Shown piece by piece: positions 1-64,000 of a stretch of 64,000 nucleotides of DNA. Both the position numbers and the translations under genes were made by a program. The notes below the pieces were generated by a model. The model was not told where the DNA came from, did no database searches, and saw only the letters and a list, made by a program, of their open reading frames with translations. Source of the stretch: Loigolactobacillus coryniformis subsp. coryniformis KCTC 3167 = DSM 20001 (lineage in GTDB: Bacteria > Bacillota > Bacilli > Lactobacillales > Lactobacillaceae); the NCBI RefSeq assembly GCF_002706425.1, contig NZ_CP017713.1, positions 2,418,001 through 2,482,000 on the forward strand. The letters are read 5' to 3'. How positions within the stretch are numbered: the first letter of the stretch is position 1; every line of letters begins with the position of its first letter.

Positions 1-3000
1 CGTACAAGAAGGCTAACGCAACTCGTTTCAACAATGGTAACGTCAACTTGAAGCCAGGTGTTTCTTCAACACCCTGATTACCTAATGACATGGAAACCAC
101 TGGCACCTGGGCAAAACCGGCATCCTTTAATGCTTTACGAATCAACGGAATGTAGTTAGTCGCCCGGCAGCCACCACCAGTTTGGGTCATCATTACAGCA
201 GTATGATCAAGATCGTACTTACCACTCTGCAGTGCTTCTAACATTTGACCAATGGAAATAATGGCTGGGAAACAGGCATCGTTATTGACGAATTTCTGGC
301 CTTCATCAATCGCATGATGGTCATCAACTGGCAAATTGACCACGTTGTAACCAGATGCTTGCAAGGCCACATCAACTAAACCTTGCTGATGGATCGGTGA
401 CATCATCGGCATTAACAATGTATATTTATCTTTACGCATATCTTTGGTAAACTGTACGGGCTTTTCATCTTCATGTAACTTCTCGGGCATGATTGCACGC
501 CGACGCCGTTCAGCGACTGCTGCCTTTAATGACCGCAACCGAATCCGGACAGCGCCCATGTTTGTCCCCTCATCAATTTTCAAACAAGTGTACAAACGAT
601 TGTATTGGGTCATGATTTCTTCGACCTGGTCGGTATCAATCGCATCCAAGCCACAACCAAAGGAGTTCAACTGGACAAATTCCAACTGTGGGTCCCGGGC
701 AGCAACCCGTGCTGCAGCGTACAACCGTGAATGATACACCCACTGATTAACCACGCGTAAGCCTTTGACATCACCTAAATGTGCGATCGAATCTTCGGTT
801 AGTACATGGAAGCCTTCAGCGGTAATGATCTGTGCGATCCCATGATTGATCTCGGGATCCAAATGATAAGGGCGACCAGCTAGAACGATTCCACGCTCGC
901 CAGTTTGTTTTAACATCCGCAGTGTATCTTCGCCACGGTCTTGAATCTGTTGTTTGAAATGTGCTAATTCAGCGTAACCAGCATCCAAAGCAACTTTAAC
1001 TTCAGCTTCAGTCACACCAAAATCTTTAAAAGTTTCATACAAGTTACGCGCAGTCGACTCACGATCACCCAAGTTCAAAAATGGATTACGATAATCAACC
1101 TGACCCGCACGAATCTCGTCCACATTATTGCGGATCACATCAGGATAGGATTGTACGATGGGGCAGTTAAAATGGTTCTGTGCGTCTTTATTTTCTACAC
1201 GTTCATAGACGATCCCAGGATAGAAAATCGTATGAATACCTTTATTGATCAAAGCCTGTACATGACCGTGGACCTGTTTAGCTGGATAACAAACAGTGTC
1301 ACTAGGAATAGTTTCGATCCCAGATTCAAATTGCTTTTTGCTGCCTTTTGGTGATAACACTGCGCGAATCCCTAATTTAGTAAAGAAAGTCTGCCATAAT
1401 GGATAATCCTCATACATATTTAGTACCCGGGGAATACCAATCACGCCGCGAGCTTCCTTTTTACGTAATGGGCGATAGCCGAACAATAGCTTATATTTTT
1501 CTTGAACTAAATTAATTTTACCGTTGTCCTTCGGTACTCGCTGCTTCATCCCACGAGCTTCACCGCGTTCACAGCGATTTCCGGTGACAAAGCGACGACC
1601 GTCACTACAAATCGTGATCGTTAAGGCACAATTATTTTCGCATAAACCACAATGCATGAATTCCTTTTTAAAGGTCAAGTTTTGCATATCTTTGGTATCA
1701 AGTAAGGTCGTTTCATCGCCTGTTTCATAGGCAGTTTCAGCAATCAAAGCTGCACCATAAGCACCCATTAAACCAGCAATATTCGGCCGGATCACTTCAC
1801 GACCAGAGATCTGTTCAAACGCACGCAAAACAGCTTCATTATAGAAAGTACCACCTTGGCAGACAATGTGTTTGCCTAAATCCTCGGCCCGACGCAATTT
1901 AATAACTTTAAACAAGGCATTCTTGATGACTGACATCGATAAACCAGCTGAAATATCGCCGATCGTGGCGCCTTCTTTTTGCACCTGCTTAACCTTTGAG
2001 TTCATGAAGACGGTACAACGTGAACCAAGATCAGCTGGGTGTTGAGCCAATAACGCTGCCTGCGCAAAATCCTTCACACTATATTTCAACGAAGTGGCAA
2101 AAGTTTCGATAAACGAGCCACAACCAGAAGAACAAGCTTCATTTAACTTGATCGTGGTCAGCGCATTATTTTTAACTGTCATTGCCTTCATATCCTGGCC
2201 GCCGATATCTAAAATAAAATCAACATCAGGCTGGAAGAAATGGGCAGCCCGATAATGGGCCACTGTTTCGACCTCACCGAGATCAACTTTTAGCGCATTC
2301 TTGATCAAATGTTCGCCGTAGCCAGTCACACAAGCTTTACCAATCGTGACATCAGCCGGTAATTTAGCGTATAAGTCAGTCAAAATGGCTTCTGTTTTCT
2401 CTAGCGGCGCACCATCATTGTTATCGTAATAAGTGTACAGCAATTTATGATCAGTGCTCATTAAAGCAACTTTAGTTGTTGTGGAGCCAGCATCGATCCC
2501 CAGAAAAGCCACACCATGATAACTAGCCAAATCACGGGTTTCAACTTTGGCTTGAGCATGGCGCTTACGAAATTCCTGTAACTCGTCATCATCTTTAAAT
2601 AATGGCGTCAACGACCGTGATGGCCGCATGACCCGATCGTCACCATGTTCCAAACGATCAAGTAAAGTCACCAAGTTGATTTGCGGCTGTTTTTCAGCAT
2701 ATAACGCTGCGCCTTTGGCAACAAACAGCTGGGGATCACTTGGGAAGACCACATCTTCAGGCGCCAAATTCAATGTATCAATGAACCGCGCCCGCAACTG
2801 ATCCATAAAGTATAGTGGCCCACCTAAAAAGGCGACCTTACCTTTAATTTTATGACCAGACGCCAAACCAGCGATAGTCTGATTGACCACCGCTTGAAAA
2901 ATACTTGCTGCAATATCAGCTTTACGTGCACCATCGTTGATCAAAGGCTGTACGTCAGTTTTAGCGAACACCCCACAACGTGATGCGATTGGATAAATCG

Positions 3001-3469
3001 TTTCAAAATCCTTGGCCATTTCATTCAAGCCGTTGGCATCCGTTTTTAATAGTGTTGCCATTTGATCGATAAATGCCCCAGTACCACCAGCACAACTACC
3101 GTTCATTCGCTGCTCTAGCGATGCGCCAAAGAACGTGATCTTCGCATCCTCACCACCGAGTTCAATACTAACGTCAGTTTGCGGAATCAACGTTTCGACC
3201 GTTTTAGTACAAGCAATAACTTCCTGCACAAATTCCAATTGTAACAAGTTGGCTAGCCCCATACCACCAGAGCCAGTGATCGTAAAAGCAATCGGCGTTG
3301 TCGGTGCAATTTCCTGAATCGCTTCCTCTAAGATCCGTTTACTCGCCGCTTTTACATCCGAATAATGCCGCTCATAACGGGCAAATATTGTTTGCTGCGC
3401 CGCGTCCATAATGACCAACTTAACCGTCGTCGAGCCGACGTCAATGCCACCATAAAGTTTCTCCGTCAT
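1..3469 (-). CDS. 2-hydroxyacyl-CoA dehydratase activase / dehydratase fusion, 3' end outside the window
   Basis: A continuous minus-strand reading frame of about 1156 codons runs off the left edge. It begins MTEKLYGGIDVGSTTVK, an ASKHA phosphate-1 loop, and carries NGSCAGGTGAF, the cysteine region that holds the bridging [4Fe-4S] cluster in HgdC-type activators. A second ASKHA unit follows (GIDAGSTTTKVALM, later EACSSGCGSF), then a cysteine-rich stretch (CGLCENNCALT) and a dehydratase-like region (DTVCYPAKQVHGHV). In the family, ATP hydrolysis drives one-electron reduction of a 2-hydroxyacyl-CoA dehydratase; the substrate of these ~1400-residue Firmicute fusions is unknown. The ATG at 3469-3467 follows a GGGGGA ribosome site. 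There is no partner gene in the window. The family call is firm; the reaction is inferred. Confidence 0.85.
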   Translation of the reverse strand, partial: MTEKLYGGIDVGSTTVKLVIMDAAQQTIFARYERHYSDVKAASKRILEEAIQEIAPTTPIAFTITGSGGMGLANLLQLEFVQEVIACTKTVETLIPQTDVSIELGGEDAKITFFGASLEQRMNGSCAGGTGAFIDQMATLLKTDANGLNEMAKDFETIYPIASRCGVFAKTDVQPLINDGARKADIAASIFQAVVNQTIAGLASGHKIKGKVAFLGGPLYFMDQLRARFIDTLNLAPEDVVFPSDPQLFVAKGAALYAEKQPQINLVTLLDRLEHGDDRVMRPSRSLTPLFKDDDELQEFRKRHAQAKVETRDLASYHGVAFLGIDAGSTTTKVALMSTDHKLLYTYYDNNDGAPLEKTEAILTDLYAKLPADVTIGKACVTGYGEHLIKNALKVDLGEVETVAHYRAAHFFQPDVDFILDIGGQDMKAMTVKNNALTTIKLNEACSSGCGSFIETFATSLKYSVKDFAQAALLAQHPADLGSRCTVFMNSKVKQVQKEGATIGDISAGLSMSVIKNALFKVIKLRRAEDLGKHIVCQGGTFYNEAVLRAFEQISGREVIRPNIAGLMGAYGAALIAETAYETGDETTLLDTKDMQNLTFKKEFMHCGLCENNCALTITICSDGRRFVTGNRCERGEARGMKQRVPKDNGKINLVQEKYKLLFGYRPLRKKEARGVIGIPRVLNMYEDYPLWQTFFTKLGIRAVLSPKGSKKQFESGIETIPSDTVCYPAKQVHGHVQALINKGIHTIFYPGIVYERVENKDAQNHFNCPIVQSYPDVIRNNVDEIRAGQVDYRNPFLNLGDRESTARNLYETFKDFGVTEAEVKVALDAGYAELAHFKQQIQDRGEDTLRMLKQTGERGIVLAGRPYHLDPEINHGIAQIITAEGFHVLTEDSIAHLGDVKGLRVVNQWVYHSRLYAAARVAARDPQLEFVQLNSFGCGLDAIDTDQVEEIMTQYNRLYTCLKIDEGTNMGAVRIRLRSLKAAVAERRRRAIMPEKLHEDEKPVQFTKDMRKDKYTLLMPMMSPIHQQGLVDVALQASGYNVVNLPVDDHHAIDEGQKFVNNDACFPAIISIGQMLEALQSGKYDLDHTAVMMTQTGGGCRATNYIPLIRKALKDAGFAQVPVVSMSLGNQGVEETPGFKLTLPLLKRVALAFLY

Positions 3470-3492
3470 CGCGAAATCCCCCTTAAATCAGA

Positions 3493-3603
3493 GTGTTAAA
3501 AAAGACGCTTAGATTATGGAACATAACCTAACTTGACAATAAGATACACGCAGTGATCGTTTGCCAAGCGTAGTTATGTGGAATAATCTGTCTTTTTTAA
3601 CAC
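3493..3603. repeat. Palindromic MITE-like element, copy 1 (111 bp)
   Basis: The outer 30 or so bases are inverted repeats: GTGTTAAAAAAGAC(GCTT)AGATTAT at the left is matched by AGATTATTCCACATAAC read from the right, sharing GTGTTAAAAAAGAC. A loop of about 40 nt separates the arms. It is preceded by TCAGAGTGTT, which recurs at the start of the next element, and followed by GTTTACACT, which recurs after it as GTTTACGCT. No protein is encoded. Confidence 0.7.
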
Positions 3604-3616
3604 GTTTACACTCAGA

Positions 3617-3834
3617 GTGTTGGGAAAAGCGTTCAGATTTTGAGCACTAGCCTGCTACTCCACGAAAGTAGTGGATTATTAGCAAAGACCACTAATAATC
3701 TAGATGCTACGGTCGCTGACCATTCTTGTGGCAAAATTTGTGCCGCAAGAAACATGGCAGTAAGGCAATATGTCGCCACCCAGTGATACGTTTGACTTAC
3801 ATAGCTAGGCGCAGAAATCTGCTTGTTCCAACAC
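3617..3834. repeat. Palindromic MITE-like element, copy 2 (218 bp)
   Basis: Related to copy 1 and in tandem with it. The ends are GTGTTGGGAAAAGC...CAGATTTTGAGCACTAGC and, on the other strand, GTGTTGGAACAAGC...AGATTTCTGCGCCTAGC. Internally there are two smaller hairpins (CTACT/AGTAG near 3655-3671 and TTATTAG/CTAATAA near 3677-3699). About 110 bp of its left half is repeated in inverted orientation at 4897-5047. An open frame across 3726-4028 is not credible as a gene because it crosses the element and has no ribosome site. Confidence 0.72.
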
Positions 3835-4085
3835 GTTTACGCTCAATCAGTCTAAAAAACATCCATCACGACGCCAACACTATTCACCACAGAAAGCGAA
3901 CACGTGTTGAATATCCAACAGAATGTCTGTTATACTATTTGTGTTTAGTTTACGACTTCACAAAAATATTTCAATCAGCAATTTCCGCTAGTTTGTGCGA
4001 TAAGCAACGGATCAAACCGAATTGTTGACTAAATTAGTAAAAAATAGACCGATTACAAAATACTGTTAACGATATTTTTCACAAT

Positions 4086-4100
4086 TGAAAATCATTCTCA
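4086..4100. promoter_or_regulatory. Fur-family box upstream of the TetR gene
   Basis: TGAAAATCATTCTCA fits the 7-1-7 metalloregulator dyad TGAnAATnATTnTCA, and the symmetry extends by two bases on each side. It lies 90 nt before the TetR start, in AT-rich sequence suited to a promoter. Whether Fur, PerR or Zur would bind cannot be told from sequence alone. Confidence 0.5.
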
Positions 4101-4189
4101 ATTAGATACTGAAGTCGATTATTTGCTATTGTACGAAAAACACGCTCACTGAGCACTGAATAAGCTTCAAGAAATGGAGTAATCAAAAA

Positions 4190-4798
4190 ATGGCTAAAAA
4201 AGTGGATCTGCGCATCTTGCGCACCAAAAAAATGATATTTGCCGCCTTCATGCAGCTAGTTGAGGAAGAAGGTTTCGATGCGGTGACGATCCAAGAAATT
4301 GCCGATAAAGCCATGATCAATCGGACCACTTTTTATGCCCATTTTAAGGATAAACAAGATCTGTACGATCAGATTTTTACGACGAGCATGGTGCCGTTTC
4401 TGAAGATTCTCGATGGTGAGACGATCAGCGGCAATCAAATCAAATTAAAAACCGTTACTAGCTTATTAACGCGTTTATTCACCGAAATCAAAGCTAACCG
4501 GCAATTCTATATGCTGGCACTTGATGGTGCTAATGCCATGCGTTTATCCGAATTATTGCACGATTTATTAGCCCAGCACTATGCGGAAATCTTTGATCAC
4601 CTTTTGATCACCCACAACCAGAAAAAGATTCCCACCGACTTTATCATTTCTTACATGACCTCAATTTTTATTGGCACCGTCAATTGGTGGGTACGCGCTG
4701 ATAGTGATTTTTCACCTGAGCACATGGCTAAGTTAGTCATCCAACTAGTCGCTAATGGTCACCTGACTGTTCTAGGGATCGAAGTACTGGACGATTAG
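4190..4798 (+). CDS. TetR/AcrR family transcriptional regulator
   Basis: A 202-residue protein. Residues ~9-56 form a TetR-type helix-turn-helix (RILRTKKMIFAAFMQLVEEE, then VTIQEIADKAMINRTTFYAH), the part that binds operator DNA. The remaining ~145 residues are helical and resemble the TetR C-terminal ligand-binding/dimerisation domain, with no recognisable effector signature. The ATG follows AAATGGAGTAA. The gene stands alone, bracketed by inverted copies of a palindromic repeat (3617-3834 and 4897-5047), and has a Fur-like box 90 nt upstream. No obvious target gene adjoins; the downstream phosphatase is separated by about 280 nt. Family sure, target unknown. Confidence 0.9.
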   Translation: MAKKVDLRILRTKKMIFAAFMQLVEEEGFDAVTIQEIADKAMINRTTFYAHFKDKQDLYDQIFTTSMVPFLKILDGETISGNQIKLKTVTSLLTRLFTEIKANRQFYMLALDGANAMRLSELLHDLLAQHYAEIFDHLLITHNQKKIPTDFIISYMTSIFIGTVNWWVRADSDFSPEHMAKLVIQLVANGHLTVLGIEVLDD

Positions 4799-4896
4799 TG
4801 AGTTTTCACGGCAGCTTTCAGCGCTGATTTGTGGTAAGGTAAGTCTTGTTTAGAAATGTTGTTAAGTTAGTGTTTATCAAAAAGTTTAGTGGAAAC

Positions 4897-5047
4897 GTGG
4901 TTGAAAAAGCGGATTTATGTACCTAGCTATTACAAGAATGGTCAACACCCGTAGCGCCAAAGATTATTAGTGGTCTTTGCTAATAAATCCACCATTGCTG
5001 CGAAGTAGTAAGCTAGTGCTCAAAATCTGGGCGCTTTTTTAATTCAC
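4897..5047. repeat. Palindromic MITE-like element, copy 3 (151 bp, inverted relative to copy 2)
   Basis: The reverse complement of this stretch reads GCG(ccc)AGATTTTGAGCACTAGC, then ATTAGCAAAGACCACTAATA, then GACCATTCTTGT, then TAGCTAGG, the same ordered blocks as 3617-3834 but with about 65 bp missing before the right arm. The two arms pair with each other, and the plus-strand transcript would end GGGCGCTTTTTT, so the element could act as the terminator of the TetR gene. Confidence 0.7.
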
Positions 5048-5076
5048 TTTAAAGTTCTTTGAAAGGATTGGAATCG

Positions 5077-5883
5077 ATGACGACAGAAGTAACTGATTTA
5101 CGGGCACTCCCAATTACAAGCGGCAGTAACTTTCGCGAATTAGGTGGCTATCAAACGATCAATGGTCAGCACATTAAATACCATAAAGTACTGCGTTCCG
5201 GCCGCTTGGCGCCACTTAATCAACACGACCTCACCTACCTCGACAACTATGGTGTGCGAATTGATGTTGACTTGCGCTCCGCCGATGAAGTCAAACAAGC
5301 TCCAGACAAGGTGCCCACCAATGCCACCTACAAATATTTACCAGTGTTTGACTACGATCAAACACAAAACTCACAAACATTACAGCAACTAGAACTTGAA
5401 TATCAAGGTAATCCCAATCATGGTCATGAACACATGAAAACTGTTTATCATAATATGATTGCGGATCCTCACGCTAAACAGATCTATCATCAGTTCTTCG
5501 AGCTTTTGTTAAGTAATTCTGCTGACGGCGCTGCGACTTTATTCCATTGCACTGCCGGTAAAGATCGGACTGGAATGGCAGCTGTTTTCTTCATGACCGC
5601 GCTTGGTGTCGATGCCAAAACGATCAAAACCGACTATCTGCTAACCAATACGATTGCCGCACCGCATATCAACGCACGGTTAAACGAATTAAAAACGCAA
5701 CACGCGTCTGCCGATACGATTGCTAATATTCGCTCATTACTCAGCGTCCATGCCGATTACTTGGCAACAGCGCTTAAGCAAGTCAAACAAGAGTCTGGCG
5801 ACCTCAACAACTATTTGCATGAGGGATTACAATTAACCGATCACGATCTGCAAGATCTACGTAAAATCTATTTAACTGATTAA
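5077..5883 (+). CDS. Tyrosine-protein phosphatase, Y_phosphatase3 type
   Basis: A 268-residue cytosolic protein. FHCTAGKDRTGM places the C(X)5R phosphatase signature at Cys158-Arg164, and FRELGGY near residue 19 is the usual N-terminal landmark of this family (Listeria LipA-like and actinobacterial PtpB-like enzymes). It should dephosphorylate phosphotyrosine or possibly phosphoinositides; the substrate is not evident. A TTG 18 nt upstream is in frame, but AAAGGA at 5062-5067 lies correctly for the ATG at 5077, so I start there. It is monocistronic: the palindromic repeat lies just before it and a strong terminator just after. Confidence 0.88.
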   Translation: MTTEVTDLRALPITSGSNFRELGGYQTINGQHIKYHKVLRSGRLAPLNQHDLTYLDNYGVRIDVDLRSADEVKQAPDKVPTNATYKYLPVFDYDQTQNSQTLQQLELEYQGNPNHGHEHMKTVYHNMIADPHAKQIYHQFFELLLSNSADGAATLFHCTAGKDRTGMAAVFFMTALGVDAKTIKTDYLLTNTIAAPHINARLNELKTQHASADTIANIRSLLSVHADYLATALKQVKQESGDLNNYLHEGLQLTDHDLQDLRKIYLTD

Positions 5884-5938
5884 AAAAACGCCGACCAAGT
5901 TAATTTCATGAGAAATTAACTTGGTCGGCGTTTTTTTA
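5882..5938. terminator. Rho-independent terminator, strong, bidirectional
   Basis: A nearly perfect long stem, ACGCCGACCAAGTTAATTTC, closes on its complement across ATGA and is flanked by A7 and T7. It directly follows the phosphatase stop codon. Confidence 0.95.
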
Positions 5939-5985
5939 ATCCGCAGCATTTCCTTATCCTCATAGTATGTAGTTGCGCTTCAAAA

Positions 5986-6161
5986 TTAACAATCAACGTT
6001 AAAAATTGCCTTGGTAGTCAATCGCTCCAAGTCCTGCAGTTGGTGTAAACACACTTGATAATAGCGACTGGGACTTTCAAATACAAGCACATCCAGTTCA
6101 CGAATTCGTCACCTAGTGCTAATAAGTATTGCCGTAACCCAATATAACTAAAACTACGCAT
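5986..6161 (-). pseudogene. Frameshifted paralogue of the ~60-aa orphan protein at 32636-32830
   Basis: Starting at the ATG at 6161 (after GAGGTT) the frame reads MRSFSYIGLRQYLLALGDEF and then loses register. One base further on it continues ELDVLVFESPSRYYQVCLHQ, then LQDLERLTTKAIFNVDC and a stop. The 176-nt length is one short of 59 codons, so a single base is missing near 6101. The frame-restored protein matches the intact member at 32636-32830 and the nonsense-bearing member at 46112-46315 along its whole length. Function unknown. It lies between the phosphatase terminator and the kdu block. Confidence 0.75.
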
Positions 6162-6243
6162 ATAAACAACCTCACTTTCATTAAATGTTATTAGTAGCAA
6201 GTCATTAAACGCCTCTAGTTCATAACTTAGTTATTGCGGTTTA

Positions 6244-6257
6244 AGAAAGCGTTTACT
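6244..6257. promoter_or_regulatory. Catabolite-responsive element (cre) upstream of the kduI block
   Basis: AGAAAGCGTTTACT matches 12 of 14 positions of the CcpA consensus TGWAANCGNTNWCA. It lies about 270 nt before kduI in an otherwise gene-free AT-rich stretch (6162-6524), which also contains a TTAATTA/TAATTAA dyad near 6398-6425. Carbon catabolite repression of keto-deoxygluconate genes is the expected role. Confidence 0.55.
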
Positions 6258-6524
6258 CTAATACCAAAATAAACTACTATCAAAAGTCAAAGCAAGTTTT
6301 ATGCTTTTCTAAAGTAAATTTTATCCGCTACAGTTAATTAAAATACGGTTTAGCAAGTCTTTTATAAAACAGCAGCGATAAAAGACTATTTTAGAGTTCA
6401 TTTAATTATATTTAAAATTATCATAATTAAGTATATTCCCTGTGTTTTTATTAATAATCATTTTATGATTACAACATAAACTAGCAACGTCATTTCTTTT
6501 TAAGAAATAGAGGAGGTAAGTCAA

Positions 6525-7370
6525 ATGAGCTTTCAAATGACCACTAATCACGCACATAGTCCCCAAGATATTGAGCACTACAGTACTACTGACCTACGTG
6601 ACCAATTTCTGATGGAAAAGTTATTCAGTCCTGCCGATATTTTATTAACTTATACTTACAACGATCGGATGATCTTTAGCGGTGTCACCCCCACAACGAC
6701 TGGCTTAGAAATCAAATTAGATCAGCAACTAGGTGTTGATTTCTTCCTGCAACGCCGTTAACTCGGTTTTATTAATATTGGCGGCAGCGGTATGATCACC
6801 ATTGACGGTCACAAAGATACGGTTGCTACCCACGACGGCTATTATATTGGCATGGGCACCAAACAGATTATTTTTGAATCCACTGATCCGGCAAATCCTG
6901 CTAAATTCTACATCGTTTCCACACCAGCCCATAAAAACTATCCGAATAAAAAGCTCCCCTTCGCTGAGGCGATCGCCATGCCTAAGGGTGACCAAGCACA
7001 CATGAATAAGCGGACGATTCATAAATATATCGATGCTTCACAAATGGATACCTGCCAATTACAAATGGGCTATACCGTGCTGGAACCGGGCAACGCATGG
7101 AACACTATGCCAGCCCACACCCACGCGCGCCGGATGGAAACCTATATGTACTGCGAATTTGCCACACCAGATACGCGGGTGATCCATTATTTAGGCGAAC
7201 CCGGTGCCAGTAAACATATTTTTGTTGAACCAGAACAAGCCGTCGTCAATCCAAGCTGGTCGATCCACTGCGGTGTAGGCACAACTAGTTACGCTTTTAT
7301 CTGGGCAATGTGCGGCGAAAACCAGACCTACGATGATATGGACGAAGTTGATATGCATGATCTGCGCTAA
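6525..7370 (+). pseudogene. kduI: 5-dehydro-4-deoxy-D-glucuronate isomerase, interrupted by a nonsense codon
   Basis: KduI converts 5-keto-4-deoxyuronate to 2,5-diketo-3-deoxygluconate in pectin and glycosaminoglycan uronate breakdown. The full 281-codon length matches the family and the frame is continuous, but codon 79 (6759-6761) is TAA where the family has a glutamate in RRELGxINIGG; the sequence resumes LGFINIGGSGMITIDG in the same frame. Later MPAHTHARRMETYMYCEF carries the cupin metal ligands (His, His, Glu). A good AGGAGG lies 11 nt before the ATG. Either the gene is a point-mutation pseudogene or there is a base-call error; a second start inside could not give an active enzyme. It is first in the kduI-kdgT-kdgK block. 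Confidence 0.82.
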
Positions 7371-7544
7371 TACTACTCAATTTAGTTTTCATTTCGATAC
7401 CGTAATTTAGCCTTAGTCCTATTGTGTTTTTTTAATACAACTTGTGATTTTATTAACTTTTAGAAGCATTGAATAATAAAGCCAAAAACTATAATTAAGC
7501 ATTTATTGTGAAATTAAGAATAACAAGTTCAGGAGGATAGTATA

Positions 7545-8616
7545 ATGCAAATCAAAAAAAGTATTGAAAAAATCCCCGGCGGCATGATGGTCGTTCCCCT
7601 ATTTCTTGGTACTTTAGTCAACACTCTTTGGCCCGGCGTTGATAAATTTTACGGCGGCTTTACCGGTAGTTACTTAACTGGGTCCTCGGTGATCCTGTTC
7701 ATCTTTTTCTTCGCGGTAGGTACCACGATCGACTTGAAGCAAACTGGTTACATTGCTAAAAAAGGGCTATCACTATTAGTCACCAAAGTATTGGTCGCCG
7801 CATTACTAGGTGTGACGCTGAACGCTTTTCTGCCTAAAGGTGGCGTTACCTCTGGTCTATTCACTGGCTTATCCGTTTTAGCCGTGATCGCCTCATTTAA
7901 CGAAACTAACGGGGGCCTATATATGGCCTTGATGACTACCTTAGGGCGTAAAGAAGATGCCGCCGGTTTTCCGTTTATCAGTATTGAATCAGGTCCTTTT
8001 ATGACGATGGTCACCATGGGCGTCGCTGGAATTGCTTCGTTCCCATGGCAAGCTTTGGTTTCAACCTTGATTCCGTTTGTTGTCGGGATTGCTTTAGGGT
8101 CATTGGACCATAGTTTCCGCAAATTATTTGGACCGATGGTACCGGCATTAGTCCCATTTCTTCGCCTTTACTTTAGGCTACAGCCTCAACTTTGGTATGA
8201 TCCTCAAATCCGGCTTCGTCGGTATTTTTATGGGCTTTGCGGTCGTCTTAGTTTCTGGCGCTGCCCTAGCCTTCGTTGATCGTTTCTTCACCAAATCTGA
8301 TGGTGTCGCAGGCTGGGCCGCTTCCTCCACTGCCGGTGCCGCAGTAGCCGTACCTTACGCAATTGCTTCGACCAACGGTGATTTTGCCGGAACTGCTGCC
8401 TCTGCCACCGCCATCGTCGCAACTAGTGTTTTAGTTTCTTCAATCCTAACGCCGATCGTTACCATGTACTTTGAAAAACGTGCGCGGCGTAAAGGTTTGC
8501 CAATCGTGCCCGAAAAGTACCGCAAGCGTTTTGAAGAAAATACTTCAGTTGAAGTTGATCTGAAGGCAACACAAGTAGAAAACATTAAACAATCCGCGAC
8601 CGCTAAAAATAAATAA
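7545..8616 (+). pseudogene. kdgT: 2-keto-3-deoxygluconate permease, frameshifted
   Basis: Membrane H+ symporter for 2-keto-3-deoxygluconate. The first frame starts MQIKKSIEKIPGGMMVVPLF, the KdgT N-terminus, and includes SFNETNGGLYMALM. Around 8155-8165 the register changes: homology stops after LVPF and continues in the next frame as FFAFTLGYSLNFGMILKSGF, ending near 8616. The total of 1072 nt is one more than a multiple of three, so one base has been gained (or two lost), probably in the CCCATTTCTT stretch. With kduI this makes two damaged genes in one pathway. AGGAGG precedes the ATG by 9 nt. About 10 hydrophobic segments are visible over the two frames. Confidence 0.85.
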
Positions 8617-8641
8617 GCAGGTCATTAGTTTAACCGTAACT

Positions 8642-8745
8642 TCAATACCACGAACATCCAAAGCTTCTTAGTGTTTTTGCTAAGAAACCACCCTAGAGCC
8701 ATGTTGCAACTTAGCGCCCTTTGCTAAAAAACCATCCCAAATTGT
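8642..8745. repeat. Degenerate relative of the palindromic repeat, in the kdgT-kdgK gap
   Basis: CAATACCACGAACATCCAAA, then GCTTCTTAGTGTTTTTGCTA, then AGAAACCACC, lines up block by block with 4943-4992 (CAACACCCGTAGCGCCAAAG, then TTAGTGGTCTTTGCTAATAA, then ATCCACC), and further on AACTTAGCGCCC parallels the GGGCGC arm. The CTTAG/CTAAG core forms a hairpin. The terminal arms are worn. Confidence 0.45.
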
Positions 8746-8764
8746 GAGATAGAGGTAACTTTTA

Positions 8765-9727
8765 ATGAGTGAATTTTTAACGATTGGTGAGCCCTTAGTC
8801 GTTTTTGCTGCCCAAGAAGTAGATACTAAACTAGCTGACGCCACGCATTTTCAAAAGTTTCTGGCTGGTGCGGAGTTAAATGTTGCCGTAGGTGTTTCCC
8901 GTCTGGGGCATGCCAGCCAATACGTTTCTCAAGTCGGTCAGGATCCATTTGGTGAGTTTATTATTAACGCCATTCAAGCTAATAATATCGCAACGGATAA
9001 TATTACCACCACACCGGATGCTTGGACTGGCTATCAGCTAAAAGAAAAAGTTTCCAGTGGTGATCCGAATACCTTTTATTTCCGTAAAAACTCAGCTGCC
9101 GCGCAATTAACTCCGGCAGCTATCGATAATATCGACTTTACTGGTCTCAAACATATTCATCTATCCGGCATTTTTCCTGCTTTATCCAACAATAGCCGGG
9201 CCGCTTTTCAGCGTCTGATCGATAAAGCCCGTGAACAGAACATTACGACTACTTTTGACCCTAATTTACGGCCAGCGCTGTGGGCATCGGAAGCGGAAAT
9301 GATAGCGACCATTAATGATTTTGCCGGGCAAGCTGACATTGTAATGCCGGGGATCAATGAAGGTCAGATCTTGTTAGGCAGCACTGATCCTAATACGATT
9401 GCTGATTTTTATTTAGCTAAAGGTGCTAAATTAGTGATCGTAAAAGTTGGCGCTGAAGGTGCTTTTGCCAAAACAAAAACTCGTAGCTATTTTGTACCTG
9501 GTTTCGCCGTCAAACAAGTAGTGGATACCGTTGGCGCTGGGGATGGCTTTGCGGTCGGTTTTATCACTGCCCGACTAGAGGGCTTATCGATCGAGGCCGC
9601 CCTACAACGCGGTAACGCGATCGGTGCCCTGGCCGTACAACATCCCGGTGACAATGACGGTTATCCGACTGCAGTTGAACTACAACGCTTTTTAGATCAG
9701 AGTACGACCCTAGAGGTAGCCGAATAA
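8765..9727 (+). CDS. kdgK: 2-dehydro-3-deoxygluconokinase, PfkB/ribokinase family
   Basis: A 320-residue cytosolic kinase that phosphorylates 2-keto-3-deoxygluconate with ATP before aldol cleavage to pyruvate and glyceraldehyde-3-phosphate. It begins FLTIGEPLVVFAAQEVD, has the PfkB region GAELNVAVGVSRLG (~35-48) and ends with the catalytic signature DTVGAGDGFAVGF (~257-269), whose second Asp is the base. The ATG follows GAGGTAAC. It is intact, unlike kduI and kdgT upstream, and is separated from kdgT by a 150-nt gap with a worn repeat, so it may have its own promoter. No kdgA aldolase gene is in the window. Confidence 0.88.
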   Translation: MSEFLTIGEPLVVFAAQEVDTKLADATHFQKFLAGAELNVAVGVSRLGHASQYVSQVGQDPFGEFIINAIQANNIATDNITTTPDAWTGYQLKEKVSSGDPNTFYFRKNSAAAQLTPAAIDNIDFTGLKHIHLSGIFPALSNNSRAAFQRLIDKAREQNITTTFDPNLRPALWASEAEMIATINDFAGQADIVMPGINEGQILLGSTDPNTIADFYLAKGAKLVIVKVGAEGAFAKTKTRSYFVPGFAVKQVVDTVGAGDGFAVGFITARLEGLSIEAALQRGNAIGALAVQHPGDNDGYPTAVELQRFLDQSTTLEVAE

Positions 9728-9740
9728 AATTACCTCATCA

Positions 9741-9774
9741 AAAAACGCCTTGCAAAAATTTGCGAGACGTTTTT
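9741..9774. terminator. Rho-independent terminator between convergent kdgK and the M20 peptidase
   Basis: AAAAACG-C-CTTGCAAA pairs with TTTGCGAG-A-CGTTTTT with one internal mismatch; A and T runs on both sides make it usable from either strand. Confidence 0.8.
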
Positions 9775-9776
9775 GT

Positions 9777-10922
9777 TTATCGTAAAAATTGTAAAATAAC
9801 TTGTTGATAGATCGTAATGGCTGCTGTATAGTCCTTGATCGCTACATATTCATCGGCTTGATGGCCACTATCATTCCCAGGACCAAAAATAACTACGGGA
9901 AATTTTTGTGCTGCCCGAATGAATTCCGAGGCATCCGTGGCGCCACTATCACCAACCACCGCAACTTTATGGCCTAATGTATGCGTCGCTACCTTACGGA
10001 ACAACTGAACAAATGGGGCCTGCGGATTACCAGGTAACGGACTTTCTGGATAATGATACGTTAATTGTAGCTCATTTTCCGGTTGCTGATTAAGTTCGGC
10101 TACTAATGCTTCGATCTCCGCCATCAACGGTTGATTGGGATACAATGGCGTCGTGCGAATATTACCATATAATCGTGCCCGCGCAGGAATTGAATTGATC
10201 TGCTCACCGCCAGCGATTTGCGTCACATTATGTAAAAGTGGTCCCAATACTGGATCGACCTTCGTTTTCGGTGTCATCAACGTTGTGATTGCTTCATAAA
10301 AACGAAATAGCTGATCAATGGCATTGTTGCCGGCTGCTGGATTAGCGCTGTGCGCTGCTTTCCCTGTAGCCGATACTTCATAATCGATCACACCACGATG
10401 CGTATATTCAACTTGCAGATTACTTGGTTCAGCAACGATCAATGCATCCAGCTCATCGGCAAAGCCTTGCCGTGTCAATTGTGCTGCACCGTAATTACCA
10501 GTTTCCTCACCAACGGTAGCAAACAAACGTATCGTCCCGGCAAAGCTACGTTTCTCAGCTAATAAATCTAGCAGCACGTAGATCAAGGCCGCGAGCCCAC
10601 CTTTCATATCACTGGCACCACGTCCGTAAACATTATCCGTATCCATTTCCCCCGCAAATGGTGGATGATGCCAAGCACTGATGTCCCCTGGCGAAACCAC
10701 ATCCAAATGACCAGATAGACCGAGTGTTTTACCCGGTTGATCACCATGGATCGTGATCACTAAATTAGAACGACCTGGCGCGTAATTAACTTCTGTTACT
10801 TGTGCTGCTGGATATTGATCGAATAACAATTTAATATAGTCAGCCACTTGGGCTTCATGATTATTCACCGATTTAATTTTTAATAGCTCTTGCAATAAAA
10901 TCAATGCTTTGCGCTTGTCCAT
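9777..10922 (-). CDS. M20 family metallopeptidase, ArgE/DapE type
   Basis: A 381-residue cytosolic di-zinc hydrolase. GHLDVVSPGD (~72-81) and GRGASDMKGG (~100-109) provide zinc-binding His and bridging Asp, GEETGNYGA (~138-146) holds the catalytic Glu, and FGPGNDSGHQADEYV carries the last His ligand. The family removes N-acyl groups (acetylornithine, succinyl-diaminopimelate) or cleaves dipeptides; with no lysine or arginine gene nearby the substrate stays open. The ATG at 10922 follows AAAGAGGTTACCAGTTA. Its 5' side is followed within 100 bp by an IS30 element. Full length. Confidence 0.85.
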   Translation of the reverse strand: MDKRKALILLQELLKIKSVNNHEAQVADYIKLLFDQYPAAQVTEVNYAPGRSNLVITIHGDQPGKTLGLSGHLDVVSPGDISAWHHPPFAGEMDTDNVYGRGASDMKGGLAALIYVLLDLLAEKRSFAGTIRLFATVGEETGNYGAAQLTRQGFADELDALIVAEPSNLQVEYTHRGVIDYEVSATGKAAHSANPAAGNNAIDQLFRFYEAITTLMTPKTKVDPVLGPLLHNVTQIAGGEQINSIPARARLYGNIRTTPLYPNQPLMAEIEALVAELNQQPENELQLTYHYPESPLPGNPQAPFVQLFRKVATHTLGHKVAVVGDSGATDASEFIRAAQKFPVVIFGPGNDSGHQADEYVAIKDYTAAITIYQQVILQFLR

Positions 10923-11015
10923 TAACTGGTAACCTCTTTCACCCGATTTTATCCTTAATGATAGCAGAAAATCAGCTGGAATGACGTAAATTAAATAAAA
11001 ATTGTTAATATTTGG

Positions 11016-12067
11016 TAGATTGTAAAATTTAAGTTGAACATATTAGTGGACAGAAAAACCCGTAAAGGTCTTTAATGGTGTCACCACAACATTCCACTAG
11101 AAAGAAGGACCTTTATGGGCACCACTATTTTATCATTTGAAGACCGCGTTGTCATCGAAACACTTCATCATGAAAAGCACTCACTTCAATATATTGCCGA
11201 TTATTTAGGCTTTAGTAAAACCACTATCTTTAATGAGGTTCATCGCTTAGCTGGTGAGTATCACGCAGTTAAGGCTCAAACTGACCATGAAGTTAAACTT
11301 AGTCATCGTGGTCGTAAAACCATCTTAACGACTAACCTAAAGCGATTGATTGAAGAAAAAATCAAGATCCAAAAATGGTCAATTGAACAAGTGGCTCATG
11401 TAGTTAGAATTGCCTACAAAACCATCTATAACTGGATTGATCAGGGACTACTGGATATTAATGTGACTGATTTACCTGACCATGGTATTCGTCGCAAACG
11501 ATCTAAAGAAACCCGTGGTAGTTTTAGTCATGGACGTTCCATCGAAGATCGTCCAGCTGAAATTTCTGATCGTAATACTTCAGGTCACTTCGAAGCTGAT
11601 ACAGTTTTATCTGGAAAACGTAAAGGTCAAGCAGTAGCTACGTTTGTCGAGCGTAAGAGTCGGCTTACCATCGTTAAACGGCTTAATGGACGAGATAGTA
11701 CTTCAATGACCAAGGCTATTTTAGAATTGGCTAACCAGTTAGGAGATAATCTCAAGACCCTTACTGTTGACCATGGGAAAGAATTCGCCAACTACAATTT
11801 GATTGAAGAACAGGCCGGTGTTCCGCTGTACTTTGCGCACGCTTATTCGCCACATGAACGAGGCAGTAATGAAAATCGCAACCGAGTACTACGCCGCTTC
11901 ATTCCCAAAGGTCAACCGATTGATGAGATTACCGATGATGAATTGATTCAAATTAACTGGTATTTGAATTCCCGACCACTCAAATGTTTAAATTGGCGAA
12001 CACCGATTGAGATCTTTTTGCGTAATCTGCGTTACTAAATTTGTTCAAGTTATTTCTTGCAATCTGC
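11016..12067 (+). mobile_element. IS30-family insertion sequence, first type
   Basis: One transposase gene (11115-12038) is enclosed by imperfect inverted ends: AGATTGTAAAATTTAAGTTG at the left and, on the other strand at the right, AGATTGCAAGAAATAACTTG, both continuing AAC. Boundaries are approximate to a few bases and no target duplication was recognised. It differs from the IS30 element at 33211-34347. Confidence 0.7.
11115..12038 (+). CDS. IS30-family transposase
   Basis: A 307-residue DDE transposase that cuts and joins the element ends. Residues ~6-40 are the IS30 N-terminal helix-turn-helix (LSFEDRVVIETLHHEKHSLQ, then YIADYLGFSKTTIFNEV). The catalytic core shows FEADTVLSG (first Asp, ~160), TVDHGKEFANY (second Asp) and ERGSNENRNRVLRRFIPKG (Glu), the classic IS30 DD(33)E pattern. 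The ATG is preceded by AAAGAAGGACC. The frame is complete and it may be active. Confidence 0.93.
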   Translation: MGTTILSFEDRVVIETLHHEKHSLQYIADYLGFSKTTIFNEVHRLAGEYHAVKAQTDHEVKLSHRGRKTILTTNLKRLIEEKIKIQKWSIEQVAHVVRIAYKTIYNWIDQGLLDINVTDLPDHGIRRKRSKETRGSFSHGRSIEDRPAEISDRNTSGHFEADTVLSGKRKGQAVATFVERKSRLTIVKRLNGRDSTSMTKAILELANQLGDNLKTLTVDHGKEFANYNLIEEQAGVPLYFAHAYSPHERGSNENRNRVLRRFIPKGQPIDEITDDELIQINWYLNSRPLKCLNWRTPIEIFLRNLRY

Positions 12068-12344
12068 CATTTGCTTCAATTCACAGCTTAATATTTTCTT
12101 GAACAACGTTATTTTTAACCTTTACAAAGTAGCCTCGCTTCGCCAAATAACCTGCTAGGCCAACAATTATAGCCCAATTTTTGGGTTAAATGAATAACTT
12201 TATTTTATACTAATTTTTTAGCAAAAGAGCCACCAGAGCTAAACAATTACCGAAGTAGCAATCTGTTGACTTTAAAACAACATGTGTTAGCATATAGTTG
12301 TTAATAATAAAACAACATCTGATTTTGAAAGGAAGTTTTTACTC
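12068..12344 (+). promoter_or_regulatory. Intergenic region with the promoter of the oxidoreductase-Rrf2 pair
   Basis: Upstream of 12345 lies TTGACT (12266-12271), a possible -35, followed by AACAACATGTG and a mirrored TAGTTGTT; AAAACAACAT occurs twice (12275, 12309). These AACAAC/GTTGTT arms are candidate operator half-sites for the Rrf2 regulator encoded downstream. On the minus strand 12081-12185 a start-less open stretch (KNWAIIVGLAGYLAKRGYF) looks like the tail of a lost small membrane protein beside the IS30 end. Both points are weak. Confidence 0.35.
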
Positions 12345-13202
12345 ATGAAATATGCAATTACTGGCGCAACTGGGCACTTTGGACAACTTGCGCTCAAGGA
12401 ACTTTTAAAACTTACCGCCAGTCAGAATATCATCGCAATCGCACGCAACGTCGCTAAGGCTAAGAAATTATTACCACAAGGTATTGAGATCCGACAAGCC
12501 GATTATACCGATGAAACAACTATGGCAAACGCCTTACAGGGCGTCGACCGCTTACTTTTCATTTCCTCACTACCAGGTGAGTCAGTCGCTCGTGCTGTCC
12601 AACATCAAAATGTGGTTAACGCTTTAGTCGCAGCGCATGTAAAATTTGTTGCTTACACTAGTTTTCCTAATGCCCAAAATTCAATTAGCGCCTTAGCCAG
12701 CGATCATAGAATCACTGAAACTGCTATTAAAAACAGTGGCGTCGCCCATGCATTTTTACGTAATAATTGGTATTTAGAAAACGAAATCGGCTTTTTACAA
12801 AGTGGCGCCGCAAATCAAACCGCTGCTTACTGGGCAAGTGGTAAAGCTGGCTGGGCACTAGAACGTGAATTTGCCGCAGCCGCCGCTAAAGTGTTAACAT
12901 TAAATGAGCCAAAAGAAGTTTACGAATTCGCCGGTCCAGCACGGTCCTATGCTGAACTAGGCGCAGCTCTGCAACAAGCCACTGGTCATCATTTTGCGGT
13001 CAAACAAATGACGACAGCTGAATATCAGAATAACTTAGTGGCCACTGGACTAGATGCCAATACGGCTGCGCTTTTTGCTTCATTCCAAGAACCAATCAAT
13101 GATGGTTCCTTAAACGAAACAACAATTGATCTGCCAGCGGTTCTGGGGCATGAATTAACTAGTCTGCCGGAAGCAATTAATGAAATTATTAAGCGAAATT
13201 AG
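12345..13202 (+). CDS. NAD(P)-binding oxidoreductase, NmrA/QorB type
   Basis: A 285-residue atypical short-chain dehydrogenase. MKYAITGATGHFGQLALKEL is a GxxGxxG Rossmann motif, and FISSLPGE (~78-85), AYTSFPNAQ (~106-114) and FLRNNWYLEN (~143-152) are typical of the QorB (YtfG) quinone-oxidoreductase/NmrA group, which uses NADPH to reduce quinones or senses its redox state. The ATG follows GAAAGGAAG. It is followed after 9 nt by an Rrf2-family regulator, suggesting a redox- or electrophile-responsive operon. Enzyme family sure; substrate inferred. Confidence 0.85.
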   Translation: MKYAITGATGHFGQLALKELLKLTASQNIIAIARNVAKAKKLLPQGIEIRQADYTDETTMANALQGVDRLLFISSLPGESVARAVQHQNVVNALVAAHVKFVAYTSFPNAQNSISALASDHRITETAIKNSGVAHAFLRNNWYLENEIGFLQSGAANQTAAYWASGKAGWALEREFAAAAAKVLTLNEPKEVYEFAGPARSYAELGAALQQATGHHFAVKQMTTAEYQNNLVATGLDANTAALFASFQEPINDGSLNETTIDLPAVLGHELTSLPEAINEIIKRN

Positions 13203-13211
13203 GTGTAAAGC

Positions 13212-13643
13212 GTGAAGTACTCACACAAGTTAAGTGACGCAATTCATATTCTGGCCTATTTGATCATCTGTAAAGACGGTGATCTTTCTAGTAAGGCGAT
13301 TGCTGCAAGTATCGAAGCAAATGCCAGTGTTGTCCGTAATTTAATGTCTGATCTAAGAAAAGCTGGTTTGATCAATACCAAACCTGGCAGTGCCACCACT
13401 ACACTGAGTGTGGCGCCCGATCAAATCACCATTTTAAACGTCTATCAAGCAATCACCATGGATCACAACCTACTGCATATCGATCCTAAAACTAATCCTC
13501 AATGTATCGTTGGTGGGAATATTCAAGAAACACTAAACATGTATTATGCTGACATTGAAGCAACAGCCTTTCAGCGGATGAACGAAATTACGCTGCAGAA
13601 TATTACGGAGGACATTTTAGCTCGTGAGCACATGAAATCGTAA
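13212..13643 (+). CDS. Rrf2 family transcriptional regulator
   Basis: A 143-residue winged-helix protein starting with GTG, AGGTG lying 6 nt before it inside the previous gene's stop. MKYSHKLSDAIHILAYLIIC (first helix; the initiator GTG is read as Met) and SSKAIAASIEANASVVRNLM (DNA-recognition helices) match the Rrf2 N-terminus. A single Cys near residue 96 (NPQCIVGG) sits where Fe-S or thiol-sensing Rrf2 members have their cysteines, but three ligands are not present, so a thiol or ligand sensor is more likely than an Fe-S protein. Probably controls its own operon with the NmrA-type oxidoreductase. Confidence 0.85.
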   Translation: MKYSHKLSDAIHILAYLIICKDGDLSSKAIAASIEANASVVRNLMSDLRKAGLINTKPGSATTTLSVAPDQITILNVYQAITMDHNLLHIDPKTNPQCIVGGNIQETLNMYYADIEATAFQRMNEITLQNITEDILAREHMKS

Positions 13644-13651
13644 TTATGACT

Positions 13652-13702
13652 AAATAAAACCTATTAAGTTGGCCAATTACCAACCTAGCAGGTTTTATTT
13701 TT
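13652..13702 (+). terminator. Rho-independent terminator after the Rrf2 gene
   Basis: AAATAAAACCT pairs with AGGTTTTATTT, with an inner GTTGG/CCAAC stem, followed by TT. The IS4 target site begins two bases later. Confidence 0.85.
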
Positions 13703-13841
13703 CATAATATCTAAAGGTTGAAAGTTAATATTTCCACTTAAGCCCTGATCTGTTAGGGCTTTTTTGCTACAAAAATAGACATGAAACCATTCACATCTGT
13801 ATACTTAAAGCGTCTAAACAAAAACCATACAGAGGAGTTTC

Positions 13842-15196
13842 ATGCCTATGTCTACTATACAATACAATGACACTGATATTCATCATTCTTTTGCTCATTT
13901 TTCAAAATTGGTCCATCTCTCCGCTATTTTGCGTCGTGTCAATATCCATAAATCGCGCGGTATTAAAACTGAACGCTTATTTGAATGGTTATTGACCACC
14001 ATCTTTAATCGCTACTCCATTTTTAGAGCAGAAAAGGCTAACGATTTTTCAAAACGAACTGTTCGCAATTGTCTAAATGATCCACATATTAATTGGCAAC
14101 GGCTGGTTCAGCTATTAGCGATCCATTTGATCCAATACGTGCAACATTTTACCGATCCAAGACGGCGACAAGCCTTGATCATTGATGATTCATTGTTTAA
14201 ACGTGAATTTTCACGCAAAACCGAATTATTAGCTCGTGTTTTGACCACGACAAACAGCAGTATTTTAAAGGCTTTAGGACACTAACTTTAGGCTGGAGTG
14301 ACGGCAATACTTTTTTACCGCTGAACTTTGCCTTGATGTCATCAAGCCACGCCAAAAATCGGTTTGGGCACCTTAAGTCCAGTGATCAACGATCACTGGC
14401 CGCGAAACGACGTACACAGGCAACCCGTAAAATGACCGATGTCGCTTTAGAATTAGTAGATGATGCAATCAAATCCGGCATCAAGGCCAAGTACGTCTTA
14501 TTCGATAGCTGGTATGCATCACCGCGTATGTTTGCGGCATTGCTAAAACGTCATTGTCATGGGATTGGTATGTTGAAAAAAACTAAAAAAGTCTATTTTC
14601 GTTATCGTGGCCGAGAAATGGATATTAAGACTTTATACACTAACTTACGGCGCAGTAAATGGCCAATTAAGGATAGCTATCTATACAGTCCAATCGTCAC
14701 ATTTGAAGTTGATGGCGAAAAAATCCCAATGAAGTTAGTCTTCGTAACCAAACGTGGCCAGGCTGATCAATATCTTGTGTTGGCGACCACAATGACTGAC
14801 CTAAGACCAGAAGCAATCATTCAGATGTACGGTCGGCGTTGGCAGATCGAATGTTATTTTAAAGTCGCTAAACAATACCTGCAATTTGATCAGACTCAAG
14901 TCCAAAGCTATGATGGGCTTTGCGGTCACCTAGCAATGGTCATGTTAAGCTATGACGTCCTTGCATTGGTGCAACGTGAAAATACGGACGACAGGACGCT
15001 GGGTGACTTATTCTTCGATTATGGACGACCGTTGCCTGATATTAAGTTAGTAAGTGCGTTGAATTGGCTGATACAAACAATTACTGGTCTAGGTGAAAAA
15101 CTCGACATGGCGGTTGAAACATTAACTATTATTTTTGACGAATTTATAAAAGCATTACCGAATAGCCTGGCCAGGCTACTCGGTAATGCTCAATGA
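13842..15196 (+). CDS. IS4-family transposase in two overlapping frames (frameshifted or frameshift-expressed)
   Basis: The first frame (13842-14285, 147 aa) has the N-terminus and the first DDE Asp (ALIIDDSLFKR); the second (conserved sequence resumes near 14243, good frame to 15196) has LFDSWYASPRMF and the IS4 signature YGRRWQIECYFKVAKQYLQ (Y-R-E-K). Homology is expected to run RVFDHDKQQYFKGFRTLTLG, which needs one more T in GTTTTG at 14239-14243. However, T_TTA_AAG at 14264-14270 is in zero frame, and a -1 slip there joins the frames exactly before GFRTLTLGW with only about ten altered residues. Both copies share this, so the form has moved. The ATG follows AGAGGAG. Confidence 0.85.
14264..14270 (+). 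promoter_or_regulatory. Candidate -1 ribosomal slippery heptamer in IS4 copy 1
   Basis: TTTAAAG fits X_XXY_YYZ with codons TTA and AAG in the zero frame. After slipping, the next codon is GGC and translation continues in the downstream frame. The same site lies at 54446-54452 in copy 2. No clear stimulatory hairpin was seen downstream. Confidence 0.4.
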
Positions 15197-15327
15197 AGTG
15201 GAAACTAGTAATATATCGTGCCATAACCGTTTGACATCAATGGTTACGGTCTATTTTGATACTTTCAACCTTTAGATAATATTTAAAGTTTAAAAGCAAA
15301 GCTACTTATAGTTGATCAACACCCAAT

Positions 15328-16713
15328 TTAAGCTTTTTGTTTACGCGGTAAAGCAAACGTCAATAGAAAACCTAATACTGCCAAACCAACCGTTAGAGCA
15401 AACCCAAACCGCGTGCCACTGGCGACTTTAGCCGCACCAGCTGCAGAACTAGCGGCTTCACCAACCCCTAGCAAACTCGTTGCTAAAGCTGTCGCAATTG
15501 CACCACAAATCTGCTGCAAGGTATTCATAATACTACTCCCATCAGCGGATAATTGCTGCGGTAATGCATTTAAGCCATGGGTCTGTGATGGCGACATAGC
15601 GAGTGGTGCCCCGATCATTAAAATAACGTGGGCAAACACAACATAGAGATAACTGGAGTCAGCATTCCCAAGGAATAACATCAGCGCACCAATAATCGAA
15701 ACCAAGAAACCTAACATGGCCGGCATCCGAGCACCAAAGCTATCGTACAAACGACCAGAAATCGATGAAACCACTGCGTTGATAATACCACCAGGTAACA
15801 TTAACATCCCAGTTAGCGCAACTGGCACCAATAACCCTTTTTGCCAATAGATCGGCAATAAGTACATTGATGTCATAATGATCATAAAGTCGATCATGAC
15901 CAACCCGGTACCTAAAGAAAAACCGCCATGCGCAAAAGCCTTAACATTGAGAATTGGTTCTGGTAACTTCAATTGCCGGCGGATAAAGAAGAACAACGCC
16001 ACAATTCCGACAACCAACGCACCAAGAACAATTGGCGAGGTCCAGCCTTTATCACTAGCCAAACTAATTCCGAGAACAACACCACCGAATCCGATCGTGG
16101 ATAGACAAATTGATAAAGCATCAACATGTGGCCGTGTGATCGGCATCACATTTTTTGTGAAGATAATCGTGGTGATCAAAGCGATCACTAAGAATGGAAT
16201 CATCGCCCAAAAAATGTACTGCCACGATAAAGCGCCAAGGATCAACCCAGCCACCGTCGGGCCAATTGCTGGTGCAAACATGATCACTAGGCCAATCAAG
16301 CCCATTGCTGCACCCCGTTTTTCCAACGGATAAATGGCCAAGGCAACTAAGAAAATCAATGGCAGTAAAATACCTGTCCCAACACCCTGAATCAAACGTC
16401 CGATGAATAAGAACGTAAATGATGATGATAAAGCTGCGATCAGTGCCCCAACAATAAAATCACATAACGCAAAAATCAATAATTGCCGTGTTGTGAACCA
16501 ACGGGTCAATAATCCAGATAATGGCAATAAAATACCGACCATTAATAAATAACCAATAACCAGCCACTGAATCGTCCCAGTGGATACACCCAATTTAGTT
16601 GTCAGTGGTGCTAATGCAATATTAAGCGCTGTTTCACTGAACATACCGATGAAGCCACCGATGAGTAGACCAGCCATGATCGGCAAACGTTTAGTCTCTG
16701 CGAGATTTTTCAT
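15328..16713 (-). CDS. MFS multidrug exporter, DHA2 (EmrB/QacA-like) family
   Basis: A 461-residue integral membrane protein with 13-14 hydrophobic segments, the size of the 14-helix DHA2 family. Near the N-terminus LPLSGLLTRWFTTRQLLIFA is the motif A region (loop 2-3) and GIGTGILLP-like GRLIQGVGTGILLPLIFLVA the motif in helix 4; GLIGLVIMFAPAIGPTVAGL is motif C of proton antiporters. The frame extends upstream, but AAGGGGGGATTTTTCAAT before the ATG at 16713 fixes the start. Likely a proton-driven drug or metabolite exporter; substrate unknown. No regulator adjoins. Confidence 0.88.
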   Translation of the reverse strand: MKNLAETKRLPIMAGLLIGGFIGMFSETALNIALAPLTTKLGVSTGTIQWLVIGYLLMVGILLPLSGLLTRWFTTRQLLIFALCDFIVGALIAALSSSFTFLFIGRLIQGVGTGILLPLIFLVALAIYPLEKRGAAMGLIGLVIMFAPAIGPTVAGLILGALSWQYIFWAMIPFLVIALITTIIFTKNVMPITRPHVDALSICLSTIGFGGVVLGISLASDKGWTSPIVLGALVVGIVALFFFIRRQLKLPEPILNVKAFAHGGFSLGTGLVMIDFMIIMTSMYLLPIYWQKGLLVPVALTGMLMLPGGIINAVVSSISGRLYDSFGARMPAMLGFLVSIIGALMLFLGNADSSYLYVVFAHVILMIGAPLAMSPSQTHGLNALPQQLSADGSSIMNTLQQICGAIATALATSLLGVGEAASSAAGAAKVASGTRFGFALTVGLAVLGFLLTFALPRKQKA

Positions 16714-16862
16714 ATTGAAAAATCCCCCCTTCCAAAAAGTTATGCCGTAAACCAAATCTGATTTCTGAACACAGAAGATTACTTTAGCAGAAAAATTAAG
16801 TTTTCGTAAGTGTAAAATAAGAGATTACCCAAGATGAAGGATAATTTTTAACTAATCAAACA

Positions 16863-16894
16863 AAAACTCGCCACCATTATCGGTGTCGAGTTTT
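16863..16894 (-). terminator. Rho-independent terminator of the cvpA-like gene
   Basis: AAAACTCG-cc-ACC pairs with GGT-gt-CGAGTTTT, a T-rich tail follows on the minus strand, five bases past the stop codon. Confidence 0.85.
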
Positions 16895-16898
16895 AGCT

Positions 16899-17489
16899 CT
16901 AAATTGAATTCGCATCTGTTGTAGTTGCTTCATCACTTTGATCAGTGGTCGAGCTACTGTCATCAGTCGTCGTTGAATCTGTGTTATCAGTATCTTCATT
17001 ATTGAATAAGTACTTTTGTAGCAGTTGGCTAGTTAACACTGGCGTTTTATCGATAATGACTTGCGCAACGCTGGACTGCGAAATTTGATATTGAATCGCC
17101 GTATTAGGAATAAAATTCAGCACCGTCAAAACAATGAACAAACCAATATAATTTAACACGAACGCCACTACCGCGCCGGCAACACTATTGACTTGCTTAA
17201 TGACTGGTAGCCAAGTGATCAATCGTGACCAGCGTGCCAGCAAGCGGACAATAAACCACCCTAATGCGATCATCATTAAAAAGGCGATCGTATTAGTCAC
17301 ACCAAGACTGGCTGCGGCACTGCCTGACCAAGTTGCCAACCAAGCACTAACACTAGGTGCCGCCAGCCGCGCGAAAATATAAACACCAATGTAGCCCAGT
17401 GTATAAAGTAATTGGACGATCAAGCCACGCTGCATCCCGCGATAAACAGCCATGATCAAGATTACTGCAATAATAATTGTAACGATCAT
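16899..17489 (-). CDS. CvpA family membrane protein
   Basis: A 196-residue protein. Four hydrophobic segments are visible (VTIIIAVILIMAVYRGMQRG, LLYTLGYIGVYIFA, NTIAFLMMIALGWFIVRLLA, AVVAFVLNYIGLFIVLTVLN), as in the CvpA/colicin V production family. The last ~35 residues are a Thr/Ser/Asp-rich acidic tail (DTDNTDSTTTDDSSSTTDQS), probably disordered. Family members are linked to envelope integrity and septation, but the molecular role is unproven. The ATG follows AAGGAGAACAAATA. Monocistronic with its own terminator. Confidence 0.85.
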   Translation of the reverse strand: MIVTIIIAVILIMAVYRGMQRGLIVQLLYTLGYIGVYIFARLAAPSVSAWLATWSGSAAASLGVTNTIAFLMMIALGWFIVRLLARWSRLITWLPVIKQVNSVAGAVVAFVLNYIGLFIVLTVLNFIPNTAIQYQISQSSVAQVIIDKTPVLTSQLLQKYLFNNEDTDNTDSTTTDDSSSTTDQSDEATTTDANSI

Positions 17490-17841
17490 TATTTGTTCTC
17501 CTTAAAATTGGACGTGCTTAATCAGCAAAGTAATACCATGCTGATTTTTATAGCTATGCCATTAATTCATTATTATTAAGGCTAGGCGGCTTTATACCAC
17601 TTGCCTATTTTTACTTTACCAGACTTTTACCAACTAACCACCGACTTGCGACCGATTTAATATTTGTTTAATTTAGATGACGTCTAAGCTAAAAAGACTG
17701 TACATTATTATAATTAGTGCGATAATTAATACCCACTAGTTAATGGAAGTATCAATTACATGGCTAATTTTGGTATCAGGACTTAATTTACTATTTAAAC
17801 ATGGTAGAATAAAGTTATATTGAGTGAAATGAGGAATGATC
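17490..17841. promoter_or_regulatory. Divergent intergenic region, cvpA-like / CNNM gene
   Basis: About 350 nt of AT-rich DNA between divergent genes must contain both promoters. TAGAAT (17804-17809) is a plausible -10 for the plus-strand gene; AACTAACCACCGACTTGCGA and similar stretches show no repeat or ORF. No regulator site was recognised. Confidence 0.3.
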
Positions 17842-19194
17842 GTGACTGGTAGTCAAATCGCTGTAAATTCGGTCATCATGTTGATCACCTTTTTATTTGC
17901 GGCGTTTTTTGTGGCTTCGGAGTTTGCTTTGGTGCAAACCCGACCAAGCGCACTTGAAGAAGAGTTAGAAAAACGTGGTGGCCACTCTAAAAAAGTTAGT
18001 ACCGCACTGCATATGGTGCATAATTTAAATGAATATTTATCGACCACTCAAGTTGGGGTCAGTGTCGCCGGCATTATCTTAGGTTGGATCGGCGAAGCCA
18101 CGGTGGAGACAATTCTAGTTGATTTGTTCAATCTAGGCCATTTAATGAACCCCGCGGCATTACACGCGGTCGGTGCGGTTCTCGGTGTCATCGTGTTAAC
18201 TTACTTAGAAGTTGTCTTTACCGAAATCGTCCCTAAAAATATCAGTATTGATATGCCATTACCAACGATGATGTTCATTACAACGCCTTTACGTTATTTT
18301 CATTTGATTTTCTATCCATTTGTCTGGTTGCTAAATGTTTCAGCCAGCGGTGTCGTTCGTTTAATTGGCTTAAAGCCGGCTGACGAGGAAAATGAGAACT
18401 TCTCTCAGGCAGAAATTTTGTCCTTATCCCGTAATGCGGTTAGCGGTGGCCAACTGGAACGGAATGATTATATCTACATGGAACGCGCCTTTGCCATGAA
18501 TGATAAAATCGCCAAAGATATTATGGTTGATCGAACTTCACTGATTGTTGTGGACGTTACAGCAACGGTAGCTGAAACGATCAAAATGTACATCACTAAT
18601 GGCTTTAGCCGCTTTCCTGTCGTTGAAAATAATGATAAAGATAAGATCATCGGCTACGTTTACAATTATGATTTGATCAAACAAGCCGAAAACAGCGACC
18701 AAATCAAAGTCAGCAAGCTCTTACGTAATATTATCACCGTTCCAGAAACCGCCCCACTACAAAATGTTCTCGCACAAATGGTTCAGAAACGAACCCCGAT
18801 CGTTGTGGTAGTTGATGAGTACGGTGGTACTAGTGGTATCGTGACCGATAAAGATATCTATGAAGAATTATTTGGTACCGTCAAGGATGAAAACGAAATT
18901 CCATCTGATGAATATGTGGAAAAACAAAATGATGGTAGTTACCGGGTTAATGGTAAGATCACCCTTTATGACTTTGAACGTTACTTCAACGTTAAAAGCC
19001 GCGAATTTGACGATTCTGACGTAGTCACATTGACCGGCTATATTATGAAAGACCATCCCGCCGTTAAGCCTGATGACGTCTTCAAGATCGATGATTTTAC
19101 TTTTACCGTTGGTGCAGTTGAGAATGCCTACATCAGTTGGTTTAAGGTTACACGCCAAGTTGACTTGACACCTGATGAAACACCAGAAAAATGA
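17842..19194 (+). CDS. CNNM/CorC-type transporter-associated protein (DUF21, CBS pair, CorC_HlyC domain)
   Basis: A ~450-residue membrane protein, often called hemolysin family. Order: DUF21 with four hydrophobic segments (~5-200; FVASEFALVQTRPSALEE and GWIGEATVE typical), two CBS domains (~215-335; MVDRTSLIVVDVTATVAE, VVVVDEYGGTSGIVTDKDIY) and a C-terminal CorC_HlyC domain (~355-440). Family members influence Mg2+ efflux and the CBS pair binds adenine nucleotides. An ATG at 17836 almost touches the GAGG ribosome site, so the GTG at 17842, six bases from it, is the better start. Monocistronic, followed by a terminator. Confidence 0.9.
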   Translation: MTGSQIAVNSVIMLITFLFAAFFVASEFALVQTRPSALEEELEKRGGHSKKVSTALHMVHNLNEYLSTTQVGVSVAGIILGWIGEATVETILVDLFNLGHLMNPAALHAVGAVLGVIVLTYLEVVFTEIVPKNISIDMPLPTMMFITTPLRYFHLIFYPFVWLLNVSASGVVRLIGLKPADEENENFSQAEILSLSRNAVSGGQLERNDYIYMERAFAMNDKIAKDIMVDRTSLIVVDVTATVAETIKMYITNGFSRFPVVENNDKDKIIGYVYNYDLIKQAENSDQIKVSKLLRNIITVPETAPLQNVLAQMVQKRTPIVVVVDEYGGTSGIVTDKDIYEELFGTVKDENEIPSDEYVEKQNDGSYRVNGKITLYDFERYFNVKSREFDDSDVVTLTGYIMKDHPAVKPDDVFKIDDFTFTVGAVENAYISWFKVTRQVDLTPDETPEK

Positions 19195-19205
19195 TTTTTA
19201 TTGAC

Positions 19206-19234
19206 GTACCGCTGATTAAGCGGTACTTTTTTTA
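19206..19234 (+). terminator. Rho-independent terminator
   Basis: GTACCGCT pairs with AGCGGTAC across five bases, followed by T7, ten bases after the CNNM gene stop. Confidence 0.93.
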
Positions 19235-19363
19235 TAACTAAAAACTTTGATTTCATGGTTCTATAGCGCCGCATCTTATAAGCTTATCAAAATATTTAAG
19301 CTTGATTTAAGCCACAACTGCTATAATTGCAAAGAATAAGAGGTACATGAAAGGGACTAATTT

Positions 19364-20512
19364 ATGTTGCATAAAAAGAAATCCAGACGATGGCCGAAAA
19401 TTTTGCTTGCCGTGATTGCAGTTATGTTGCTGGTCGGTGGCGTATTTGCGGCCTATGCCTACTACCAAACTAAACAAACCGCTAATAAGATTTACAAAGC
19501 AAGTGACGAGAATGCCTCAGCAGTGGTCAAACAGAAAAAGCCGCTGTCGATCCTATTGTTAGGGATCGATACTGGCGCAGATGGGCGGACAGATAAAGGT
19601 CGCTCCGACACTATGATCGTGGCGACGATCAATCCAACCACTAAGAAAACGACTTTTGTCAGTATTCCCCGTGACACCATGGCGGAAATGACGGCCAGCG
19701 GTGAAACTAGTATTCAGAAAATCAACTCTGCTTACGAAATTGGTGGCGCCAAAACCGCTAAAAAAACCGTCAGCAAACTATTAAATATTCCAATTAATTA
19801 TTATTTAACCTTGAATATGGGTGGCTTAGCTAAAATTGTCGATGCCGTTGGTGGCGTCACGGTCACAAGTAACCTGACCTTCACCTTTAATAATATTACG
19901 ATCAAGAAAGGGACTCACCACCTGAACGGTAAGCAAGCTCTCTCTTTTGCCCGGATGCGTTACGATGATCCTAAGGGTGACTATGGTCGGCAATTGCGGC
20001 AACAACAAGTAATCAAGGCTGTCACGAAGAAACTATTGTCATTAAACGGGGTCGCTAATTATCAAAAGATCCTCAGTGTTGTTCAAAACAACCTACAAAC
20101 AGATCTTAGTTTTTCTGATATGAAGGGCTTGGCGGCTAATTATCGTTCAGCAGCGACTAACATGGTCTCTGATCAACTACAAGGTCAGGATGCCTATATC
20201 AACGGTAGTTCCTACCAGATTGCTTCAACTAAAGAAATCAATCGCATCTCGAAGAAATTACGTAAACAATTAAACTTAAGTGCTGAAACTGTCAGCAATA
20301 AAGAAACCGAGCTAAATAAGGCAAATCCATACTTTGACGGTGTTACAAATACGACGTACACGATTTATGGTTCCGATAGTACTGTCGATTACGGCACTGG
20401 CACCTATAATGATGGCAGCACCTATAGCAGTAGCGACACTACCAACACTTACGATAATACAACTGGCACTGGAACCAATACAGGTCCGGGTATTCCCAAT
20501 GGCCAGTTTTAA
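19364..20512 (+). CDS. LytR-CpsA-Psr (LCP) family cell-wall glycopolymer ligase
   Basis: A 382-residue protein. A basic cytoplasmic start (KKKSRRW) and one membrane helix (~13-35) anchor the extracellular LCP domain (~55-260), with LLLGIDTGADGRTDKGRSDT, FVSIPRDT and KINSAYEIGG, then LNGKQALSFARMRYDDPKGD, where the conserved Arg and Asp residues bind the polyprenyl pyrophosphate. LCP proteins transfer teichoic acids or polysaccharide from undecaprenyl carriers to peptidoglycan. The C-terminal ~70 residues are Ser/Thr/Gly/Asn-rich and probably disordered. ATG after AAAGGGAC. Monocistronic, terminator follows. Confidence 0.92.
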   Translation: MLHKKKSRRWPKILLAVIAVMLLVGGVFAAYAYYQTKQTANKIYKASDENASAVVKQKKPLSILLLGIDTGADGRTDKGRSDTMIVATINPTTKKTTFVSIPRDTMAEMTASGETSIQKINSAYEIGGAKTAKKTVSKLLNIPINYYLTLNMGGLAKIVDAVGGVTVTSNLTFTFNNITIKKGTHHLNGKQALSFARMRYDDPKGDYGRQLRQQQVIKAVTKKLLSLNGVANYQKILSVVQNNLQTDLSFSDMKGLAANYRSAATNMVSDQLQGQDAYINGSSYQIASTKEINRISKKLRKQLNLSAETVSNKETELNKANPYFDGVTNTTYTIYGSDSTVDYGTGTYNDGSTYSSSDTTNTYDNTTGTGTNTGPGIPNGQF

Positions 20513-20515
20513 TCG

Positions 20516-20541
20516 AAAAACACGCATAACGCGTGTTTTTT
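20516..20541 (+). terminator. Rho-independent terminator of the LCP gene
   Basis: AAAACACGC pairs with GCGTGTTTT, loop ATAAC, followed by more T; four bases after the stop codon. Confidence 0.92.
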
Positions 20542-20611
20542 GTTTATCTCACTGTACAAGCGCTTTCTAAACTGCTACGTTAGAATTAAATCATTATTCG
20601 AGGTGATCTAA

Positions 20612-21577
20612 GTGCAACTAATTGACTATGGCATCATGGGCGCCGCACAAATCGCGCCTCGTTTTATCGCGGGCTTACGTGAAGCTGGAGCTGCACAAGT
20701 TTTAGCAATCGGCACGCGCAATCTATCTCGTGCGCAAAAATTTGCCCACGCCAATCAAATTCCGCGGGCGTATGGCAGTTATGCCGAATTAGTCGCTGAT
20801 CCTGATTTGGATGTGATCTACATTCCCCTTTATAATGGCGGTCATTATGCTGGTGCCAAATTAGCCATTAGCCACGGTAAAAGTGTATTACTGGAAAAGC
20901 CGTTCACGCTGACCCTTGATCAAGCCCAAAATTTATTTGCTCTAGCTCAACAGCATCAAGTAACCTTAATGGCCGCTCAAAAGGCAGTTTTTCTGCCACT
21001 GACCCAGAAAATCAAGCAACTGTTGCAGCAAGGTGCGATCGGTGAAGTTAGTTGGATCGATGCCCAAAGTTATCATCCCGGTGGCACTAAAATTGCTTGG
21101 TTCCAAGATATTGCCGCCGGTGGTGGTGCTTTTCATGGTAGCGCCGCCTACCCGCTAGACTATATTCAATACTTATTAGCGCAACGCTTTACTAGTTATC
21201 ACGGCCTCTGTCAGCGGCAGGCACCCGCAGCTGATCAACAAAGTGATGTGATCCTGCAGACCGAAAAGAATATTTTAGTCCACCTATTCATCACCGCCAA
21301 AACACCACTACCTAGCAGAATGATCATCTATGGCAGTCATGGTAAAATCGTGATTCCTAACTATTGGAAGGCTAGCAGCGCCACTTTATATGATAATACT
21401 GGCCACGCCACTTCGTTACAGGTCACTCAAAATAGCGAATTTGTTTTTGAGATTCAGCACTTTAATCAACTCTGGTCCCAACATCAACTGACTAGCCCAG
21501 TTATGGCGCCGACACTCACCTGCCACACCGTAGCAATTATCGAAGATTTATACCGCCAATGGACCACAAGTATTTGA
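20612..21577 (+). CDS. Gfo/Idh/MocA family oxidoreductase
   Basis: A 321-residue NAD(P)-dependent dehydrogenase. The N-terminal Rossmann domain (~1-120) begins LIDYGIMGAAQIAPRFIAGL with GxxGxA-type spacing, and LLEKPFTLTLDQAQNLF holds the EKP motif whose Lys is catalytic. The C-terminal alpha/beta domain (~125-321) includes GGGAFHGSAAYPLDYIQYLL. Members oxidise sugars, inositols or related polyols; the substrate is not identifiable. The start is GTG with GAGGTGA eight bases upstream. A CcpA-like AAGCGCTTTC lies just upstream (20559-20568). No partner genes adjoin. Confidence 0.88.
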   Translation: MQLIDYGIMGAAQIAPRFIAGLREAGAAQVLAIGTRNLSRAQKFAHANQIPRAYGSYAELVADPDLDVIYIPLYNGGHYAGAKLAISHGKSVLLEKPFTLTLDQAQNLFALAQQHQVTLMAAQKAVFLPLTQKIKQLLQQGAIGEVSWIDAQSYHPGGTKIAWFQDIAAGGGAFHGSAAYPLDYIQYLLAQRFTSYHGLCQRQAPAADQQSDVILQTEKNILVHLFITAKTPLPSRMIIYGSHGKIVIPNYWKASSATLYDNTGHATSLQVTQNSEFVFEIQHFNQLWSQHQLTSPVMAPTLTCHTVAIIEDLYRQWTTSI

Positions 21578-21578
21578 T

Positions 21579-21607
21579 TTGAAAAACGCTTTCACAAATG
21601 TTATAGT
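21579..21607 (+). promoter_or_regulatory. dps promoter with an overlapping cre-like site
   Basis: TTGAAA (21579-21584) and TATAGT (21602-21607) are 17 bp apart. Read on the other strand, 21581-21594 gives TGAAAGCGTTTTTC, 12 of 14 positions of the cre consensus, placed between -35 and -10 where CcpA binding would repress. Confidence 0.6.
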
Positions 21608-21643
21608 ATTAGTGTGACCAATAATTATGAAGAGGGGTTCATT

Positions 21644-22126
21644 ATGACAACTTACAATTATGACTTTCCAAAATCAAAAGCACAACTCAATCAACTGATT
21701 GCCGATATCAGCCAATTAAAGGTCAACGTTCAACAAACACACTGGTATATGCGCGGTGAAAACTTCTTCCGTCTCCATCCGCTGATGGACGAATATGGCG
21801 ATCAACTAAGCGAACAGCTCGATCAAATTGCAGAACGCTTGATTGCTTTAAACGGCAGCCCACTGGCAACAACTCACGAATTCATTGAAAATACTGGCCT
21901 ACCAGATGACAAAGTCGCTTTTGATCAATTAACGATGACTGAATTCATGCAACGGCTAGTTGATCAATTCAAGTACCTACGTGACCAATACCAAAAAGGA
22001 ATCGAAGTTACTGACGAAGAAAAAGACTTCCCAACTCAAGATATGCTTAATGGCTTCAAGGATGAAACCGATAAAAATATTTGGATGATCAGTGCTTATC
22101 TAGGCAAAGCACCATTCGCTGACTAA
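21644..22126 (+). CDS. dps: Dps family ferritin-like DNA-protection protein
   Basis: A 160-residue protein expected to form a 12-subunit shell that oxidises and stores Fe(II), limiting Fenton chemistry. The inter-subunit ferroxidase ligands are present with the standard spacing: His33 (QTHWYMRG), His45 (FFRLHPLMDE), Asp60 and Glu64 (DQIAERL). An in-frame GTG lies 30 nt upstream, but GAGGGG before the ATG at 21644 sets the start. The stop codon is only four bases from the left end of an IS3 element, so the native terminator has been displaced and transcripts may run into the IS. Confidence 0.92.
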   Translation: MTTYNYDFPKSKAQLNQLIADISQLKVNVQQTHWYMRGENFFRLHPLMDEYGDQLSEQLDQIAERLIALNGSPLATTHEFIENTGLPDDKVAFDQLTMTEFMQRLVDQFKYLRDQYQKGIEVTDEEKDFPTQDMLNGFKDETDKNIWMISAYLGKAPFAD

Positions 22127-22220
22127 TATAAAAGACCATATGGCTATAAATGCGATAATCCCTTTATGGTTGTCAGATGAAATACAATAATTCATCTAAC
22201 AACTATGGAGGGATTTTTGT

Positions 22221-22895
22221 ATGCCCAGATCTAAACATACGGTACTCGAAAAATTAGCAATCTTAAAGGAACTTACCCAATCAAAAACTGGACTACGGCC
22301 GGTGGCCAATCGTCATGGCATTGATCACAAGACGCTAGAACGTTGGCGAGATCGATACTCCCGTGATGGAATTAATGGTCTAAAGGAGGCTAAGAAAAAC
22401 AAACACTATTCGAAAGAACTCAAACTTAAAGTAGTCCACGCATATCTTATAGGTGAAGGCACCTTTGATGAACTTGCAAATAAGTTTGGACTTCGTGGAT
22501 CGCAGCAAGTCGTAGACTGGGTGAACAAGTATAATGGGGATAAACCTTTGACGGCGTCGCCGTCCAGAAAGCAGGTTCCCACTATGAGTCGTAAAACAAC
22601 CTTGGAAGAACGCATTGAAATTGTCGAGTATGTCACCAAGCTGAAGCATTCATACACAGAGGCCGCTGAACACTTCCAAGTCTCTTATCAACAAGCACGC
22701 TCATGGGTGATCAAGGCCGAACACGGCGGCTATGAGGCACTCGTGGACAACCGTGGCCATCACAAAGAACAAGCTGAACTGACTGAACTCGATAAAGCCA
22801 ATCTTGAAATCAGGCAGCTCAAAGCACAGCTCGCAGACAAAGAGCTTGTGGAGGCATTCGCAAAAAAATTGCTGGAACTCCAGCGCAGGGGGTGA
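22221..22895 (+). CDS. IS3-family transposase OrfA
   Basis: A 224-residue DNA-binding subunit. Two helix-turn-helix units are seen (KLAILKELTQSKTGLRPVAN..., and TTLEERIEIVEYVTKLKHSY..., IS150 type), followed by a leucine-rich coiled coil (~175-215, LTELDKANLEIRQLKAQLAD) used for multimerisation. Near its end A_AAA_AAA at 22862-22868 is in zero frame; a -1 slip there enters the orfB frame eight codons before its GTG, the usual way IS3 elements make the OrfAB transposase. ATG after GGAGGGATTTTTGT. Confidence 0.92.
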   Translation: MPRSKHTVLEKLAILKELTQSKTGLRPVANRHGIDHKTLERWRDRYSRDGINGLKEAKKNKHYSKELKLKVVHAYLIGEGTFDELANKFGLRGSQQVVDWVNKYNGDKPLTASPSRKQVPTMSRKTTLEERIEIVEYVTKLKHSYTEAAEHFQVSYQQARSWVIKAEHGGYEALVDNRGHHKEQAELTELDKANLEIRQLKAQLADKELVEAFAKKLLELQRRG

Positions 22896-23785
22896 GTAAA
22901 CAACATCGACTGTCTTACTTCGCAATTAATGAGGTCAGTCAAGGCGAGCGCGGTGCAGTATCTACGCTGTTGGCCGTTGTCGGTGTAAGCCGGCAGGCTT
23001 ACTACAAAGGGTTAAATCGAGAAGAAACTGCTTGGGAAACCCGTAATCGTCAGCTCAAGGAACGGACACAATACTGGTTTGATTTTCATCATCAAGGTAT
23101 CGGTGCTGGGAATCTTTTAGTGAATCTTCAACATGATGAACTAATTGACTTCCCCGTTACTTTCAAGATGGTACGTCGTGTGATGCGGGAGCTTGGCTTG
23201 ACATGTCAAATTCGGGTCAAGAAGCACAGTCGACATAAGGAGAACGAACAGCACATTCAAGACAATGTGCTCAATCAGAACTTCGACGTCGACAGTCCTA
23301 ATCAGGTCTGGTTATCCGATTCGACGGAACTGACTTACGGCGTAAATAATAAGTATAAGGTGCGCTTGAGTGGCGTCCTTGATCTCTACGGCCGACGTTT
23401 GTTGTCCTACAATTTGAGCGCTACTGAAACATCAGCAGCAGAAATCGAGGTTTTCCAACGAGCCTTTGAGGCTTCTGGTGACGTCCACCCATTGGTTCAC
23501 ACTGATCGAGGATCAGCCTACACCTCTGGTGCCTTCAACAACTTTCTTGGTCGTTACAACGTCACACGTAGCATGTCTCGACCAGGAACACCATACGACA
23601 ATGCACCAATGGAGCGCTGGTGGAACGAATTCAAGTTACGGTGGATGGCTCGCCATCCACTAGCAAAGACTTGCGAAGAGCTTGTGAGACTGGTTGAGGA
23701 AGGAATCGAATATTTCAATCACCACAATCGCTCAGCACAAAGAAACGGCCTCACCCCAGATGAATACTGGAGTGAAGCCGCTTAG
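22892..23785 (+). CDS. IS3-family transposase OrfB (catalytic DDE subunit)
   Basis: A 297-residue integrase-like protein overlapping orfA by GTGA. It has an HTH_21 region (KERTQYWFDFHHQGIGAGNL) and an rve core with WLSDSTELTY (Asp), LVHTDRGSAYTSGAF (Asp) and the Glu in DNAPMERWWNEFKLRW, the DD(35)E triad. The frame is full length, so the element may be active. Normally produced as an OrfAB fusion through the slippery run at 22862-22868. Confidence 0.93.
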   Translation: MSKQHRLSYFAINEVSQGERGAVSTLLAVVGVSRQAYYKGLNREETAWETRNRQLKERTQYWFDFHHQGIGAGNLLVNLQHDELIDFPVTFKMVRRVMRELGLTCQIRVKKHSRHKENEQHIQDNVLNQNFDVDSPNQVWLSDSTELTYGVNNKYKVRLSGVLDLYGRRLLSYNLSATETSAAEIEVFQRAFEASGDVHPLVHTDRGSAYTSGAFNNFLGRYNVTRSMSRPGTPYDNAPMERWWNEFKLRWMARHPLAKTCEELVRLVEEGIEYFNHHNRSAQRNGLTPDEYWSEAA

Positions 23786-23855
23786 AAACAGATTCAACTT
23801 TATATTATTTCATTTGTCAACTTGACAGGGCCTAGTGCACAATATGGTCTTTTTC

Positions 23856-24386
23856 TTATGCTGAAAAAATAGCAACCAATAACACGACAATAACTCCTAT
23901 AAATACTAAGATGTTCAAAACCAACCCCAACGGATTACGCGGATTAATTGCCCAACCCCAGCCAAAACTTTTTGGGATAAAAAGGACTTTACTGGGAAAA
24001 GCGGGCAATAAATAGTAACGTAAACTAGCAACCAACATTAATAGTATCGTATCTACTGCCATAATGATTTCTACGATCCGCTGACCAGCATCGAAAAAAA
24101 TAATGGGAACAAATAAACCAAGTGATAAAATTACCAGCGCATAGTCAGTCCGCTTCAGCCAAATTTGTTTCCGTTGATTAGTTGGTAACGTTCGCTGAAT
24201 CAATTCTTCTAAAGGCAACGAGTAAACTTGGCTCAATGCCTGCAAATCATGCCAATTCGGTGTACTCGAACCACGCTCCCAATTAGAAATTGTCTGCCGT
24301 GACACATGTAATTGTTGTGCAACTGCCTGCTGTGTTAACTTTAATGCTTGACGTCGTTGCCGCAGTTGGTCATTTAAATCTGCCAT
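23856..24386 (-). CDS. XRE-family regulator with C-terminal membrane segments
   Basis: A 176-residue protein. The N-terminus is a Cro/C1-type helix-turn-helix (LRQRRQALKLTQQAVAQQLH, then VSRQTISNWERG, residues ~6-45). After a linker, three hydrophobic stretches follow (TDYALVILSLGLFVPIIFF, IVEIIMAVDTILLMLVASL, LGLVLNILVFIGVIVVLLVA), so it is probably a membrane-tethered regulator of a type common in lactobacilli. GAGGTGAGGGC before the ATG at 24386 fixes the start. Its 3' end abuts the IS3 element. Confidence 0.85.
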   Translation of the reverse strand: MADLNDQLRQRRQALKLTQQAVAQQLHVSRQTISNWERGSSTPNWHDLQALSQVYSLPLEELIQRTLPTNQRKQIWLKRTDYALVILSLGLFVPIIFFDAGQRIVEIIMAVDTILLMLVASLRYYLLPAFPSKVLFIPKSFGWGWAINPRNPLGLVLNILVFIGVIVVLLVAIFSA

Positions 24387-24454
24387 TGCCCTCACCTCAC
24401 CCTCATTATAAATAGTTGATGGTAAGAACACACGCAAAAATCCTTTGCACCACT

Positions 24455-24496
24455 AAAATAAGCACGCTCGAGTAAAAACTCGAGCGCGCTTATTTT
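24455..24496. terminator. Rho-independent terminator of the YbaK-like gene
   Basis: AAAATAAGC-A-CGCTCGAGT pairs with ACTCGAGCG-C-GCTTATTTT across AAAA. It overlaps the last bases of the stop codon of the minus-strand gene. Confidence 0.9.
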
Positions 24497-24962
24497 AGGC
24501 CGTTTTAGCAATATCAATCCAGCCACGAGCGTGGGAATACCGCTCTAATTCCGGCAAAGTTAATTCGATGGCACTGTTAGTGCTACCAGCCGCTGGGAAA
24601 ACAGTTTGAAAACGGCGCAAAGACTGATCTAAATAAATTGCCACATCATTTTTAACTGCAAACGGACAAACACCGCCGACTGGTTGGCCGATCAAAGGTT
24701 CAACTTGATCACATGGCAATAGATGGGCCTTAACTTGAAATTGAGCTTTAAACTTGGCGTTAGCGATGCGCGCATCACCGGCCATTACCACCAACACCGG
24801 CTTATCCGCCACAGCAAAAGTTAGCGACTTAGCGATCCGTTCTGGCTGTGTATGTAAGGCCGTAGCTGCCAGTGCGACAGTGGCGCTAGATTCCGGTAAT
24901 TCAATGATTCGTTGATCTAATCCATACTGAGCAAAATAACGTTGCACATTTTCTAATGACAT
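24495..24962 (-). CDS. YbaK/EbsC family protein (aminoacyl-tRNA deacylase-like)
   Basis: A 155-residue protein with the YbaK/ProX editing fold: a conserved Lys in RIAKSLTFAVADKPVLVVMA (~42-61), GVCPFAVKNDVAIYLD (~97-112) and the C-terminal VFPAAGSTNSAIELT. Family members hydrolyse mischarged tRNA, such as Cys-tRNAPro. The Lys and the GxxPF motif suggest an active deacylase. Start ATG at 24962, AGGAGG upstream (reverse of CCTCCT at 24971). Monocistronic. Family sure, tRNA specificity inferred. Confidence 0.85.
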   Translation of the reverse strand: MSLENVQRYFAQYGLDQRIIELPESSATVALAATALHTQPERIAKSLTFAVADKPVLVVMAGDARIANAKFKAQFQVKAHLLPCDQVEPLIGQPVGGVCPFAVKNDVAIYLDQSLRRFQTVFPAAGSTNSAIELTLPELERYSHARGWIDIAKTA

Positions 24963-25047
24963 TTAAAATACCTCCTACTGCATTCCGTTTTTCTCATTAT
25001 TTTCTAATAATATTAAAACTATCCATTAGTCCTGTCAATAACCAAAT

Positions 25048-25093
25048 TTGACGCTTCAAAGAAAACGGTTTATTATAATATGTAATTACATAT
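25048..25093 (+). promoter_or_regulatory. deoC promoter and perfect 16-bp operator
   Basis: TTGACG (25048-25053) and TATTAT (25071-25076) are 17 bp apart. ATATGTAATTACATAT at 25078-25093 is a perfect palindrome just downstream of -10. Its ATGT-N4-ACAT core recurs in the promoter of the GntR gene at 26588-26600, which suggests that this GntR protein controls deoC. Confidence 0.65.
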
Positions 25094-25109
25094 AGAAAGA
25101 AGCTTATTT

Positions 25110-25790
25110 ATGACCCCACAACAACTTGACTACTATGCCCGGATGATTGATCACACTAATTTACACGCTGATGCTTCTGCAACCGATATGAAAAAGCTTT
25201 GCACTGAAGCGAAACAATACCATTTTAAAATGGTGGCGATCAATCAATCACAAACCCAACGTTGCGCAGAATATCTAGCCGGTACCGATATTGATGTTGG
25301 CGCGGCGATCAGCTTTCCATTAGGACAGACGACAATTGCTGCCAAAGTTTTCGAAACTGAAGATGCCATCAAAAACGGTGCCACCGAAATCGACTATGTG
25401 GTTAATTTAACTGAAGTTAAAAACGGTAATTATGCCTATATTAAGTCGGAAATGACGCAAATGGTTACCTGTTGCCATCAACATCAACTACCTTGCAAAG
25501 TGATTTTTGAAAATTGCTACCTTACCAAGGATGAAATTCGCCAATTGGCCTTAATCGCCAAAGAAGTGCAGCCTGACTTTATCAAAACATCAACTGGTTT
25601 TGGTACTGGCGGTGCAACAATTGCCGACGTGCAACTGATGAAGCAAACTGTCGGTGCTGCAGTTAAAGTAAAGGCTGCTGGTGGCATTCGTAGCGCCACC
25701 GACTTTTTAGCGATGATCGATGCTGGTGCAGAACGAATTGGTACTAGTGCTGGCGTGCAAATCATTGAAAGTTTGAAAAAGCAGGCCTAA
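25110..25790 (+). CDS. deoC: Deoxyribose-phosphate aldolase
   Basis: A 226-residue class I aldolase (TIM barrel) cleaving 2-deoxyribose-5-phosphate to acetaldehyde and glyceraldehyde-3-phosphate in deoxynucleoside salvage. Visible: [11 protein letters not shown] at the start, [14 protein letters not shown] (catalytic Asp), [14 protein letters not shown] (Schiff-base Lys) and [11 protein letters not shown] (second Lys and phosphate loop). ATG after AGAAAGAAGC. It stands apart from other deo genes and is convergent with a GntR gene carrying a matching operator. Acetaldehyde from this reaction could feed alcohol dehydrogenases; that link is only inference. Confidence 0.94.
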
Positions 25791-25793
25791 CAA

Positions 25794-25840
25794 AAAGGAT
25801 CGTGTTCGTTTGCATTTAAGCGTGAACACGATCCTTTATT
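25794..25840. terminator. Shared terminator between convergent deoC and gntR
   Basis: AAAGGATCGTGTTC pairs perfectly with GAACACGATCCTTT across a 16-nt loop; A5 and TTTATT flanks allow use from both sides. Confidence 0.92.
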
Positions 25841-26567
25841 AGTTCATTTTTTGTTCGATTTCCAAGCGGAAATAATTTAAATCACCACGATATTTTGCAA
25901 TTGAATATTCGATTGGGAGCGCCGCTGCGGTGTAGCCTTGTGTGTGAAAATAAAATAGTGGTGCTCCGATCTCAACATCCAATAAGTCGGCGCTGGTCTC
26001 ATCAGCAACTAAAACTTCCAATTTACGCCGCACACGAACAACTGCTTGTTGGTGTGCGGCAAAAGTCGCGTATAACGAAGTCTGACTAAAATCTAATTCA
26101 GTGAAATTAGGAAAACGCGCTTGCGGAATATAAGTCGTCACTAGTACCACAGGTGTTTGATCCGCGTAGCGTAACCGCACTAATTTATACACAGGTGCGG
26201 CCACCGGCAAACCCAATTGTTGGGCTACTTCCACCGTTGCCGGCTCAGCTTTAAAAACTAATACTTTAGTGCGCGGTTTCATCCCAGTCGCATCGATCTC
26301 CTGATCATAACTACTGATCACATGGGTAAACGCCTGTCCAATTTTAGCGCGCTTAACCATAGTCCCCCGCCGTTTACGTTTCTCCAAAAAACCTTGATCA
26401 ACTAAAGCTTGGACTGCTTGACGAATTGTCGGTCGACTAACTTGATAATATTGTGCCAACTCAACTTCCTTAGGGATCAACTGTTTTTTCGGATAAGTGC
26501 CGTTCTGAATTTTATGCCGTAGATCGATTTCGATCTGTTGATGTAGTGGCTGCTTTTTTGCTGTCAT
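25839..26567 (-). CDS. GntR family regulator, HutC subfamily (UTRA domain)
   Basis: A 242-residue repressor or activator. The N-terminal winged helix (~5-72) has LIPKEVELAQYYQVSRPTIR and QALVDQGFLEKRKRRGTMV. The UTRA effector domain (~90-240) includes VYKLVRLRYADQTPVVLVTT and PLFYFHTQGYTAAALPIEYS, usually binding a small sugar phosphate or amino acid derivative. GAGGTGAGCGC precedes the ATG at 26567; a GTG nine bases upstream overlaps the ribosome site. The operator in its own promoter matches that of deoC, so autoregulation plus control of deoC is likely. Effector perhaps a deoxysugar phosphate (guess). Confidence 0.88.
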   Translation of the reverse strand: MTAKKQPLHQQIEIDLRHKIQNGTYPKKQLIPKEVELAQYYQVSRPTIRQAVQALVDQGFLEKRKRRGTMVKRAKIGQAFTHVISSYDQEIDATGMKPRTKVLVFKAEPATVEVAQQLGLPVAAPVYKLVRLRYADQTPVVLVTTYIPQARFPNFTELDFSQTSLYATFAAHQQAVVRVRRKLEVLVADETSADLLDVEIGAPLFYFHTQGYTAAALPIEYSIAKYRGDLNYFRLEIEQKMN

Positions 26568-26583
26568 TGCGCTCACCTCAATT

Positions 26584-26614
26584 TAATTATGTTAGTACAT
26601 AATTAAAAAGGCAA
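26584..26614 (-). promoter_or_regulatory. gntR promoter with embedded operator
   Basis: On the minus strand TTGCCT (26614-26609) and CATAAT (26591-26586) are 17 bp apart. The spacer and -10 are covered by a dyad with arms TAATTATGT and ACATAATTA, containing the same ATGT-N4-ACAT core as the deoC operator. This position suits autorepression. Confidence 0.62.
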
Positions 26615-26618
26615 GCTT

Positions 26619-28304
26619 TTATTGGTTAACGTCAAATTGGTAGCTGCTGTCGTAGACTGGTAAACGATAGGCACGATAAACGTACGCTTTAGACGCCGGA
26701 TTAGTTAATTTTACATTGAAGACTTGTTGCTGACCATCAACTTCAATAATGTTACTGGATTTCCCTTTATTCTGGAAACCAAAATCAATCAAATAGTTAG
26801 TATCATTCAGTTTTTGCGTATAACCAATGATCGCCGTAAAGTTAGCTTGCCCTAGTGACTTACCATACGCCCAAGTCTGATCGATCGTCATTTTCTTGGT
26901 ATCAATATGGTATTGAACACCTTGTGAATATTTACCGGACGTCTTTGCATCACCATTAGTTACATCAATATTATTATCGTATAGCAAAATATTTTCACTA
27001 CTAGGATTATTATTATCATCGCTTAAGAGGTTCAAACCGTGCTGCCCACCAGTAATCGTCGTTCCTTTTGTTGGTGTCAGCAATAAGCTACGATACTTTT
27101 GCGGCCACGTTGATGCCTTTTTACCAGAGTAGATCCACTTGATCTTATCTGTTTGCAGATCGATTTTCATAATCATATCTTGATTACGACCAGAAATCAG
27201 CAGGCTTTGATCGTTGTCATCGTAATAAACGGAGTTTTGATGGAACCAATCAACATCGCCATCACTAGCCGCTTTATATTTGGTATACATTGCGGTCGGT
27301 AAAAGCTTTTTCAGATCGATCACCTTAGTAATTTTACCAGTCTGCGCTGAGATCACGACCATCGTATCTTCAACATAGTCCGAGCCATCATTGACGGTGG
27401 CAACTAAGTCATGGTTCGGTAACTCAATGATATCGTGGTGCAGTACTGTAGTCTCCTTACCACCATCGTTATTACTAGTTTTCGCACGGAACGTATATTC
27501 CTTATATACACGACCTAAATAATCGGTTTCCAACAAATCATTATAGACCATTGCTGACTGGGTTTTCTTGCTCAATAGCAATAAGTGCCCATTATGGATC
27601 AGCTGCAGCATATGTTGCACGTACAAAGTTGAATACCAACGAATTGCACCGTCAGCGTCGATTGCAAATGATTGCTTCGTCGTTCGAATCATGAAGGTCA
27701 ACTTATTATCACCAATCGCCATTTGTTGTTTGTTATTCTTTGTGACCTTGATCTTAGTTTGCTGTAAATACTTAGGTAACTCGGTGGTCGTCTTGATTGC
27801 CAATGTTTGCTCAGTCGTGGTGCCATCTTGATAAGTCACTTGCAGTTTTACCGTATTAGCACCAGAATATAATCCTACGATTGGGATCTGGTGTTGAGTA
27901 CTATAATCGCTATTGACCTGATTGGTGATCGACGTATTGGCGGACTTACCAACCACCGTATACTTCACTTTGGCCACTTGATCCGTTTGAAAAATAACTA
28001 ACGCTGTTAGTGGCGATGTTTGATATGGGTTCACTTTAACGTATGGTTTAGCCAACGTGTAGTCCGCATTTGCCAACGCTGTTTTATAGGTCTGGGTGGC
28101 ACTTTTTTACTTATCCGCCCGCGTTGTCACCAACTTACTGCCAATATTTTCTTTGATCTGCTTTACCGACAATAATTTGGTAGTATTGGTTTTTGGCGTT
28201 GCCTTTTGCTGATTTTGCCCGCAACCGACCAGCCCAACTGTAACCAACAAAACCGCCGCAACACCTAATAATCGCCTAAATTGCTGCTTACTTCTCATTA
28301 CCAT
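26619..28304 (-). pseudogene. Aryl-sulfate sulfotransferase-like lipoprotein, interrupted by a nonsense codon
   Basis: The N-terminus MVMRSKQQFRRLLGVAAVLL, VTVGLVGCGQNQQ is a lipoprotein signal with the lipobox ending LVGC (Cys28 lipidated). At codon 66 (28107-28109) TAA interrupts the frame (TTRADK-stop-KSATQTYKTALANADYTLAK); the same frame stays open to 26619, 561 codons in all. The rest is ASST-like: an N-terminal Ig-like domain, then a six-bladed propeller with VLHHDIIELPNHDLVATVND, DVDWFHQNSVYYDDNDQSLL and TGGQHGLNLLSDD, the His residues being characteristic. ASST moves sulfate between phenols; the role in lactobacilli is unknown. TAA could be a base error, but several similar lesions exist in this window. 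Confidence 0.8.
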
Positions 28305-28403
28305 GAAACGATCCTTATCCTAAGATTAATTCCATGATAATTATATTAAATAATTATGAACATTTTTTGAATTTTAGGTAAGTTACTGAAAAAAGAGAAA
28401 CAT

Positions 28404-29366
28404 TTAGCCGTTGACGATAAATTTAGCGGCTTGTCCCTGCTCAACTAACACAACGTTATTGGCAACGATCGTTCCCATAGCCGCCCGGGCTTCAACCGTC
28501 GCATTCCCAATATGCGGCGTCAAAATAACGTTAGTCAATTTTTCCAAACCTGCAGTTACTGCGGGTTCATGTTCATAAACATCTAACGCCGCACCACCGA
28601 TCTCTTTTTGCTGCAACGCAGTCAATAACGCTGCTTCGTCAACGATCGGACCACGCCCCACATTGATCAAATAAGCGGTTGCCTTCATCTGCTGAAAAAT
28701 GGCGGCGTCAAATTGATGATGGTTCTCCTTGGTCTGCGGTGCGTTGATACTAATAAAGTCACTATTAGCAACTAAATCAGCAAAGGATGCATAAGTCACC
28801 CCGAGACTGCGTTCTTCCGGATCAGACAAGCGATGGGGCTGCCAATATTGCACATTGACGGCTAATGCCCGCGCTTTACGTGCTACTTCCCGACCAATAT
28901 TGCCAAAGCCAACAATTCCCAACGTTTTCCCAGCGATCTCGTGACCTAAGAAATACAGGGGCGCCCAACCAGGAAAGCCGGTAGTACGCATTTGCTGATC
29001 GCCTTCAACCATGCGATGACTGAGTGCCAACATTAACCCGATCGTCACTTCGGCCACTGAATTAGTCGAAACCGCCGGCGTATTCGTTACCTGAATTCCC
29101 TTAGTTTTCGCGTAAGCAGCGTCAATATTATTAAAACCGGCACCAAAATTAGCGATCAATTTTAAGTGCGGCGCCGCATCGATCACTTCAGCGTCAACCT
29201 GAGTCGATAATGGCGTGATCAAATAATCAACATCGCTGACCTGCCGTAGCAGTTCTGCATGAGAAATTAATCCAGTTCCAGTATAAGTTTGCACCGTAAA
29301 ATGATGATCAGTCAAAATTTGCGTTGTTGCAGTTGGCAACTTAGCGGATAGAAAAACTTTGCTCAT
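28404..29366 (-). CDS. D-2-hydroxyacid dehydrogenase (NAD-dependent)
   Basis: A 320-residue cytosolic enzyme reducing a 2-keto acid (such as glyoxylate, hydroxypyruvate or 2-ketogluconate) to the D-hydroxy acid. GIVGFGNIGREVARKARAL (~148-166) is the NAD-binding loop; INVGRGPIVDEAALL carries the conserved Arg, DVYEHEP the Glu and LTPHIGNAT the His of the Arg-Glu-His triad. The frame reaches further upstream, but AAGGGGGCTTTTTTG before the ATG at 29366 sets the start. It follows ddl by about 80 nt on the same strand; co-transcription is possible. Exact substrate unknown. Confidence 0.88.
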   Translation of the reverse strand: MSKVFLSAKLPTATTQILTDHHFTVQTYTGTGLISHAELLRQVSDVDYLITPLSTQVDAEVIDAAPHLKLIANFGAGFNNIDAAYAKTKGIQVTNTPAVSTNSVAEVTIGLMLALSHRMVEGDQQMRTTGFPGWAPLYFLGHEIAGKTLGIVGFGNIGREVARKARALAVNVQYWQPHRLSDPEERSLGVTYASFADLVANSDFISINAPQTKENHHQFDAAIFQQMKATAYLINVGRGPIVDEAALLTALQQKEIGGAALDVYEHEPAVTAGLEKLTNVILTPHIGNATVEARAAMGTIVANNVVLVEQGQAAKFIVNG

Positions 29367-29447
29367 CAAAAAAGCCCCCTTATTTTTAGTAACTACATCC
29401 GTAGTATACCACTTCAAAAATAACTAACGGACCATGACCGTAGCTTT

Positions 29448-30479
29448 TTACGCGTCAAGCTGGCCGGCAATAATCTGCTCACATAGATCCGCATAACTGA
29501 TACCAACCGCGGCCGCCTCTTGCGGTAATAATGAATGCGGCGTCATCCCCGGCAGCGAGTTACCTTCGATCACATAGATCGTCTGACCATCCCAAAGAAA
29601 GTCGATTCGCCCATAATTGGTCAAACCTAACACTTGCATCGTTGCCAAGGCCATCTGCTGCATTTCTTGGTGGACCGTAGCCGGAATGTGCGGCGGCGTT
29701 TGGTAAGTGGCGCCATTATCCTGATATTTATGTTCATAATCATACCAGCCATCGGCCACCGTGATCTCGATCGCCGGTAAGGCTTGCCCATTGAGAACAC
29801 CCACCGAAAATTCGCGACCAGCAATATATTCCTCAACCACCACCTCATTATCGAAGTGCCCCGCTTCAGTTAAAGCCGCTATCAACGCAGGCCGATCCGG
29901 CACGATTTCCATGCCAATACTAGAACCACCATGAGTCGGTTTAACCACCATTGGAAAATCAAATGCCAGTTGTGGCACTGATTCACCGGCTTTGATCGTC
30001 TGATAGCGGGCCGTATTAATCTGGTTATGTTGCAATAACTGTTTGGCTAAATGTTTATTCATTGTGATCCCCGATGCTGAGAAACCGCTACCAGTATAGG
30101 GAATACCAAATAGATCCAAGGTTGCTTGGACCTTGCCATTTTCGCCATCCTCACCGTGTAAGCCGAGAAAAACAATGTCTGCGGCACCGCAAATTTTTAG
30201 TACATTCGGCCCGAATAAGCCTTTACTATCTGTGGTGCGTAAAGCATCGATCGCGTCATTCGTCAAAACTTCCTCGCTGATCGCATAATCGGTACTCGGT
30301 GCTGGGCGTTGAAACACCGCCGCAATCGTCTCAACGTCACTTAAATCGTCACCTAAAAACAAGTCGATCAACACTGCAGCATGGCCTTTTTCCCGTAATG
30401 CATTGGTGATTTTGGCGCCCGATGAAAGCGACACGTTGCGTTCGGGGCTACGTCCGCCAGCAAGTACAACAATCTTCAT
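29448..30479 (-). CDS. ddl: D-alanine-D-alanine ligase
   Basis: A 343-residue ATP-grasp enzyme joining two D-alanines for peptidoglycan. It begins MKIVVLAGGRSPERNVSLSS; LGLHGEDGENGKVQATLDLF and YTGSGFSASGITMNKHLAK belong to the substrate and ATP regions; RIDFLWDGQTIYVIEGNSLP and GMTPHSLLPQ hold Mg2+ ligands and the C-terminal loop. In WYDYEHKYQDN, Tyr252 aligns with the Tyr/Phe switch of Ddl enzymes, Tyr favouring D-Ala-D-Ala and Phe favouring D-Ala-D-lactate. There is an insertion at ~41-98 relative to E. coli DdlB, so it may be a second ligase. ATG after GAGGAGACTTTATTTT. Confidence 0.88.
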   Translation of the reverse strand: MKIVVLAGGRSPERNVSLSSGAKITNALREKGHAAVLIDLFLGDDLSDVETIAAVFQRPAPSTDYAISEEVLTNDAIDALRTTDSKGLFGPNVLKICGAADIVFLGLHGEDGENGKVQATLDLFGIPYTGSGFSASGITMNKHLAKQLLQHNQINTARYQTIKAGESVPQLAFDFPMVVKPTHGGSSIGMEIVPDRPALIAALTEAGHFDNEVVVEEYIAGREFSVGVLNGQALPAIEITVADGWYDYEHKYQDNGATYQTPPHIPATVHQEMQQMALATMQVLGLTNYGRIDFLWDGQTIYVIEGNSLPGMTPHSLLPQEAAAVGISYADLCEQIIAGQLDA

Positions 30480-30935
30480 AAAATAAAGTCTCCTCTACGC
30501 CACCCTAAGGGGCAAATTTTTAGACCAAAATTTTTGTGGTTTCGGCCAATGACCATTCGGTTGGTCGCGACCCTACTTGGCAAAAATATGGCTCCCACAT
30601 AAGAAATAATTGTTTTTAGCACCAGCGGCTAAAAACAGTTGCTATTGATTCAACTCGGTTAAAACAACCAAGTTGAATCACAGCGCCGTTTTGTCTGAAC
30701 CTAAAGTTTAGCATGAAACGCGGCTGAATTAAAGATGGAAGCGCTATATTTTTAATGAACAAAAATTTTTAGTTTAAATTTTGAATGCGCCAAGGATTAT
30801 TCCTAACACTATTTTCATGCCCAATAATATAGCATAAATATCTTAGTAAGCGTTTACTTATCTGGGCGAATCAGTTATATTAGGCTTGATATCCCTGTCT
30901 CAGGGTTGCAATTCCAGAAAGTGAGCGTGCAACTT
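30480..30935. other. 456-nt gene-free region with stacked hairpins upstream of ddl
   Basis: Several strong hairpins occur: TGTTTTTAGC/GCTAAAAACA (30611-30637), TGATTCAACTCGGTT/AACCAAGTTGAATCA (30646-30680) and GGTCGCGACC (30570 region). They could form a leader for the minus-strand ddl transcript or be a worn mobile element. Part of the sequence (AGGGTGGCG, minus strand, 30505-30497) weakly recalls a T-box but no specifier arrangement was found. The rightmost 100 nt contain the cre and promoter of the MFS gene. No ORF. Confidence 0.4.
30845..30858. promoter_or_regulatory. Catabolite-responsive element upstream of the MFS gene
   Basis: AGTAAGCGTTTACT matches 12 of 14 positions of the cre consensus and is nearly symmetrical. 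It lies 80-90 nt before the MFS start codon. Confidence 0.55.
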
Positions 30936-32099
30936 ATGCAAAAACGTTACCGGTAGCTGTTACTAGGCATTATTTTATTGGGAACCTGCCTGCGAATGCC
31001 ATTAACGGCGATTCCGCCGATTCTTGATAATATTCAACAAAGTTTTCAACTGCCGGCTAGCCTGTTAGGTAGCTTGACCACGATTCCCTTGCTTTGTTTC
31101 GCGGCGTTATCGCCGTTTATTCCCCGTTTGGCCAGTTACTTAGGCAATGAGGTCACTATTTTAAGCGCATTGCTTTTACTGACTGTAGGTAACTTCACCC
31201 GCGTACTTAGCGCCAAATGGCTTTTAGCCGGTACGTTATTGCTCGGCATCGCGATCGCTTTTACTAACGTGTTGGTACCCGCGATCATCACCGACCATTT
31301 TCCTGATCGAGTTGGACCACTCACCAGTCTATATACGTTTTCAATGACCTTATTCAGCGCAATTGGTGCTGGCGCCAGTGCACCGCTGGCCGCAGCTTTT
31401 GGCTGGCAAGGCATTTTACAAAGTTTAGCAATACTGACATTCATCATCACACTGGCCTGGTTACCGAATCTACGCTTAAACCACCACCTACAACCGCCAA
31501 CTCTAACTGCCGGTAAAACTTCGATCTGGCGTACGCCTGGTGCTTGGTGGATGACGCTGACCATGGGAATTCAGTCTCTATTGTTTTACACGATCCTAAC
31601 TTGGCTGCCTAAGATCATGCTCAGTCGCGGCGTTGCCCAAACCACCGCTGGTTTAATGCTGGGCCTATTTCAAGTTGCGGCGCTACCGGCGGCTTATTTA
31701 GTTCCCCGTTACACCACTAGAGTTGCCCACCAACGACACTTACTCTGGTTGATCGGCTTATTATTTGTTTGTGGTTTAGGCGGTCTATTGATCCCCAGTC
31801 ACGCGCTTTGGTATCTCGGTTTGATCTGTATCTTACTCGGTGTCGCCAGTACCAGTATGTTTGGCCTGTGTATGACGTTATTTAGCCTTAAAACAACTTC
31901 GGCAGCGGAAACGGCGGCCATTTCCGGAATGGCCCAAGCATTAGGTTACCTGTTAGCCGCAGTCGGGCCGGTATCGTTCGGCCTAATTTACGGCTGGTTA
32001 CATTCGTGGACATTATTGCTATTAGCGCTGATCGGCTTAGCCATTGCAATGATTGCCGCCGCGCTGATCGTTGAACGTAAGGCCACTATTTTTGATTAA
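30936..32099 (+). pseudogene. MFS transporter, CynX/NimT type, with a nonsense codon at codon 7
   Basis: From the ATG at 30936 the frame reads MQKRYR, then TAG (30954-30956), then LLLGIILLGTCLRMPLTAIP without any shift. A rescue start would have to be the TTG at 30978, which lies inside the first membrane helix and has no ribosome site. The remaining ~380 residues give about 12 helices with TSLYTFSMTLFSAIGAGASA and GWLHSWTLLLLALIGLAIAM, resembling cyanate/nitroimidazole-type CP family carriers. Twelve helices with no other lesion suggest recent damage or a base error. The deaminase gene follows after 14 nt, suggesting an operon for a purine or amide substrate. Confidence 0.72.
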
Positions 32100-32113
32100 G
32101 GGGATAATTAGCA

Positions 32114-32599
32114 ATGATCACTCAGGAAACTGATTTAAAATTACTACGCCGCTGCATTGAATTATCCGTAACGGCCCGTACCAGTGGCAATACACCGTTT
32201 GCAGCGCTACTGACTGATTCAACCGGACATATTCTATTGGAACAAGAAAACGTTGAAATAACGGAACAGCGCTGCACCGGGCACGCAGAATGTACCTTAG
32301 CGGCACGTGCCTCGCATGACTACAGTAAGGAATTTTTATGGAATTGCAGCCTTTACACCACCGCCGAACCCTGCGTCATGTGCGCCGGTGCTATTTATTG
32401 GGCCAATATTGGCCGTGTTGTTTACGCCATGGCCGAACGCCGCCTACTTCAACTAACGGGTAATAACGAACAGAATCCAACTTTTGACCTTCCTAGTCGC
32501 GAAATTTACCGCCACGGTCAAAAGAAGATCAGCGTGGCCGGCCCTTTCCCCGAATTAGAAGTTGCCGCCGCAGCGGTTCACCACAACTATTGGAATTAA
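32114..32599 (+). CDS. Nucleoside/guanine deaminase (CMP/dCMP deaminase fold)
   Basis: A 161-residue zinc hydrolase. GHAECTLAARA (His ligand and catalytic Glu, ~55-65) and TTAEPCVMCAGAIYWANIGR (two Cys ligands) are the cytidine-deaminase-like zinc motifs. The C-terminal part, with DLPSREIYRHGQ and a terminal aromatic tail (VHHNYWN), resembles GuaD-type nucleoside deaminases more than tRNA adenosine deaminase TadA. It probably deaminates guanine, guanosine or a related base. ATG with GGGGATAATTAGC upstream. Fourteen bases after the broken MFS gene, so the two likely share a transcript under a cre site. Confidence 0.85.
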   Translation: MITQETDLKLLRRCIELSVTARTSGNTPFAALLTDSTGHILLEQENVEITEQRCTGHAECTLAARASHDYSKEFLWNCSLYTTAEPCVMCAGAIYWANIGRVVYAMAERRLLQLTGNNEQNPTFDLPSREIYRHGQKKISVAGPFPELEVAAAAVHHNYWN

Positions 32600-32629
32600 A
32601 AACGAACCAGCTCAATGCTGATTCGTTTT
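32598..32629. terminator. Terminator between convergent deaminase and orphan small protein
   Basis: AAAACGAA-cc-AGC pairs with GCT-ga-TTCGTTTT, loop TCAAT. Confidence 0.8.
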
Positions 32630-32635
32630 GCGGCC

Positions 32636-32830
32636 TTATTGCCCGCGATTTACTTTTTGACAATCAACGTTGAAAATTGCTTCGGTGGTTAGCCGCTCCA
32701 AGTCCTGTGGCTGGTGTAAGCAGACCCGGTAATAGCGACTAGGGCTTTCCAAGACGATCACTTCAACTTCCTTAAATTCGTTTAAGCTAGCCAAGTAATT
32801 CTTCAACCCAACGTAACTAAAACTTCGCAC
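32636..32830 (-). CDS. Orphan ~64-aa protein, intact member of a three-copy local family
   Basis: It begins (GTG start) MRSFSYVGLKNYLASLNEF, continues KEVEVIVLESPSRYYRVCLH, QPQDLERLTTEAIFNVDC and ends QKVNRGQ. The ribosome site AGGAGG lies 8 nt upstream. I do not recognise the family. Two paralogues, at 5986-6161 (frameshift) and 46112-46315 (nonsense), share the blocks FSYxGL, ESPSRYY, LERLTTxAIFNVDC. The conserved Cys near the end and the aromatic SPSRYY stretch are the most constant parts. There is no signal peptide or membrane helix, so it is probably a small cytosolic protein. Its neighbours are unrelated in the three places. Confidence 0.72.
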   Translation of the reverse strand: MRSFSYVGLKNYLASLNEFKEVEVIVLESPSRYYRVCLHQPQDLERLTTEAIFNVDCQKVNRGQ

Positions 32831-33210
32831 TTATGGTACCTCCTATCATAGTACTAAGGAACAATTACTGATTTGCAGGCAAAGGCTGTGCACCCTTTGA
32901 TTACAATATGATCGTCGTTGTTTATTGAAAGACGTAAGTGAAACCAAATTGATCACTCACCGCAACAGCCAATAAAACCTAATTACCATACGCAAGTCAC
33001 AGGCTAGTTTGCTAACTAGTGTGTTGGATATCATAACTAGCTACCCCGATCATAGTAGGTAATGTGAATGTCCTCACATATAGATGATACGCGAGTTTTA
33101 GTCGAGTGTACAATTTATTAGATAAATTGGCCCTCACTGTTGCATATTCTTCGCGCGTTTTATAATCAAGTTAGCCAATTAGATCCAGCTAATTGAAAAA
33201 ATAAAAAACA
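32831..33210. other. 380-nt region without a confident gene
   Basis: It holds the upstream sequence of the orphan gene (TACTATGATAGGAGG region) and the approach to the IS30 left end. On the minus strand about 16 codons near 32930-32980 read LAVAVSDQFGFTYVFQ and stop, like the tail of a PhnB/VOC protein, which may be a relic. The rest shows nothing I can name. Confidence 0.3.
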
Positions 33211-34347
33211 CCAAGACAAATCTCTGTTATCATTGATGTTCCAACACAAAAATGAAAGAGGTTATTGTCTTGATGCAAGAACAGAATACCACAGTCCGAG
33301 AAAAAGGTCACCACCTAACTTCATTTGAGCGCGGCAGAATCGCCACGCTACACAGCCAAGGATACTCTAACCGCGCAATTGCTAGAGTTATCGGCGTTTG
33401 TCATCAAACAATCAGTAATGAACTACGCCGTGGTGAGATCGACCAAGTTAAAAAAGTGAACGGTCAACGGCAATATCACCGCGAATACTCGCCAGAAGCG
33501 GCACAGGCCAAATACGAAGCTAACCGAATGTCCTGTCATCGACCTTTGAAACTCGCTGGTGTCGCTGACTTTATCAACTACTTTACGGCCCATTTGCACC
33601 AAGACGGTTGGTCGCCTGATGCCGCGGTGGGCCGTGCTAAACTTGAAGGCTTATATCAACCTGAGGAGATGGTTTCGACCAAGACGTTATACCACTATAT
33701 CGATGCGCAACTACTTGAAGTCCGTAATCTTGATCTGCTCGAAAAAAACCGGCGCCGCACCAAACACCACCATTCACCCAAGCATAAGCGTCTGGCCGGA
33801 CGAAGTATCGAAGAGCGACCTAAAAGTATTGATCAGCGCCAAGAGTTCGGTCACTTTGAGTTGGATACCGTAGTCGGTAAACGTAACGGCCAAGAAAGTG
33901 TCATTCTAACGCTGATCGAGCGCCAATCTCGCTGTCAGATCCTGCGTTTGATTGATGGCCGTGACGCCGATTCAGTCAACTACGAACTGGCTAAGATCTG
34001 CCAAGAATACGGGCACATCATGAAGTCCGTTACCGCTGACAACGGGGCAGAATTCGCAGCGGCGGGGACGGTGCTTGACGGGGTTGCCGACCTTTATTAT
34101 GCCCACCCTTACCGCTCTTCAGAACGAGGCACAAATGAGGCGCATAATCGAATGATCCGTCGTGATGTGCCTAAGGGCCTGTCCATGGATACTTTAGGCC
34201 CTAGTGATATCCAAGCAGTGGAAGCCAAGCTAAACAACTTACCACGCCGGCAGTCAGGTTACCAAACCCCAAAAGAGCTTTTCTCCGCTGCCGCTGGCTA
34301 AAGATTGAATCTTTAAAATATGAATATCAATGAAAATACTGTCTTGC
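33211..34347 (+). mobile_element. IS30-family insertion sequence, second type
   Basis: A transposase gene lies between imperfect inverted ends: CCAAGACAAATCTCTG...TCATTGATGTTC on the left and, reversed on the right, GCAAGACAGTATTTTCATTG ATATTC. The right end abuts a truncated nitronate monooxygenase-like gene, suggesting deletion linked to this element. Boundaries are approximate. Confidence 0.7.
33273..34301 (+). CDS. IS30-family transposase
   Basis: A 342-residue protein (from ATG 33273; an in-frame upstream ATG at 33252 lies within the ribosome site region AAAGAGG). Helix-turn-helix HLTSFERGRIATLHSQGYSN, then RAIARVIGVCHQTISNELRR, is the IS30 N-terminal part. Catalytic residues: FGHFELDTVVGKRNG (Asp), VTADNGAEFA (Asp), ERGTNEAHNRMIRRDVPKG (Glu). 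Only distantly similar to the IS30 transposase at 11115-12038. Frame intact. Confidence 0.92.
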   Translation: MQEQNTTVREKGHHLTSFERGRIATLHSQGYSNRAIARVIGVCHQTISNELRRGEIDQVKKVNGQRQYHREYSPEAAQAKYEANRMSCHRPLKLAGVADFINYFTAHLHQDGWSPDAAVGRAKLEGLYQPEEMVSTKTLYHYIDAQLLEVRNLDLLEKNRRRTKHHHSPKHKRLAGRSIEERPKSIDQRQEFGHFELDTVVGKRNGQESVILTLIERQSRCQILRLIDGRDADSVNYELAKICQEYGHIMKSVTADNGAEFAAAGTVLDGVADLYYAHPYRSSERGTNEAHNRMIRRDVPKGLSMDTLGPSDIQAVEAKLNNLPRRQSGYQTPKELFSAAAG

Positions 34348-34876
34348 CGGGATTTATTGCGTGGCTAATTTGTTCTTGCAATTTGGGGAAAAAACAATTG
34401 GCTCATTTTCATTAATTCCTATGATTGCCGATGCTATTGATATGCCGCTTGCTTTGGCTGGTGGTGTTGCAGATAGCCGTGGGGTACGTGCGGCGCTTGC
34501 TTTGGGTGCAGATGGGGTATATGTTGGTACTCGCTTGATCCCAACCTTCGAAAATCCGGCGCACCCTAAGGTCAAGCAATTGATCGTTGATAGTACAGCT
34601 GAAGACTTGAAAATTTTCCGCACTGCACCAGCCTACTACCGTTCTTTACCAACCAAAATCCGTGAACAAATGGTCGCTAATGATAATAATCTCAGCAAGC
34701 AAGAGGCTTGGGCAACTAACGCTGCATTGATGCAAGGCGGATCTGGTATGCGCCTTGGGATGCTTGAAGGTGATTTTGATGCCGGTTTCGTTTCAGTCGG
34801 CACAGGAATTTCAATGATCCACAAAATTCAATCTGTTGCTGAAGTCGTCGCTGAATTGATGGCTGATTTCAAATAA
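34348..34876 (+). pseudogene. Nitronate monooxygenase-like gene, 5'-truncated
   Basis: The C-terminal ~170 residues of an FMN-dependent nitronate monooxygenase (2-nitropropane dioxygenase)/FabK-like TIM barrel: IADAIDMPLALAGGVADSRG, then VRAALALGADGVYVGTRLIP (the phosphate-binding GGI/GTR loops), and FVSVGTGISMIHKIQSVAEV near the end. The first half, including the start and flavin N-terminal part, is missing, and the sequence begins directly at the right end of the IS30 element. There is no ribosome site before the open frame's GTG at 34361. Truncation by IS-adjacent deletion is inferred. Confidence 0.82.
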
Positions 34877-34891
34877 GCCTAATACACCAGG

Positions 34892-34936
34892 GATTACAAA
34901 ACCACCCAGTATGCGTTATTGGGTGGTTTTGTAATC
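34892..34936 (+). terminator. Rho-independent terminator of the truncated oxygenase gene
   Basis: GATTACAAAACCACCCA pairs perfectly with TGGGTGGTTTTGTAATC across an 11-nt loop. It lacks a long U run at its 3' end but the inner TTTT and AAAA give bidirectional character. Confidence 0.75.
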
Positions 34937-35070
34937 AACACTAAAATTTACGGTGCACACTTGCCAGATAATTAACTAGGCTTGATCAAAATATATGTGG
35001 CTATTACCGCTATCAAATATAAAATACTACCGTGACTTAACAGTAATACGTTCTTCAATAGTTACACAAA

Positions 35071-38000
35071 TTACTCGATGCCTAAAATCAACCGCACTTC
35101 TTCAGCCGTCAGTGAGCCTTTATTTTCGGTACCACTCAAGACTTGATCGACGAAATTGCGTTTCTCTTCCTGTAGTTTATAAATCTGTTCTTCAATCGTG
35201 CCTTTAGTGATCAAGCGATAGACTTCTACCGTTTTCGTTTGGCCGATGCGGTGTGCCCGAGCCGTGGCTTGATCTTCTACCGCCGGATTCCACCACAGAT
35301 CGACTAAAATAACCGTATCTGCGCCGGTTAGATTCAAGCCCGTGCCGCCAGCTTTTAATGAGATCAAAAAGACGCTCTTTTTGCCGGCATTAAAAGCATC
35401 GACCATCGCTAAGCGGTCCTTCGGCTTAGTATTCCCCTGTAACATAAAGCTGTCAAGGCCTTGCTGCTTCAATGCAGCCGCAATAATATTGAGCATGCCG
35501 GTAAATTGAGAAAAGATCAGCACTCGATGTTGGTTTTCTTGGGCTTGTTGCAAGATTTCTAGCAATTGCGTTAATTTACCGGATTCGCCCGGGTAGTCAT
35601 CGACAAATAAAGCCGGCGTATCACAAATTTGGCGCAAGCGAGTCAAGCCAGCTAAGATTGCCACGCTGTTTTTGACCAGCGTTTCCTTGGACATGCCGCG
35701 CACTTTGACTTGCATTTGCTTTAATTGCGCGAGGTAGACTTTTTTCTGTTCCTTGGACATTTCATTATATAAATTGGATTCAACCTTAGCTGGTAGATCC
35801 TTCAAAACGGCGGCTTTTTCCCGGCGCAAAATAAACGGCTTGACCCGTACCGCGATCTCGTCGGGCATTAACTTGTTAAACGCCTTTTTACTCGGTAATA
35901 AACCTGGCAGCACCAAGGCAAACAATGCCCACAATTCTTCCGCACGATTTTCGATCGGCGTCCCCGATAATGCAAAGGTGTTTTGCGGCTTTAATTTGCG
36001 TAAATTCTGGTTGGTTTGGGTACTGCTGTTTTTGACGTACTGCGCTTCATCCAAAACTAAGTATTTCAATCGTCGTTTTAGATAGGCGGTAATATCTAAC
36101 CGCGCGCTGTTATAGCTAGTGATCAAAACGTCAGCGTCACCTTGTGCGATCAAGGCTTGCCGCTGGGCTTTAGTGCCGTCAACCACCGCGACTTTGATGG
36201 TCGGCGCGAACTTAGTAAATTCAGCCTGCCAGTTGTAGATCAACGATGCCGGCGCGACGATCAGATCAAAGCGGTCAGCCGCCAAATGATTATTCAAAAA
36301 AGTGATCATTTGCAGCGTTTTACCCAAACCCATTTCATCAGCTAAAATTCCGCCAAAATTATAGGAATTCAGCATTTCCAGCCATTTGACCCCGACTTTT
36401 TGATAAGGCCGTAATTGCGCTGCCACCGGATTTGTGGCATGCGTTACCACGGGAAAAGCTTCTGGGTGGGCTAAATTTTGCAATAATTGCTGAAATTTCT
36501 GATCAAATTGCGCCGTATCGCCTAATGCCGCTTGGACGGCCAATGCCTGCGCTGCCGGGATCTCTACCTTACCGTTTTTAATTTTGCCTTGCGCCCGTAC
36601 TTTGGCTAACGCGGCGGAAACTTTTTTCAGCTGGTCATCGACGATCACGATCGACCCATCACCGCGGTCAATATAGGGCCGACTGACGTCTAATTGCGCT
36701 AAAACTTGATCAACCTCATCCTCTGCGATTCCGGAAATCGAAAAGTTGACCGCTAACAACCCATCTTCTTCAGTGACGTCGATCTGCGGGACGATCTCAC
36801 TCGCATCATGGAGTAAATCGGTTAGCGCCGGCGTCATGGTCACGACGCCATTTTGTTGCATGTTCGGTAATTCTGCGACAAAGAAGTGATACAATGCCGC
36901 AGCATCCGCAAAGTCTTTACGCCAATAACGCCCAACCTTGCGCAGGCCAAGGCTTTGTAAATAATCAAAAGCTTGTTCTTCCATCGGCAAATTACGGGTC
37001 ACATCAGCAGCCCCGATATCATCGCTAGCGATCAGCTGACCATTATAATCGTACGCCAGTGATAACACTAGCGTTTGTTCCTGCCGATCAAGATCGAAGT
37101 GCGGCACCATTTTGCCGACAGCTAGCGCTACTGGAAAGTCGATCACACCGATTTGTTGAAATAATTCGATGAAACGACTTAATTCAGCTTCACTGCCGGC
37201 AGAAAAGCGCAATGACTTAGTATTGGACCGTCTTTGCAATATTTCATTATAGTTGTTGATGATTGGTGCAATCACATTAAACTGCGCTCTTGTCACCTGA
37301 TACATAACGTTACCGCGGACAAAAATCAAATTAGCATTAATAAATTGGTCAAAATCAGAAGTCACCGCTAAGCGATAACCCCTCTGATCAGTGGTGATCG
37401 TTGCTTTAAACAATCCCGCTTCTGGCTGTAGATCCACTAATATCGCATTATCATATAATGTCTGCTGTTCAATAGGCTCAAACTTAAATTCTGGTACCGC
37501 TGCTAAAATTGCTAATGTCCGTGGAAAATCATATACAGGTAGGGCAAAAAATTTATCACCGCCGCCACCATAGTAACGTTCAACCGATTCACCAGTACTG
37601 TTGGCCATCAGAAAATCAAGTAGCACACGCTCAGCCGGTGCAAATGCCGTCGCAGTCATAACAAATTCATGTTTACTATTAGTCAGATAAGTCGCGCCAT
37701 TTTTATAGGCTTGTAGTAAACGTTCAATATTGTTGACCACATAAAAACGGCCTTTATCTGCAGTGGCGATTCGTAATTTCACACACAAACGCGTAATACT
37801 TTCATAGCCCCACTGATCAGTCATTGGTATTGCCACTAGCGTTACCTCTAAGCGTAAGGTATGTTCTTCACTATCTGTAGCTTCCAACGGGGTAAAAAAT
37901 TGCTGCGCCGGTAAACTAAGTTGCTCTAAAAAATATTGACCACTAGTTTTCTCTGGTCTTGGTTTAGGCTTAGCGACCAAATTATTAGCATATTGCGTGC

Positions 38001-38487
38001 GTAACTTATTTAATGAAGTCGGCGCCAAATCAGTTTCATCAAAAAGTTTACCCCATGAATCAGGATCAGCGCGCATTTGATCATACAGTTGCTTATCGGT
38101 GTAGACAAGCCGCCCGATTTCGGGAAATTCGTCTAATAAAGCTTCAAATTGCGCCGAGATATCTAAGTAGTCAGCCCCCATTTCAGCCGCAAAATTTTGA
38201 TCATCAGTGGCCCGATGAAATAAATTTTCCAGCGGCCGCCCCTGTGATTTCAGCAATTTAATTACCGCTGCAATATGTTTGCAATAACCATGATCGGGAA
38301 AATATGGGCATTCGCAATAATCACGACTTGAATCCTTGGCATTGACACTAACGCCATACGCCTGCGTCCCAAACACAGTCGCTTCAACTTCTTGGGCCAC
38401 ATTATCGATATATTCAATTTCAACTGCGCCGTCTAAGGCGATCTGCTTACCGCGGTTCCAAATTTTTGCCGGCATTGTGCGCGTCAT
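35071..38487 (-). CDS. SNF2-family DNA helicase/ATPase with N-terminal SWIM zinc finger
   Basis: A 1138-residue protein. Residues 58-71 (CECPYFPDHGYCKH) are a CxCx8CxH SWIM finger that binds DNA or protein. The middle (~90-600) is an SNF2-associated region (DUF3670-like/bacterial SNF2 N-terminus). The motor spans ~640-1138: ILADEMGLGKTLQMITF is Walker A, YLVLDEAQYVKN the DExx box, FALSGTPIENRAEEL motif III and DQATARAHRIGQTKTVEVYR motif VI. It moves on duplex DNA; this group acts in repair or defence, but in Firmicutes it is usually a housekeeping-like single gene. ATG after TTGGAGCGATAAT. It stands 950 bp from the jet cluster and may or may not be connected. Confidence 0.9.
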   Translation of the reverse strand: MTRTMPAKIWNRGKQIALDGAVEIEYIDNVAQEVEATVFGTQAYGVSVNAKDSSRDYCECPYFPDHGYCKHIAAVIKLLKSQGRPLENLFHRATDDQNFAAEMGADYLDISAQFEALLDEFPEIGRLVYTDKQLYDQMRADPDSWGKLFDETDLAPTSLNKLRTQYANNLVAKPKPRPEKTSGQYFLEQLSLPAQQFFTPLEATDSEEHTLRLEVTLVAIPMTDQWGYESITRLCVKLRIATADKGRFYVVNNIERLLQAYKNGATYLTNSKHEFVMTATAFAPAERVLLDFLMANSTGESVERYYGGGGDKFFALPVYDFPRTLAILAAVPEFKFEPIEQQTLYDNAILVDLQPEAGLFKATITTDQRGYRLAVTSDFDQFINANLIFVRGNVMYQVTRAQFNVIAPIINNYNEILQRRSNTKSLRFSAGSEAELSRFIELFQQIGVIDFPVALAVGKMVPHFDLDRQEQTLVLSLAYDYNGQLIASDDIGAADVTRNLPMEEQAFDYLQSLGLRKVGRYWRKDFADAAALYHFFVAELPNMQQNGVVTMTPALTDLLHDASEIVPQIDVTEEDGLLAVNFSISGIAEDEVDQVLAQLDVSRPYIDRGDGSIVIVDDQLKKVSAALAKVRAQGKIKNGKVEIPAAQALAVQAALGDTAQFDQKFQQLLQNLAHPEAFPVVTHATNPVAAQLRPYQKVGVKWLEMLNSYNFGGILADEMGLGKTLQMITFLNNHLAADRFDLIVAPASLIYNWQAEFTKFAPTIKVAVVDGTKAQRQALIAQGDADVLITSYNSARLDITAYLKRRLKYLVLDEAQYVKNSSTQTNQNLRKLKPQNTFALSGTPIENRAEELWALFALVLPGLLPSKKAFNKLMPDEIAVRVKPFILRREKAAVLKDLPAKVESNLYNEMSKEQKKVYLAQLKQMQVKVRGMSKETLVKNSVAILAGLTRLRQICDTPALFVDDYPGESGKLTQLLEILQQAQENQHRVLIFSQFTGMLNIIAAALKQQGLDSFMLQGNTKPKDRLAMVDAFNAGKKSVFLISLKAGGTGLNLTGADTVILVDLWWNPAVEDQATARAHRIGQTKTVEVYRLITKGTIEEQIYKLQEEKRNFVDQVLSGTENKGSLTAEEVRLILGIE

Positions 38488-38625
38488 ATTATCGCTCCAA
38501 ATCTCGTTTAATTTCGTTAACCCTATTTTACACTAACTAACAGTGGCGTAAATGTATTTTTTAGTTGACAGCCAGCCTGATCGCGTCTTTAATAAATTTA
38601 GATCAGTTGCAAGGAGGAATTCATT

Positions 38626-39366
38626 ATGTCGATTGAAAATAAAGTGGTTATCATTACCGGTGCATCTAGTGGTATCGGTGCCGCCACCGCCAAAGTTTTA
38701 GCGAAAAAAGGTGCCAAAGTGGTCCTCGGCGCCCGCCGCGCGGAGCGTCTAAATGAATTAGTCGCAACGATCACCGCTACCGGTGGCCAAGCCATCGCCC
38801 AGGTCACTGATGTTACAGATCAAAAACAAGTTCAAGCTTTGGCTGACTTGGCGGTGGCTAAGTTTGGCCGCTTAGACGTGCTGTTTAATAATGCCGGCTT
38901 GATGCCGCTATCCGAACTGCATTTGCTGAAAGTCGCGGAATGGGAACGAATGATCGACGTCAATATTAAGGGCGTGCTATACGGCATTGCTACGGCGCTA
39001 CCGATCATGCACCAACAAGGCGGTGGGCAGATCATTGCCACTGATTCGGTTGCTGGTCACTTCGTACATCCCAATACCGCTGTTTACGCCGGCACCAAGT
39101 TTGCCGTGCGCACGATCATGGAAGGTTTACGCCAAGAAGAAGGCAAAAATCACATTCGCGCCATGATCGTTTCACCAGGTGCTGTTGAAACTGAACTATA
39201 TTCAACCATCACCGATCCAGCGGTACGCGAAAACACTTATCATAACGAACGTTCCTATGGATTAAAAGGCATCGACGTTGCAAATGCAGTCGCCTACGCG
39301 ATCGACCAACCAGAAAACGTTAGTATCAACGAAATTCTATTGCGGCCGACTGAACAACCGCTATAA
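38626..39366 (+). CDS. Short-chain dehydrogenase/reductase (SDR)
   Basis: A 246-residue classical SDR. VVIITGASSGIGAATAKVLA (~8-27) is the TGxxxGxG cofactor motif; NNAGLMPLS (~89-97), the Ser in ATDSVAGHFV and YAGTKFAVRTIMEGLRQEEG (Tyr-x3-Lys) form the active site. SPGAVETELYSTI precedes a variable substrate loop. Substrate unknown; NADP use is suggested by ARRAERLNE after the second strand. ATG with GGAGG eight bases upstream. Monocistronic with a terminator; convergent with the jet genes. Confidence 0.9.
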   Translation: MSIENKVVIITGASSGIGAATAKVLAKKGAKVVLGARRAERLNELVATITATGGQAIAQVTDVTDQKQVQALADLAVAKFGRLDVLFNNAGLMPLSELHLLKVAEWERMIDVNIKGVLYGIATALPIMHQQGGGQIIATDSVAGHFVHPNTAVYAGTKFAVRTIMEGLRQEEGKNHIRAMIVSPGAVETELYSTITDPAVRENTYHNERSYGLKGIDVANAVAYAIDQPENVSINEILLRPTEQPL

Positions 39367-39369
39367 TTT

Positions 39370-39414
39370 AAAAGCCGCCAGTCAGTTAAATTATTACACT
39401 GACTAGCGGCTTTT
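39370..39414. terminator. Terminator between SDR and the convergent jet cluster
   Basis: AAAAGCCGC-c-AGTCAGT pairs with ACTGACT-a-GCGGCTTTT; serves the SDR on the plus strand and may catch the jet operon on the minus strand. Confidence 0.9.
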
Positions 39415-39440
39415 GTGTTTACTGCGACTGGCATTACTCA

Positions 39441-40250
39441 TCATTTGGTGGCCAACCATTGCGGGATCAGCCGCTCGTATTCAGCTAGCAACTGTTCCTG
39501 TTCCACAAACTTACCGAACACTTGCAGTGAATCCATTTCCGTTTGATAAAGTGGTGTCGTCACTTGTAATTGCCGTGTGCGTTGCGGATCTTTTTTGCCG
39601 TATAAGGCCAGCCAACTAGCGACATCCACCGGTTGCTGCAAGGCCGCCACCACTTCGATCGGCGTTTGCTGTAATAATTGATAAAAGTGATCCGCCATTT
39701 GAATGCCGCGGCTATCCAAATCGCCGCTGTAGGCAAACTGAACCCCACGCTGTTCTAGGCGTTGGATCAAGCTGACGTAGGTCGGATTAAAATCATTGCC
39801 GCCTTGGGCGATCAGCGGCCAGTCGGGATGGCGCTGCAACAATAGCACGAACACACCATTATTTTCGATCACCACCGCCCGCTGATTGACCAACGGATGA
39901 TCCTGCATCGCCGCCGCTTGCCAAGGATTGAGCGTCAGCGGCTGCGGTAATTCGGTTTTAAATAAATTAGCGCTGGTAAAGGCCATTCCGATCAGGCGCG
40001 CCGATAATTCATTTAGCGGTGCCCCGGCAAAATAATGGCGCAATACCCAGTGATAGTAAGCAAATAAAGGTGGATCAGCTTGCGGATCATTTAGCGTGTG
40101 GGCGGTTAGGCCAAGCGCCACCGCTTGTTGCGCGCGCGGCGGTAACTTTTGACCGCTGGCGATGGCGGCAAATAGCGGCGTTAACTGTGCAGCATTGGCC
40201 GGGGCTGGGTGCCCGGTAGCTTGGGCATAAGCTTGTTGATAATCAGTCAT
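39441..40250 (-). CDS. JetD-like Toprim nuclease subunit of a Wadjet-type system
   Basis: A 269-residue protein. The C-terminal half is Toprim-like (DUF2399/DUF2220 type): VVIENNGVFVLLL has the conserved Glu (129) and FAYSGDLDSRGIQMADHF the DxD (177, 179), expected to bind Mg2+ and cut DNA once the SMC motor stalls on a closed plasmid loop. The N-terminal part (~1-110) is short; JetD proteins are commonly near 380-420 residues, so this one is compact. Start chosen at ATG 40250, overlapping the end of jetC by eight bases, with GAGGGTG upstream. Last of four co-oriented genes jetA-jetB-jetC-jetD. Confidence 0.8.
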   Translation of the reverse strand: MTDYQQAYAQATGHPAPANAAQLTPLFAAIASGQKLPPRAQQAVALGLTAHTLNDPQADPPLFAYYHWVLRHYFAGAPLNELSARLIGMAFTSANLFKTELPQPLTLNPWQAAAMQDHPLVNQRAVVIENNGVFVLLLQRHPDWPLIAQGGNDFNPTYVSLIQRLEQRGVQFAYSGDLDSRGIQMADHFYQLLQQTPIEVVAALQQPVDVASWLALYGKKDPQRTRQLQVTTPLYQTEMDSLQVFGKFVEQEQLLAEYERLIPQWLATK

Positions 40251-43200
40251 CAGTAGCACCCTCATGCCAGCTCAGCACCGGCAAGACTTGATTTTGATAG
40301 AAGCGGCCGTCATCTTGCTGCGGTGGCGCGATCACTTCGTAAGCCACGTTGGCAACACCGTCGGCCAACAGCTTATTCTGCGCGCCACTAGGCATGGTGG
40401 CAATAAAATCAAAGCCAAAATTAGCGATCGTTTTGGCGAATGATTTAGCGGTTTCTGGATCCAATTTATCGGCAAATTCATCGAACATGACCAGATACGG
40501 CACATCCGGTAAGCCACTGCGTTCCAGCAGCATTTTTGGTACTAGTAGTAGCGGCAGCACCATGGCTTGCGCTTTTTCGGCGCCGGAACCACCAGAGCGG
40601 ACAAACTTATCATCGACTTCTTCAAAGTCATCGACCCCACTTTGGCGGCGTTTGATCAGCACGTGAAATTCTGACCAGCGCCGGGTATCAAGAAATTCTT
40701 GGGCCGCCTGCATGAACGCCGCATCATCATCAGCGATTTCCGCTTTATTGGCTAGCATCTGCAGGCGGTCGCGAACTTCTTTTTCCAATGCCGGTCGCTG
40801 GGTGGCAAAGGCATCACAAGCTTCGGTGATCACCGCCGCACTGACTTCAGTCGGGCGCAATTCAATTTTTAATTTGATCCCTTGATCACTGGTCAAGCCA
40901 GCAGCCAAAATCCGATTGTAGTCGGCGATCACTTGATACTGATCCGCGATGCGTTCGACCGCCGCCGCCAAATAAGTATCCTGCGCCAATTGATTGCCGG
41001 TCTTTAATTCCGCAACTGCCTTAGTCACGCTAGCCAATTCTTCAGCTAGCAAAGTTTCGACGTGGGGCAAATCAAAAGCTAACGTAGTCATGTCATGGGC
41101 GACCACGCTACCTTGGCGCATGGCACTGGCGATTTGCTCATAGCCACGCTCGGCCAGTAACGTATCCAGCGCGTTGCGATCCAGCCCATTTTGATCACTG
41201 CGGTGGACTTGGCGGCGAATCCGTTCGGCAACTTCATTATAGGCGCCGTTCCGCACTTCACTACCGTGGGCGCGGACAAACGTATTGACTTCATCAACGG
41301 TGGTCAACGTGACTGCCGCTGGTAAATAAGGCACTAGCACCGTCAGCATGGTTTCGATCTGCGTGGTCAAAGCCGCCAATTGCGCGGCTTTACTGGCGAC
41401 CATTTTTTCCGCCGCAGTTTGTTGGCCTTGTTCCTGACCTTTGGCGGTTTCTAAATCTAGCTTTTGTGCACCTAAGTCAGCCACTGCTTGCTTAGTTTCC
41501 GCTAATTTAGCCGGCAATTCTGGATCGACCACTAATTGTGCGTGCTGTTGTTGCCAAACCTCGATTTGCTCACGAATTGCGGCTGGGTCAAAATCAACTT
41601 CCATCCCCGAGCGGATCAAATCAATATTTTCCTGCAAATTAGCCTGTGCTTGCTGGGTTGCAGCCTGTTGTTGAGTCAAGCTTTGCAATTGAGTTACGAT
41701 TGCGGCCAGTTGCTTTTGCTGCTGGGCCAAGTCGGCTAATAAGTCACTTTGCGCCAAGCTGACTTTCAGATCCGGATGCGCGGTCAGCAATGCCGCTTGT
41801 TCAGTTTTTAATTGCTGAAATTGACTATTCATTTGCGCGGCGCCGGCTTCATGAATTGATTGGTTATCTTGTTGTAAGCCTTCACGCAAGCGATTGCCAC
41901 CAAAAGGCCCCTGCACCCGGTGATCAATACTGTCCGCCATTTGGTTTTGCATGGTGCCGACGATCGCCACGTCAGTCGAAATAGTTTCGGCTTGTTGCTG
42001 CAAATTACGGTACTGCGTCAATTGCCGCCGCAAAGCGCGGACATAATGGGCCATTTGCTGCACCATGGTAGCCAAACTGGTTTCCGCTAGTACCTGGCTT
42101 AATTCGTGTAACTCTGCGCTGTGGGCATTCAGCTTGATCTGTAGCGGTGCCAGCGCAGTTTGGCGTACGTTTTTTTCTTGTTCAATAAGCTGGGTCAATT
42201 TAGTTTGGCTGACGGCGAGATCTTGTTGCCGCTGGCTTAATTGGGCTTGCGCCTGCTCATATTGAGCTAAGCGATTTTGCGCACCCTTGATCTGATCAGC
42301 CAAACTTTGCCGCTGCTGGACGATCACTTGCTGTTGCGCCTGCTTTTGAGTCAACTGCTGTAATTCAGTTTGGAAATCAGTTAGCCGAATCACTAGAAAT
42401 TCCAGCTGCTGGCTGTACTTAGCCACTTGAGCTTCGGCGCGGGCGGCGTTTTCTTTTTGCTGCTCGAACTCCACATGATTAGCAGCGTAAACACTTAATT
42501 TAGTTTCATTTAAATGATTTAGATCAGCCCAAAAGATGGCGCTTTTGATTTTCTGCAACCGGCGCTGTCCGTTGGCGATCCGCTGTAACAAGCCGTTTTT
42601 GCGATTGACTTCACGTTGGACGCCGGCTGCAGCTTGGATCACTTCCCGGTCAATACTGGCTTGCGCTTCGCGTAAGGCGGCCTTGATCGGCGAAAATTTA
42701 GCGTTGCCGCCAGTCAGAATCGGCGATGCCAACAGCCGATAAACATTAGCTAACTGGCTTAATTCCTTTTCGCTACTAAAGCCATAAACGTGGGTCGCAA
42801 CGAATTCGCGGTAGGCATCCGCTTTTTTGAAGACGGACAATTGCTGGCCTAAAGCTTGATTGGCGGCCACAAATGCAGCTTCAGTCAAGCTGGCACCCTG
42901 CGCATCAGTGGTGATCACCGTCAGCGGCGCCTTGGCTTCACTAATGGCCACAAACCACCACGTCGTCCCGCCGACACCTTGCGTCCGTTGCGCGCCGATC
43001 CCGAGAATCACCTGCCGTTGCGGACTGCGTAACTGCAAATAACTGTAGCCAGTCCGCACCTTCATCGCGCCCGGGCCCCAACCCAGCAGCATACTTTCAA
43101 ACGTCCGCGTGTCCTGCTGACTATTGCGTACCCGCGTCGATTGGGCAACTTTTTCCGTATCGCGGGCAGCGTTAAATGATGGCGTGGCGATCGAGCCATC

Positions 43201-43359
43201 GATCAGCATCGGAAAAAAGCAATTCGCCAACGTCGTTTTACCCGCGGCATTTTCACCGACTAAGGTGAGATTACCTAATTTCGACGTGGTTAAATCTAAG
43301 CGCACATATTTATTAAAATTACGTAAATGGTAGCTAACTGGTGTTAATTGCATGCTCAT
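40243..43359 (-). CDS. JetC/MksB-like SMC ATPase of a Wadjet-type system
   Basis: A 1038-residue SMC-like motor. Walker A is GENAAGKTT at residues 35-43; a long region rich in Gln, Ala and Leu (~280-470 and ~560-690, QQVIVQQRQSLADQIKGAQN and the like) forms the antiparallel coiled coil around a central hinge; the signature SGGSGAEKAQAMVLPLLL (~922-939) and Walker B YLVMFDEFADKLD (955-967) close the ATPase head. In Wadjet the JetC dimer with kleisin JetA extrudes DNA loops. ATG overlaps the jetB stop by ATGA, with GGAGGAAAA upstream, so translation is coupled. Shorter than MukB, near type I JetC in size. Confidence 0.88.
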   Translation of the reverse strand: MSMQLTPVSYHLRNFNKYVRLDLTTSKLGNLTLVGENAAGKTTLANCFFPMLIDGSIATPSFNAARDTEKVAQSTRVRNSQQDTRTFESMLLGWGPGAMKVRTGYSYLQLRSPQRQVILGIGAQRTQGVGGTTWWFVAISEAKAPLTVITTDAQGASLTEAAFVAANQALGQQLSVFKKADAYREFVATHVYGFSSEKELSQLANVYRLLASPILTGGNAKFSPIKAALREAQASIDREVIQAAAGVQREVNRKNGLLQRIANGQRRLQKIKSAIFWADLNHLNETKLSVYAANHVEFEQQKENAARAEAQVAKYSQQLEFLVIRLTDFQTELQQLTQKQAQQQVIVQQRQSLADQIKGAQNRLAQYEQAQAQLSQRQQDLAVSQTKLTQLIEQEKNVRQTALAPLQIKLNAHSAELHELSQVLAETSLATMVQQMAHYVRALRRQLTQYRNLQQQAETISTDVAIVGTMQNQMADSIDHRVQGPFGGNRLREGLQQDNQSIHEAGAAQMNSQFQQLKTEQAALLTAHPDLKVSLAQSDLLADLAQQQKQLAAIVTQLQSLTQQQAATQQAQANLQENIDLIRSGMEVDFDPAAIREQIEVWQQQHAQLVVDPELPAKLAETKQAVADLGAQKLDLETAKGQEQGQQTAAEKMVASKAAQLAALTTQIETMLTVLVPYLPAAVTLTTVDEVNTFVRAHGSEVRNGAYNEVAERIRRQVHRSDQNGLDRNALDTLLAERGYEQIASAMRQGSVVAHDMTTLAFDLPHVETLLAEELASVTKAVAELKTGNQLAQDTYLAAAVERIADQYQVIADYNRILAAGLTSDQGIKLKIELRPTEVSAAVITEACDAFATQRPALEKEVRDRLQMLANKAEIADDDAAFMQAAQEFLDTRRWSEFHVLIKRRQSGVDDFEEVDDKFVRSGGSGAEKAQAMVLPLLLVPKMLLERSGLPDVPYLVMFDEFADKLDPETAKSFAKTIANFGFDFIATMPSGAQNKLLADGVANVAYEVIAPPQQDDGRFYQNQVLPVLSWHEGATDD

Positions 43360-44363
43360 TTTTCCTCCGTTGTGGCTTGGACACTGAAACGCTGGGCGAT
43401 AGCGGTCGGCAAAACGTTCTGCCCTGCTTGAAGCGCTAAGCCATTGTCAAATAAAGCCGCGCGCACCTGCCCCACGGCCACTTTTTGCGGTGACCCAAAT
43501 AGTTGCGCAACGACTTGATGAATGCGCTGATTCAGTTGATCTTCCGGTAGCCCCGCACCCAGTGAGCGCGCCACCGCTAAAGCCACCGTGTACGGTCGGG
43601 CTGTGATTTGCTGACGCTGGCGATCCAACAATAACGCATAATCGGCGCCGACTTCCAGTTCAAACCGTTGTAACTGGGCCCACTGCGCAGCGATCACTTG
43701 CCGCTTCGCCACCAATATCGGCCATAAAGTCGGCGTGGTTTGCGGGCTTAAAAATGGCTGTAACAACAGCGCTTGATTGACCTGCTGCAATTCAGTCAAC
43801 GCTGGCTTTTTGACTTGGGCTTGCAAGTAATCAACTAGATTACGGGCGAAGCTGGCAAAATCAGGACTGACACTCCAATATTCGTCAATGATCGCTTCCT
43901 GATCGCTGGCCGCTTGCTCCAAGCGTTCGGGCGTCAATAGTTTAAACCGTTCAACGAACAATTGCCGAATCAAACGCAAAATTAATTTCTCATCTAGACT
44001 AACCACTTCACTGCGCACTTGGCGTACGATCGTCTGCGTCGCGACCACCCGCTCGTCGGCATTGGCTTGCAAACTGGGTTCGTTAAGCACTGTTTTCAAG
44101 GTCGCCAATAAAACGTGCACCTCATCCGCGCTTAATTGGCCGGGACCTGCCAGCCACAACAGATTTTCTTGATAATTATAGGGTGCCACGCCCAGCAGTT
44201 CCTTTAAATAACTGGTCACCCGCCGCTGGACCAGCGGCCGCTGAAAAGCCGTCACCGCGGTAGCCACATTTTGCGGCATTTCCGCTGTGATCGTACTGGT
44301 AAATAGGCCGCGATCAAGCAATTGGTCGATGATCAGGCGCTCATTTGCATGTAGTTCAACCAT
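43356..44363 (-). CDS. JetB-like (MksE/KITE) accessory subunit
   Basis: A 335-residue, mostly helical protein without enzymatic motifs. The C-terminal part (~250-325, TARPYTVALAVARSLGAGLP, VRAALFDNGLALQA) looks like a winged-helix KITE region that would bind the JetA kleisin. Identity is inferred mainly from its place between JetA and JetC and from its size and lack of other features; at 335 residues it is longer than many JetB proteins (about 200-250). ATG at 44363 follows GGGGGTGGCGCA. It overlaps jetC by four bases. Confidence 0.65.
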   Translation of the reverse strand: MVELHANERLIIDQLLDRGLFTSTITAEMPQNVATAVTAFQRPLVQRRVTSYLKELLGVAPYNYQENLLWLAGPGQLSADEVHVLLATLKTVLNEPSLQANADERVVATQTIVRQVRSEVVSLDEKLILRLIRQLFVERFKLLTPERLEQAASDQEAIIDEYWSVSPDFASFARNLVDYLQAQVKKPALTELQQVNQALLLQPFLSPQTTPTLWPILVAKRQVIAAQWAQLQRFELEVGADYALLLDRQRQQITARPYTVALAVARSLGAGLPEDQLNQRIHQVVAQLFGSPQKVAVGQVRAALFDNGLALQAGQNVLPTAIAQRFSVQATTEEK

Positions 44364-44378
44364 TGCGCCACCCCCTTC

Positions 44379-45887
44379 TTAAGTAAACCACACTTCAAAA
44401 CCATGCGGCAAAAAAACACTGTATTGTTCGCCGCGGCAATGAATGCGAATCGGTCCTGATTTTGGTAACGCCGCAACCCGCTGGACCGCACGGCCAAACG
44501 GGGCAAAGCTGGCATAATGCGTGTAACCAGTCGCGCTAAATAGGCGCACGATCTCGTCCCGCGCCAATAACGTCGTCAATTCCAGATCATGATCGATCAC
44601 CGCGTGCTGTGGCGCCCGCAAAACTAACTGCTGGAACTCCGCCAACGCCGCCGGACCCTCATTGGTAACAGCTGTCACCGCCGCCATTGCCGGATTATCC
44701 GCCGCCGTCAGCACCGGCGTAACTTTTTCCTGAGCCACGTACGTTACCGGACCAATCGTAGTCGCTTCCAGCAGATCAGCCATATTTTCCACGTCGATCC
44801 GATCAAATGGCGCATGCCGCGGCACCGCATCCGGCACTTTTAGCGTCGAATAATGCTGCAGCAACTCATCCAATTCACCAGTTAACTCCTTGATATCCAA
44901 CGTTTGTCGGCGGACGTGCTCAAATTCTTGGCTCAGCAACTTGATCGCATTTAAAATCGTTTGAAATAACAAATAAATCGAATCCAAACTACTATCGATT
45001 GCCTGACTACTGGCGGTAAAACTCAACGCCATTTGCTTTAATTGCCGCTGCACGTATGCTTTAGTACGGTTAAACCGTTGCAGCAGCCCAGCTTGATCGC
45101 CGACTGCATTGGCCGTATCCAGATCATCACTACCTTGTTGCGACCGCGCCACCTGCGCCGCAAAATCACGCAAGTTAGCTAATCCTTTGATATACGACGC
45201 TTGCTGCAACAATTGCCGATAAGCCGGCACCGCCTTTTGCTGGAGCATCTGCTGCAACTGTTCCGCCGCTACACCCCCATGGTTGAAAGCCAGATCATTG
45301 GCCAATTCATCCAGATCTTCATCTAACTTGTGCATGCCCTTCATGACGTCCTCGTAAGCCGCCAACATGTTGGCAAAATCATTATACAGTTGCGTCGTGG
45401 CCGCGCTGTTTGGTTCCTGCGCTAATTTACGAACTAAAGCGCAAAACTCATTGATCCGCAGCGTATTGGCCGTGACGGTGCTTTCCGCGTCGACCACCTT
45501 TTGCATCATCCGTAAATATTCGATGCCACTGCTGGTGATCCGGTAGATCGCCGTTTGCTGGATCAGCGACTTGCCGCTTTCCGTGTGCCGCCGCACCTTG
45601 CGCGTATTGGCCTCCACCAGCCCAGCCTGCTCCGTCAGTACATTAAGTACCTTACGCAAAACCTCATCGGAAATCGGCGCCTCATCATTGTCAGTGTCCA
45701 AATAATCGTTATTGTATTTACGCGCCAAAAAATCCAGCGTACTGGGCACGCCACTATTCGGGCTGTCGCGATACAAAATCATCAATAAATTCCAACCCGC
45801 CAGCGGATGATTACGGTTCAAACCTAATTCCGCCGCGAGTAATAATTTTTTCAACGGTTGCGCTAACGTTAGACTGATGGGACTCAC
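44379..45887 (-). CDS. JetA-like (MksF) kleisin subunit of a Wadjet-type system
   Basis: A 502-residue, helix-rich protein. The first ~130 residues resemble paired winged helices (AGWNLLMILYRDS, LRKVLNVLTEQAGLVEANTR, IYRITSSGIEYLRMMQKVVD), then long helical segments (~150-370, including QRQLKAQM-like KRQ runs) typical of kleisins, and a C-terminal domain (~390-502). It would bridge the two JetC heads and bind JetB. Start is GTG at 45887; TATACT on the minus strand (45921-45916) is a plausible -10, so it starts the operon. The four genes are richer in G+C than their neighbours by eye. Confidence 0.7.
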   Translation of the reverse strand: MSPISLTLAQPLKKLLLAAELGLNRNHPLAGWNLLMILYRDSPNSGVPSTLDFLARKYNNDYLDTDNDEAPISDEVLRKVLNVLTEQAGLVEANTRKVRRHTESGKSLIQQTAIYRITSSGIEYLRMMQKVVDAESTVTANTLRINEFCALVRKLAQEPNSAATTQLYNDFANMLAAYEDVMKGMHKLDEDLDELANDLAFNHGGVAAEQLQQMLQQKAVPAYRQLLQQASYIKGLANLRDFAAQVARSQQGSDDLDTANAVGDQAGLLQRFNRTKAYVQRQLKQMALSFTASSQAIDSSLDSIYLLFQTILNAIKLLSQEFEHVRRQTLDIKELTGELDELLQHYSTLKVPDAVPRHAPFDRIDVENMADLLEATTIGPVTYVAQEKVTPVLTAADNPAMAAVTAVTNEGPAALAEFQQLVLRAPQHAVIDHDLELTTLLARDEIVRLFSATGYTHYASFAPFGRAVQRVAALPKSGPIRIHCRGEQYSVFLPHGFEVWFT

Positions 45888-46111
45888 CTACTTTTTGGGG
45901 ATAAATTACTTTTAGTATACGAGATGCGGGGTGGATTTGCTAGGGTGAGTGCAGTAGTTAAGCTGGATTTTATTAACGAGCAGGATTTAAAAAATGAATA
46001 AGCATAAATTCATGCTGATTTCTTCTTAGCTAACTGATTCAAATTTTTACTGATTATATCGATCAATATACCAAGAACTTCACTTTTTTCTGCTATTTTC
46101 CATTTAAAAGA

Positions 46112-46315
46112 CTAACCTTCATTACCTTGCTTACCGATTTTATCACAATCTACATTAAAAATTGCTTTGGTCGTCAGACGTTCTAAATCTTATAATTGAT
46201 GTAAATAAACATGATAACATCGACTGGGAGTCTCCATTACAAATACATCAATTTCTATAAACTCACCCAATGTTGTCAAATATTTTCTTAATCCTTCATA
46301 ACTAAAGCTATGCAT
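46112..46315 (-). pseudogene. Nonsense-bearing paralogue of the orphan small protein
   Basis: MHSFSYEGLRKYLTTLGEF, IEIDVFVMETPSRCYHVYLH, QL, stop (TAA, 46190-46192), DLERLTTKAIFNVDCDKIG. The sequence aligns without gaps to the intact gene at 32636-32830, with Q replaced by TAA (a CAA to TAA transition would do). GAGGAGG lies 6 nt before the ATG, so translation signals are still good. The tail extends to KQGNEG. It lies between the jet operon promoter and an IS. Confidence 0.75.
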
Positions 46316-46458
46316 TTTAATTCCTCCTCGTATTATCAGGTACTGTCAAACGTACCTCGTTTTTGTTATTAATTTCCGAATATTAAAAAACACCCGAACG
46401 TCTTTTTCTGGTATTCTTGGTGTGCGAACAACAAGAAAATCCAGAAAGAAGGATTCGA

Positions 46459-47889
46459 GTGCATACACCATTAATAGCCTATTTAGTTCTAATAATCAAG
46501 CTCCAAAGACAAATTATTTTGATCCTTTTAGCTCAGTTGGCTGAGATCTTTGATCATTCACGGCTGCCAAGCGCTGATAAACCGGTATTCAAGCGTTTTA
46601 ACCAATTTCAGGTCGATGAGAAAGTCCCACTACTTCAAGCTGATATCGGTTCTGAAGCCCTCGACTACCAGCAGTTGATCGCTGAGTCGCTTGAAAAGAA
46701 CGGTAAGCCGATACTGCCAGTCAGGCGGCGTAAACCAATCAGCTTTGCGGCGCAAGACTGTCCGCGGTGCTCGGCACCACAGGACTATCTTTACGCCAAT
46801 AACGGTGCTGGCGGTCAGCTACGGTGCAAGGTCTGTCAGTTCAAGTTTCAAGATGGTCACGCCGAGAAGAATAAGACGGTCGCTTTACGTTGTCCTTATT
46901 GCCAGAATCGCCTGAGTATTCACAACCGTCGGACCAAGTTCGACGTCTGGTGTTGTTACAACGATAAGTGCGCATTTCGCCTTGGTGCGATCGCCGCAAT
47001 GTCACCGGCTGAAGTCGCTGACTTCAACGTCCATCCAACTGCCCACAAGGTGCGCTACACTTGGCGAACCTACAACTTTGAACTTAAAGGCATTGCGCCA
47101 GAATCGCCGATCCAAGCACCGGTAGACCTCGATCGGATTCAAGCCAGCCCTGAAGTGCTGGGCTTGGTGCTGACCTATCACATCAACTATGGTCTGTCAG
47201 CGCGGCGAACCGCGGCGATCATGTACGATATTCATGGCGTTAAAATCTCACACCAGACCATCCATAACTACGAAATGGCGGTAGCCGCTGTTGTCCGGCC
47301 TTTCTGGGCGAATTATCCTTACGCACTGTCCGATCAGATTGTTGGTGACGAGACTTACGTGCGCGTGAAAGGCAAGTGGCACTATATCTTCTACTTCTAC
47401 GACGCCAAGTGTAAGCTCATTCTCGCCGACTACGTGACCCCTAATCGCACAACCGAATCAGCGGTCATTGCGATCAACCAAGTCCTCCAAAAGATGCCTC
47501 AGATCCCTGAGAAGCTTAACTTCGTCGTTGACGCGAATCCGATCTACCAAGTTGCCCAGATCTATTTTGCACAACAGGGCATCAAGTTTGGCATTCACCA
47601 GGTTGTTGGTCTTGAAAACAAAGATGAGATCAGTCGTGAGTACCGCTTCTTAAAGCAAACCATTGAGCGCTTGAATCGTTCCTACAAAGAAAATTATCGT
47701 TCCAGTACCGGCTTTGGCTCTGCCACAGGTTCAGCGAGTTACACGGCACTTTATTCAGCGGCCTATAACTTCTTGCGGCCTCATGAAGCACTGCATTACC
47801 GCATTCCTGTTGAGTTACCACAACTCAAACCGTTTGAACGAATGCCGGACAAATGGCTGGCGCTAATTGAACTGGCGCAGTCTCAATGA
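46459..47889 (+). CDS. DDE transposase with N-terminal zinc ribbons, IS6/IS240-like core
   Basis: A 476-residue protein. Two CxxC pairs (CPRCSAPQ, RCKVCQF, then CPYCQNRLS, WCCYNDKC) form zinc ribbons in the first ~175 residues; a helix-turn-helix (YGLSARRTAAIMYDIHGVKI, then SHQTIHNY) follows, then the DDE_Tnp_IS240-like core QIVGDETYVRVKGKWHYIFY (Asp), LNFVVDANPIYQVAQ (Asp) and FLKQTIERLNRSYKENY (Glu). The start is GTG at 46459 with AGAAGGA upstream; the frame is open earlier. The limits of the IS could not be defined; the 5' side has AAACACCCGAACG at 46388. Possibly active. Confidence 0.85.
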   Translation: MHTPLIAYLVLIIKLQRQIILILLAQLAEIFDHSRLPSADKPVFKRFNQFQVDEKVPLLQADIGSEALDYQQLIAESLEKNGKPILPVRRRKPISFAAQDCPRCSAPQDYLYANNGAGGQLRCKVCQFKFQDGHAEKNKTVALRCPYCQNRLSIHNRRTKFDVWCCYNDKCAFRLGAIAAMSPAEVADFNVHPTAHKVRYTWRTYNFELKGIAPESPIQAPVDLDRIQASPEVLGLVLTYHINYGLSARRTAAIMYDIHGVKISHQTIHNYEMAVAAVVRPFWANYPYALSDQIVGDETYVRVKGKWHYIFYFYDAKCKLILADYVTPNRTTESAVIAINQVLQKMPQIPEKLNFVVDANPIYQVAQIYFAQQGIKFGIHQVVGLENKDEISREYRFLKQTIERLNRSYKENYRSSTGFGSATGSASYTALYSAAYNFLRPHEALHYRIPVELPQLKPFERMPDKWLALIELAQSQ

Positions 47890-48125
47890 CCAACAGCAGC
47901 CTAGATATTCTGAAAAATCAGACTAACTAAGGCTTAATTTGTGTACCCTAGAACACATAAAATAGGCAAGATCCAGTGAGAAGCAACACCTGAATTAAGT
48001 TCGATTCATCCGTGAACGGTGATTCCATATATTAATCGTCATCCCCCCTTGAACATCCGGTTTTGAACTTGGGTTTCATGGAACTTTAGACGTTACCTAT
48101 TATCGCTTTTTCTAACAGTGAAATA

Positions 48126-48821
48126 TTATGCGTGCATCACTGGCATTAAGTTACTAATTCCATAATGCCGTAATCCCTTAAACATATGTTGATCAAAAAA
48201 GCCAATGAATGTTCCTTGGAAAAACAAACAAATCAAGGTGCCGATATTGACTGCATACAATTGTTTTGCAGTCAAAAAAGTAACTAGCATGATCAACACG
48301 GGTGGAATATAATGTACCATCTGGGCGATCGTGGCATTGCCTTTTAAATAGCGAAAACGCAATATCTGCATAAAGTCATCATTAGGGTGTAGTACAATAT
48401 TAGCCCGCTGATAAATTGAAGTAGCCAATGCAACACATAAAATACCAAAGATATCAATAGCAATACGCACTAACAATGGTAATTGGTTGATGCCCAAATG
48501 AATGATAATTTGTGTAAATAATTGGATCAGATAACTAAATGGCGTAATGAAAAGTAAATTACCGCAAAAACGATGCCATGAAAGTTGTCTAGTTAAGATC
48601 ATATTCGCTATTGCCACTAATACACCGCATATAAATAGTGTTGTACGTAAACTTAATGGCCAAATATGATACAGATTAACTGCTGAAGCGGTCCAAACTG
48701 CACTACCTAAATTAGTTGCGATCGTTAATGAATGACCAGTAGCGTTAATCAATAATGATAAACCCAAATAGCCCCAGCGTTTACCTAAGTCGTGTGTTTG
48801 AATTCTATTAATAGTGTTCAT
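48126..48821 (-). CDS. YczE/YitT-like integral membrane protein
   Basis: About 231 residues with five to six hydrophobic segments (LGLSLLINATGHSLTIATNL, TTLFICGVLVAIANMI, FSYLIQLFTQIIIHLGI, IAIDIFGILCVALATS, HYIPPVLIMLVTFLT, NIGTLICLFFQGTFIGFF), in the pattern of the YczE/YitT membrane family of unknown function. The ATG at 48821 is unusually close to GAGGAG; a start a few codons up (TTG at 48839) is possible. It follows rhaD after 59 nt and a modest terminator, so it may be part of or beyond the rha operon. Role, perhaps uptake of a sugar or regulation, is not shown. Confidence 0.65.
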   Translation of the reverse strand: MNTINRIQTHDLGKRWGYLGLSLLINATGHSLTIATNLGSAVWTASAVNLYHIWPLSLRTTLFICGVLVAIANMILTRQLSWHRFCGNLLFITPFSYLIQLFTQIIIHLGINQLPLLVRIAIDIFGILCVALATSIYQRANIVLHPNDDFMQILRFRYLKGNATIAQMVHYIPPVLIMLVTFLTAKQLYAVNIGTLICLFFQGTFIGFFDQHMFKGLRHYGISNLMPVMHA

Positions 48822-48835
48822 CTCCTCAATAAATA

Positions 48836-48868
48836 GCAAAACGAACCACCTTATGAAAGATGATTCGT
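48836..48868 (-). terminator. Moderate terminator between rhaD and the membrane protein gene
   Basis: On the minus strand ACGAATCATCT pairs with AGGTGGTTCGT (with G-U pairs), followed by TTTTGC. The short U run suggests partial termination. Confidence 0.65.
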
Positions 48869-48880
48869 CTTGAAATCCAA

Positions 48881-49729
48881 CTATTTATTTTCTACTAACG
48901 ACTTACCGGTTAAGAAGTCTGGGTTAGGAGTTAAACCGAACCGGTTGGCCAAATCAGCTAAGTCATCATCTGTAATTTCTTGTAAACATTGCCCACCTTG
49001 AGCACGAATTGTTGTATAAATCAATGCGGCTTTTTCAATAGTTTCGATCAAGCCATAGGTTTCATCCATCGAATCACCAGCACCAAAAACACCGTGATGT
49101 GGCCATAATACGGCACGAAAATCCTTCATCTTTTCAGCAGTAGCCTCGCCGATATCATTGGTCCCCGGAGTCATATAAGGAATAACCCCAAGTCCTTCAG
49201 GGAAAACAACTACTGATTCAGCTTGCATTTTCCACAAAATACGACTGAATGTTTTTTCATCCAATGGTAGTGTAAAACTCATAGCAATCAAATTAGTTGG
49301 GTGGCAATGCATAACTACACGTTGATTACTATCTTTATGCAAACGATTGATATGGGTCATTAAATGTGAAGGAAATTCACTTGTTGGCTGTGCGCCATCA
49401 TTATACCCCCAGAGAATGTCAGCACTATGTCCATCCGCTGCAATCTGAACTAGACCAGTCTCAGCTTCAGGGTTGTCAATAACGTTTTTAAAGTAGCGCC
49501 CTGTACCTGTAACTAAGAAGTACACACCTGCTAGTTCGCTAGCATCAAAATCAATTGGTACGTTCCGTAACACTTTATTCGTATCTGCATATTGGCTAAC
49601 TTCTTCTTTAGTCAAGCGATAGCTAACATTTCCACCATTACGTTCGTCCCAGCCATGAGTATACAATCCATGTGTAATTTTACACATTTCTTCTACATAT
49701 GGTGAATCAATAAATTTTTGTTGTGACAC
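48881..49729 (-). CDS. rhaD: Rhamnulose-1-phosphate aldolase
   Basis: A 282-residue class II aldolase (zinc) splitting L-rhamnulose-1-phosphate into dihydroxyacetone phosphate and L-lactaldehyde. Motifs: [15 protein letters not shown] near the N-terminus, MTHINRLHK and [15 protein letters not shown] (zinc His residues ~140-150), and [16 protein letters not shown] (later zinc His). ATG at 49729. Downstream of rhaA by 30 nt in the minus-strand operon rhaB-rhaM-rhaA-rhaD. Full length compared with the ~275-residue family. Confidence 0.93.
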
Positions 49730-49759
49730 GATCGATGATCCCCTTTTCTCTATGTTTAA

Positions 49760-51037
49760 TTAGTTGCGCTTCATTTGTACGTCTTTTTCATATTGCTGAA
49801 TATTCTTCATCCAGTCTGTACCAACTGGCGTGCCATGATCTTGACAGAATTTATCCCAAACAGCACCAAATGGCATACTCTTAAGCTCTTCTGTTTCAAT
49901 TAGGCGTGTAGTGAAGTCAGCGTCATATTCTGCTTGTTTCAACTGTTCAATTGGTTCGAGCATTGCTTGCAGTAAGGATTTTTGTGTAGCCCGCGCACCA
50001 ACGACCCAAGCAGCAACCCGGTTGATAGTTGCATCGAAGAAATCTAGTCCTAAATGTGTCCGTTCCAAATAATTATCCCGTACCAACGAGCGTGTGATGC
50101 GGACTAATGCTTCATCCATGATCACTGTATGATCAGAATCCCAACGTACAGGCCGGGAAACGTGCATGAATAAATCTTTCTTAGTGAATGGGAAGTAGGA
50201 AGCAAATTTGTCCGAAACATCTTCAGTTGGATGGAAATGTCCGGCATCGATCGTCCATAAATGACCCCGTGAAACGGCATAGTTTTCATAAAACAAATGT
50301 GACCCTACAGTGTAAGATTCGATCCCAGGGGCACCGAATAATTTACCTTCAAAGGCATCTTGGGTATTTTTTTCATCATATGGTTTAGCTTCAATTTCAT
50401 CCAAAGCAGCTAATAAACGTTCACGTGGTGTCCGCTTATCGATCGGGTTATCTTTAAAACCATCTGGGATCCAGAAATTGTTGTAGCAGGTTTGACCTAA
50501 TTTTTCACCAATATAATTAGAAACTTCACGCGTTAATTTGCCGTGTTCGATCCAGTAATCACGAATTGCTTTATCTGGTGAAGCCACAGTCATATTATCT
50601 TTAACTTTCGGATGTGAGAAGAAAGTCCCGTTGTTGTCTAAACCAATGCCTTCCTTCTTCGCCCAATCGATCCAGTAATCAAAATCTTCTGGACGAATAT
50701 CATTGAAATCTTTTTTCTTACCGTCTTTTGCAACCGCATAGATCATATGCAAAGCGACTCTATGTTTCCCAGGAATCAAACTTAATGCTTCATGCAAATC
50801 AGAAGTCAATTCATCTGGTGTCCGTGCAACGCCAGGATAGTTCCCAGTGACTGCGATCCCACCAGTTAATTCAGCTTCTGGATTCAAGAAGCCATGAATA
50901 TCGTCGCCTTGCCAGCAATGTAACGATAATGGTACTTGTTCTAAGCGTTTCATTGCTGCGTCAGTATCAACACCAAGTTCTGCGTAACGTTCCTTTGCAA
51001 CTTCATATGCTTTATCGATTGTTTCTGCTTTAACCAT
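49760..51037 (-). CDS. rhaA: L-rhamnose isomerase
   Basis: A 425-residue Mn-dependent TIM-barrel isomerase converting L-rhamnose to L-rhamnulose. Typical are SLHCWQGDDIHGFLN (~34-48), AVTGNYPGVARTPDELTSDL, HKVALHMIYAVAKDGK-like MIYAVAKDGK, TIDAGHFHPTEDVSDKFASY and WDSDHTVIMDE, which hold the metal ligands. The frame extends six codons upstream, but GAGGAGT precedes the ATG at 51037 properly. Between rhaM and rhaD. Complete and typical in size. Confidence 0.95.
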   Translation of the reverse strand: MVKAETIDKAYEVAKERYAELGVDTDAAMKRLEQVPLSLHCWQGDDIHGFLNPEAELTGGIAVTGNYPGVARTPDELTSDLHEALSLIPGKHRVALHMIYAVAKDGKKKDFNDIRPEDFDYWIDWAKKEGIGLDNNGTFFSHPKVKDNMTVASPDKAIRDYWIEHGKLTREVSNYIGEKLGQTCYNNFWIPDGFKDNPIDKRTPRERLLAALDEIEAKPYDEKNTQDAFEGKLFGAPGIESYTVGSHLFYENYAVSRGHLWTIDAGHFHPTEDVSDKFASYFPFTKKDLFMHVSRPVRWDSDHTVIMDEALVRITRSLVRDNYLERTHLGLDFFDATINRVAAWVVGARATQKSLLQAMLEPIEQLKQAEYDADFTTRLIETEELKSMPFGAVWDKFCQDHGTPVGTDWMKNIQQYEKDVQMKRN

Positions 51038-51111
51038 ATCTAAAACACTCCTCATAATATGTTTTTATTTTAAAATTTATTACCCGATTAAACTCAGTAA
51101 TGACTGATTGT

Positions 51112-51426
51112 TCAATCTAAATGAAATACTTCCTCAAGGTCGTCTGCCACCGGACTTTCATCCGGGTTAGTTTTCATAATTGGCTCCATATAATGCCACC
51201 ATTTTTTACAAATATCGGTTTCAGCAATGGCGTTATACGTCGCAACATCAGGTACTTCAAGATACGCTAAAGTCTGACCATTAGCTCGATTAAGATAGAT
51301 CGAATAATTAGTGGCTCCATGATCTTTCAATGCTTTTTGCATTTCTGGCCAAATTTCCGCATGGCGCTTAGCGTACTTGTCATAGGAATCTGGGTTGATA
51401 TACATTACTTGAGCGATCCGTTTCAT
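51112..51426 (-). CDS. rhaM: L-rhamnose mutarotase
   Basis: A 104-residue protein with the RhaM fold: MKRIAQVMYINPDSYDKYAK, RHAEIWPEMQKALKDHG with its catalytic His, and KWWHYMEPIMKTNPDE near the C-terminus. It interconverts alpha and beta anomers of L-rhamnose, feeding RhaA. Start at 51426 with AAAGGAATGGCAATCA upstream, matching the standard length of 104; an upstream in-frame ATG would add 12 residues not seen in the family. Lies between rhaB and rhaA. Confidence 0.94.
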   Translation of the reverse strand: MKRIAQVMYINPDSYDKYAKRHAEIWPEMQKALKDHGATNYSIYLNRANGQTLAYLEVPDVATYNAIAETDICKKWWHYMEPIMKTNPDESPVADDLEEVFHLD

Positions 51427-51489
51427 TGATTGCCATTCCTTTCTTAAGTAAGCCTTCATCAATTTATTTTTTAAAGATTAGAACCAAAT

Positions 51490-52944
51490 TTATTTAACAC
51501 TAGCTAAGAACGCTTGATATTTAGCTAAAACACCGCTATAGGCATCGTTTTGCGGTGTAAATGTCTTTAGATCAAAAGAATCAGCAATCAAATGACGACC
51601 AGCTACTACATCTTTGACCTCGCCGCTAGTAATCATTTGCACAATGATATTACCAATTGCGGTTGCCTCGCTCGGGCCGGCCACGACGGTTACATCAGCT
51701 AAATCAGCTGTCAGTTGATTCATTAAGGCAACGTTCGACCCACCACCCACAATATTAAGTGTCGTGATCGGACGACCAATAATTACACTAAGTTTATGCA
51801 CGGAATCGGCGTAATACAGCGATAAATTATCGTAGATTGCCCGCGCCAATTCGCCCGGTGTTTTAGGGACAAACTGATTGGTTTCTGCTGCATAAGTCTG
51901 TAATTCTTGGATCATATTATCCGGATTTTGGAAACGTAAGTCATTGACATCGATAAAGAGCTTAAACGAAGTCTCTTTTTCGGCAAGCGCTGCCAATTCA
52001 GCAAATGAGTATTGATCATTTAATTCTTCCTTGACCTTTTGGATGATCCATAATCCCATAATATTTTTCAGGAAACGGTAAGTGCCATAAGCACCCCATT
52101 CATTGGTGTAATTCTCCCGAAAAGCAGCTAAACCGTTTTCTGGTGTATTTAACTCAGCACCAAGTAAGGACCACGTTCCAGAACTTAGAAAGGCCCAATT
52201 ATCACCAAAACCAGGTGTTCCTACGACCGCACTAGCAGTATCATGAGTAGCCGTTGTGATCACATCTGTTTCAGGAATATCATATCGTTTCCGCCATTTA
52301 CGCCGCACACTACCTAATAACGTTCCCGCTTCAACCAGATGTGGGAATTGATCGGCCTCTACACTAACCTCGCTCATCAAGTCTTTATCAAATAAGCCTT
52401 GGCGTAAATTCAACATTTGGGTAGTCGATGCATTGGTTACTTCGGTTACCGCATTACCAGTCAAAATATAGCCTAAATAATCTGGAATCATCATAATTTT
52501 ATCAGTTTCTTCCAGCTTCTCTTTATCTTCAGTGTACAGTTGATATAGCGTATTAAAGTTTTGAAACTGAATACCAGTTTTTTCGTAAATATATTCTTTT
52601 GGTAATGCTGAAGTAAGATTAGTGATTGCAGAATTAGTTCGTGCATCGCGATAGGCGATCGGGTTATGCAATTTATGTCCTTCTTCATCAACTAATACAT
52701 AATCAACAGCCCATGTGTCAATACCTAAATTAACCCGATTAATTCCACGAGCTTTGATTTTTTCTAAACCAGTTAAAATCTCCTGTACAAGATGATCAAT
52801 CTGCCAGCAATCATGGCCATCTTCGGTGGTAAATCCATTTTTAAACCGATGTACTTCTTCTAGTTTTAGTTTACCTTCATTTACAGTTCCAAGAATCAAA
52901 CGTCCACTCGAAGCACCGATATCAACTGCTACATACGTATTCAT
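51490..52944 (-). CDS. rhaB: Rhamnulokinase
   Basis: A 484-residue FGGY-family sugar kinase phosphorylating L-rhamnulose with [23 protein letters not shown] (phosphate-1 loop), [37 protein letters not shown] (adenosine and phosphate-2 region) and [20 protein letters not shown] are family signatures. It is the first gene of the rha operon; the upstream 500 nt contain a cre box and an AT-rich dyad. ATG follows GAGGTGTTAAAGC. Confidence 0.95.
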
Positions 52945-53161
52945 GCTTTAACACCTCAAACTCTTTTTTTATTCAGTGTATCGCGTTACTCCTGAATCAC
53001 TAACTATTCACTATGCCATGCTAAGGTCCCATCAAAAACTTTTGGATACAGAACTCTGACCAACCGGAATCATTATTCGTATATCACTAAAAAGCAGATT
53101 GACGAGTAATATATAAATTCACTAATTCATATATTCACTATATATGATCATTTCTAATGTG

Positions 53162-53195
53162 AATTAAATATAAAAATCATATTTTATATTTAATT
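53162..53195. promoter_or_regulatory. 34-bp AT-rich dyad upstream of rhaB
   Basis: AATTAAATATAAAA and TTTTATATTTAATT are perfect inverted arms about a 6-nt centre, 220 nt before rhaB. It is a candidate binding site for the AraC-type regulator encoded divergently (now split by IS21), or simply part of a promoter. No other gene-like signal in 52945-53440. Confidence 0.4.
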
Positions 53196-53250
53196 TACAA
53201 CACGTTTTAGTCTTTTAAGATATTGAACTACACTTATGATCACACTTATA

Positions 53251-53264
53251 TTTAACCGCTTACA
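53251..53264 (-). promoter_or_regulatory. Catabolite-responsive element of the rha operon
   Basis: On the minus strand TGTAAGCGGTTAAA matches 13 of 14 positions of the cre consensus TGWAANCGNTNWCA, the best of the cre sites here. It is about 310 nt upstream of rhaB, between the dyad and the IS4 copy. Confidence 0.65.
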
Positions 53265-53440
53265 TTAAGCCGTAACAAGACCAAAACTTTAGAAAGATTG
53301 GAACAGAAACGCATAATACCCTGAAGAATTGATTTCTATACTTAAATGAATTTATGATAAAAGATTAAATTCATTGCAAGTTTAAATCCTTCTGAAAATA
53401 CCACAGTATAACAACATAAATACTACTTTTTTTATAATAA

Positions 53441-55005
53441 CTAAAGGTTGAAAGTATCAAAATAGACCGTAACCATTGATGTCAAAAGGTTATGGCACGA
53501 TATATTACTAGTTTCCACTTCATTGAGCATTACCGAGTAGCCTGGCCAGGCTATTCGGTAATGCTTTTATAAATTCGTCAAAAATAATAGTTAATGTTTC
53601 AACCGCCATGTCGAGTTTTTCACCTAGACCAGTAATTGTTTGTATCAGCCAATTCAACGCACTTACTAACTTAATATCAGGCAACGGTCGTCCATAATCG
53701 AAGAATAAGTCACCCAGCGTCCTGTCGTCCGTATTTTCACGTTGCACCAATGCAAGGACGTCATAGCTTAACATGACCATTGCTAGGTGACCGCAAAGCC
53801 CATCATAGCTTTGGACTTGAGTCTGATCAAATTGCAGGTATTGTTTAGCGACTTTAAAATAACATTCGATCTGCCAACGCCGACCGTACATCTGAATGAT
53901 TGCTTCTGGTCTTAGGTCAGTCATTGTGGTCGCCAACACAAGATATTGATCAGCCTGGCCACGTTTGGTTACGAAGACTAACTTCATTGGGATTTTTTCG
54001 CCATCAACTTCAAATGTGACGATTGGACTGTATAGATAGCTATCCTTAATTGGCCATTTACTGCGCCGTAAGTTAGTGTATAAAGTCTTAATATCCATTT
54101 CTCGGCCACGATAACGAAAATAGACTTTTTTAGTTTTTTTCAACATACCAATCCCATGACAATGACGTTTTAGCAATGCCGCAAACATACGCGGTGATGC
54201 ATACCAGCTATCGAATAAGACGTACTTGGCCTTGATGCCGGATTTGATTGCATCATCTACTAATTCTAAAGCGACATCGGTCATTTTACGGGTTGCCTGT
54301 GTACGTCGTTTCGCGGCCAGTGATCGTTGATCACTGGACTTAAGGTGCCCAAACCGATTTTTGGCGTGGCTTGATGACATCAAGGCAAAGTTCAGCGGTA
54401 AAAAAGTATTGCCGTCACTCCAGCCTAAAGTTAGTGTCCTAAAGCCTTTAAAATACTGCTGTTTGTCGTGGTCAAAACACGAGCTAATAATTCGGTTTTG
54501 CGTGAAAATTCACGTTTAAACAATGAATCATCAATGATCAAGGCTTGTCGCCGTCTTGGATCGGTAAAATGTTGCACGTATTGGATCAAATGGATCGCTA
54601 ATAGCTGAACCAGCCGTTGCCAATTAATATGTGGATCATTTAGACAATTGCGAACAGTTCGTTTTGAAAAATCGTTAGCCTTTTCTGCTCTAAAAATGGA
54701 GTAGCGATTAAAGATGGTGGTCAATAACCATTCAAATAAGCGTTCAGTTTTAATACCGCGCGATTTATGGATATTGACACGACGCAAAATAGCGGAGAGA
54801 TGGACCAATTTTGAAAAATGAGCAAAAGAATGATGAATATCAGTGTCATTGTATTGTATAGTAGACATAGGCATGAAACTCCTCTGTATGGTTTTTGTTT
54901 AGACGCTTTAAGTATACAGATGTGAATGGTTTCATGTCTATTTTTGTAGCAAAAAAGTCCTAACAGATCAGGGCTTAAGTGGAAATATTAACTTTCAACC
55001 TTTAG
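53441..55005 (-). mobile_element. IS4-family insertion sequence, copy 2 (1565 bp) with 7-bp target duplication
   Basis: Same length and ends as the element at 13711-15275 and the same sequence wherever I compared it, in the opposite orientation. ATAATAA lies directly outside both ends (53434-53440 and 55006-55012). The targets ATAATAT and ATAATAA suggest site preference. It lies in the space between rhaB and the divergent AraC-type regulator. Confidence 0.93.
53520..54874 (-). CDS. IS4-family transposase copy 2, same two-frame structure as copy 1
   Basis: The first frame 54874-54431 and the second frame (to 53520) translate identically to those of 13842-15196, with the DDE Asp in ALIIDDSLFKR and YGRRWQIECYFKVAKQ. 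The same frame break occurs, with the zero-frame TTTAAAG at 54452-54446. Two independent insertions with the same break show that it predates transposition. Confidence 0.85.
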
Positions 55006-55259
55006 ATAATAAATAGTACTAAAATTACTTAGAAATTAGCTCTGTGCGACTGACTTATACTCTATAAAATAACAATCACTTAATTATTGCAGTTGAACAG
55101 CAACTTAATTCAGTTATAATAATTTATGTATGCGGATTCTTTTGATCAAAAAGAAGAACGGACAGAGAACAAACCTATTGGTGAAATTAGCATTAATATT
55201 TATGCTCGTTCTAATACATAAATATAAAAATTTCACTTAAAACTTATTGGGAGGGCGCT

Positions 55260-55998
55260 ATGGACATAAAAATCTTTAAATCATTACAAGCATTGTCAGC
55301 CGTTGAACTTGAGCAGCAGCAAAATCACTATGTCAGCGACGATATTCCACCAGCTGCAATCGATTTAAAGGCAAGTCATGAATATAAGGTTCCGGTCATC
55401 AATAATGATTATTTTTTCAGAAATTGCAGTGTTGCTATTCGTAAACATAATCGCTTTGCACCTTATCCAGTACACACGCATCAATTTTTTGAGATCAACT
55501 ATATGCTTCGCGGACATGCAACAGAGTATGTTAATGATCATAAAGTTGTATTGAACGAAGGGGATGTTTTGTTATTAGATATTGGTAGCCAACATCGAAT
55601 TGATGCACTTGGCACAAACGATTTACTGATAAATGTGCTCTTTCGTGATCGCAATATCTCTTTAGATCTAATTTCTCAGATTCAAGCAGCTAAAAGTGTT
55701 CTCTATGACTTTCTAATTAACAATATGGCTACCAACCCTAAGAAGGGACAATATATTCTTTTTAAAAATTTTGGTAGCGGCAACAATGAGATTCAAGCCA
55801 CATTTGATGCCTTGATTACCGAGTATTATCATCAACGTGATTTTGCCGATACGATTATCAAATCACAGTTAACAATTTTAATTGCTCAACTCGTACGTAA
55901 TAATCGTATCCCAGTAACTACTACATCTCCTACTCAGAAGCTTGCAATAGACCTATTAGATGAAATTAGACAACATTATCAGGAAATTAGTTTAGAGG
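55260..55998 (+). pseudogene. AraC-family regulator of the rha genes, 5' part, split by IS21
   Basis: The 246 codons before the insertion form a cupin-type ligand-binding domain: FAPYPVHTHQFFEINYMLRG (~72-91) and VLNEGDVLLLDIGSQH are typical of AraC N-domains. GGGAGGGCGCT precedes the ATG. The frame continues as QEISLE and then enters IS21 sequence, ending after four foreign residues. Precise removal of 55999-58135 and one AGAGG copy joins it in frame to 58141, giving QEISLEALSNKYSYNKNYLS. Divergent from rhaB, so it probably activated rhaBMAD in response to rhamnose. Now inactive unless the IS leaves. Confidence 0.85.
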
Positions 55999-56058
55999 TG
56001 TCAAGGGCGGCGTAAAAATGTAGGTTTATGGCGGTTAAAAAATGTAGGTTTGTGGCGG

Positions 56059-56805
56059 TCAATCGGCTCCCTTAATTCGATAAGATTTACCGGTGATTTT
56101 AATTACGTAGGCATGATGAACCAACCGATCTAGAATAGCGGCAGTAACAGTCGGATTTTGAAAAGTTTCGACCCAGTTTGAGAGGTCGCTATTACTTGTA
56201 ATAATGGTTGAATGCCGCTCATACCGTGCATTGATCAATTGAAACAAAAGATTGGCTTCATCATGATTGATCGGTAAATAACCGATCTCATCAATGATCA
56301 ATAGCTCGTAGCGGGCATAACGACTAATGTTACGGTCTAACGTCCCTTTAGCATCAGCTGCCCGTAAATGCGCCAATAGTTCATGACAGTTGATAAAAAA
56401 AGCTCGTTTACCCTGATGACAAGCCTCAATACCGATACCAATCGCTAGATGCGTTTTCCCCACACCAGGACTACCAATGAAAATCAGATTCTTGTGTTGT
56501 TCGAGAAAGGCTAAGTCTTGAAAGCCTAAGATTTCTTGCTTATTAATACTGGGTTGAAAATTAAAATCAAAGGCGCTCAGGGCCTTCGCCTGAGGAAAAC
56601 GGGCCCGTTTGATGATTCGTGCTATTTGTTGGCTTTGTGTCCAGGCCAATTCAGTGTTCGTCAGCTCAAGCATGGCATCGGTAAATGAAAGCTGTTGCCC
56701 GTTGATCTGATCAATATATTCCGGCAAATAGGCGTGCATCTTACTTAATCCTAGAACATCGAGATTATTGAGTAACGCTTGGAATTTAGTTGTTGTTTGT
56801 CGCAT
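56059..56805 (-). CDS. istB: IS21 helper ATPase IstB
   Basis: A 248-residue AAA+ ATPase of the DnaC family that helps IstA choose and attack a target. LIFIGSPGVGKTHLAIGIG is Walker A (~95-113) and LLIIDEIGYLPIN Walker B. GAGGTGTAAC before the ATG at 56805, which lies two bases after the istA stop, gives coupled translation; an upstream in-frame ATG at 56826 is less well placed. Intact. Confidence 0.94.
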   Translation of the reverse strand: MRQTTTKFQALLNNLDVLGLSKMHAYLPEYIDQINGQQLSFTDAMLELTNTELAWTQSQQIARIIKRARFPQAKALSAFDFNFQPSINKQEILGFQDLAFLEQHKNLIFIGSPGVGKTHLAIGIGIEACHQGKRAFFINCHELLAHLRAADAKGTLDRNISRYARYELLIIDEIGYLPINHDEANLLFQLINARYERHSTIITSNSDLSNWVETFQNPTVTAAILDRLVHHAYVIKITGKSYRIKGAD

Positions 56806-56806
56806 G

Positions 56807-58030
56807 TTACACCTCGTCATAGGCACTCATATGGGCCGCAATATAAGCTTTGATGTCCGTCTCACTACGTCCCTTAAGTAGATCTGAACCAAGAATATTG
56901 ATCTGGTCATCCTCGTTGTAATTAAATTGCTGGGTTGTAATATCGTGCGCGCGAATCAATTCTCCGTTATAATAAATTTGGATGTGATGTTCATCATTAG
57001 ACAGTTCAATATTGACTGTCCGTCCGATATACCGTGGATCCACGGAGTATTTGCATTTGCGAAAGATAACCATTGATTCCTTCGACACGACACGGGTAAT
57101 GTCTTCTTCGAAGAAGGGTTTAAGTAGGTCATCTGGTAGCTGGTGCAGGTACTCTTTTTCTTCGGCCAGCCACTTATCTTGTGGGATTTCGTTGGTAGCC
57201 TGTGAGACCTCATGATTAAGTTCATCGCAGAGATTGTCAACTAAGTTAATCAACTCAACCCCATCACAGAACTCATAATTGTAGGGGCGTAGACGTTCAA
57301 CGGTGCGAGCTAATGCTTCAACTGAGCCTTTAGTTTGTGGTCTAAAAGCGCGACAAGCGATGGGTTTATAGCCTGCGTCCTGACTAAACTGACGAAAACG
57401 TTCATTGAAAACGGGGTGACCAAAGTTTGATTTTGAATGGTCAACGACTTGCTTCATGTTATCGAACCAGATCTCAGTTGGTACGCCGCCGGTGTGCCAA
57501 AAAGCGTCATCAAGGCAATTAAATAAAGTATCTTGGCTGCGTTCGAAAATCAAAGTCAAATATTTTAATTTTGAGTAAGGTAAGACATATAGAAAAATAT
57601 TAAAATGATAGGGCTTATTTTCCTTGTTGTAAAGCGTCATCTCCTCTTTCCAATCAACTTGGGCTGAAAGACCAGCAGTGTGTTCAACTCGGATCGTTGC
57701 TTTGTGCGTTCGCGCTTTACGAATAGAGGCACAATAGGTTTTAACGATCGTATATTGACCCTGAAAACCTTTCTTCTGAATGAACTTAAAAATCGCCATG
57801 GCTGAACAGTTCAGTTCAAGTTTGGCCTTGATAACATCACGATAGGGATCAAGCAGGCTAGGGCGTTGCTTTTTCTGTTTCTGTGGCTTGGCGTCACCTT
57901 CCTTTACTTCTTGATAAGCTTTCTTGGCAGTGCGATAGTCAACGTCATATTGTCTGCTTAAAGCGGCATAATTGGGTTCGATATCATTATCCACGTAACG
58001 TTTCACTCCTTCTCTAATGTCGTGTCTCAC
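56807..58030 (-). CDS. istA: IS21 transposase IstA
   Basis: A 407-residue DDE transposase. The N-terminal HTH (VKRYVDNDIEPNYAALSRQY, DVDYRTAKKAY) precedes an rve-type core with AQVDWKEEMTLYNKE (Asp), EIWFDNMKQVVDHSK (Asp) and RPQTKGSVEALARTVERL (Glu). The C-terminal region (VSKESMVIFRKCKYSVDPRY) matches Mu-type C domains of IstA. GTG start with GGGGAGG upstream. Frame intact, hence possibly active. Confidence 0.93.
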   Translation of the reverse strand: MRHDIREGVKRYVDNDIEPNYAALSRQYDVDYRTAKKAYQEVKEGDAKPQKQKKQRPSLLDPYRDVIKAKLELNCSAMAIFKFIQKKGFQGQYTIVKTYCASIRKARTHKATIRVEHTAGLSAQVDWKEEMTLYNKENKPYHFNIFLYVLPYSKLKYLTLIFERSQDTLFNCLDDAFWHTGGVPTEIWFDNMKQVVDHSKSNFGHPVFNERFRQFSQDAGYKPIACRAFRPQTKGSVEALARTVERLRPYNYEFCDGVELINLVDNLCDELNHEVSQATNEIPQDKWLAEEKEYLHQLPDDLLKPFFEEDITRVVSKESMVIFRKCKYSVDPRYIGRTVNIELSNDEHHIQIYYNGELIRAHDITTQQFNYNEDDQINILGSDLLKGRSETDIKAYIAAHMSAYDEV

Positions 58031-58135
58031 ATCATTAACCTCCCCGATTAAGATGTGATTAATGGTATCAAAAAATGTAGGAAAACCGACAATTTCTCAC
58101 CGCCCTTTTCCTACATTTTATAACCGCCGTTTACA

Positions 58136-58415
58136 AGAGGCGCTTTCTAATAAATATTCATACAATAAGAACTACCTTAGTAATCTATTCCATAAAGTAG
58201 TTGGTAAAACCTTTAGCGAGGCACTAACAGAAGAACGACTGATTCATGCTCGAGAATCAATTCAGCACACAGCACGTCCAATCACAGTAATATGCCATGA
58301 AGTAGGCTTTTCAAACAAAAGTTTCTTTTATCATAAATACGCTGAAAAATTTGGGTGCACGCCTAAAGAAGACCGTCAACTAGGTAAACAGCAATTTTTA
58401 ACCGCTAGTTTATAA
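58136..58415 (+). pseudogene. AraC-family regulator, 3' part (DNA-binding domain) after IS21
   Basis: After the AGAGG duplication the frame reads ALSNKYSYNKNYLSNLFHKV, VGKTFSEALTEERLIHARES, IQHTARPITVICHEVGFSNK, SFFYHKYAEKFGCTPKEDRQ, a standard pair of AraC helix-turn-helix motifs. It continues the gene started at 55260. On its own it has no ribosome site, and an open frame reaching into the IS (from 58062) is an artefact of the insertion. Confidence 0.88.
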
Positions 58416-58541
58416 TTGAAATCTGTAAATATGCCTCTTTTAAAAATAATAAAGCCACTAATTCCCGCTGGCACTAGCTAGTTACTAGGTATTTCGTGTA
58501 ATAGAATACTAAAAAAGTAGGAACAAATATTTACCACTTAT

Positions 58542-58578
58542 TGAAAGCGCTTGATAAGGTTAAAATATGTGAAATAAT
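58542..58578 (+). promoter_or_regulatory. Upstream regulatory stretch of the first alcohol dehydrogenase
   Basis: TGAAAGCGCTTGAT (58542-58555) has the left half of a cre box (11 of 14). AATATGTGAAATAAT (58564-58578) recurs exactly before the second adh at 62285-62299, though the order of the two motifs is reversed there. TGTGAAATA resembles half of a Rex redox-repressor site. Confidence 0.45.
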
Positions 58579-58671
58579 AAACATTGTAAAAGCATTGTTT
58601 AAAGTCATTTTGATCAGTAAATTTTGATTTCAAAACTTTCCACTATCGTGGAGTAATAGGAGTGTTCATTT

Positions 58672-59793
58672 ATGAAAATTAAAGCAGCAGTTGTTGCCGA
58701 ACAAGGCGCAGACTTTAAATTAAAAGATGATATTGAACTAGCAGAAATGCAAGCTGATGATATCCAAGTCCACATGGTAGCCAGCGGTGTCTGTCATTCC
58801 GACGAAGCTTTGCGCAAAGGTGACGCCACGATCGCTTATCCCATTGTGCTAGGCCATGAAGGCGCTGGGATCGTGGAAAAAGTTGGATCGCACGTTCAAA
58901 ACTTCAAACCTGGCGATCACGTTGTTTTATCTTTCTATGCTTGTGGTAATTGTGAAAACTGCCTCAAAGGGGTACCAACACAATGCTTGCATTACGCAGA
59001 TAACAACTTATCTGGCGTTCGTCCAGATGGTACCGCTCACTTTACTGAAAATGGTGAACAGGTCGCTGATATGTTCGATCAATCATCATTCACCACAACA
59101 ACCGTCGTGCGTGAACGTAACGCCGTCAAAGTTCCTGACGACTTAGACTTACGTAAATTAGGACCTTTAGGTTGTGGTTACGTCACTGGTAGTGGTACTG
59201 TCTTGAACACCTTACAACCACGTCCTGGTGACACAATTGCCGTCTTCGGGACCGGCGCTGTCGGTTTAGCTGCCATGATGGCGGGTAAGATCTCTGGCTG
59301 TATCAAAGTTATCGCCGTTGATATCGTGGACGAACGTTTAGCTTTAGCCAAAGAATTAGGTGCAACTGACACGATCAATAGTAAAAATGAAGATCCCGTA
59401 GCTGCGATCAAAGCCTTAACTAACGGCCGTGGTGTTAACTTTGCCGTTGATACTACTGGCGTTACCCAAGTTATGGAATCCTCGATCAAAGCTCTAGCGC
59501 AAGGTGGCGTTTCCGCTTGTATCGCCGTCACGGCTCACCACATTGATCTTGATACCTGGAATGACCTTTGTGTTGACGACAAATCAGTGATCGGCGTTAA
59601 CATGGGTGATTCAATTCCACAAATTGATATTCCTCGCTTGATTGAATTCTACCGTCAAGGGATGTTTGATTTTGACAAGACTGAGAAATTTTATAGTTTT
59701 GATCAGATCAATGAAGCTAACGCTGACTCGATCAGTGGTAAGACGATCAAACCCGTATTGGTGATCGATCCTGAATACCAACCTGGGAAATAA
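58672..59793 (+). CDS. Zinc-dependent alcohol dehydrogenase, first copy
   Basis: A 373-residue MDR enzyme, NAD-dependent by its GTGAVGLAAM Rossmann loop and acidic VDIVDE. Catalytic zinc ligands Cys (SGVCHSDEA, ~39), His (LGHEGAG, ~61) and Cys (LGPLGCGYVTG); structural zinc cysteines in YACGNCENCLKGVPTQC (four Cys, ~94-108). Sequence resembles long-chain or aryl alcohol dehydrogenases (XylB/AdhC-like). ATG after AATAGGAGTG. 357 of 373 residues match the copy at 62342-63463. It reduces aldehydes or oxidises alcohols; substrate not defined. Confidence 0.92.
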   Translation: MKIKAAVVAEQGADFKLKDDIELAEMQADDIQVHMVASGVCHSDEALRKGDATIAYPIVLGHEGAGIVEKVGSHVQNFKPGDHVVLSFYACGNCENCLKGVPTQCLHYADNNLSGVRPDGTAHFTENGEQVADMFDQSSFTTTTVVRERNAVKVPDDLDLRKLGPLGCGYVTGSGTVLNTLQPRPGDTIAVFGTGAVGLAAMMAGKISGCIKVIAVDIVDERLALAKELGATDTINSKNEDPVAAIKALTNGRGVNFAVDTTGVTQVMESSIKALAQGGVSACIAVTAHHIDLDTWNDLCVDDKSVIGVNMGDSIPQIDIPRLIEFYRQGMFDFDKTEKFYSFDQINEANADSISGKTIKPVLVIDPEYQPGK

Positions 59794-59800
59794 ACTTTTT

Positions 59801-59853
59801 AATATAAAAATGCTCAAGTTACCAATGGTATGTAACTTGAGCATTTTTATATT
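59801..59853 (+). terminator. Strong Rho-independent terminator of the first adh
   Basis: AATATAAAAATGCTCAAGTT, AC pairs perfectly with GT, AACTTGAGCATTTTTATATT across a 9-nt loop. Confidence 0.93.
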
Positions 59854-60035
59854 GACGCGCTTATTGATAGAATCCTTTAATCTTCGTTATCAAAGAGAGG
59901 ATTTGAAGAAAAACAATATAGCAACAGCGTAAATAATAACGATTACTCAATTATCGTTCACATCAGTACTCTCATCTAATTTCATAGCAATCTTTAACCT
60001 CTTAACATAAGCCTGAATTATTCACCATAAGTTCT

Positions 60036-60085
60036 CCAAGTACAGTGTCACCCCGTTATCATGGGCGGTACTGTGTTTTTTATTT
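60036..60085 (+). terminator. Probable terminator before the IS1380 element
   Basis: ACAGT and CCCC arms (60036-60048) face GGGC and ACTGT (60061-60073), followed by T6ATTTTT. It may belong to a lost gene; the remainder of 59854-60120 shows no ORF. Confidence 0.5.
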
Positions 60086-60176
60086 TTCACCTTTTTAGTG
60101 CAGAAAAAGAACCTCCGATTTGGTATAGTTGATTCACCACAAGTCAGCTATCCACCAAAAGAAAGAGGTCCTTCTC

Positions 60177-61487
60177 ATGGCAACTTTACCGGAAAAACGA
60201 GTTAATTTCAATCCTAAATTACATATTTCGCACACTGGTGGTGAACTTTCCACTGATGCTGGGCTAGTGTTGGTCAAAGAATTAATGGCGCAACTCAATT
60301 TCACGACCTTAGCGTATCAATTAGTCCATTTTGATGACCAGCGCCATTACGCTCGTTACAGCAACGTTAGTCTACTAGAACAGGTCGTGCTGCAGTTGAT
60401 CGCCGGTTACCCGGCCGATCTAGCTGCCACCAGTTTGCGCAATGACCCCACATTTAAATTACTATTGGCACAACCGCAATTGGCCTCACAACCGTCATTA
60501 TCCCGTTTTTGGCAACGCTGTGACGAGCAGACCATCACCTCATTACAAACGTTGAATCAAGCATTGCTTGACCAAGCGTGGACTGGCGCCAAGCAACAAC
60601 AGCTGATCCTCGATATTGACTCGACTCACGCCGATACTCATGGTCATCAGGAAAAAACGGCCTTTAATGCGCATTACGGTACCACGGGTTACCATCCGCT
60701 GGTCGCTTTTGACGGGCAAACGGGCCACTGTTTAAAGGCTCAATTGCGCCCAGGTAATGTTTATACCAGTACGGATATTGCCCCCTTTATCACACCACTA
60801 CTACAGCACTATCATCAAGTCAAACCGAACGCTGATATCTTGGTCCGCGGGGATAGTGGCTTTGCGACTCCAGAATTATACGAAACTTGTGAAGCCAACG
60901 ACACTTTTTACTTGATCCGCCTGAAAGCCAATCGGCGGCTGAACCAACTGGCTGAACGTTTTGTTCAGATCAGTGATGAGCAGAATTGGACTGAGACCGA
61001 GGTCCATTATTATCGCGCGTCTTATCAAGCCCGATCATGGCCTAAGCCGCGCCAGATCTATATTAAATCAACTCGACCAGCTGGTGAATTGTTATTTCAA
61101 CATGAATACCTTGTGTCCAATTTAACGAGTTTTGTCGCCGAAGATGCGTTTCAAGCCTATCATCAACGGGGCCAAATGGAAAATTATATCAAGGAAGCCA
61201 AGGCTGGCTTTTACCTGGATAAAATGACTAGCTCGCAATTTATACCAAATTATGCCCGCATGATGCTCAGTGTCCTCGCTTATAATTTAGTCAGCTTGAT
61301 GCGCCAATTGTTGCCTGTACAACATCAGCGATTACAGGTTACAACCTTGCGCTTATGGCTGTTTAAAGTAGCGGGTAAGCTGGTGACCAGCGGCCGGCAA
61401 CTTTATCTAAAATTAAGCCGCCACCACGTCTATCAGGATTTGTTTTATCAACTGTTAGCTCGAATCCAAGCGCTACAGTGGGGCTAA
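60177..61487 (+). CDS. IS1380-family transposase
   Basis: A 436-residue DDE transposase. VNFNPKLHISHTGGELSTDA, GLVLVKEL near the start is typical of IS1380. Catalytic residues: LILDIDSTHADTHGHQEKTA (Asp), ILVRGDSGFATPELYETCEA (Asp) and RGQMENYIKEAKAGFYLDKM (Glu) in the DDE_Tnp_1 group. The ATG at 60177 follows AGAGGTCC; the frame extends upstream without ribosome site. The left end is close to 60091 (TTTTTAGTGCAGAAAAAGAA), the right end probably near 61700 but not fixed. The frame is intact, so it may be active. Confidence 0.92.
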   Translation: MATLPEKRVNFNPKLHISHTGGELSTDAGLVLVKELMAQLNFTTLAYQLVHFDDQRHYARYSNVSLLEQVVLQLIAGYPADLAATSLRNDPTFKLLLAQPQLASQPSLSRFWQRCDEQTITSLQTLNQALLDQAWTGAKQQQLILDIDSTHADTHGHQEKTAFNAHYGTTGYHPLVAFDGQTGHCLKAQLRPGNVYTSTDIAPFITPLLQHYHQVKPNADILVRGDSGFATPELYETCEANDTFYLIRLKANRRLNQLAERFVQISDEQNWTETEVHYYRASYQARSWPKPRQIYIKSTRPAGELLFQHEYLVSNLTSFVAEDAFQAYHQRGQMENYIKEAKAGFYLDKMTSSQFIPNYARMMLSVLAYNLVSLMRQLLPVQHQRLQVTTLRLWLFKVAGKLVTSGRQLYLKLSRHHVYQDLFYQLLARIQALQWG

Positions 61488-61840
61488 ACTGGTGCAATAA
61501 ATCAAAAAAAGTCGGTTCGGCCAAGGGGCAAGTATGCTCAAAATTGAGGATCAAAAATTTATCCAGCCCCATAATTTGGTAGCCTTTAGCAAAAACAGTA
61601 CATCTTGGTTTGACTACACCATAGCAGCACGAGAATTGGTCCAAAATTGTGCGGTATGCCGATATTAAACCTCGTATGAATAATTCGGGATTTATATAAA
61701 CAATGAGTAAAAGCCGCTTCTCATTCTGTTAGCCCTCAATAACAGCTATGAGAGTCATATAAAACTCACCTAAACTCGCTTAAAAGATATTCCAAATTAG
61801 AAATTTTTTTCTAGCCAAGACCTATAAAAACTCTAAATCA

Positions 61841-61985
61841 CCTCTTTTCAGACACAAAAAGAACCTCCATTCTGCTATAGTTAAATCTTTAAACGTAACT
61901 ATCAAGTTCACAGAAAGGAGGTTCTCTCTACGGCAACCTTATCGGAAATAAGATTGAATTTCAACTTAAATGCCGGTATCTTCAC
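61841..61985 (+). mobile_element. Remnant of an IS1380-family 5' end
   Basis: CACCTCTTTTCAGACACAAA, AAGAACCTCC...TATAGTT resembles the left end of the element at 60090 (CACCTTTTTAGTGCAGAAAA, AGAACCTCC...TATAGTT). AGAAAGGAGGTTCTCTCTAC, GGCAACCTTATCGG mirrors AGAAAGAGGTCCTTCTCATG, GCAACTTTACCGG; the start ATG has become ACG. Homology ends near 61985 after TTGAATTTCAACTTAAA, leaving about 145 bp. Confidence 0.75.
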
Positions 61986-62284
61986 AAAGGTAAATCTTAA
62001 CGTTGCATTTTTTGAATATAGCTTAACATCCCTGGATTAAGCAACTTACAGATTAAACTTATTAGATGTTCCAGAGAATAGCTGATAGAACATGGAAAAT
62101 CATTTGTTGCTACACCATGTTTTCATACAAATAGACTCATTGATCATTCAACATGTAAATATGATACTAAATAATTATTGTAGTTTGCAATTATTTCATG
62201 AAGCTTTATACATAATAACGTTTATAGACGATCATATTCTCATCAATTATTTTTATTTGCATTTAAGCAATTGCAAAAGAAAAA

Positions 62285-62319
62285 AATATGTGAAATAATT
62301 ACCAATGAAAGCGATTCAC
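62285..62319 (+). promoter_or_regulatory. Upstream regulatory stretch of the second alcohol dehydrogenase
   Basis: AATATGTGAAATAAT (62285-62299) is identical to 58564-58578 upstream of the first adh. TGAAAGCGATTCAC (62306-62319) is a cre-like half-site. A ribosome site AAGGAG follows at 62328. Confidence 0.45.
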
Positions 62320-62341
62320 GAATATTAAGGAGTGATTTAGA

Positions 62342-63463
62342 TTGAAAATTAAAGCAGCAGTTGTTGATAAACAAGGCGCCGAATTTAAACTGAGAGACGA
62401 TATTGAACTTGCCGAAATGCAAGACGACGATATCCAAGTCCACATGGTTGCCACTGGTGTCTGCCATTCTGACGAAGCTTTACGTAAAGGTGATGCCACG
62501 ATTGCTTACCCAATTGTTTTAGGCCACGAAGGCTCTGGTATCGTGGAAAAAGTTGGTTCCCACGTTCAAAACTTCAAACCAGGCGATCACGTTGTCCTGT
62601 CATTCTATGCTTGTGGCAACTGTGAAAACTGTCTCAAAGGGGTGCCAACACAGTGTTTACACTACGGCGCCAACAACCTTTCCGGCGTTCGTCCCGATGG
62701 TACCGCCCACTTCACTGAAAATGGCGAAAAAGTAGCCGATATGTTTGACCAATCATCATTCACCACAACTACTGTTGTCCGTGAACGCAATGCCGTCAAA
62801 GTTCCTGATGATTTAGACCTACGTAAATTAGGTCCTTTGGGCTGTGGCTACGTCACTGGTAGCGGCACCGTTTTGAATACTTTACAACCACGCCCTGGTG
62901 ACACCATCGCCGTCTTCGGTACTGGCGCCGTTGGCCTAGCCGCCATGATGGCTGGTAAGATCTCTGGTTGTACCAAAGTCATCGCCGTTGATATCGTTGA
63001 TGATCGTTTAGCTTTGGCCAAAGAACTAGGCGCTACCGATACGATCAATAGTAAAACTGAAGATCCTGTCGCAGCTATCAAAGCCTTGACTAACGGCCAT
63101 GGCGTCAACTTCGCCGTTGACACTACTGGTGTGACTCAAGTGATGGAATCTTCGATCAAGGCTTTAGCACAAGGTGGCGTCTCCGCATGTATCGCCGTTA
63201 CCGCCCATCACATTGACGTTGACACTTGGAATGATCTTTGTGTTGATGACAAATCCGTCATCGGTGTTAACATGGGCGATTCAATTCCACAAATCGATAT
63301 TCCCCGCTTGATCGAATTTTACCGTCAAGGCATGTTTGATTTTGACAAGACCGAGAAGTTCTACAAGTTTGATCAAATCAACGAAGCAAACGCCGACTCG
63401 ATCAGTGGTAAGACGATCAAGCCTGTACTGGTGATTGATCCTGAATATCAACCAGGAAAATAG
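62342..63463 (+). CDS. Zinc-dependent alcohol dehydrogenase, second copy
   Basis: A 373-residue paralogue of the enzyme at 58672-59793, with all zinc ligands and cofactor loop kept (GVCHSDEA, LGHEGSG, four Cys in YACGNCENCLKGVPTQC, GTGAVGLAAM). Sixteen substitutions separate them, about half in the first 60 residues (for example KDD/RDD, ADN/GAN, NED/TED). It starts with TTG rather than ATG, AAGGAG 8 nt upstream, which could lower expression. Many synonymous differences show that the duplication is not recent, while both are under protein-level constraint. A good terminator follows. Confidence 0.92.
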   Translation: MKIKAAVVDKQGAEFKLRDDIELAEMQDDDIQVHMVATGVCHSDEALRKGDATIAYPIVLGHEGSGIVEKVGSHVQNFKPGDHVVLSFYACGNCENCLKGVPTQCLHYGANNLSGVRPDGTAHFTENGEKVADMFDQSSFTTTTVVRERNAVKVPDDLDLRKLGPLGCGYVTGSGTVLNTLQPRPGDTIAVFGTGAVGLAAMMAGKISGCTKVIAVDIVDDRLALAKELGATDTINSKTEDPVAAIKALTNGHGVNFAVDTTGVTQVMESSIKALAQGGVSACIAVTAHHIDVDTWNDLCVDDKSVIGVNMGDSIPQIDIPRLIEFYRQGMFDFDKTEKFYKFDQINEANADSISGKTIKPVLVIDPEYQPGK

Positions 63464-63480
63464 TTATTAAAGTTACAGCA

Positions 63481-63529
63481 AAATAGGGCCCTGAGTACAA
63501 GAAAATCTAACTCAGGAACCCTATTTTTT
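63481..63529 (+). terminator. Rho-independent terminator of the second adh
   Basis: AAATAGGG-C-CCTGAGT pairs with ACTCAGG-AA-CCCTATTT across an 11-nt loop followed by T6. Confidence 0.92.
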
Positions 63530-63724
63530 CAGCAATAATTGTTGTAACAACTCCCCATTCGGCTAATTGTAAGCATGTTTTCTGAAAATAAATGCCACTT
63601 ATTAAGCAAATCATTTAATATAGATGCTTCTTTATGGTAAACTATATTTCGTTAATCTTTTATGAAATAATCAATGAAAACCGTATAAGAACACATTTAA
63701 TATTAAAGAGAGGATCTTAATTCA

Positions 63725-64000
63725 ATGGATAACTATACATTAGGAAACAGTGTCAGCTTGAAGCTACTAAACGATAAGTGGGCAGGTATCATTATTGCTA
63801 ATTTAGACGAAACACCAAGTGACTTTATGAATTTACGTGAAAAAGTCCATGGCTTATCAACACTTAATCTGTTTAATGAAGTGAGCAAATTAAATCAGTT
63901 TAACCTCCTGGACTTAACCGAGGATCGGCGTATTGCTTTAACCAATAGCGGCAGTTCATTTAAAAATATCTTAAGTGAATTGAATCGTTGGGGTAATCAA
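63725..64000 (+). CDS. HxlR-type winged-helix regulator, 3' end outside the window
   Basis: The 92 visible residues contain the HxlR pattern: a short lead, LLNDKWAGIIIANLDETPSD (helix 1 and KW motif), FMNLREKVHGLSTLNLFNEV and a wing (LTEDRRIALTNSGSSFKNIL) before SELNRWGNQ. HxlR proteins respond to aldehydes, quinones or redox state, often near dehydrogenases; the adjacent adh could be its target, by inference. No cysteine has appeared so far. ATG with AGAGAGGA 10 nt upstream. Cut by the window edge. Confidence 0.75.
   Translation, partial: MDNYTLGNSVSLKLLNDKWAGIIIANLDETPSDFMNLREKVHGLSTLNLFNEVSKLNQFNLLDLTEDRRIALTNSGSSFKNILSELNRWGNQ

What the first reader, a model, noticed from the sequence alone, without database searches (positions are those of the whole stretch)
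39441..45887. Compact Wadjet/MksBEFG-like (JetABCD) SMC defence cassette
Four minus-strand genes in the order kleisin (502 aa), KITE-like (335 aa), SMC ATPase (1038 aa, Walker A GENAAGKTT, signature SGGSGAEKAQA, Walker B YLVMFDE) and Toprim protein (269 aa, Glu129, DLD 177-179). They overlap or lie within 15 nt, with ATGA coupling. By established knowledge, Wadjet systems cut closed circular plasmids after loop extrusion. The JetD here is much shorter than the usual ~400 residues and JetB longer than usual, so it does not fit a subtype I can name. The block is also visibly richer in G+C than its neighbours, suggesting acquisition.
Basis: partly seen in the sequence, partly recalled or inferred. 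Interest (0 to 1): 0.82.

Follow-up and report, generated by a model that had tools for sequence, protein, structure and literature searches.

The report
Compact Wadjet plasmid-defence operon of lactobacilli
Four neighbouring genes in this lactobacillus look like a stripped-down version of a known bacterial machine that reels in and cuts foreign circular DNA; the version forms its own branch, found so far only in lactobacilli and lacking parts that the known machines have.

Summary
In detail: four coupled minus-strand genes encode a kleisin (JetA, 502 aa), a probable KITE protein (JetB, 335), an SMC ATPase (JetC, 1038) and a Toprim nuclease (JetD, 274 or 269). Wadjet is supported: the JetD model matches MksG, topoisomerase VI-A and JetD; the JetA model matches Wadjet-II JetA and MukF; JetC and JetD are nearest to type II. 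No library model names JetA; evidence for JetB is weak and comes from relatives. The subtype puzzle resolves into a distinct lineage: one clade in trees of the nuclease and of the SMC heads, beside type II but outside the sampled type II. JetD lacks about 120-150 N-terminal residues; JetC is about 320 residues shorter than in type II, mostly in distal coiled coil and hinge. JetA matches occur in 41 of 301 Lactobacillaceae genomes (25 of 40 places read hold all four genes whole), and the 51 loci found in species genomes all bear lactobacillus names. Acquisition from outside is weakly supported, as operon G+C follows host G+C. Most likely function, inferred: cutting small circular plasmids after loop extrusion. 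A new variant of a known kind.

The parts
44379..45887 (-). JetA-like kleisin, 502 aa: N-terminal winged-helix-like part (about 10-117), long helical middle (119-345), low-confidence linker (about 380-410), C-terminal winged-helix-like domain (411-502)
   Evidence: AF2 model mean pLDDT 79.7; first PDB matches MukE-MukF chain and Wadjet-II JetA; no Pfam, NCBIfam or PADLOC family credibly names it
43356..44363 (-). JetB-like, probable KITE protein, 335 aa
   Evidence: Relatives match PADLOC JetB2 (best 4.6e-6) and JetB1 (3.7e-5) and Pfam MksE (4.6e-4, 2 of 21) and DUF4194 (0.0054, 1 of 21); profile comparison with type II JetB E 0.0015, probability 17%; structure not predicted
40243..43359 (-). 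JetC-like SMC ATPase, 1038 aa: N-head about 1-265, coiled coil, short tip about 465-510 in place of a hinge, coiled coil, C-head about 738-1038
   Evidence: PADLOC JetC2 1.3e-22, TIGR02680 4.5e-17 but below its cut-off, SbcC_Walker_B above cut-off; profile match to type II JetC 1.8e-30; tip alignment
41848..41967 (-). Short conserved tip of JetC (residues 465-504, GPxxGRxRxGLHQDNxxIHxAG region), proposed minimal dimerisation element (inference)
   Evidence: Alignment of 19 compact JetC proteins: I478, D498, N499 and H503 are among the invariant positions
39441..40265 (-). JetD-like Toprim nuclease, 274 aa (269 from the ATG at 40250); Toprim half about residues 88-269, catalytic E129/D177/D179 in the 269-aa numbering
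   Evidence: DUF2399 and JetD_C above gathering scores; AF2 mean pLDDT 94.6; PDB matches; invariant residues
39369..39416 (.). Inverted repeat AAAAGCCGC...GCGGCTTTT between the operon and the neighbouring convergent SDR gene, probable two-way terminator
   Evidence: Read by eye; not among the hits of the terminator scan

Best explanation
The block is a complete Wadjet-type SMC nuclease operon of a separate, compact lineage. Two JetC proteins, closed by JetA and bound by JetB, use ATP to reel in DNA as a loop; when a small circle has been fully reeled in, the JetD dimer is switched on and makes a double-strand cut, so that plasmids and other small circles are lost while linear DNA and the large chromosome are spared. 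Shown here by sequence or model: operon structure, SMC motifs, kleisin-like fold, JetD-type Toprim with intact E/D-x-D residues, and the position of the lineage beside type II. Inferred from relatives in print: extrusion, circle sensing and cleavage. Also inferred: with a tip of about 40 residues instead of a hinge it should, like the studied type II complex, be unable to pass obstacles, and the shorter coiled coils and missing JetD N-terminal part mean a different handling of the nuclease by JetABC.
For: Four-gene order conserved: 36 of 51 named-species loci intact by a 90% coverage rule, median lengths A 506, B 337, C 1043, D 270.5 aa; 25 of 40 family-genome places. JetD fold: MksG Z 16.4, topoisomerase VI-A 14.0, JetD 13.0. 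JetA fold: MukE-MukF chain and Wadjet-II JetA first in Foldseek, Wadjet-II JetA first in VIA-align. JetC against type II JetC E 1.8e-30, JetD against type II JetD E 9.9e-17. Trees: compact plus II against I plus III, support 99/95 (JetD) and 100/100 (JetC heads). Catalytic residues in 43 of 43. The host also has ScpA (E 5.6e-46), so this is not its only condensin. Patchy: JetA match in 41 of 301 family genomes. Function of relatives: PMC12647877 (passages and section 7) and PMC10586767 (section 7 and passages).
Against: No plasmid-cutting test of this lineage was found. JetA has no sequence-level match to type II kleisins (hhalign E 0.35, probability 0.2%); its model is only moderate, the best fold match has rmsd 23.7, unrelated helical bundles follow at Z 12.9, and MukF chains come lower in VIA-align (Z 11.3 and less, rmsd 13-15 for most). 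JetB was not modelled. The JetD matches cover residues 88-269 only, so the CAP part is unproven. No clear defence neighbours: of 10 window flank genes only the SNF2 helicase gives strong PADLOC hits (DpdE, ZorD), over its general helicase core. No copy was found in phage or plasmid records with JetA, nor in viral contigs with JetD. In two genomes of one genus JetABC stand without a neighbouring JetD, and in two other loci JetD stands alone, which a strict four-part machine would not predict.
Confidence: 0.8

Rival explanations
1. It is simply a fast-evolving member of Wadjet type II, with shortened proteins, working exactly like the N. vireti complex.
For: JetC and JetD are closest to type II; both trees put it next to type II; gene order JetA-B-C-D is the same.
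Against: It falls outside sampled type II in both trees: compact is one clade at 97/95 and 100/100, and sampled type II is one clade at 91/96 in the JetD tree (in the JetC tree one long type II row, L126, falls beside it, so II needs two changes). JetC and JetD score far below the TIGR02680 and TIGR02679 cut-offs (61.2 of 462.85 and 36.1 of 196 bits). Long branches make the exact place unsure.
Confidence: 0.35
2. It is an accessory chromosome-organising complex (MksBEF/MukBEF-like), and JetD or plasmid cutting is secondary.
For: JetA resembles MukF; two loci have JetABC without JetD beside it.
Against: JetD with intact catalytic residues accompanies the system in most loci read; distribution is patchy (41 of 301); the host carries ScpA of the housekeeping Smc complex.
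Confidence: 0.1
3. It defends mainly against phages rather than plasmids.
Against: The JetABCD relatives described in the passages read act on circular plasmids; the operon carries JetD, the Wadjet nuclease.
Confidence: 0.07

Closest known systems
Wadjet type II (JetABCD-II; N. vireti nvJET, PDB 9QE0/9QE1)
   Same: Gene order; JetC and JetD nearest by profile and by tree; nvJET JetA is the JetA model's best VIA-align match; nvJET has a hinge without the usual channel (PMC12647877), here the tip is even smaller.
   Different: 20 type II loci read here: A 486-532, B 378-442, C 1349-1423, D 364-501 aa (19 of 20 at 420 or more), against medians of 506, 337, 1043, 270.5. JetA and JetB barely or not recognisable by sequence; the JetC stretch matching type II 400-739 is cut to about 107 residues; JetD lacks the N-terminal part.
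Wadjet types I and III
   Same: SMC, kleisin, KITE and Toprim nuclease operon; JetC of similar length (1094-1172 aa, 10 loci).
   Different: JetB only 202-224 aa, and JetD 393-429 aa in the 8 loci with a whole JetD; JetA families DUF3375 and PF18982 do not match the window's JetA and were found in 0 of 89 and 0 of 301 Lactobacillaceae genomes (the 14 control genomes do not ring, but the same model rings in 26 of 149 phylum genomes).
MksG and topoisomerase VI-A / Spo11
   Same: Toprim half of JetD (residues 88-269), Z 16.4 and 14.0.
   Different: The N-terminal part is far shorter; no TopoVI-B partner was looked for.
MukBEF / MksBEF
   Same: JetA resembles MukF; 2 of 21 JetB relatives weakly match MksE.
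   Different: Has a nuclease gene; patchy; SMC nearest to type II Wadjet in sequence.

Membership tests
Wadjet (JetABCD) in general | SMC-type ATPase with Walker A, signature and Walker B | tested here: met
Wadjet (JetABCD) in general | Kleisin subunit encoded beside the SMC gene | tested here: met
   By predicted fold only: MukE-MukF chain and Wadjet-II JetA rank first in Foldseek; sequence comparison is negative
Wadjet (JetABCD) in general | KITE subunit | tested here: inconclusive
   Some relatives match JetB1/JetB2 and MksE models; window protein E 0.084 only; fold not predicted
Wadjet (JetABCD) in general | JetD nuclease with Toprim E and D-x-D | tested here: met
   DUF2399 44.5 bits (cut-off 23.4) and JetD_C 23.6 (22); fold; residues in 43 of 43
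Wadjet (JetABCD) in general | CAP domain before the Toprim domain of JetD | tested here: inconclusive
   Model shows four helices before residue 88 and a weak MecI winged-helix match, E 0.036-0.046, over profile positions 23-78; the VIA-align rows cover 85-269 for the most part
Wadjet (JetABCD) in general | ATP-dependent cleavage of circular DNA | not testable with these tools
   Needs protein or strain experiments
Wadjet type II | JetC over the TIGR02680 cut-off | tested here: not met
   61.2 bits against 462.85; in 301 family genomes only 2 pass
Wadjet type II | JetD over the TIGR02679 cut-off | tested here: not met
   36.1 bits against 196
Wadjet type II | JetA and JetB of the type II families (DUF2397, DUF2398; names partly recalled) | tested here: not met
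   No DUF2397/DUF2398 match for the window proteins in Pfam, nor in the tables for 21 relatives of each (first 25 of 35 families shown, all 17); some JetB relatives match PADLOC JetB2 (DUF2398), best 4.6e-6
Wadjet type II | Falls inside the type II clade | tested here: not met
   Beside sampled type II in both trees; long branches, 17 type II rows
Wadjet type I | DUF3375 kleisin and DUF4194 JetB | tested here: not met
   No match of the window proteins at E up to 1; own genome not hit by DUF3375. Against this: 1 of 21 JetB relatives matches DUF4194 at 0.0054
Wadjet type III | JetA family PF18982 | tested here: not met
   No match; own genome not hit

The most novel reading that the evidence does not exclude
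A fourth, type-level Wadjet lineage that has been the main Wadjet of lactobacilli while going unnamed in the libraries searched: an almost hinge-less loop extruder whose two SMC arms are held by a tip of about 40 residues with invariant Asp-Asn and His, driving a JetD without the N-terminal arm. If so, it is the smallest natural nuclease of this kind known to me, it shows that neither a toroidal hinge nor the arm is needed for circle sensing, and its invariant Tyr65 (43 of 43) with Tyr66 (42 of 43) before the Toprim domain might even hint at chemistry beyond plain hydrolysis.
Probability: 0.35. Interest if true: 0.75.

Novelty: new variant of a known kind. Interest (0 to 1): 0.55.

Why it matters
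Wadjet is a well-studied case of an SMC machine that measures DNA shape. A natural variant that has lost most of the hinge and a large part of the nuclease's N-terminal half shows which parts are dispensable and gives a direct test of the published idea that the hinge is the gate for obstacle bypass. For lactobacilli, some of which are hard to transform (recalled), it names a likely genetic barrier: in the sampled species it is commoner than the recognised types (JetA match, fragments included, in 41 of 301 genomes; type II JetC over its cut-off in 2 of 301; type III JetA in 0 of 301; type I JetA in 0 of 89). The profile libraries searched here miss its JetA and most of its JetB.

Tried and rejected
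Topoisomerase or primase instead of JetD: primases are matched only at Z 7.8 or less, against 16.4 for MksG and 13.0 for JetD. Topoisomerase VI-A itself is close (Z 14.0), as expected for a relative of JetD; I looked for no TopoVI-B partner.

Type I or III membership: no match of window proteins to DUF3375, DUF4194 or PF18982. JetA's Pfam hit to ASL_C (1.1e-4, below its cut-off) is judged a helical chance match.

Sequence proof of the kleisin failed: hhalign against type II JetA gave E 0.35, probability 0.2%, 0.16 with more rows, though the weak local alignment is collinear over about 390 columns; comparisons between non-corresponding subunits gave 0.06-0.68, so these values are no evidence. 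A forced global alignment gave nothing (0.97). PDB searches by profile gave only chance-level hits for JetA and JetB (E 6 and 1.5), and weak MecI (0.036-0.046) and MksG (1.6) hits for JetD.

Mobile carriers: none in plasmid or phage records with JetA, none in viral contigs with JetD (86 pattern matches, no relative). Defence neighbours: flank families recurring in the 36 intact loci (5 kb each side, the 14 largest read by eye) look like ordinary genes; no PADLOC scan of those flanks was run. Of 10 genes around the operon in the window, PADLOC gives the SNF2 helicase strong hits to DpdE and ZorD over its helicase core, plus one hit each for the ORFs at 32114 and 33252 (9.3e-7 and 7.9e-4, short stretches); I take these as general domains. 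Promoter and terminator scans were at chance level (6 against 7.8; 11 against 10.1).

Literature: searches listed no paper that I recognised as describing this lineage; I opened four (PMC10586767, PMC12647877, PMC12287153, PMC13304284), only in passages or single sections. The library lacks most subscription journals; the N. vireti structure paper (Structure 2025) was seen only as a reference. PMC13304284 reports Wadjet by DefenseFinder in 9.38% of 1344 lactic acid bacteria genomes; some of these may be the compact form, so I do not claim that no tool detects it.

Full report
Where it lies. The window is part of a 2.95-Mb single-contig genome. Its genus code is shared with G147 and G191, whose contig lengths (112,694 and 61,362 bases) equal those of Loigolactobacillus jiayinensis and L. 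bifermentans records; the genus is therefore inferred to be Loigolactobacillus. The operon sits between a short-chain dehydrogenase and an SNF2 helicase on one side and a DDE transposase and rhamnose genes on the other (the rhamnose names are recalled from the sequences).

Observation. The four ORFs, their overlaps and motifs are as described. JetD can start at either of two ATGs (274 or 269 aa). Pfam gives DUF2399 (44.5 bits, cut-off 23.4) and JetD_C (23.6, cut-off 22) for JetD and SbcC_Walker_B for JetC; JetA and JetB have no credible match. PADLOC gives JetC2 1.3e-22 and JetD2 1.7e-13 but nothing for JetA and only JetB1 at 0.084 for JetB. NCBIfam gives TIGR02680 and TIGR02679 far under their cut-offs.

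Conservation. The window's JetA has relatives in 41 of 301 Lactobacillaceae genomes, in 13 of 40 genera, weak and broken ones included. I fetched 40 of these 41 places; 25 of the 40 carry all four genes in single ORFs covering 90% or more of the profiles, the rest being split, partial, cut by contig ends or mere fragments. A pattern scan with JetD in the species-genome collection gave 51 loci, all under lactobacillus names; by the same rule 36 of 51 are intact. A search of 398 genomes of the phylum with the JetD profile found 47 others with matches: 45 in open frames of 424-534 aa and two in frames of 130 and 355 aa, so no compact JetD outside the family in that draw. A search of 295 genomes of the order with JetA found 6, own included, all in the family. 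The distribution claim is bounded by these samples, and the pattern scan needs exact pattern matches.

Other Wadjet types in the family. TIGR02680 passes its cut-off in 2 of 301 genomes, the type III JetA family is found in 0 of 301 (the 14 control genomes do not ring, but the same model rings in 26 of 149 phylum genomes), the type I JetA family in 0 of 89 (rings in one control genome). The compact form is thus the commonest Wadjet seen in this sample.

What the proteins are. JetD: AlphaFold2 from 43 sequences, mean pLDDT 94.6, pTM 0.90. Foldseek's first hits are topoisomerase VI-A (1.2e-4), MksG (1.5e-4) and JetD (2.9e-4); VIA-align gives MksG Z 16.4 (rmsd 2.5, 161 aligned), topoisomerase VI-A 14.0 (2.9, 175) and JetD 13.0 (3.2, 162), all within residues 88-269. 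E129, D177 and D179 are unchanged in 43 of 43. Profile alignment puts compact residues from 94 on upon type II columns 245-434; a forced global alignment starts only at column 123, with an unreliable N-terminal part. So about 120-150 N-terminal residues are missing. JetA: model from 37 sequences, mean pLDDT 79.7, pTM 0.56, with terminal winged-helix-like parts and a helical middle; Foldseek's first two are a MukE-MukF chain (3.9e-4) and chain E of the N. vireti complex (5.9e-4), which is JetA; VIA-align puts that JetA first (Z 14.1, 270 aligned, but rmsd 23.7, so the domains are placed differently). STAT and syntaxin-like helical bundles follow at Z 12.9 and lower, and MukF chains at Z 11.3 and lower (rmsd 13-15 for most), so the helical middle alone is not diagnostic; the order of domains and Foldseek's ranking carry the argument. 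JetB: indirect evidence only.

JetC. Local profile alignment maps compact 1-399 on type II 1-400 and 738-1015 on 1006-1336 with small gaps; the stretch 400-507 stands against type II 400-739, so about 230 of the roughly 320 missing residues lie there (alignment inside coiled coil is unsure). In type II this holds a conserved domain (PYxPFYxAVEFK...), in compact JetC only a short tip with DVxIV, GP-R and QDNxxIHxAG. Arms of about 200-215 residues are estimated from the symmetry of the sequence (inference). nvJET of type II lacks the channelled hinge and did not bypass obstacles (PMC12647877, section 7 read), so the same is predicted here.

Place among types. Type II loci (20) have A 486-532, B 378-442, C 1349-1423, D 364-501 aa, and their JetA, JetB and JetC profiles match the solved N. 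vireti complex (the JetD profile matches no PDB sequence at E 0.01). In a JetD Toprim tree of 42 rows and a JetC head tree of 42 rows the compact rows are one group (97/95 and 100/100) and stand with type II against I plus III (99/95 and 100/100). The root is not known, the compact stem is long (1.4 and 3.7 changes per column), and treekit warns that long branches meet; in the JetC tree one long type II row (L126) falls beside the compact clade. I therefore claim a lineage next to type II, not a proven fourth type.

Acquisition. The operon is 9.5 points richer in G+C than the rest of the window, but across 45 loci operon G+C runs from 31.5% to 62.0% with the host and the mean excess is 1.6 points (33 of 45 positive). 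This fits long residence in lactobacilli with some transfer between them. In L. jiayinensis a similar SDR gene (84% identical) and a similar SNF2 gene (61%) lie on the two sides of the operon, whereas in the window both lie on the JetD side, so the operon or the SDR has moved locally.

Decay. JetC is the part most often split (L133, L145, L163, L164, L165, L169 and L176 of 51). JetABC without a neighbouring JetD, JetD without JetABC, and a JetB-JetD fusion left by loss of JetC also occur. Sequencing frameshifts cannot be ruled out for single splits. The pattern suggests a cost of keeping the motor active (inference).

Verdict. A real, complete and conserved operon; a Wadjet by architecture and by fold or motif for three of four subunits, KITE status probable; not a member of types I, II or III as these are defined by their models; function inferred.

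Noticed in passing
L046 (G009) and L050 (G106), same genus: JetA, JetB and JetC of the compact type with no JetD beside them; whether JetD lies elsewhere in these genomes was not tested. A naturally disarmed system would be informative.
   Followed up: partly
L146:10076-10819 and L170:9959-10819: Intact-looking JetD genes without JetABC; in L146 the EamA-type transporter gene (named from its sequence) found upstream of the operon in several Levilactobacillus loci directly precedes JetD, as if JetABC had been cut out.
   Followed up: partly
L041:6625-8163 (G049): In-frame fusion of the JetB N-terminal part with JetD from about residue 43, JetC wholly missing: a deletion product with JetA upstream.
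   Followed up: partly
L252:7650-10073: A Lactobacillaceae type II Wadjet in which JetA and JetB appear as one 807-aa reading frame.
   Followed up: no
39441-40250, JetD residues 65-66: Tyr65 is unchanged in 43 of 43 and Tyr66 in 42 of 43 compact JetD proteins, in the part before the Toprim domain; a review (PMC10586767) says the JetD CAP lacks the topoisomerase tyrosine. Role unknown.
   Followed up: partly
55260-58415: An AraC-type regulator beside the rhamnose genes is split by an IS21-like element (IstA/IstB-like ORFs 56059-58030) with imperfect terminal inverted repeats near 55999-56051 and 58083-58135.
   Followed up: partly
14333-15196 and 53520-54383: Two identical 287-aa transposase ORFs (DDE_Tnp_1), each next to a 147-aa ORF: two copies of one insertion sequence in the window.
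   Followed up: partly
58672-59793 and 62342-63463: Two alcohol dehydrogenase-like genes (named from sequence), proteins 95% identical, starts about 3.7 kb apart with a 452-aa transposase-like ORF (also named from its sequence) between them.
   Followed up: partly
35071-38487: SNF2 helicase with SWIM zinc finger; PADLOC scores it strongly to DpdE (1.7e-122) and ZorD, over the helicase core. Probably a general SNF2 protein, also found in 5 of 7 other genomes of the genus.
   Followed up: partly
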